20,045 nucleotides of DNA from a virus. Location: positions 1 to 20,045 of IMG/VR virus record IMGVR_UViG_3300023242_000669, one strand, 5' to 3'. Of this stretch, positions 1-20,045 are shown piece by piece; position 1 is the stretch's first letter, and the number at the start of each line of letters is the position of its first letter. The position numbers and the translations under genes were made by a program. The notes under the pieces are model-generated. The model made no database searches. It was not told where the DNA came from and saw nothing but the letters and a program-made list of their open reading frames with translations.

Positions 1-1
1 C

Positions 2-115
2 ACATGGTGCATGCGCCTAGTGCGCACCGTCTGTCCTAAAGGTCCAGTGAGCAAATCGCTTGTGGACATCGTAGATCAGTTCATTCAACACCTGGAGAGC
101 TCAAATGAAGATTAA
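2..115 (+). CDS. C-terminal end of an upstream gene (partial)
   Basis: This frame is open from the left edge to a TAA at 113-115, while the other two forward frames close within the first 40 bases. The visible tail ends VDIVDQFIQHLESSNED, a plausible amphipathic helix with an acidic end. It overlaps the start of the next gene by 11 bases, matching the tight packing seen throughout the window. The start lies outside the window, no family is recognisable from about 37 residues, and a chance open frame remains possible. Confidence 0.45.
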   Translation, partial: TWCMRLVRTVCPKGPVSKSLVDIVDQFIQHLESSNED

Positions 116-1283
116 CCTGATGAATAGCCAGCTTGTGGCCAACCTTCTCACCGAGAACTTCGGTGTGGGACCGGCAATCCTGCAAAAACTCCAGCGCCAT
201 GCATCCAAGGCCTCAATCCCCTTGGGTGTCTGGCTGGTGCAGCAAGCCATCGTGGTTGCTTCCTCTCCTTTTGAGCATGGGGATGAGGATGATGAGCGAT
301 TCAAGCCATCACCCCAAGGGGCTGAGGCTAACACCCCAGCTCCCTCCAGCAGCATGCACGACGACGATGGTGCTGATCATCCTGCTTCCTATCCTTATGG
401 GGATGAGGATCAGGATCAGGATGAGGATGAGGATGTGGCTCATTCAACGCAGGCGCCTGACGTCTTGTTTGAGCTGCCCCATACATCCGTGGAATATGAC
501 CCGTCTGTCATCCAAATGGACATTGAGTTTGAGGCGCTTTGCCTGCCTACCAGGCCTTACAACGCGTTGGTGCGCGCAGGCTACGCCAGCGTCGAACGGA
601 TTGTGGCAGCTGGTCCTAAGTTCATCTCCAAGTTGATGGGCATCGGTCCAGGTTCGATGCAAGAGATCACTGACGCCATGGCAAAGATTGGGATCAGCTT
701 TGCCCTGAATCAGGCTGGGCAGCAAGAGGAGCCAGAGGCCACAGTTGATGAGGCCACGGTAGATGCGCCCACAGCTTCGTGGCTCACAGTGGTAGATCGT
801 ACCGAGCGCATGTCTAGCCAGGACATCATGCTGACGGACTTCACTGGTGAGCTGGCCCCTGTGGTCCTGCTCGCGCATGAGGGTGTGCTGCGAGGCCTCT
901 GGCCAAACGCGCAGTTCGTCATGGACACCTACTTTGAGGATGAGAAGCCCTCCTTGAGTGAGATGGGCAGCTTCTTCACCTACATTAAGAGGCGCCTTGA
1001 GTCGATCCTGCTCGTGTCACCCAGCCAGCTTGACGAGGCTGTGAAGATGGCCCGCATCATTGGTCAAAACGAGATGTGGGCCCTCACCACTGGCGCTCAG
1101 ATGCTGTGTGCCAAGGACATGAACTACATGACCTACCGTGAGGCTTCGACGTATCTGCGGGACCTGGCTGACTATGTGGAGACCTCAGGCGATGACGTGT
1201 CACAGGACGTCTTTGATAGCATCGCAGCCGAAGACCGTGAGCGCTCTGAGGATGAGCTTGACGATGACTTCTTGGAGGATTGA
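105..1283 (+). CDS. RNA polymerase alphaCTD-like domain protein with acidic linker
   Basis: This 392-aa protein starts at an ATG preceded by GGAGAG (94-99). Residues 1-50 form a short helical region. Residues 55-115 are a low-complexity linker with acidic runs such as DEDQDQDEDED. Residues 140-199 resemble the helix-hairpin-helix C-terminal domain of bacterial RNA polymerase alpha subunits. Aligned by eye to E. coli RpoA, R150 matches R265, N153 matches N268, G181 matches G296, S184 matches S299 and E187 matches E302. These are residues known to contact DNA at UP elements or nearby; K298 is replaced by Gly. Residues 225-392 are unrecognised and end in an acidic tail (DELDDDFLED). No alpha N-terminal assembly domain is visible. 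The fused polymerase gene downstream makes a transcription role attractive, for example tethering polymerase to promoter DNA, but that is inferred. A generic helix-hairpin-helix protein is the main alternative. Confidence 0.7.
   Translation: MKINLMNSQLVANLLTENFGVGPAILQKLQRHASKASIPLGVWLVQQAIVVASSPFEHGDEDDERFKPSPQGAEANTPAPSSSMHDDDGADHPASYPYGDEDQDQDEDEDVAHSTQAPDVLFELPHTSVEYDPSVIQMDIEFEALCLPTRPYNALVRAGYASVERIVAAGPKFISKLMGIGPGSMQEITDAMAKIGISFALNQAGQQEEPEATVDEATVDAPTASWLTVVDRTERMSSQDIMLTDFTGELAPVVLLAHEGVLRGLWPNAQFVMDTYFEDEKPSLSEMGSFFTYIKRRLESILLVSPSQLDEAVKMARIIGQNEMWALTTGAQMLCAKDMNYMTYREASTYLRDLADYVETSGDDVSQDVFDSIAAEDRERSEDELDDDFLED
396..436 (+). repeat. GATGAG/GATCAG imperfect hexamer tract
   Basis: This short run of GAT-GAG and GAT-CAG units encodes alternating Asp/Glu/Gln residues in the linker of the alphaCTD-like protein. 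Such tracts change length by slippage, so the linker may vary between relatives. Confidence 0.6.
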
Positions 1284-1344
1284 TGGGCAGCGATCTGGGC
1301 AGCTCCAACATCTCCGTTTGCCTCAAGCCCTCGGTCATCTCAAC

Positions 1345-1379
1345 GTGGCGCGCCCGCCTTGTCGCGGTAGGCGCGCTAC
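1345..1379 (+). promoter_or_regulatory. GC-rich hairpin in the leader of dnaE
   Basis: A 10-bp stem pairs GTGGCGCGCC (1345-1354) with GGCGCGCTAC (1370-1379), with one G-U pair. A further 3-bp stem, CGC/GCG, forms inside the 15-base loop. It lies between the alphaCTD-like gene and the GTG start of dnaE, ending 21 bases before the start. No T-run follows, so a classical intrinsic terminator is unlikely. A pause, attenuation or mRNA-processing site fits better, but the function is inferred. Confidence 0.45.
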
Positions 1380-1400
1380 CTCCCAGCGAGGATCTTCACT

Positions 1401-4400
1401 GTGCAGAGTTATTCAGACAAGCCCTTTACTGGTGGGTCAAAGCCCACAGCTCATCTGCACGTTCACACCTGCTACTCCGTGATGGACGGACTGGGGGAGA
1501 GCAAGGAGTTCGCAGCCTTGCTGCCCCCCGGGAGCAGTCTGGCGATCACGGATCATGACTCCATGGCTGGCATCGTCTCGCACGACAAGGCTTGTCATGC
1601 TGCGGGTGTGAAACCGATCTTCGGTGTGGAGCTGACAGTGCACGGTCGCTCTCACATCACCCTACTCGCAGAGAATAATGATGGTCTGCGCAGCCTGTTT
1701 GGGCTGATGCGCCACGGGGTTAAGAAGCTCGATGATGAGAGTGGCATCGGCTACGACTTGCTCAATCGCTACTCCAAGGGGGTTATCGCGCTCAGCGGTG
1801 ACATGTCGAGCCCTATATCAAGCGCCATCCTGAGAAAAGACATCGACGCGCTGCGCTTTGGCCTGCGCAACATGCAGGACATCTACAAGGACAGATTCTA
1901 CTTGGAGTGCATTGACTGGGAGCTGCCCACCCAGCGGCGCATCAACGACAAGCTGCTAGGCATGAGCCAGAAGATGGGCATCCCCTATGTCTGGACAGCT
2001 GATGTTCACTACCCCCGAGCACAGGACGCGCAGATACAGGCGTTTCTTGTGAGTGACCGCCTGCAACGCTCAGTAGACGTCCAGGACATCCTCTACCACA
2101 AGTTCGACGGAGCTTGGCTCAAGCCACTGCCTGATGATGGCGCTCAGTGTGAGGTTGCCGAGCGTTGCCAAGCCAAGCTTGGCTACATCCCGCCGCAGCT
2201 GCCGCGTGTCAAACTGCCGGGCGGCATGACCGCTGAAGCATGGCTTGCCAAGATCTGTCATGAGGGGCTCGCGCGCGTGATGAGACGTGAACCACCTCAG
2301 GCGTACCTGGACCGTCTTGACTATGAGCTCAGCGTCATCTGCTCAATGGGCTACGCCTCCTATTACCTGATCGTGCAAGACTTCATTCAGTGGGCCAAGG
2401 ACGACGGAATCCTGGTGGGGCCTGGGCGCGGCTCAGGCGCTGCATCTATCGCTGCTTGGTCCATCGGGATCACGCTCGTCGACCCCATTGCACAGCGACT
2501 GACGTTCGAGCGCTTCCTCAACCCTGACCGTGTGTCGATGCCTGACTTCGACATCGACTTCCCCCGGGAATCTCGTCAGAGGGTGATCAACTACATCCAA
2601 TCCAAGTATGGCGAAGCCTCTGTTTGCGGCATCAGCACCTACAACGACTATGCCGCGAAAAAGAGCTGGGGCGTGGTCGCGCGCCTCACTTCGGTCTCCC
2701 ACTCTGTCGCGGACGGTATCAGCAAGAAGTATTTGAAGAATGTCACGGATCTAGGTGTCGCCATCAAGGGTGGTCACCTTGACGAGCTGTTCAAAGCGAA
2801 GAATGGCCCGATATGGCGCCAGTACATGAACATCGCTGCGCGCATGTCGAGTGGCAAGCGAGAGCGCAGTCGTCACGCTGCTGGCCTGATCATCACTGAC
2901 GGCGCCATCACAGACCTTCTGCCTGTTGATGGCTTTGGCAACTGCCAAGTCGAGCACTCAGCTGCTGAGAAGTTGGGTGGCGTGAAGTTCGACCTGCTAG
3001 GCCTGATGGAGCTTGATGTCGCGTCACTGTGCTGTGGCTGGATCGGGATGAGTCATGATGAGCTCATGAGCATTAATACTGATGACCCATCCATCTATCG
3101 TCTCATCAACGCAGGCCATACCGCAGGCACGTTCCAGCTAGGCGGAGTTGGCTTTACCGACTTCCTAGTCACCCACCTCAAACCTCAGTGCTACAACGAC
3201 ATCTGCGCTGCGGTCGCGCTGTATCGCCCTGGTCCCATGGATATGGGGTCGCACATCGACTTCGCCATGCGTCGCCACGGCCTAGTGGATTGGCAGCCCA
3301 TCCACCCTGCGCTGAGCAGCACAACGGATGACACCTACGGCATCCTTGTCTATCAAGAGCAGGTGATCGAGGCGATCCGAGCATTTACGGGCTGGAGCGC
3401 TGCGAAGGGAGATCTGGTGCGTCGCGCCATGGGCAAGAAGCTCGCATCAGAGATGGCAGCTCTCCAAGACGACTTCGCCGCCTCGTCTGTGGCTATGGGC
3501 TTCACGGACAGCGAGGCCCGCCTAGTGTGGTCCTTGGTGGAGACCTTCGCTGGGTACGGGTTCAACCGTGCTCACAGCGCCGTCTACGCGATGCTCGCCT
3601 GCATCACAGCCTGGCTGAAGGCTAACCATACAGCTGCATTCATCTCAGCCTCCTGTCACGTGCGCAGTGACGACCTAGAAAAGGTCGGCCAAATCCTTAA
3701 GGACGGCATCACCTTGGGCGCCGACACGGTGTGGCCTGATGTGCAGCTCTCACCAGCCCAGACAACACCTCGCGATGGCCGAGTGATGTTTGGGCTTGGC
3801 ATGATTAAGGGGATGTCTCAAGACCTCGCCCACCTCATCGAGCTTGAACAACCCTTCCAGAGCCTGAGGGACTTCGTGGTCCGCTGCCATCCTGACGCAG
3901 GCAGTCTCAACACGCTCTTCATAGCAGGTGCGCTCAGTCCTCTGATGGGTCTCACAGGTGGGCTGATGCAAGAGCTCGACCTTCATGCAGCGTTTGCCGA
4001 GAAGGCCCGCGAAATGTCGCAGCGCTCTAGGCGCGATGGACGCTCCCAGTCTTCATTGTACGCCATCGCCCCAGGCGTCACTGACCCGGCGTACGAGCTC
4101 ACCCCGACTCCGATGCGCGGCGATGGCCTCTTCGAGTTTGCGTTCAAGCGCCGTCAGCTGCTGGGTACATGGGGCGGTTCGAGCCCGCTGGATATGGCAG
4201 CCGACTACTGCAACATCTTCAGAACTAACACTGTCGATTCCGTTTTTGACGTGCCAAAAGGCGTGCCTGTAAGCATCATTGGCGTGGTGGTTGATGTTTA
4301 TCTGACCGCCAAGCAGCGAGCTGACGGATCTGAGTACAAATACGCCCGCATCAAGATCGAGGACGAGACTGGTGCGATTTCAGCGATGTGGTTCATTCAA

Positions 4401-4565
4401 TGCGATCCGGATAGGGTGCCTGTAGGATCGCTTGTTATGGCCTCATGTGAGGTGGACCTATGGAAGGGTAACCAGTCGCTCAAAGTGATCAAAATCAACC
4501 AACTCAAAGAGGTTGGCTCAGCCATCTTCATGATGAAGGAGACACAAGATGCAGCGCGAATTTAA
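1401..4565 (+). CDS. dnaE: DNA polymerase III alpha subunit (C-family replicase)
   Basis: This 1054-aa protein copies DNA at the phage replication fork. An N-terminal PHP domain starts near residue 18 (HLHVHTCYS), with TDHD and GVEL motifs and a DVHYP motif in the normal order. The polymerase core has the family's GPGRGSGAAS motif, then PDFDIDF with catalytic D382 and D384. The third catalytic aspartate is D531 in VKFDLLGL. YRPGPMDMGSH, YQEQV and GYGFNRAHS follow in the usual order. An OB-fold-like region lies at about residues 950-1030. The length is slightly below that of E. coli DnaE (1160 aa). The start is GTG at 1401, with GAGGA upstream and an in-frame stop at 1368. The gene overlaps the exonuclease gene by 17 bases, which suggests coupled translation. 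Large phages more often carry B- or A-family polymerases, so this is a distinctive choice. Confidence 0.95.
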   Translation: MQSYSDKPFTGGSKPTAHLHVHTCYSVMDGLGESKEFAALLPPGSSLAITDHDSMAGIVSHDKACHAAGVKPIFGVELTVHGRSHITLLAENNDGLRSLFGLMRHGVKKLDDESGIGYDLLNRYSKGVIALSGDMSSPISSAILRKDIDALRFGLRNMQDIYKDRFYLECIDWELPTQRRINDKLLGMSQKMGIPYVWTADVHYPRAQDAQIQAFLVSDRLQRSVDVQDILYHKFDGAWLKPLPDDGAQCEVAERCQAKLGYIPPQLPRVKLPGGMTAEAWLAKICHEGLARVMRREPPQAYLDRLDYELSVICSMGYASYYLIVQDFIQWAKDDGILVGPGRGSGAASIAAWSIGITLVDPIAQRLTFERFLNPDRVSMPDFDIDFPRESRQRVINYIQSKYGEASVCGISTYNDYAAKKSWGVVARLTSVSHSVADGISKKYLKNVTDLGVAIKGGHLDELFKAKNGPIWRQYMNIAARMSSGKRERSRHAAGLIITDGAITDLLPVDGFGNCQVEHSAAEKLGGVKFDLLGLMELDVASLCCGWIGMSHDELMSINTDDPSIYRLINAGHTAGTFQLGGVGFTDFLVTHLKPQCYNDICAAVALYRPGPMDMGSHIDFAMRRHGLVDWQPIHPALSSTTDDTYGILVYQEQVIEAIRAFTGWSAAKGDLVRRAMGKKLASEMAALQDDFAASSVAMGFTDSEARLVWSLVETFAGYGFNRAHSAVYAMLACITAWLKANHTAAFISASCHVRSDDLEKVGQILKDGITLGADTVWPDVQLSPAQTTPRDGRVMFGLGMIKGMSQDLAHLIELEQPFQSLRDFVVRCHPDAGSLNTLFIAGALSPLMGLTGGLMQELDLHAAFAEKAREMSQRSRRDGRSQSSLYAIAPGVTDPAYELTPTPMRGDGLFEFAFKRRQLLGTWGGSSPLDMAADYCNIFRTNTVDSVFDVPKGVPVSIIGVVVDVYLTAKQRADGSEYKYARIKIEDETGAISAMWFIQCDPDRVPVGSLVMASCEVDLWKGNQSLKVIKINQLKEVGSAIFMMKETQDAARI

Positions 4566-5196
4566 CAAGATCCTCGTGTTCGACTTTGAGACTGGCGGCT
4601 TCAGCACCGACAAAAACGGCATCGTCCAAGTGGGCTGTGTAGCCTTTGACAGGACGGGCAAGGAGCTTGGTGCCTACAGTCAGATCGTGAACAACGACCT
4701 CCATATCGAGCCATCGGCCGAGCGTGTTCATGGCATCTCGAAGCAAGCCTGCAAGACACAGGGTGTTCCGCTAGATGTGGCCATTAAGAAGATGCTGAGC
4801 TGGTACGATCGCGCTGACTGCCACGTCACATTCAATGGCCTGGCGTTCGATATGCGTTTTTTGCGCGCTGAGGCCGCACGGTGTAACCTCACAGTGCATG
4901 AGGATCCTGAGATGCATATCGACATGTTCCGCATCATGAAGCTCATCATCGACCCTAAGATCCTGAAGCGCAGCCTTCAAGCCTGCTGCGTCGAGTACGG
5001 GGTACCCCTCGAAAAAGCGCACGATGCCACAGCTGACGCGCGCGCCACAGGTCACCTGATGTTTGAGGTCATGGCGCGTCATAGTCTGACCCTGGAGCAG
5101 CTGGCATCCCGTAACATCCCGCTGCCAGATTCACGATTCGGCATGGACCCGATGTATGCCCTGTTCTGTGGGGCCTCATCTGTGAAGAACTACTAA
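4549..5196 (+). CDS. DEDDh 3'-5' exonuclease, DnaQ/RNase T-like (probable proofreader)
   Basis: This 215-aa protein has the complete DEDDh catalytic set. D12 and E14 lie in FDFETG, D101 in FNGLAFD, and H158 and D163 in HDATADA. These residues coordinate two metal ions for removal of 3' nucleotides. The length fits the DnaQ epsilon catalytic domain or RNase T families. The start ATG lies 17 bases inside the end of dnaE in another frame. The tight coupling suggests a replicase/proofreader pair like alpha-epsilon, although no clamp-binding motif was identified. A general DNA or RNA exonuclease is the alternative. Confidence 0.88.
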   Translation: MQREFNKILVFDFETGGFSTDKNGIVQVGCVAFDRTGKELGAYSQIVNNDLHIEPSAERVHGISKQACKTQGVPLDVAIKKMLSWYDRADCHVTFNGLAFDMRFLRAEAARCNLTVHEDPEMHIDMFRIMKLIIDPKILKRSLQACCVEYGVPLEKAHDATADARATGHLMFEVMARHSLTLEQLASRNIPLPDSRFGMDPMYALFCGASSVKNY

Positions 5197-5200
5197 GGTG
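5195..5200 (+). promoter_or_regulatory. Ribosome-binding site AAGGTG favouring the start at 5206
   Basis: AAGGTG overlaps the exonuclease stop codon. It leaves only 2 bases before the ATG at 5203 but 5 before the ATG at 5206, so the second ATG is the likelier start of the nuclease gene. Confidence 0.5.
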
Positions 5201-5202
5201 AA

Positions 5203-5877
5203 ATGATGCCGTTGCAACATGGAGAGCGCCAACGCCACGGGCGGCTAGCAGAGGTGAGGGCCGCGCGGATGCTATCCGCGCTAGGTCTTGATGTTGAGAT
5301 CTCTCGCTCAGCGCGAGCTCCCTTTGACCTGCTGGTTGAGGGGGAGCCGGTTGAGGTGAAGGCTGCCATCAAGACCTCCTACCCTGGCTCCAAAGGGGGC
5401 AACGTCACTGCGTGGGTGTTCAGCAACTTCCATGGCGCCGATCAGGCACGCTACTATCTGCTCCTGTGCATGGATCCCAAGCGACGTCGCGTCCTCACTT
5501 GGTACATGATCCCCTCAAAGGAAGCTCCGCAGCGAACGTTGAGCATCACTGAGGGCGAGTCTGCCAAATACAGCGCCTATAAAGAGAGCCTCCCATCCAA
5601 GTGGCAGGCTGCCGTGGAGAAGCAGGCATCCGCCTATGCGAACATCCCCAACCGTCCTTATCCCCCCATGGCGAGCGGATCGGGGCGTTCTTTCGTGAAT
5701 GTTAAGAACCATGCACCACCTGGTCCCAGAGTCTTTCTTTCTGACCCCTCATCGCTGCCCAAGAGGGTGCAAGTTGCACGTGCCGTAGCTCAGTCAATGG
5801 CAGGCAAGAGCTGGGCACGCCGTCAGGTGTATGGGGATTCGTTCGATGTCATCTACTCCAAGGGAGCAAGGCCGTGA
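5203..5877 (+). CDS. PD-(D/E)XK-superfamily nuclease
   Basis: The N-terminal 60 residues of this 224-aa protein carry the pattern of restriction-like and Holliday-junction-resolvase-like nucleases. E17 lies in an early helix (GRLAEVRAARML), D42 in the strand PFDLLV, and E51-x-K53 in VEVKAA. A Trp/Tyr-rich strand region follows (AWVFSNF, RYYLLL, LTWYMIP). The C-terminal third is Pro- and Arg-rich and unrecognised. The context between replication genes and an HU-like gene suggests recombination, repair or processing of replicated DNA, but the substrate is unknown. Two adjacent ATGs exist; the second, at 5206, is better spaced from AAGGTG (5195-5200). The end overlaps the next gene by 4 bases (GTGA). 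Confidence 0.7.
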   Translation: MMPLQHGERQRHGRLAEVRAARMLSALGLDVEISRSARAPFDLLVEGEPVEVKAAIKTSYPGSKGGNVTAWVFSNFHGADQARYYLLLCMDPKRRRVLTWYMIPSKEAPQRTLSITEGESAKYSAYKESLPSKWQAAVEKQASAYANIPNRPYPPMASGSGRSFVNVKNHAPPGPRVFLSDPSSLPKRVQVARAVAQSMAGKSWARRQVYGDSFDVIYSKGARP

Positions 5878-6176
5878 ACCATAAAGACCTCGTATTGTCA
5901 GTACGATCGCGCTGCGATGGTGTGACAAAGGAGCAAGTCCGCGAGGTGTTGACACATCTAGTGGACGTCGTGACCGAGAGCCTGTGCAAGGGCGATACTG
6001 TGCGACTTGAGGGTCTTGGGACGCTCGATGTTGTTTGGTTAGAAGAGAAGTGCGTCAAGACAGGCATTGATGGCGAGAGCCACAACCTGCCCCGTCGCCG
6101 CGTCCCCAAGTTTCGTTTCTCACGTGTGTTGCGCAAGTCCGTTTCGAGCAAGGAGGTTGATCATGGCGATGGATAA
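5874..6176 (+). CDS. HU/IHF-family DNA-binding protein
   Basis: This 100-aa basic protein follows the HU/IHF fold in order. Two N-terminal helices run across residues 1-40 (KDLVLSVRS, TKEQVREVLTHLVDVV). The signature turn LEGLGTLDV matches the family's GFGTF region. A beta arm follows, and the C-terminal VPKFRFSRVLRKSV matches the usual PxFKxGKxLKxxV end. These proteins bend DNA and act in packaging, recombination or transcription. The usual Arg-Asn-Pro at the arm tip, whose proline intercalates in DNA, is not visible; the region reads VKTGIDGES instead. The gene starts with GTG in a 4-base overlap with the nuclease gene and ends 14 bases inside the next gene. Confidence 0.87.
   Translation: MNHKDLVLSVRSRCDGVTKEQVREVLTHLVDVVTESLCKGDTVRLEGLGTLDVVWLEEKCVKTGIDGESHNLPRRRVPKFRFSRVLRKSVSSKEVDHGDG
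6150..6156 (+). promoter_or_regulatory. Strong Shine-Dalgarno AAGGAGG setting the start at 6163
   Basis: A near-perfect AAGGAGG lies 6 bases before the ATG at 6163, inside the end of the HU-like gene. It excludes the longer frame that opens at 6067 and indicates a bacterial-type ribosome in the host. Confidence 0.8.
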
Positions 6177-6378
6177 GTACGGCGTCTATACGGGCACCAG
6201 CCCAACAAACCTGGATAAGCAGGCTCAGGCCGAGATCTGTCCAAGCTGCGGACACGCAGTGGAGTACTATGGCAGTGTCAAGATGTGCGCCAAGTGCGGA
6301 TCTAAGCCCTTTGAGTCCCGCACAGGCATCCGAAAAGAAGCAGACCTTTCATACCTTCGCAAGGGAGACAAGCCATGA
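6163..6378 (+). CDS. Small zinc-ribbon protein
   Basis: This 71-aa protein has two Cys pairs, CPSC at residues 26-29 and CAKC at 42-45, spaced as in a rubredoxin-like zinc ribbon. The flanks are short and charged. It has no visible catalytic domain and is more likely an adaptor or nucleic-acid-binding protein than an enzyme. The LDKQA motif at residues 17-21 recurs in other proteins of the window. It overlaps the HU-like gene by 14 bases and the next gene by 4 (ATGA), so these genes are probably co-translated. Confidence 0.75.
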   Translation: MAMDKYGVYTGTSPTNLDKQAQAEICPSCGHAVEYYGSVKMCAKCGSKPFESRTGIRKEADLSYLRKGDKP

Positions 6379-7439
6379 TCGATATCAAGGTGCGCCGTAC
6401 GCCAGGTCGTGTCATCGATCAGCTTGATGACCCGGGCTTCGGCTTTGATAAGATGGCATCTGAGTGGCCCGAGGAGATGGAGAATCCCCTCGGACGTCAG
6501 CCAGCAGGCCATGCCTACGCAGCTATGGTCGATGACGGCCTGATGAAGCGCTCAGCTTACCCCATCAACTCCCCTGAGGAGGCGTTGGCAAGCTCCATGT
6601 ACTTCGTGATGTACGGAGCTGCGCTCATGGTTGACGACCAGGAGGCGCTGAAGAAGGTGGCGTTTGAGCTGCGCGAAGCGCGCCTTGCCCACGGCGTTGT
6701 GCTCGACTCGGGCTTCGGCGAGTTCGTAAAGCGCGCGATGCGCGTGGATCCGCCCCCGATGGAGGTCTACGCTGACTCAGTGGGTCACCTGCCCGTGACT
6801 ACGCCTGACCAGCTCATGAAGAGCGCTGAGCTGTTCAAGCGTTACGAGGACCGTTGGGATCCCTCAGATGCTGCGGCCATCGCATCGCGCATGCACAAGG
6901 TGGCAGCTCACCTCGGTGTTGGCTTTGAGCACGACCTGCCCCCACATGAGGAGTGGGATCTGGCAGAATCGTTCTTCAGCCAGATGGACAAGCGCGCGCG
7001 CTTGGTGTCAAGCTTCGAGGACTACGACGACAAGGATGTCTACCTTTGGGGTTGTCAGACCCTCAAGGAGGCAGCTGTCGAGTCAATGCAAAACGAGTCG
7101 AAATCCTGGCTCGTTGACGTCATCGAAGCTGTACAAGAGCTCGATAAAAGTGCAGGTTTGGAGCACCGGTGGAACCGAGATTTCCTGGATCCAGCACGTA
7201 GCGTGTTAGTCAACCGACCAGAGCCGAGCGCCATGGACTCCATTCGGGAGCAGACGCATCAGGGCACCACGAGGATCTTTGACAAGTCCCTTCAGGTCGA
7301 CGGGTGGGACAAGATGGCCAGCGACAAGGCCTACCCCCAGGACCTGATCGATTACGTCAAGGAGAGCCCGCAGGAGCGCCTGCCGCAGCTGCCCCCGTAT
7401 ATCAGGGAGGGCATGGAGAAGTATCTCGGCCTAACCTGA
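6375..7439 (+). CDS. Unrecognised 354-aa acidic protein with repeated DKxA motifs
   Basis: No family is recognised. The protein is soluble-looking, mostly helical and rich in acidic residues, with no signal peptide or membrane segment. Short motifs of the form hydrophobic-Asp-Lys-x-Ala recur: FDKMAS at residues 24-29, MDKRAR near 207, LDKSAG near 264 and WDKMAS at 311-316. Similar motifs occur in neighbouring proteins. Its ATG overlaps the zinc-ribbon gene's stop codon (ATGA). The position two genes before a portal-like gene suggests a virion or head-assembly component, which is inference only. Confidence 0.7.
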   Translation: MIDIKVRRTPGRVIDQLDDPGFGFDKMASEWPEEMENPLGRQPAGHAYAAMVDDGLMKRSAYPINSPEEALASSMYFVMYGAALMVDDQEALKKVAFELREARLAHGVVLDSGFGEFVKRAMRVDPPPMEVYADSVGHLPVTTPDQLMKSAELFKRYEDRWDPSDAAAIASRMHKVAAHLGVGFEHDLPPHEEWDLAESFFSQMDKRARLVSSFEDYDDKDVYLWGCQTLKEAAVESMQNESKSWLVDVIEAVQELDKSAGLEHRWNRDFLDPARSVLVNRPEPSAMDSIREQTHQGTTRIFDKSLQVDGWDKMASDKAYPQDLIDYVKESPQERLPQLPPYIREGMEKYLGLT

Positions 7440-7449
7440 GAGATGGAAC

Positions 7450-8757
7450 ATGAAGAAGCTCGACGGAACCAACGTGCCTGATGAGAGCAGTCTAGACCTC
7501 ACTTCTGGTGCAATGCCCTTGGTACAGGGCGTTGACTATGGTTTCGGTGACCTGAAGACGAAGGCTGAGTTCGGCAAGAGCTATGAGCTCATGCAGATGC
7601 TGTCTAAGGATCCATTCTCCGAACCCCGGAACGCGAATCCTGAGGTCATCAGCTTTCAAGAGCTGCAAGAGGGCCGATACATTGAGAAGCAAGCTCACAC
7701 CCCGTTGAATGGGCGTGAGCTTGCTAGCGAGATGAGCCCTGGCAACCCGCTGGGCTTGCGCAGCCCTTCGCAGCCCTACCATCCATCTCAGAGCGTTGGG
7801 GGGAGTGTCCAGCGCGGCACTTCTGACCCTGTCGCAGAAGCAGCAGCAGCAACGGGTGAGCTCAGCAAGCCTGGTTTGCAGCAGATGAAGCTCACCCAGT
7901 CCGATCAGGAGGCTCACTTCCGTGAGGCTGTGGTCAGCTCCAGGGAGCGCTCCATCCAGACCAGTGGCGGTGGAGAGATCGGCGATACTGAGGTCACATC
8001 TAAGCGACGCTTCTCAAAGCTTGCCAACATGTGGGATGGCCTCTCCAACGAAGAGGATCCTCCCGCTGAGGTGATTGAGGATGAGGTGGAGCCCGTCCCT
8101 GCGATCCCCGATGAGATCTTAAAGGCGCTGGAAGGGGTTGGTTCCAAGCCACAGGTCGTTGCACTCGCGATGGATGAGCTGCTCGGTGAGGATTGGGTCA
8201 CATGGGAGTTTGAGACGATCATGACGCTCATGGTCGACAGGCTTGAGCTCAGCGTGTCGCCTGAGCTGATCAACAAGATCATGGCTATCAAGACGGTCAC
8301 AATGAGCACCTCGTTTTGGACACGTGTCCAAGCGTTTGAGGGTGTGTGCCGCGCCTTCACAGAGCGCCCGGTGGATTCGACTACGCTCATGGGCTGCCCC
8401 ATGTACGCCATCGCAGCAGCTGTCGCAGTGGTGGAGCGCTTCTTCCAGAACTACGATGCCAAGTTCTCAGACGATGTCTCCGTGTACGTGGCTGCCAATG
8501 CCATTCAGAGCGGCTACATGTCCCTCCCCCACGAGCTGTCGTTCGCGCGTGACCAGTTCATGATTGAGTTCACGAAGCGACTTGGGCGCAGTAGTGGTGC
8601 AGACCTCCCCAACCAAGCGTTGGTGGCTAAAACGCTAAGGGAGTTGGCCTCCGGCGTGGATATGGAACTTGACTCTCTGGCTGAACAAGACAAGGTACAG
8701 ATCATTCGCGAGATGCGCACGATGCTGGCGGTCCAGAACATTTTAACTTGGGAGTGA
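7450..8757 (+). CDS. Unrecognised 435-aa protein upstream of the portal-like gene
   Basis: No family is recognised. Residues 1-185 look disordered and are Ser/Pro/Gly/Gln-rich. FSKLAN at 188-193 is followed by an acidic stretch (EEDPPAEVIEDEVEPVP). The C-terminal half, about residues 215-435, looks like a compact all-helical domain with a hydrophobic segment around CPMYAIAAAVAVVERFF. The ATG at 7450 begins 11 bases after the preceding stop codon, and the portal-like gene begins 4 bases after this one ends. The two-part architecture and position would suit a scaffold, internal head or neck protein, but nothing in the sequence proves it. Confidence 0.7.
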   Translation: MKKLDGTNVPDESSLDLTSGAMPLVQGVDYGFGDLKTKAEFGKSYELMQMLSKDPFSEPRNANPEVISFQELQEGRYIEKQAHTPLNGRELASEMSPGNPLGLRSPSQPYHPSQSVGGSVQRGTSDPVAEAAAATGELSKPGLQQMKLTQSDQEAHFREAVVSSRERSIQTSGGGEIGDTEVTSKRRFSKLANMWDGLSNEEDPPAEVIEDEVEPVPAIPDEILKALEGVGSKPQVVALAMDELLGEDWVTWEFETIMTLMVDRLELSVSPELINKIMAIKTVTMSTSFWTRVQAFEGVCRAFTERPVDSTTLMGCPMYAIAAAVAVVERFFQNYDAKFSDDVSVYVAANAIQSGYMSLPHELSFARDQFMIEFTKRLGRSSGADLPNQALVAKTLRELASGVDMELDSLAEQDKVQIIREMRTMLAVQNILTWE

Positions 8758-8760
8758 TTC

Positions 8761-11055
8761 ATGTCGCTTGGTCAAAGCCTGAGCATGAGGCGGGACAGCT
8801 ATCCTGATCCTTTCATGGATTTTGCATCCCTGACTCTCCCGAAGAGCAGGGAGAAGCTGTACGAGCTGTGTCGAATCGTGGCGATGACTCAGCCTCAGAT
8901 CGCCGCCATCGTGCGCAAGCTGGCCAAGTACACGATCACGTCAGTGATCTTCACCTCCAAAGAGGTGGCGAACGATGAAGCGCTACAGAAGCGCTGGGGC
9001 GAGTACTTCGATAACGAGGCCAACATCCTGGAGCTTGCCGAGGGCGTAGGTCTCGACTTCTTCACGTATGGCAACGCCTACGTTCTAAGCCACCGCCCCT
9101 TCCAGCGCGTATACATCTGCAACCACTGCAAAGAGAGCCACCCCGCCGAATCTCGCAAGCTGCTATACAACTTCAGTGGCGAGAGTGTGGTTGGCAAGTG
9201 TCCTGCTTGTAAGCGCAGCTCAAAGTTTGAGGCCAAGGACTTAGAGATTCGCTCAATGAAGGGCTTCAGCATGGTTCGCCTGAACCCTGCCGACGTCCAA
9301 GTGAAGAAGAACTCGCTCACGGGCAAGCGCCGCTATTACTGCTCCCCGCCTGGCGATCTCAAGTCAGCGGTGCGAGGCACAAAGATAGACCGGGAGCTGA
9401 TTGACGAGACCCCTTGGCAGTTTGTCATGGCAGCTCTCAAGAGGAAGCGCATTGAGTTCAAAGATGGCACGTTGCTGCATCTGATGGAGCCCTCGCCAGC
9501 TGGTGTGGATGATGAGGTTGGTCTGCCTCGCATCCTGCCAGCGCTCAAGCTGGTATACCTCGACCAAGTCTACAAGAAGAGCGATGAGGCGGCAGCCCTT
9601 GAGCGCACCTTGCCGCTGCGCTTTGTCTTCCCACAGCCCTCTTCTGAGTCACCTCTTGATAAGATGCCCCTGGCGCACTTCTCAAGGTTCCTCGCCATGT
9701 CCCTGAGGCGTTGGCGCCACGACAAGAACGCTGTCGTGCCGAGCAGCTTTCCTGTGGGTGTGAGTGAGCTGGGCGGCGACGCGAACACCTACAACTCTGC
9801 CCCAATGCGCAACCTGACGCGCTCAGAGATCATTGGCGCCATGGCAGTGCCCGAGGGCTTCCTGTCTGACGGCATGACATGGTCCGGCGGCTCTGTGCAG
9901 CTGCGCATGCTAGAGAATAGCTTGATCGGCATGATGCGCGCGCTCAACAGGCTGTGCACCTATGTCGAGACGGAGATTCAAGCAGTCTCGCAGCTGCCTG
10001 CGTGCGGCGCGAAGATGAAGAATTTTCGCCAGCTGGATGACATTCAGCAGCTCGGCATGAAGATGAGCTTGGCCCAGCAGCGCGTTATCAGCTGGAAAAC
10101 AGTATGTGATGCGATGGACCTCAACTTTGACGAAGAGCAGTCGAAGATCAGCCAAGAAGATCGCAGCCTTCAAGACAACGCCGCTGAGCGCGCTCGTGCT
10201 GAGCTGCGCAATCAGATGGAGGCGCTCAAGACCCAAGCGCTCACTGCCGGCTACCAGCAGGGCTACGGTCAGATCGACCAAGACATGCAGCAGAGCACTG
10301 CCGCAGCTCAGGCTGCACTGGTTGGCTCTGAGAAGTACGTTGATGCTCGCGCTCAGCAGGATCAGCAGCAGGAGCAGCAGGGACAGCAGGAGTCGCAGAA
10401 GCAACAGCAGGATGCGGAGCTTCAGCAAGAGCATCAGAAGGCTCAGCTCCAGTCACTCAAGAGCCAGGGCGCGAAGTCTGAGGCTCAAGCATTGCAGGCC
10501 AAGGCAACAGCGAAGCGTGAGATCTCACAGTCTGGCAAGCTGGATGAGCATGGTGAGTTCTATCGTCAGAACAGCACTGAGCGCAAGGACGTGAAGCTGG
10601 AGGGCTACGTCAAGAAGTTGGTTGAGGACGTCGTCAAGATGGACCAAGAGGGAGCTGTCAAGTACATGGGCAAACTGTGGCAGGCCACGCCCGATGTGGC
10701 GCAGCTTGTCGCATCTGAGCTGGAGCGTCGCAAGAGCAAGGCCAAAGGCTCAGCTGAGCCCATCCTGCCACAGGAGAACCAGCAGAGTCCCAGTGGTGGG
10801 GGCGGCGAAGATCAGTCACAGCTTGACGCTGAGATCGCGCAGATGCGTGCCAATGCCAAGTCACCCGAAGCGCTGGCAAACCGCATCAAGCTGATGGAGC
10901 CTGCGCGTCGTATGGCTATCATCTTCAGACTGGTCAACACGGATCCTTCTCTAGGTCGCGAGATCCTAATGAAGGTGACCCCTCAGTCAGTAGCTCCGAA
11001 TAGCACCAGAGCCTCTTCCAAGCCGCCAAACCCTGTGATGCCACCAAAGGTCTGA
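8761..11055 (+). CDS. Portal-like protein with zinc-ribbon insertion and Gln-rich C-terminal extension
   Basis: This 764-aa protein has a portal-like first 480 residues. A helical start (TQPQIAAIVRKLAKYTI) leads to FFTYGNAYVL, then GFSMVRLNPADVQV and LLHLMEPSPAG. A long helical stretch follows, and then EIIGAMAVPEGFL with late helices carrying many Arg and Glu. Portal rings form the DNA channel and the motor docking site at the head vertex. C120, C123, C147 and C150 form a CxxC-x23-CxxC zinc-ribbon-like insertion. Residues 470-600 are a predicted coiled coil containing a Gln-rich tract, followed by a helical C-terminal region. The portal call rests on architecture and phrase-level resemblance, not on a single diagnostic motif. 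Another head or neck protein is the alternative. Confidence 0.6.
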   Translation: MSLGQSLSMRRDSYPDPFMDFASLTLPKSREKLYELCRIVAMTQPQIAAIVRKLAKYTITSVIFTSKEVANDEALQKRWGEYFDNEANILELAEGVGLDFFTYGNAYVLSHRPFQRVYICNHCKESHPAESRKLLYNFSGESVVGKCPACKRSSKFEAKDLEIRSMKGFSMVRLNPADVQVKKNSLTGKRRYYCSPPGDLKSAVRGTKIDRELIDETPWQFVMAALKRKRIEFKDGTLLHLMEPSPAGVDDEVGLPRILPALKLVYLDQVYKKSDEAAALERTLPLRFVFPQPSSESPLDKMPLAHFSRFLAMSLRRWRHDKNAVVPSSFPVGVSELGGDANTYNSAPMRNLTRSEIIGAMAVPEGFLSDGMTWSGGSVQLRMLENSLIGMMRALNRLCTYVETEIQAVSQLPACGAKMKNFRQLDDIQQLGMKMSLAQQRVISWKTVCDAMDLNFDEEQSKISQEDRSLQDNAAERARAELRNQMEALKTQALTAGYQQGYGQIDQDMQQSTAAAQAALVGSEKYVDARAQQDQQQEQQGQQESQKQQQDAELQQEHQKAQLQSLKSQGAKSEAQALQAKATAKREISQSGKLDEHGEFYRQNSTERKDVKLEGYVKKLVEDVVKMDQEGAVKYMGKLWQATPDVAQLVASELERRKSKAKGSAEPILPQENQQSPSGGGGEDQSQLDAEIAQMRANAKSPEALANRIKLMEPARRMAIIFRLVNTDPSLGREILMKVTPQSVAPNSTRASSKPPNPVMPPKV
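10354..10439 (+). repeat. CAG-rich tract encoding polyglutamine-like coiled coil
   Basis: Repeated CAG codons interrupted by GAG, GAT and GGA encode runs such as QQDQQQEQQGQQ from residue 532 of the portal-like protein. The tract is likely to be length-variable by slippage. Confidence 0.65.
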
Positions 11056-11056
11056 G

Positions 11057-11530
11057 ATGAGAATTGTCTACCCAGCGGGTTCCTTAGGCAACACTACCCC
11101 CATGGTGGTTCAGCCTGGGGATAGTGAAGCTGCCCCTGAATTGCTGACTCAGACTTGGATCAAGCCCTTGCTTGACCCTGAGTACGTCGCTCAGAAGGCG
11201 ATGGAGAAGGAGCTGTCAAGGGAGCTGGGTGCACAGTTTGTGGTTGGCAAGTCTGGCGACAAGCTGTTCTTGAATCGAAGCCAGATGTTTCGCCTCACTG
11301 AAGATCCTGCCACGCACGTGCCTTACCAAGAGCTCTTGGACAGGCTTGTGCACGAGATGGTCACCAAGGATGGTGACGTGGCGACGTTTGATCGAGATGC
11401 ATCCATCGTCCGCGGTTGGAGTTCCAACGGCGATGCCATGATTTTGGTGGAGTGGCTTGACTACACTGAACTTGGCAAGAAGATGAGAGATCAGCAGGCC
11501 AAGCTGGACACAGTTGATGCGGAGTTTTGA
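11057..11530 (+). CDS. Unrecognised 157-aa protein downstream of the portal-like gene
   Basis: No family is recognised. It is a mixed alpha/beta, acidic protein without membrane segments. It begins one base after the portal-like gene's stop codon, so it is almost certainly translated from the same message. A helical middle (YVAQKAMEKELSRELGAQF) is followed by strand-rich sequence (DAMILVEWLDY). Head-completion or adaptor proteins often sit here in tailed phages, but that is only a positional guess. Confidence 0.65.
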   Translation: MRIVYPAGSLGNTTPMVVQPGDSEAAPELLTQTWIKPLLDPEYVAQKAMEKELSRELGAQFVVGKSGDKLFLNRSQMFRLTEDPATHVPYQELLDRLVHEMVTKDGDVATFDRDASIVRGWSSNGDAMILVEWLDYTELGKKMRDQQAKLDTVDAEF

Positions 11531-11532
11531 TC

Positions 11533-11955
11533 ATGGGCGTATTGTTCAAGCTAGCCTCGCGCGGGTTCCATGCCGCAGCTAAGAAGCTAGACCGAGGCGC
11601 AGGCATACAGATCAAGGGCATGAACCACAAGCGCGTGCTTGTCTCAAAGCGCACCATGTCTGAGCAGCAGGCCCTCAACCTGGGGTTTTCTCCCAGTCTG
11701 ATCTCCATTCCTGAGCCAGGACAGGCACGCTTCGTGTCGCTGCGCCACAAGGATGGCTACCACGTGCATGATCATGGTGACGACTGGATCATGCACAAGG
11801 ATGAACACTCACCAGATTGGCGCAAGCCCATATCTACTGCGAAGCACCTCATTGGCGAGGGAGCTCCAGGCATGATCGACTATATGCGCTGGCGCGATGG
11901 TGCACTGCTTAAGCACATGAAGCCCAAGCAACCTGGGCGACGCAGCACTACTTAA
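11533..11955 (+). CDS. Unrecognised 140-aa basic, His-rich protein
   Basis: No family is recognised. The chosen ATG at 11533 follows GCGGAG (11519-11524) with 8 bases of spacing; an in-frame TTG at 11527 is a weaker alternative. The basic N-terminus (FKLASRGFHAAAKKL) is followed by a His/Asp cluster (HVHDHGDDWIMHKDEH), which could bind metal. It starts 2 bases after the previous stop codon and is separated from the polymerase gene by 54 bases. FKLAS near the start resembles the DKxA-type motifs of nearby proteins. Confidence 0.65.
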   Translation: MGVLFKLASRGFHAAAKKLDRGAGIQIKGMNHKRVLVSKRTMSEQQALNLGFSPSLISIPEPGQARFVSLRHKDGYHVHDHGDDWIMHKDEHSPDWRKPISTAKHLIGEGAPGMIDYMRWRDGALLKHMKPKQPGRRSTT

Positions 11956-12000
11956 TCACCTGAAGCCTAAGCGCCTTGTGCGACACTGCCTGCTGCCACT

Positions 12001-12007
12001 GGAGAAG
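12001..12007 (+). promoter_or_regulatory. Ribosome-binding site of the fused RNA polymerase gene
   Basis: GGAGAAG lies just upstream of the ATG at 12010 and supports that start. The 54-base gap before the gene shows no convincing sigma70-type promoter, so transcription probably continues from upstream or uses an unknown phage promoter. Confidence 0.6.
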
Positions 12008-12009
12008 TA

Positions 12010-15000
12010 ATGTCAATGCGAACGGGTGCACCTTTCGAGGCGCATAAGGACGTGCTCAAGAACATTGATAAGTACCTTCAAGAGGTCCTCAATGTGACCG
12101 TGGGGGATCGCAAGCTGGTGCTTGAGCGCGTCGATCTGCCAAGCCCAGAGCCTAGCGAGGACTACAGGGCACAGTCAGCTGCAAAGTCATCAGGCCAGTC
12201 TCTCTCCCGCCCTGTTTATGCTCATCTGGTGCTCAAGCACGGCTCCAAGTCTGTCGACCGCAAGAAGATGCTTATACTCAGCGTCCCTGCGGTGACGAGG
12301 TATGGCACCTACTTGGTCAATGGGGGTGAGTATGCCTTCCCCACTCAGAAGCGGCTGCTCCCTGGCGTATATACGTCTAAGAACGACGACGGTTCGGTGA
12401 CGAGCATCGTCAACACCGCTAAGGGTTTGAATTATAAGGTGGAGCTTTCGGAGGACGGTGTCCTTGCGCTCCTTGTGGCAGGGCGCAAGCCTGGTGAGTT
12501 TTCCACGGTGAACCTCCACGCGCTGCTCCTTGGATTTGGCGTGAGTCGAGAGGATATGCAGCGCGCCTGGACCAAGGATGCCTACGCGACAATCGCAGGG
12601 GCGCGCGGCGCAAGTGGCGCGCGTGAGGCGATGCAGAAGCTCTACGACAAGATGCTCTACCACACAGATGAGCCCGCCAAGAGCGACTCCTTGCCGGACC
12701 TCGCTCAATGGGTGTTGGTTTACCTTGGAGACAAGGAGGCGTTTGACGCCGACAACATGGCGATCCTCCTTGGCAAGCCACAGTCGAAGATCAGCCCGCA
12801 GATGTTCGTTGATGTCGTCGCGAAGATGATTGAAGTGGCGAAGGGCAACAAGGATTCGGACGCGAAGGAGTCGCTGCTACACTCCTCCTTTGAGGATGTG
12901 GGCGACTTCGTGATGGAGCGCCTCAACCGACGCGAGTATCGAGAGAAGATCAAGCGCACCATTGAGCATGGTCTGGGTCGCTACACCAAGGTCGATGAGA
13001 TCGTCTACAAGGACCTGTTCCAGGCGCCACTCATCTCGACGTTCACTCAGACCAGTCTCGCGCGCATGCCCAAACAGAACAACCCGATGGATATATCATC
13101 CACGTTCAGCGAGGTCACGCTGCGCGGTGAGGGTGGTATTTCTATGGATCATGCGGTCACCAAGGATGTGAGAGCAGTTGATCCCTCTCATTTTTTGTTC
13201 CTCGACCCGATCCACACGCCCGAAGGCGGTAACGTGGGCACGACGCTCCACATGGCATCAGGAGCGCGCAAGAGCGGGAAGACGCTTGTTGCCAAACTGC
13301 GAGATGTGAAGACGGGCAAGGTCGTTGAGCTCAACCCACGTCAGATCCATGCAGCTCACGTGGCGGCGCCTGAGTCTTACCTTGAAGGGAAGATCAAGGG
13401 CAGTCGCATCGATGGCATGGTTGAGGTCATGCACCAGGGGGACATGAAGAAAGTAAAGACTCAGATGGTGCAGTACGTCATGCTTAGTGCTGCGAGCATG
13501 CTGGATCTTAACAGCCTAGCTGTGCCATTCATGAGCAACAACAACGGCACCCGTGGCATGACTGCTTCCAAGATGCAGGCCCAAGCTAAGCCACTGAAGT
13601 ATCGCGAAGCGCCGCTCATCCGCTCAGCCGTAGGAGAGAAGGGCGAAGAGACTATCGAAGGCATGTTTGCCTCTAACTTCCTTCCCAAGAGCCCTGTCGA
13701 CGGAACCATCTCAAAGGTCTCCAAGGAAGAAGTGGCAATCAAGGACGGGGCAGGCAAGATTCATCTAGTTGGCTTCCCGAAGGACTACTGGCTTAACGAG
13801 GGCAACTTCGTTGACACTGAGCTCAGTGTTAAGGTCGGCGACAAGGTGAAGGCAGGCCAGATCCTTGGTGACTCGACATCCACCAAGGATGGTGCTCTCG
13901 CGCTGGGTGTGAACCTGCGCGTCGCCTACGTGGCATACAAGGGGTACAACCACGAAGATGGGATTGTGATCTCCGAGACAGCTGCCAAGAAGCTGACAAG
14001 CCTCCACGCTCACCAGTCAACGGTGCCTGTGGGTGCTGACGAGGTCCAGAACGTCAAGAAGTGGCAAGCCTACTTCCCAGTTCTGTATCTCCCCGAGCAG
14101 CTGAGCAATCTGGATGATGAAGGGGTGATCAAGGAGGGCGCGCGCGTCAATGCGGGTGATCCAATGGTGGTGAAGATGCGGCGCAACCAAGAAGACGTTT
14201 TGAGTCGCAAGCTCAATAACGTCAGCCGCTTGATGGCCACCGACTATCGCGACACATCCTATGCCTGGGAGAAGGACAACGGGGGCATTGTTGCTGAGGT
14301 GCGCAAGCGTCGTGGCAGTGTCTTCATCGTCGTGAAGACCGAGGAAGAAGCTCGCGAGGGGGATAAGGCCTGCGGCAGGTATGGCAACAAGGGGGTGATC
14401 ACCTCTATTTTGGCTGACGATCAGATGCCGAAGGACGAGGAGGGGCGACCTATGGAGATCCTGCTCAACCCATCAGGTGTCCCAGGGCGAATGAATCTCG
14501 GCCAAGTGATGGAGGTGACCGCATCAAACATCGCAGAGAAGACGGGCAAGCCCTATATCGCGCGCCCCTTTGGTCAGGATAACGAGGCAACGCTCCAGAA
14601 GGAGCTCAAGCAGCACAAGCTCAAGGACCACGGCAACTTGATCGACCCCGAGGAGGGGGATGTCATTGAGGGCGTGCTCATTGGCAAAGAGTATATCCTG
14701 AAGCTTGAGCAGCAGGTTGAGAAGAAGATGTCTGCCCGCAGCGGCGGCGCAGGTGAGGCATATGGCATGTCCGGACAGCCAAGCGGTTCCGGCGGCGATG
14801 GTGGCCGCGCTGTGGGGCTTGGTGAGATCTACACACTGCTCGCGCACGGCGCCAATGCTAACCTGAGAGACATGTTCACTTGGAAGGGTGACGCGCAGCC
14901 GGAGGCATGGCGCGCCATGGAGAATGGCTATCCGATCCCCCCAGTCGACGTTCCTCACAGCTCTCAGCGCCTAGTGGCGATGATGCGAGGCATGGGGGTT

Positions 15001-18000
15001 GACCTCGCTGAGAACGGCTCAATGGTGCGCATGACGCCTTTCCTAGACCGTGACGTCAAGGCCCTGTCTGCTGGGGAGATCAAGACTCCAGGCACGCTGC
15101 GCGCCAAAGACCTCAAGGAGGAGAATGGCGGGCTGTTCGACATCAAGACCACAGGTGGTCGTGACGGTGATAAGTGGTCCCACATCAAGCTCGCGCGCCC
15201 AATGCCACACCCTACGTTCGAGAAGTCGATCCTGGACGTGACGGGCATCAAGGACTCACAGTTCCAAGACATCATGGCGGGCGTCTTGGCAGTGAAAGAT
15301 GGCAAGTTGGTCCCCCCGGAGACCAAGGGAGCCAAGACAGGTGGTGAGGCCATCAGTGAGCTGCTCGCAGGCGTCAACGTCAAGAGTGAGATCAAGCGCC
15401 GCATGGAACTTGGCCCAACCCTCAAGGGCTCAGAGCTCAACTCGAATCACCGATGTCTACGTGTACTGAAAAATTTCAGTGACAACGGAATCCAGCTCAA
15501 GGAGATGGTGGTAGCCACTGTGCCTGTGCTGCCTCCAAAGTTCCGACCTGCCACAGATATGCCTGATGGTTCATTATCCATCGCGGACGTTAACGAGCAC
15601 TACAAGTCTTTGCTGATCGCGAACAACCAGCTCAAGGAGCTCGCTTTGAGGCCTGGTCTTGGCGATCAGCGCAGGAAGCTAGAGGTTGCTCTCTACACGG
15701 GCATGCGTGGCACGATGGGCTTTGACAAAGGCCTCGTGCAAACGCCTAACGTGGTTGGCTTGGCAGCTACGATCGCTGGCGCGCAGCCCAAGCACGGCGT
15801 TTATCTGGCCAAGACACTGCGCCGCAAACAGGACGCATCTGGCACGGGTGTTATCGCACCTGATCCCAAGCTCAGCATGGATGAGGCGGGCATTCCTGAG
15901 GAGATGGCATGGAAGATCTTCCAAACGCCAGTGATCACCCACCTCAAGAACAACGGCTTTGATCGTGCAGCTGCGCTCGACCAGATCGGGGAGCGCACCC
16001 CATTTGCGCGCCGCGCGCTTGAGCTATCAATGGAGCGTCACCCCGTCATCATCAACCGAGCCCCCACTCTCCACCGTGGCGGTGTCCAAGCCTTTCAGCC
16101 GAAGCTTGTGCCAGGCAGGTCTGTAAAGCTGCCAGTTGAGGTGTTGACAGCATTCAATGCCGATTTTGATGGCGACACTGTGGGCGTTCACGCAGTGCTC
16201 ACGCCAGACGCTATTGAGGAAGCGCATCAGATGATGCCATCCAAGAACCTCTATGCAGCTGGGCGTGGCCGCGAGGCGCTCAACCCGCAGCTGAGCCAGG
16301 AGTACATCGCTGGTCTGTATCGGGTCACGCGCATGGGTAAGTCGACTGCCAAGTCCTTCATGAACCCTGACGAGGCCATCAGGGCGCTGAAGGCGCGCGC
16401 TGTGAAGCCGGATGACGTGGTGTCAATCAAGTCTCTGCGCACGCGCACCACGCCAGGTCTTTGCTTGGCGATGGAGGCTGTGCCACCTGATATGCGCGAC
16501 TACAAGACTGTGCTTGGCAAGAAGCAGGTTGAACAGCTGCTCATGAACATTGAGAAGAAGCACGGCACGAAAGCATTCCTCAAAGCGATCACCGAGTTCA
16601 AGCACGTGGGGCGCAAGTACGCCTACCTGACGGGGCTGTCAGTGCTGTTGAGCGATCTCAAGCCTATGTCTGGGGCCCGGGACCAGATCTATATGCAGGC
16701 TGAGCGCCAAGTGGCACATGTGCGCTCAAACCCTCGCCTCAAGCCTGAGGAAGCCCATATCCAGATCATCAAGATCTACGCCGACGCTGACGCCAAGGTG
16801 CTTGGGCGCGTGGGCAACGACATGGGCACGAACTCCACAGGCCAGCCTAACAACCTGTCTGACATGCTCGTCTCTGGCGCGCGCGGCAACCCCCACCAGA
16901 TCAAGCAAATGGTCGGGGCTGTGGGCTTGATGATGGATCACCGTAACCGGACTATCCAGGAGCCCGTGCGTGGCAACTACGCTGAGGGGCTTGGCACCTA
17001 CGACTACTGGAAGCACACCTACAGCCAGCGCAAGGGCATGATCGACAAGTCACAGTCTGTCATTGGACCTGGTGCCCTATCGAAGGAGCTCACCAACACG
17101 GCCTCCATCTATCCCATCACTTCGCTCGACTGCAACACCAAGCGCGGCCGCCTGGAGAATGTGGACAAGCACCTCATGCAACGTCTTCTGGCTCGCCAAG
17201 TGCTGACGTTCAAATCAGGCACCATTGTGGACTCTGAGGTGGTCGACAAGCTCTCGCGCTCAGGCATGAAGCAAGTTCTCGTGCGCTCACCGCTCACATG
17301 TGAACAAGCAGAGGGTGTGTGCTCGAAGTGCTACGGCCAGGATGAGTTTGGTAAGCTCCCTTCGATTGGAGTCAACGTCGGCATTCGCGAGGTGCAGGCG
17401 ATGACCGAGCGCGCGGTCCAGCTGCCGATGAAAAGCTTCCACTCAGGTGGTGTCGCTTCAGCTGATGCAGGCCTATCGGATGCCTTCTCGCAAGCTCTAC
17501 AGGTCCTTCGCATGCCCGATCAGATCAAGGCTAAAGCCACACTTGCCACGCTCAATGGACGCGTGGACCAGATTCGGCCCACTGGCTTTGGCAGCTTCAT
17601 CATCATGATCGGAGGCAAAGAGCATCAAGTGGGTCAGGGGCGCAAGATCCTTGTGCGCTTGGGTGAGCAAGTGACTAAGGGCCAGCAGATTACATCAGGC
17701 ATGATCAAGGCTCAAGAGCAGCTGGCGCTCACCAACTTGTCCACAGTACAAGGTCAGGTGCGAGACGACTTGGAGAGCACCTTCAGCAGCGCGGGTGTCA
17801 AGCTCCACAAGCGCACCTACGAGCTGATGACCAAGGGGATCACTGAGCAGGTGCGCGTCACGGATCCAGGTGACAGCCGAGATTTTGTATCTGGCGACTA
17901 CACCACCCTGGCCAAGGTGCAAGCTTGGAACTCTCGCAACGCGGGTAAGCGCCCCATCAAATATACCGTCGAACTCTCTGGCAGTCTTATGGCTCCTCAT

Positions 18001-18168
18001 CGCAGCGAAGATTTTGCCAGGCGGATGGCATTGGGTAGAATTAGCGGAACTTTAGTAGAGGGCGTGGCCATGGGCTACACCTCAGATCGTGACAAGTCCC
18101 CCTTCTCTCGCCTGTCACTTGGGCCGGGGACAGCACTGTCTCGAAACGTGCCCAAAATGAAGAAGTAG
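12010..18168 (+). CDS. rpoBC: Single-chain multisubunit-type RNA polymerase, beta fused to beta-prime
   Basis: One 2052-aa frame carries both large subunits. Beta spans residues 1 to about 1000. It has the VPAVTRYGTYLVNGGEY lobe motif, a rifampicin-pocket region (QNNP at 356-359) and HTPEGGNVG. It also has GYNHEDGIVISE (E649, D650), catalytic lysines K786 and K794 in GDKACGRYGNKG, and the C-terminal GEIYTLLAHGA. Beta-prime follows from about residue 1005 (MTPFLDRDVKALSAGEIKTP). It has VPVLPPKFRP, NRAPTLHR (1349-1356) and the metal-binding NADFDGD, with D1385, D1387 and D1389. Downstream are a bridge-helix region, a zinc site (C1708, C1764, C1771, C1774) and the trigger loop MKSFHSGG with H1811. 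The N-terminal beta-prime zinc domain is absent. Bacterial fusions, as in Helicobacter, are near 2900 aa, so this enzyme is compact. All catalytic elements look intact. Its position after a portal-like gene suggests late or virion use, which is inferred. Confidence 0.95.
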   Translation: MSMRTGAPFEAHKDVLKNIDKYLQEVLNVTVGDRKLVLERVDLPSPEPSEDYRAQSAAKSSGQSLSRPVYAHLVLKHGSKSVDRKKMLILSVPAVTRYGTYLVNGGEYAFPTQKRLLPGVYTSKNDDGSVTSIVNTAKGLNYKVELSEDGVLALLVAGRKPGEFSTVNLHALLLGFGVSREDMQRAWTKDAYATIAGARGASGAREAMQKLYDKMLYHTDEPAKSDSLPDLAQWVLVYLGDKEAFDADNMAILLGKPQSKISPQMFVDVVAKMIEVAKGNKDSDAKESLLHSSFEDVGDFVMERLNRREYREKIKRTIEHGLGRYTKVDEIVYKDLFQAPLISTFTQTSLARMPKQNNPMDISSTFSEVTLRGEGGISMDHAVTKDVRAVDPSHFLFLDPIHTPEGGNVGTTLHMASGARKSGKTLVAKLRDVKTGKVVELNPRQIHAAHVAAPESYLEGKIKGSRIDGMVEVMHQGDMKKVKTQMVQYVMLSAASMLDLNSLAVPFMSNNNGTRGMTASKMQAQAKPLKYREAPLIRSAVGEKGEETIEGMFASNFLPKSPVDGTISKVSKEEVAIKDGAGKIHLVGFPKDYWLNEGNFVDTELSVKVGDKVKAGQILGDSTSTKDGALALGVNLRVAYVAYKGYNHEDGIVISETAAKKLTSLHAHQSTVPVGADEVQNVKKWQAYFPVLYLPEQLSNLDDEGVIKEGARVNAGDPMVVKMRRNQEDVLSRKLNNVSRLMATDYRDTSYAWEKDNGGIVAEVRKRRGSVFIVVKTEEEAREGDKACGRYGNKGVITSILADDQMPKDEEGRPMEILLNPSGVPGRMNLGQVMEVTASNIAEKTGKPYIARPFGQDNEATLQKELKQHKLKDHGNLIDPEEGDVIEGVLIGKEYILKLEQQVEKKMSARSGGAGEAYGMSGQPSGSGGDGGRAVGLGEIYTLLAHGANANLRDMFTWKGDAQPEAWRAMENGYPIPPVDVPHSSQRLVAMMRGMGVDLAENGSMVRMTPFLDRDVKALSAGEIKTPGTLRAKDLKEENGGLFDIKTTGGRDGDKWSHIKLARPMPHPTFEKSILDVTGIKDSQFQDIMAGVLAVKDGKLVPPETKGAKTGGEAISELLAGVNVKSEIKRRMELGPTLKGSELNSNHRCLRVLKNFSDNGIQLKEMVVATVPVLPPKFRPATDMPDGSLSIADVNEHYKSLLIANNQLKELALRPGLGDQRRKLEVALYTGMRGTMGFDKGLVQTPNVVGLAATIAGAQPKHGVYLAKTLRRKQDASGTGVIAPDPKLSMDEAGIPEEMAWKIFQTPVITHLKNNGFDRAAALDQIGERTPFARRALELSMERHPVIINRAPTLHRGGVQAFQPKLVPGRSVKLPVEVLTAFNADFDGDTVGVHAVLTPDAIEEAHQMMPSKNLYAAGRGREALNPQLSQEYIAGLYRVTRMGKSTAKSFMNPDEAIRALKARAVKPDDVVSIKSLRTRTTPGLCLAMEAVPPDMRDYKTVLGKKQVEQLLMNIEKKHGTKAFLKAITEFKHVGRKYAYLTGLSVLLSDLKPMSGARDQIYMQAERQVAHVRSNPRLKPEEAHIQIIKIYADADAKVLGRVGNDMGTNSTGQPNNLSDMLVSGARGNPHQIKQMVGAVGLMMDHRNRTIQEPVRGNYAEGLGTYDYWKHTYSQRKGMIDKSQSVIGPGALSKELTNTASIYPITSLDCNTKRGRLENVDKHLMQRLLARQVLTFKSGTIVDSEVVDKLSRSGMKQVLVRSPLTCEQAEGVCSKCYGQDEFGKLPSIGVNVGIREVQAMTERAVQLPMKSFHSGGVASADAGLSDAFSQALQVLRMPDQIKAKATLATLNGRVDQIRPTGFGSFIIMIGGKEHQVGQGRKILVRLGEQVTKGQQITSGMIKAQEQLALTNLSTVQGQVRDDLESTFSSAGVKLHKRTYELMTKGITEQVRVTDPGDSRDFVSGDYTTLAKVQAWNSRNAGKRPIKYTVELSGSLMAPHRSEDFARRMALGRISGTLVEGVAMGYTSDRDKSPFSRLSLGPGTALSRNVPKMKK

Positions 18169-18178
18169 CCCCTACTTC
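18162..18178 (+). terminator. Perfect inverted repeat over the polymerase stop codon
   Basis: GAAGTAG-CCC-CTACTTC forms a perfect 7-bp stem with a 3-base loop and includes the TAG stop codon of the polymerase gene. No T-run follows, so intrinsic termination would be weak. It could be a pause or mRNA 3'-end protection element. Confidence 0.35.
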
Positions 18179-18209
18179 ACACCCTCCTAACAGAACGATC
18201 CCGAGGTGT
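18179..18209 (+). promoter_or_regulatory. Hairpin covering the ribosome-binding site of the first SYLD gene
   Basis: ACACC(C)TC (18179-18186) can pair with GAGGTGT (18203-18209) through 7 bp with one bulged C. The 3' arm contains the likely Shine-Dalgarno sequence of the GTG start at 18213. This could damp translation, but the stem is short and may be chance. Confidence 0.3.
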
Positions 18210-18212
18210 AGC

Positions 18213-19208
18213 GTGACGATTTCTTATCTTGATGCTCTTGCTGGTGACGACTTCGAGTACGAGTACGAGGACGAGGTGAGCTATCTCGACCTGTTGTCCG
18301 ACGGCATGGACAAGGATGCTGATTTCATTGTTGGTCCTGGCGGTGAAACCACGTTCCGTGGCCTGCCTGCTGTGATTTCGAGGGGTCGCTCCTCGGAGAT
18401 GACTAAGTTTAAGCAAGGCGGTGGTGCACTTGCTCGTTCGTCCGGTCAGCTTCTTCATGGGAGTCAGCGCTCCAACAAGGCTCTTCTCGGTGCCGCTCAG
18501 GAGAGGCTGCTTCTCGCTGACTCGGGCATGTACAAAAAGAAGCAGAACCCAAGGGCACGCATGGATAGTGGCACGCGCTTATCTTCGCGCAGCACTGCTC
18601 GCCCACCTAAGCGTGTTGAGCCTACCATTGAGGTAGCGAAGTCGAAGGGAGGGGCAGGTCTAGGGCTTGGAGCTCTTGGTGCTCTCGGTCTGGCAGGTGC
18701 GGGCGCCAAGGGTCTCCAGATGCGCCGTGCAGCTCAAGCACGCTCCTTGCGCAACAAGAAGATCGCCATTGGCGCAGGCGCTGGAGCTGCCGGTCTGGCA
18801 GGCCTCGCAGCCTTGGCATCAAGGCGTCGTGGCAAGCGCGATGATGATGAGGGGCAGAGCAAGACGGCCTCCTATCTCGACGTTCTCTCTGATGGCATGG
18901 ATAAGTATGCTAAGGTCGATCGACTGCAAAGGTCCATGGATCTCGACTTTATTAAGGACCTGAGAGCATCAGGCCCATCAACCCCTCACCGAAAGAAGAA
19001 CTACACTGGCCTAGGGCTTGGAGCTCTCGGCGCTCTCGGTGCAGCCGGTGCGGGCGCCAAGGGTGTCCAGATGCGCCGTGCAGCTCAAGCACGCTCCTTG
19101 CGCAACAAGAAGATCGCCATTGGCGCAGGCGCGGGCGCTGCCGGACTTGCGGGGCTTGCAGCCTTGGCATCAAGCCGTCGCAGCAAGAGCGATAACGACG
19201 AGGGTTAG
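18213..19208 (+). CDS. Modular SYLD-motif / glycine-zipper hairpin protein, copy 1
   Basis: This 331-aa protein matches no family I recognise but is clearly modular. SYLD motifs occur at residue 4, near residue 23 (SYLDLLSDGMDKDA) and at residue 220 (SYLDVLSDGMDKYAK). Two hairpin modules, near residues 150-210 and 267-325, each contain two Gly/Ala-rich hydrophobic stretches around a strongly basic loop. Patterns such as GALGALG and IGAGAGAAGLAGLAALA resemble glycine zippers that let helices pack in membranes. The basic loop (MRRAAQARSLRNKK) would suit membrane surface or nucleic acid binding. The start is GTG at 18213 with GAGGTG upstream. The gene ends at an amber codon aligned with a glutamine codon in its paralogs. 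Possible roles include a membrane-active, ejected or internal virion protein; none is shown. Confidence 0.75.
   Translation: MTISYLDALAGDDFEYEYEDEVSYLDLLSDGMDKDADFIVGPGGETTFRGLPAVISRGRSSEMTKFKQGGGALARSSGQLLHGSQRSNKALLGAAQERLLLADSGMYKKKQNPRARMDSGTRLSSRSTARPPKRVEPTIEVAKSKGGAGLGLGALGALGLAGAGAKGLQMRRAAQARSLRNKKIAIGAGAGAAGLAGLAALASRRRGKRDDDEGQSKTASYLDVLSDGMDKYAKVDRLQRSMDLDFIKDLRASGPSTPHRKKNYTGLGLGALGALGAAGAGAKGVQMRRAAQARSLRNKKIAIGAGAGAAGLAGLAALASSRRSKSDNDEG
18660..18923 (+). repeat. 264-base repeat, copy R1
   Basis: This repeat encodes the glycine-zipper hairpin, the DDDEG linker and the SYLDVLSDGMDKYAK segment. It aligns without gaps to copy R3. The last 99 bases (18825-18923) are identical to 19947-20045. 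Confidence 0.9.
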
Positions 19209-19274
19209 TTCAAGACGGCGGCCTGTTTCGACAGGTTCGCTGATCAATCCGCCCCACGTGTCATCGAAAGGGAA
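19011..19274 (+). repeat. 264-base repeat, copy R2 (3' part decayed)
   Basis: The first roughly 190 bases match R1 and R3 closely. After the amber codon at 19206-19208 the sequence still resembles the SYLD part of R1 (TTCAAGACGGCG against AGCAAGACGGCC). Similarity fades after about 19245. Confidence 0.8.
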
Positions 19275-19295
19275 CCTCTACCACAAGGTAGCCTC
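19206..19295 (+). pseudogene. Decayed SYLD module after an amber codon, in frame with the next gene
   Basis: Beyond TAG at 19206-19208 the frame reads FKTAACFDRFAD, matching SKTASYLDVLSD in the paralogous repeats. The TAG sits where they have CAG (Gln). No further stop occurs before the ATG at 19296, which is in the same frame. This is either a remnant of a longer protein now split in two, or a readthrough segment joining both proteins. Decay is simpler because the SYLD residues have diverged. Confidence 0.6.
19217..19253 (+). promoter_or_regulatory. Nested hairpin with UUCG tetraloop
   Basis: The inner stem CCTGT-TTCG-ACAGG (19222-19235) has a stable UUCG-type loop. It is enclosed by the outer stem GGCGG (19217-19221) with CCGCC (19249-19253). 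It lies just after the first SYLD gene's stop codon and upstream of the second SYLD gene. No T-run follows. It may pause transcription or protect the mRNA. Confidence 0.45.
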
Positions 19296-19339
19296 ATGAA
19301 TCTCTCTTACTTAGATCATCTTGCGGGAGAGGTTCCCTT
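19268..19339 (+). promoter_or_regulatory. Inverted repeat enclosing the start codon of the second SYLD gene
   Basis: AAGGGAACCTCT (19268-19279) is perfectly complementary to AGAGGTTCCCTT (19328-19339). Three more pairs form beyond a bulged A. The 48-base loop contains the likely ribosome-binding site (AAGG, 19285-19288) and the ATG at 19296. A second small hairpin, CTACC-ACAA-GGTAG (19278-19291), covers the AAGG and shares two bases with the long stem, so the two partly compete. Translational control is plausible. Confidence 0.55.
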
Positions 19340-20045
19340 CGAAGAGGGGGAGCAGACCCCATCCTATCTCGATCTTCTAGCTGATGGCATGGACAAGTAT
19401 GCCGATTGGATGGGTGGGGTCAACTCATCGGTTCACCTTGCCAACATGATAAAGGACCGCGCTATCTCAGCTAAGGACAGTCGAGCCCTTCGCCGTAGCG
19501 ATGCGGCAGCTGCGGCTGCTCGGGTTTATAAGGGTGGACCCACGGAGTGGGGTGATTCTGCCTCTCGCGGTGCCGCCAAGAAGCAGCTGCTTCTCGGTAC
19601 CAATGATGTCCCCAACGACGGCTCTTGGAAGAGAAAGCTCAGGGCGGCGCAGAAGTCGAGTTCAAATAAGCGAGAGATGGATAGAGATGCACTACGTGAT
19701 ACTGCTTCTCGCACCTCTGCTCGTCTTCAGGATGGCATTGATAAGTACAAGTCGAAGAGGGACCTTCAAAGAGGTGGCGCTCTGGGGCTTGGAGCTCTGG
19801 GCGCGCTCGGTGCAGCCGGTGCGGGCGCTAAGGGTCTCCAGATGCGCCGTGCAGCTCAAGCGCGCTCCTTGCGCAACAAGAAGATCGCCATTGGCGCTGG
19901 AGCTGGAGCTGTCGGTCTTGCGGGGCTTGCAGCCTTGGCATCAAGCCGTCGTGGCAAGCGCGATGATGATGAGGGGCAGAGCAAGACGGCCTCCTATCTC
20001 GACGTTCTCTCTGATGGCATGGATAAGTATGCTAAGGTCGATCGA
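19296..20045 (+). CDS. Modular SYLD-motif / glycine-zipper hairpin protein, copy 2 (partial)
   Basis: The frame is open from ATG 19296 to the right edge (250 codons) and continues beyond it. It parallels the first SYLD gene. NLSYLDHLAG is at the start and SYLDLLADGMDKYADW near residue 23. A basic, Ala/Ser/Arg-rich middle follows, then one glycine-zipper hairpin (about residues 163-225), DDDEG, and SYLDVLSDGMDKYAKVDR at the edge. The middle has diverged from copy 1 while the hairpin is almost identical, suggesting gene conversion or selection on that module. AAGG at 19285-19288 is the likely ribosome-binding site. It is probably part of a tandem paralog array. Confidence 0.75.
   Translation, partial: MNLSYLDHLAGEVPFEEGEQTPSYLDLLADGMDKYADWMGGVNSSVHLANMIKDRAISAKDSRALRRSDAAAAAARVYKGGPTEWGDSASRGAAKKQLLLGTNDVPNDGSWKRKLRAAQKSSSNKREMDRDALRDTASRTSARLQDGIDKYKSKRDLQRGGALGLGALGALGAAGAGAKGLQMRRAAQARSLRNKKIAIGAGAGAVGLAGLAALASSRRGKRDDDEGQSKTASYLDVLSDGMDKYAKVDR
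19782..20045 (+). repeat. 264-base repeat, copy R3
   Basis: This copy is collinear with R1 at a constant offset of 1122 bases and reaches the window edge. The encoded peptides differ at only three positions: Leu/Ala, Ala/Val and Arg/Ser. Confidence 0.9.

What the first reader, a model, noticed from the sequence alone, without database searches (positions are those of the whole stretch)
12010..18168. A compact one-piece beta/beta-prime RNA polymerase in a phage-like genome
One uninterrupted 2052-aa frame contains the ordered landmarks of RpoB and then RpoC, with catalytic D1385/D1387/D1389, K786/K794 and trigger-loop H1811 all present. Known phiKZ-like phage polymerases are split over several genes, and bacterial fusions such as that of Helicobacter are much longer. 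A short natural fusion with intact catalysis next to a portal-like gene looks unusual. Divergent phage multisubunit polymerases have been reported from metagenomes, so the lineage may be known while this architecture may not.
Basis: partly seen in the sequence, partly recalled or inferred. Interest (0 to 1): 0.85.

Follow-up and report, generated by a model that had tools for sequence, protein, structure and literature searches.

The report
One-piece RNA polymerase of tailed phages
This phage fragment carries an intact RNA-copying enzyme in which the two big halves of the bacterial machine are fused into one protein, and the same fusion turns out to be standard in a large, little-studied group of tailed phages that usually carry their own promoter-recognition (sigma-like) factor as well.

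Summary
It is not an assembly artefact. Of 84 related loci examined, 75 carry the polymerase as one full-length ORF (2010-2244 aa, or about 2550 aa with an insert), and a 76th does if TGA is read as an amino acid. The beta/beta' junction has the same length in 44 of 46 aligned sequences. A maximum-likelihood tree puts these phages in one clade (100/100) outside all sampled Bacteria (100/99). That fits the "mReC" lineage of Weinheimer and Aylward 2020, whose paper does not describe the fusion. New here: the fusion is the rule in this clade; the beta' N-terminal zinc domain is missing in 46 of 46; key residues by which bacterial cores hold sigma are lost; no alpha N-terminal domain gene was found in 23 records; and a divergent sigma-like protein occurs in 20 of 25 contigs of at least 100 kb and in both isolated relatives checked (Salmonella phage Arash, Vibrio phage D69). 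Best reading: a single-chain phage core that needs no alpha scaffold and starts transcription with a phage sigma. Activity is inferred, not shown. New variant of a known kind.

The parts
12010..18168 (+). Single-chain beta-beta' RNA polymerase, 2052 aa
   Evidence: Open frame, Pfam/NCBIfam rpoB and rpoC domains in order, 84 related loci, AF2 models matching RpoB and RpoC
12001..12004 (+). Shine-Dalgarno GGAG, 5 nt before the ATG
   Evidence: Read from sequence
12010..15012 (+). beta-homologous part (residues 1 to about 1001): protrusion, reduced lobe, DPBB-B, flap, C-terminal anchor
   Evidence: Alignment with E. coli RpoB; model residues 345-1480 match RpoB chains, Z up to 35.8
15007..15054 (+). 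Near-linkerless beta/beta' junction (about residues 1000-1015); E. coli beta' residues 1 to about 29 have no clear counterpart. The stretch between fixed columns is 26 aa in 44 of 46 clade sequences and 27 aa in 2
15055..18165 (+). beta'-homologous part (residues about 1016-2052): clamp without N-terminal zinc ribbon, DPBB-A, bridge helix, trigger loop without SI3, C-terminal clamp
   Evidence: model residues 1000-2052 match RpoC, Z up to 34.7 over 911 residues
14365..14391 (+). Active-site lysines K786 (14365-14367) and K794 (14389-14391)
   Evidence: = E. coli beta K1065/K1073, invariant 46/46
16156..16176 (+). Catalytic NADFDGD motif, residues 1383-1389
   Evidence: = E. coli beta' D460/462/464
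16996..17103 (+). Bridge helix, one 36-residue helix (residues 1663-1698)
   Evidence: AF2 model secondary structure and alignment
17377..17514 (+). Trigger-loop region (residues about 1790-1835) with H1811
   Evidence: H1811 = E. coli beta' H936, invariant 46/46 phages
8761..11055 (+). Portal protein homologue, conserved upstream of the polymerase
   Evidence: Homologue in 64 of 84 loci, including Arash at the gene annotated as portal (gp204)
7450..8757 (+). Conserved structural-module ORF just before the portal, function unknown
   Evidence: Homologues in 43 loci
6375..7439 (+). Conserved structural-module ORF, function unknown
   Evidence: Homologues in 40 loci
105..1283 (+). 392-aa protein with an RNAP alpha-CTD-like domain (516-683); possible accessory DNA-binding factor, link to the polymerase not shown
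   Evidence: Pfam RNA_pol_A_CTD 1.1e-7 for one genome, over the cut-off; same domain in the close relatives L007 (2.0e-13) and L009 (5.3e-12)

Best explanation
The ORF encodes an active DNA-dependent RNA polymerase core of a tailed phage, made as one chain in which the beta C-terminus runs almost without linker into beta'. The fusion holds the two catalytic halves together, so the core needs no alpha dimer for assembly. Promoters are recognised not with host sigma70 in the canonical way but with a phage-encoded divergent sigma-like protein, lying elsewhere in the genome and outside this 20-kb fragment. The enzyme transcribes phage genes. Because its gene sits in the head/portal module it is made late and might be packaged. 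Shown by sequence: the fusion, intact catalytic residues, overall fold, clade membership, loss of the beta' zinc domain and of sigma-contact residues, no alpha-NTD gene found in relatives, and a sigma-like gene in most large relatives. Inferred: activity, independence from host alpha and sigma, pairing with that sigma, timing and packaging.
For: Domains and catalytic residues. AF2 models: residues 345-1480, pLDDT 82.6; residues 1000-2052, pLDDT 84.7; they match solved RpoB (Z 35.8, 617 aligned, 3.4 A) and RpoC (Z 34.7, 911 aligned, 3.1 A). 75 of 84 loci full-length one ORF. Junction 26 aa in 44 of 46; zinc domain absent 46/46; beta' R275 and E295 and flap-tip F906 and G907, each conserved in 16/16 bacteria, occur in 0/46 phage sequences. 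dN 0.21-0.47 against dS 1.2-3.1 or saturated. No alpha-NTD (PF01193) in 23 records while 13 of 14 control genomes ring. Sigma-like family in 20 of 25 viral contigs of at least 100 kb and in Arash (3.9e-40) and D69 (6.9e-36); PHROG 351 'RNA polymerase sigma factor' 9.1e-21; the Arash depositors call gp10 a sigma factor. Portal linkage.
Against: No biochemical data. The window itself holds no sigma-like gene, so pairing rests on relatives; its five nearest relatives are fragments, and only the 124-kb one (L007) has it. Distant alpha or omega proteins could escape the profiles, and omega was not searched. Five contigs of at least 100 kb lack the sigma-like hit. The flap and clamp helices are still present in altered form, so some host sigma contact cannot be excluded. 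Late timing and packaging rest on gene position only.
Confidence: 0.72

Rival explanations
1. A single-chain phage core that depends on host alpha, omega or sigma and works as a host-like holoenzyme; the fusion is only a convenience, as in Helicobacter.
For: The core fold is fully bacterial-like; bacterial fusions are known (NCBIfam PRK09603 and PRK14844 match); clamp helices and flap are still present.
Against: beta' R275 and E295 on the clamp helices and F906/G907 of the flap tip, conserved in all 16 bacteria, occur in none of 46 phage sequences; dedicated sigma-like genes are common in the clade.
Confidence: 0.17
2. A virion RNA polymerase: the chain is packaged and injected to transcribe early genes, as in phiKZ vRNAP or crAss-like gp66.
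For: The gene lies in the structural module after the portal in 64 of 84 loci; in Arash the beta'C gene and a helicase run directly into structural genes and the capsid gene. P23-45 has a virion RNAP fused to its tape measure protein, and vRNAP fusions are reported in crAss-like phages (PMC10770324).
Against: No proteomic evidence. In Arash many products are annotated 'structural protein' but gp206 and gp216 (the RNAP) are not. Compatible with the best explanation rather than exclusive of it.
Confidence: 0.3
3. An assembly error or frameshift joining rpoB and rpoC, or an ordinary bacterial rpoBC on a misbinned contig.
For: None found.
Against: Same fusion with the same junction length in dozens of contigs; tree places it outside Bacteria at 100/99; portal synteny.
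Confidence: 0.01
4. A decayed or repurposed RNAP-like protein without polymerase activity.
For: No assay; one relative (L002) reads DYDGN in place of DxDGD next to an intein-like insert.
Against: Catalytic lysines and the first two aspartates invariant 46/46, third aspartate 45/46, trigger-loop histidine 46/46; dN/dS well below 1.
Confidence: 0.06

Closest known systems
mReC RNA polymerase (Weinheimer and Aylward 2020, PMC7481178)
   Same: Deep-branching tailed-phage beta and beta' outside Bacteria, NADxDGD motif, IMG/VR contigs up to more than 200 kb with phage hallmark genes
   Different: The paper speaks of beta and beta' subunits and mentions fusion only for crAssphage; fusion, zinc-domain loss, alpha absence and sigma companion are not described in the parts read. 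Named mReC sequences could not be fetched for a direct comparison
RNAP1 of rep_vMAG_21 (PMC10159854)
   Same: Text counts one viral gene for RNAP 'beta and beta prime' and places it at the base of the mReC clade, probably the same architecture
   Different: Not remarked upon as a fusion; sequence not compared here
Salmonella phage Arash gp206 + gp216 and Vibrio phage D69
   Same: About 29-31% identical, portal gene upstream, same 26-aa beta/beta' junction, no beta' zinc domain, sigma-like gene
   Different: beta' is cut after the catalytic DPBB (window residue about 1473) into a separate gene of about 606 aa
Chimalliviridae (phiKZ, AR9) vRNAP and nvRNAP
   Same: Phage RNAPs of the cellular two-barrel type, no alpha, sigma or omega homologues by the literature (PMC7598289, PMC13282480)
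   Different: Split into four or five polypeptides; the window is one chain
Helicobacter and Wolbachia fused RpoBC
   Same: Natural beta-beta' fusion, same order
   Different: 2890 and 2839 aa models, ordinary bacterial enzymes by established knowledge; the window is 2052 aa and outside the bacterial clade
crAss-like phi14:2 gp66, P23-45 gp64/gp96, YonO
   Same: One-chain two-barrel phage RNAPs
   Different: Reported as lacking recognisable sequence similarity to COG0085/COG0086 (crAss) or as a different major clade (PMC10770324); the window aligns with RpoB/RpoC over nearly its whole length

Membership tests
mReC (multi-subunit RNAP-encoding Caudovirales) | RNAP branches as one phage clade outside cellular Bacteria | tested here: met
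   Careful tree, LG+C20 PMSF: phage clade 100/100, Bacteria 100/99, archaeal outgroup
mReC (multi-subunit RNAP-encoding Caudovirales) | Both beta and beta' matches of at least 80 bits and at least 800 aa | tested here: met
   NCBIfam beta 348 bits, beta' 455 bits, 2052 aa; the paper used COG0085/COG0086 models, NCBIfam used as proxy
mReC (multi-subunit RNAP-encoding Caudovirales) | NADxDGD motif in beta' | tested here: met
   NADFDGD at residues 1383-1389; 39 of 46 aligned clade members have it
mReC (multi-subunit RNAP-encoding Caudovirales) | Tailed-phage hallmark genes on the contig | tested here: met
   Portal homologue 8761-11055, linked to the RNAP in 64 of 84 loci
mReC (multi-subunit RNAP-encoding Caudovirales) | Major capsid protein of PF07068 (and shared TerL family) | tested here: inconclusive
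   PF07068 found in none of 23 records, but it rang in no control either; the window is a fragment; TerL not tested
mReC (multi-subunit RNAP-encoding Caudovirales) | Groups with the named mReC sequences | not testable with these tools
Chimalliviridae RNAP | beta and beta' split over four or more genes | tested here: not met
   One ORF
Bacterial RpoBC fusion (Helicobacter/Wolbachia type) | Lies inside the bacterial clade and keeps the beta' N-terminal zinc domain | tested here: not met
   Outside Bacteria (no Helicobacter or Wolbachia sequence in the tree); the four zinc-domain cysteines absent
crAss-like / YonO one-chain RNAPs | No recognisable sequence similarity to cellular beta/beta' beyond the catalytic region | tested here: not met
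   Aligns with RpoB and RpoC over nearly full length
Active RNA polymerase | Template-directed RNA synthesis | not testable with these tools
   Needs a biochemical assay

The most novel reading that the evidence does not exclude
A whole clade of tailed phages carries a minimal transcription machine of two polypeptides, a single-chain beta-beta' core without alpha and without the beta' zinc domain plus a dedicated divergent sigma, that works independently of the host's alpha, omega and sigma70, with a single ancient fusion that predates the split of beta' in isolates such as Arash.
Probability: 0.45. Interest if true: 0.75.

Novelty: new variant of a known kind. Interest (0 to 1): 0.56.

Why it matters
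Bacterial RNA polymerase assembles on an alpha dimer and starts with sigma docked on the beta' clamp and beta flap. A natural clade that fuses the two catalytic subunits, seems to lack alpha, and has changed the sigma-docking residues while carrying its own sigma would show what the minimum needed for bacterial-type transcription is. It also gives a marker (fusion with a junction of constant length, zinc-domain loss) for a phage lineage previously known mainly from a tree, and points to a cultivable relative, Salmonella phage Arash, in which host-independence and rifampicin sensitivity can be tested directly. The split after the catalytic barrel in Arash, D69 and L003 lies after DPBB-A, where the literature places the beta' split of phiKZ-like and cyanobacterial enzymes (PMC7598289), which bears on how those arose.

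Tried and rejected
Assembly join or misbinned bacterial rpoBC: rejected. Profile scan with an alignment that included the separate beta'C proteins failed for lack of conserved stretches; dropping them worked. PF07068 capsid test uninformative because no control rang. Promoter and terminator scan of 10900-18500 at chance level; no Rfam hit and no tRNA. VIA-align rows for the model of residues 345-1480 list only RpoB chains and cover model residues 1 to about 660, so that model does not by itself show how the two barrels are placed together; the beta' half is covered by the second model. Placement of the split Arash/D69 branch relative to the one-piece members is unresolved (55/89), so which state is ancestral for the beta' C-terminal part is left open. 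Literature searches for an earlier description of the fusion in this lineage found none beyond the implicit case in PMC10159854; most subscription papers and preprints are not held, so this is weak evidence of absence. Rifampicin: E. coli beta D516, H526 and S531 are K, T and T here, which suggests but does not show resistance.
Full report
Check of the observation. The ORF 12010-18168 is open for 2052 aa with a good Shine-Dalgarno. Pfam finds the RpoB domains Rpb2_3 and Rpb2_6 and then Rpb1_1 to Rpb1_5 in order; NCBIfam gives rpoB 348 bits and rpoC 455 bits. G000 is a 20,045-base IMG/VR virus fragment.

Not an artefact. A first scan found two relatives and a profile scan 390, of which 80 were kept. 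With Arash and D69, 84 related loci were examined. 75 hold one ORF spanning the whole polymerase (2010-2244 aa, plus two of about 2550 aa with an insert); five are cut by contig ends; L053 needs TGA read as an amino acid (2024 aa with code 4); and three (L003, Vibrio phage D69, Salmonella phage Arash) stop just after the catalytic barrel of beta'. In Arash and D69 the rest of beta' is a separate gene. The stretch between two fixed columns flanking the junction is 26 residues in 44 of 46 sequences, 27 in two. dN is 0.21-0.47 where dS is 1.2-3.1 or saturated, so the fused frame is under purifying selection.

Anatomy. beta homology ends near residue 1001 and beta' homology resumes near 1016, with the first roughly 29 residues of E. 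coli beta' without a clear counterpart. The large lineage-specific inserts of E. coli are absent. The beta' N-terminal zinc ribbon (four cysteines in 16/16 bacteria) is deleted in 46/46 phage sequences; the second zinc site is kept in 43-44 of 46. Of the residues on the beta' clamp helices and flap tip that contact sigma by established knowledge, R275, E295, F906 and G907 are each conserved in 16/16 bacteria and found in 0/46 phage sequences, and R271 in 1/46. Two-gene phage RNAPs (Cobetia phage Carin-5, Rhizobium phage RHph_TM30, Vibrio phage 1.031.O) still have the N-terminal CXXC, so zinc-domain loss goes with the fused clade, and apparently also with L108, its 2318-aa sister.

Structure. 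AF2 models of residues 345-1480 (pLDDT 82.6, pTM 0.68) and 1000-2052 (pLDDT 84.7, pTM 0.73) match solved RpoB (Z 35.8, 617 residues, 3.4 A) and RpoC (Z 34.7, 911 residues, 3.1 A).

Relationships. The careful tree (44 taxa, 1709 columns, LG+C20 PMSF, two archaeal sequences as outgroup) gives phages 100/100 and Bacteria, including three CPR lineages, 100/99; the window groups with L006-L010 at 100/100; L108 is sister to the phage clade at 100/100. Where the split Arash/D69 pair attaches is unresolved at 55/89 (earlier quick trees). This agrees with the deep mReC branch of PMC7481178. That paper's text mentions fusion only for crAssphage. PMC10159854 counts one viral gene for RNAP 'beta and beta prime' at the base of mReC, so a fused member has probably been in print without comment.

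Surroundings. A portal homologue lies upstream of the polymerase in 64 of 84 loci, including Arash, where the depositors call it portal; two further ORFs (6375-7439, 7450-8757) are conserved with it in 40 and 43 loci. The enzyme is thus part of the structural module across the clade.

Partners. No alpha-NTD (PF01193) in 23 records although 13 of 14 control genomes ring. Sigma70 region 2 rings in some. A 234-aa protein of the nearest large relative (L007) with weak region 2, 3 and 4 matches defines a family found, over two searches, in 20 of 25 viral contigs of at least 100 kb (one weak), in Arash (3.9e-40) and in D69 (6.9e-36), but in no shorter contig. PHROG calls it an RNA polymerase sigma factor at 9.1e-21, and the Arash depositors annotate gp10 as a sigma factor. 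The window, only 20 kb, has none. In the window's own subclade (window, L007, L009) a separate protein carries an alpha-CTD-like domain; its role is unknown.

Mechanism. Shown: the fusion, the intact catalytic set, the fold, clade, synteny, and the missing or changed parts. Inferred: that fusion replaces alpha as the assembly scaffold, that the phage sigma-like protein opens promoters, that host sigma70 is not used in the usual way, and that the enzyme is made late and may be packaged.

Verdict. A new variant of a known kind: the lineage is known; the one-piece architecture as its rule and the accompanying losses and sigma-like partner appear undescribed in the literature that could be searched.

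Noticed in passing
window 105-1283: 392-aa protein with an RNAP alpha-CTD-like domain (516-683) in a phage, also in relatives L007 (321 aa) and L009 (340 aa); no alpha N-terminal domain.
   Followed up: partly
window 1401-4565 and 4549-5196: The phage carries a full bacterial-type DNA polymerase III alpha (DnaE, PHP domain) followed by a DnaQ-like 3'-5' exonuclease; L008 has both too.
   Followed up: no
window 6067-6378: Small zinc-ribbon protein (start perhaps downstream), conserved in the same place in L007-L010.
   Followed up: no
window 5874-6176: HU-like DNA-binding protein gene.
   Followed up: no
window 18213-19208: Downstream ORF holds two near-identical repeats (GLGLGALGALG...KKIAIGAGAGAAGLAGLAALAS), probably membrane-associated; no homologue in the 88 loci scanned.
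   Followed up: no
L053 9956-16027: 205-kb phage contig whose polymerase has three in-frame TGA codons: open for 2024 aa with TGA read as an amino acid.
   Followed up: partly
L002 9935-17527 and L082 1190-8902: Polymerase ORFs of 2530-2571 aa with large inserts; in L002 an intein-like insert sits in the catalytic DxDGD motif, which reads DYDGN before it.
   Followed up: partly
L003 14230-15627: The ORF that follows the broken beta' of L003 has a weak intein-splicing match (0.0043), so the break may be an inserted mobile element.
   Followed up: partly
L124-L133: Separate kind: complete single ORFs of about 1,020-1,135 aa (L124 is cut by the locus end) with both catalytic barrels in Armatimonadota, Poribacteria, Hydrogenedentota, Anaerolineae and Aquidulcis MAGs, matching only window residues about 610-1430 at most.
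   Followed up: no
L121, L122, L123, L108: Further one-chain beta-beta' ORFs (1801, 1748, at least 1473 and 2318 aa) on contigs binned as Deltaproteobacteria, Propionibacteriaceae, Desulfobacteraceae and Bacillus; L121 and L123 keep a CXXC where the beta' zinc domain would be.
   Followed up: partly
L105, L106: Desulfovibrio genome contigs with a 1486/1502-aa beta-beta'N fusion ending at the same split site as Arash; a beta'C-like ORF of 793 aa lies on another contig of the L106 genome.
   Followed up: partly
L181 (G025:C2:30000-42000): A 211-kb contig binned with a Woesearchaeota archaeon carries a second, bacterial-type beta' and beta pair beside the archaeal set on another contig.
   Followed up: no
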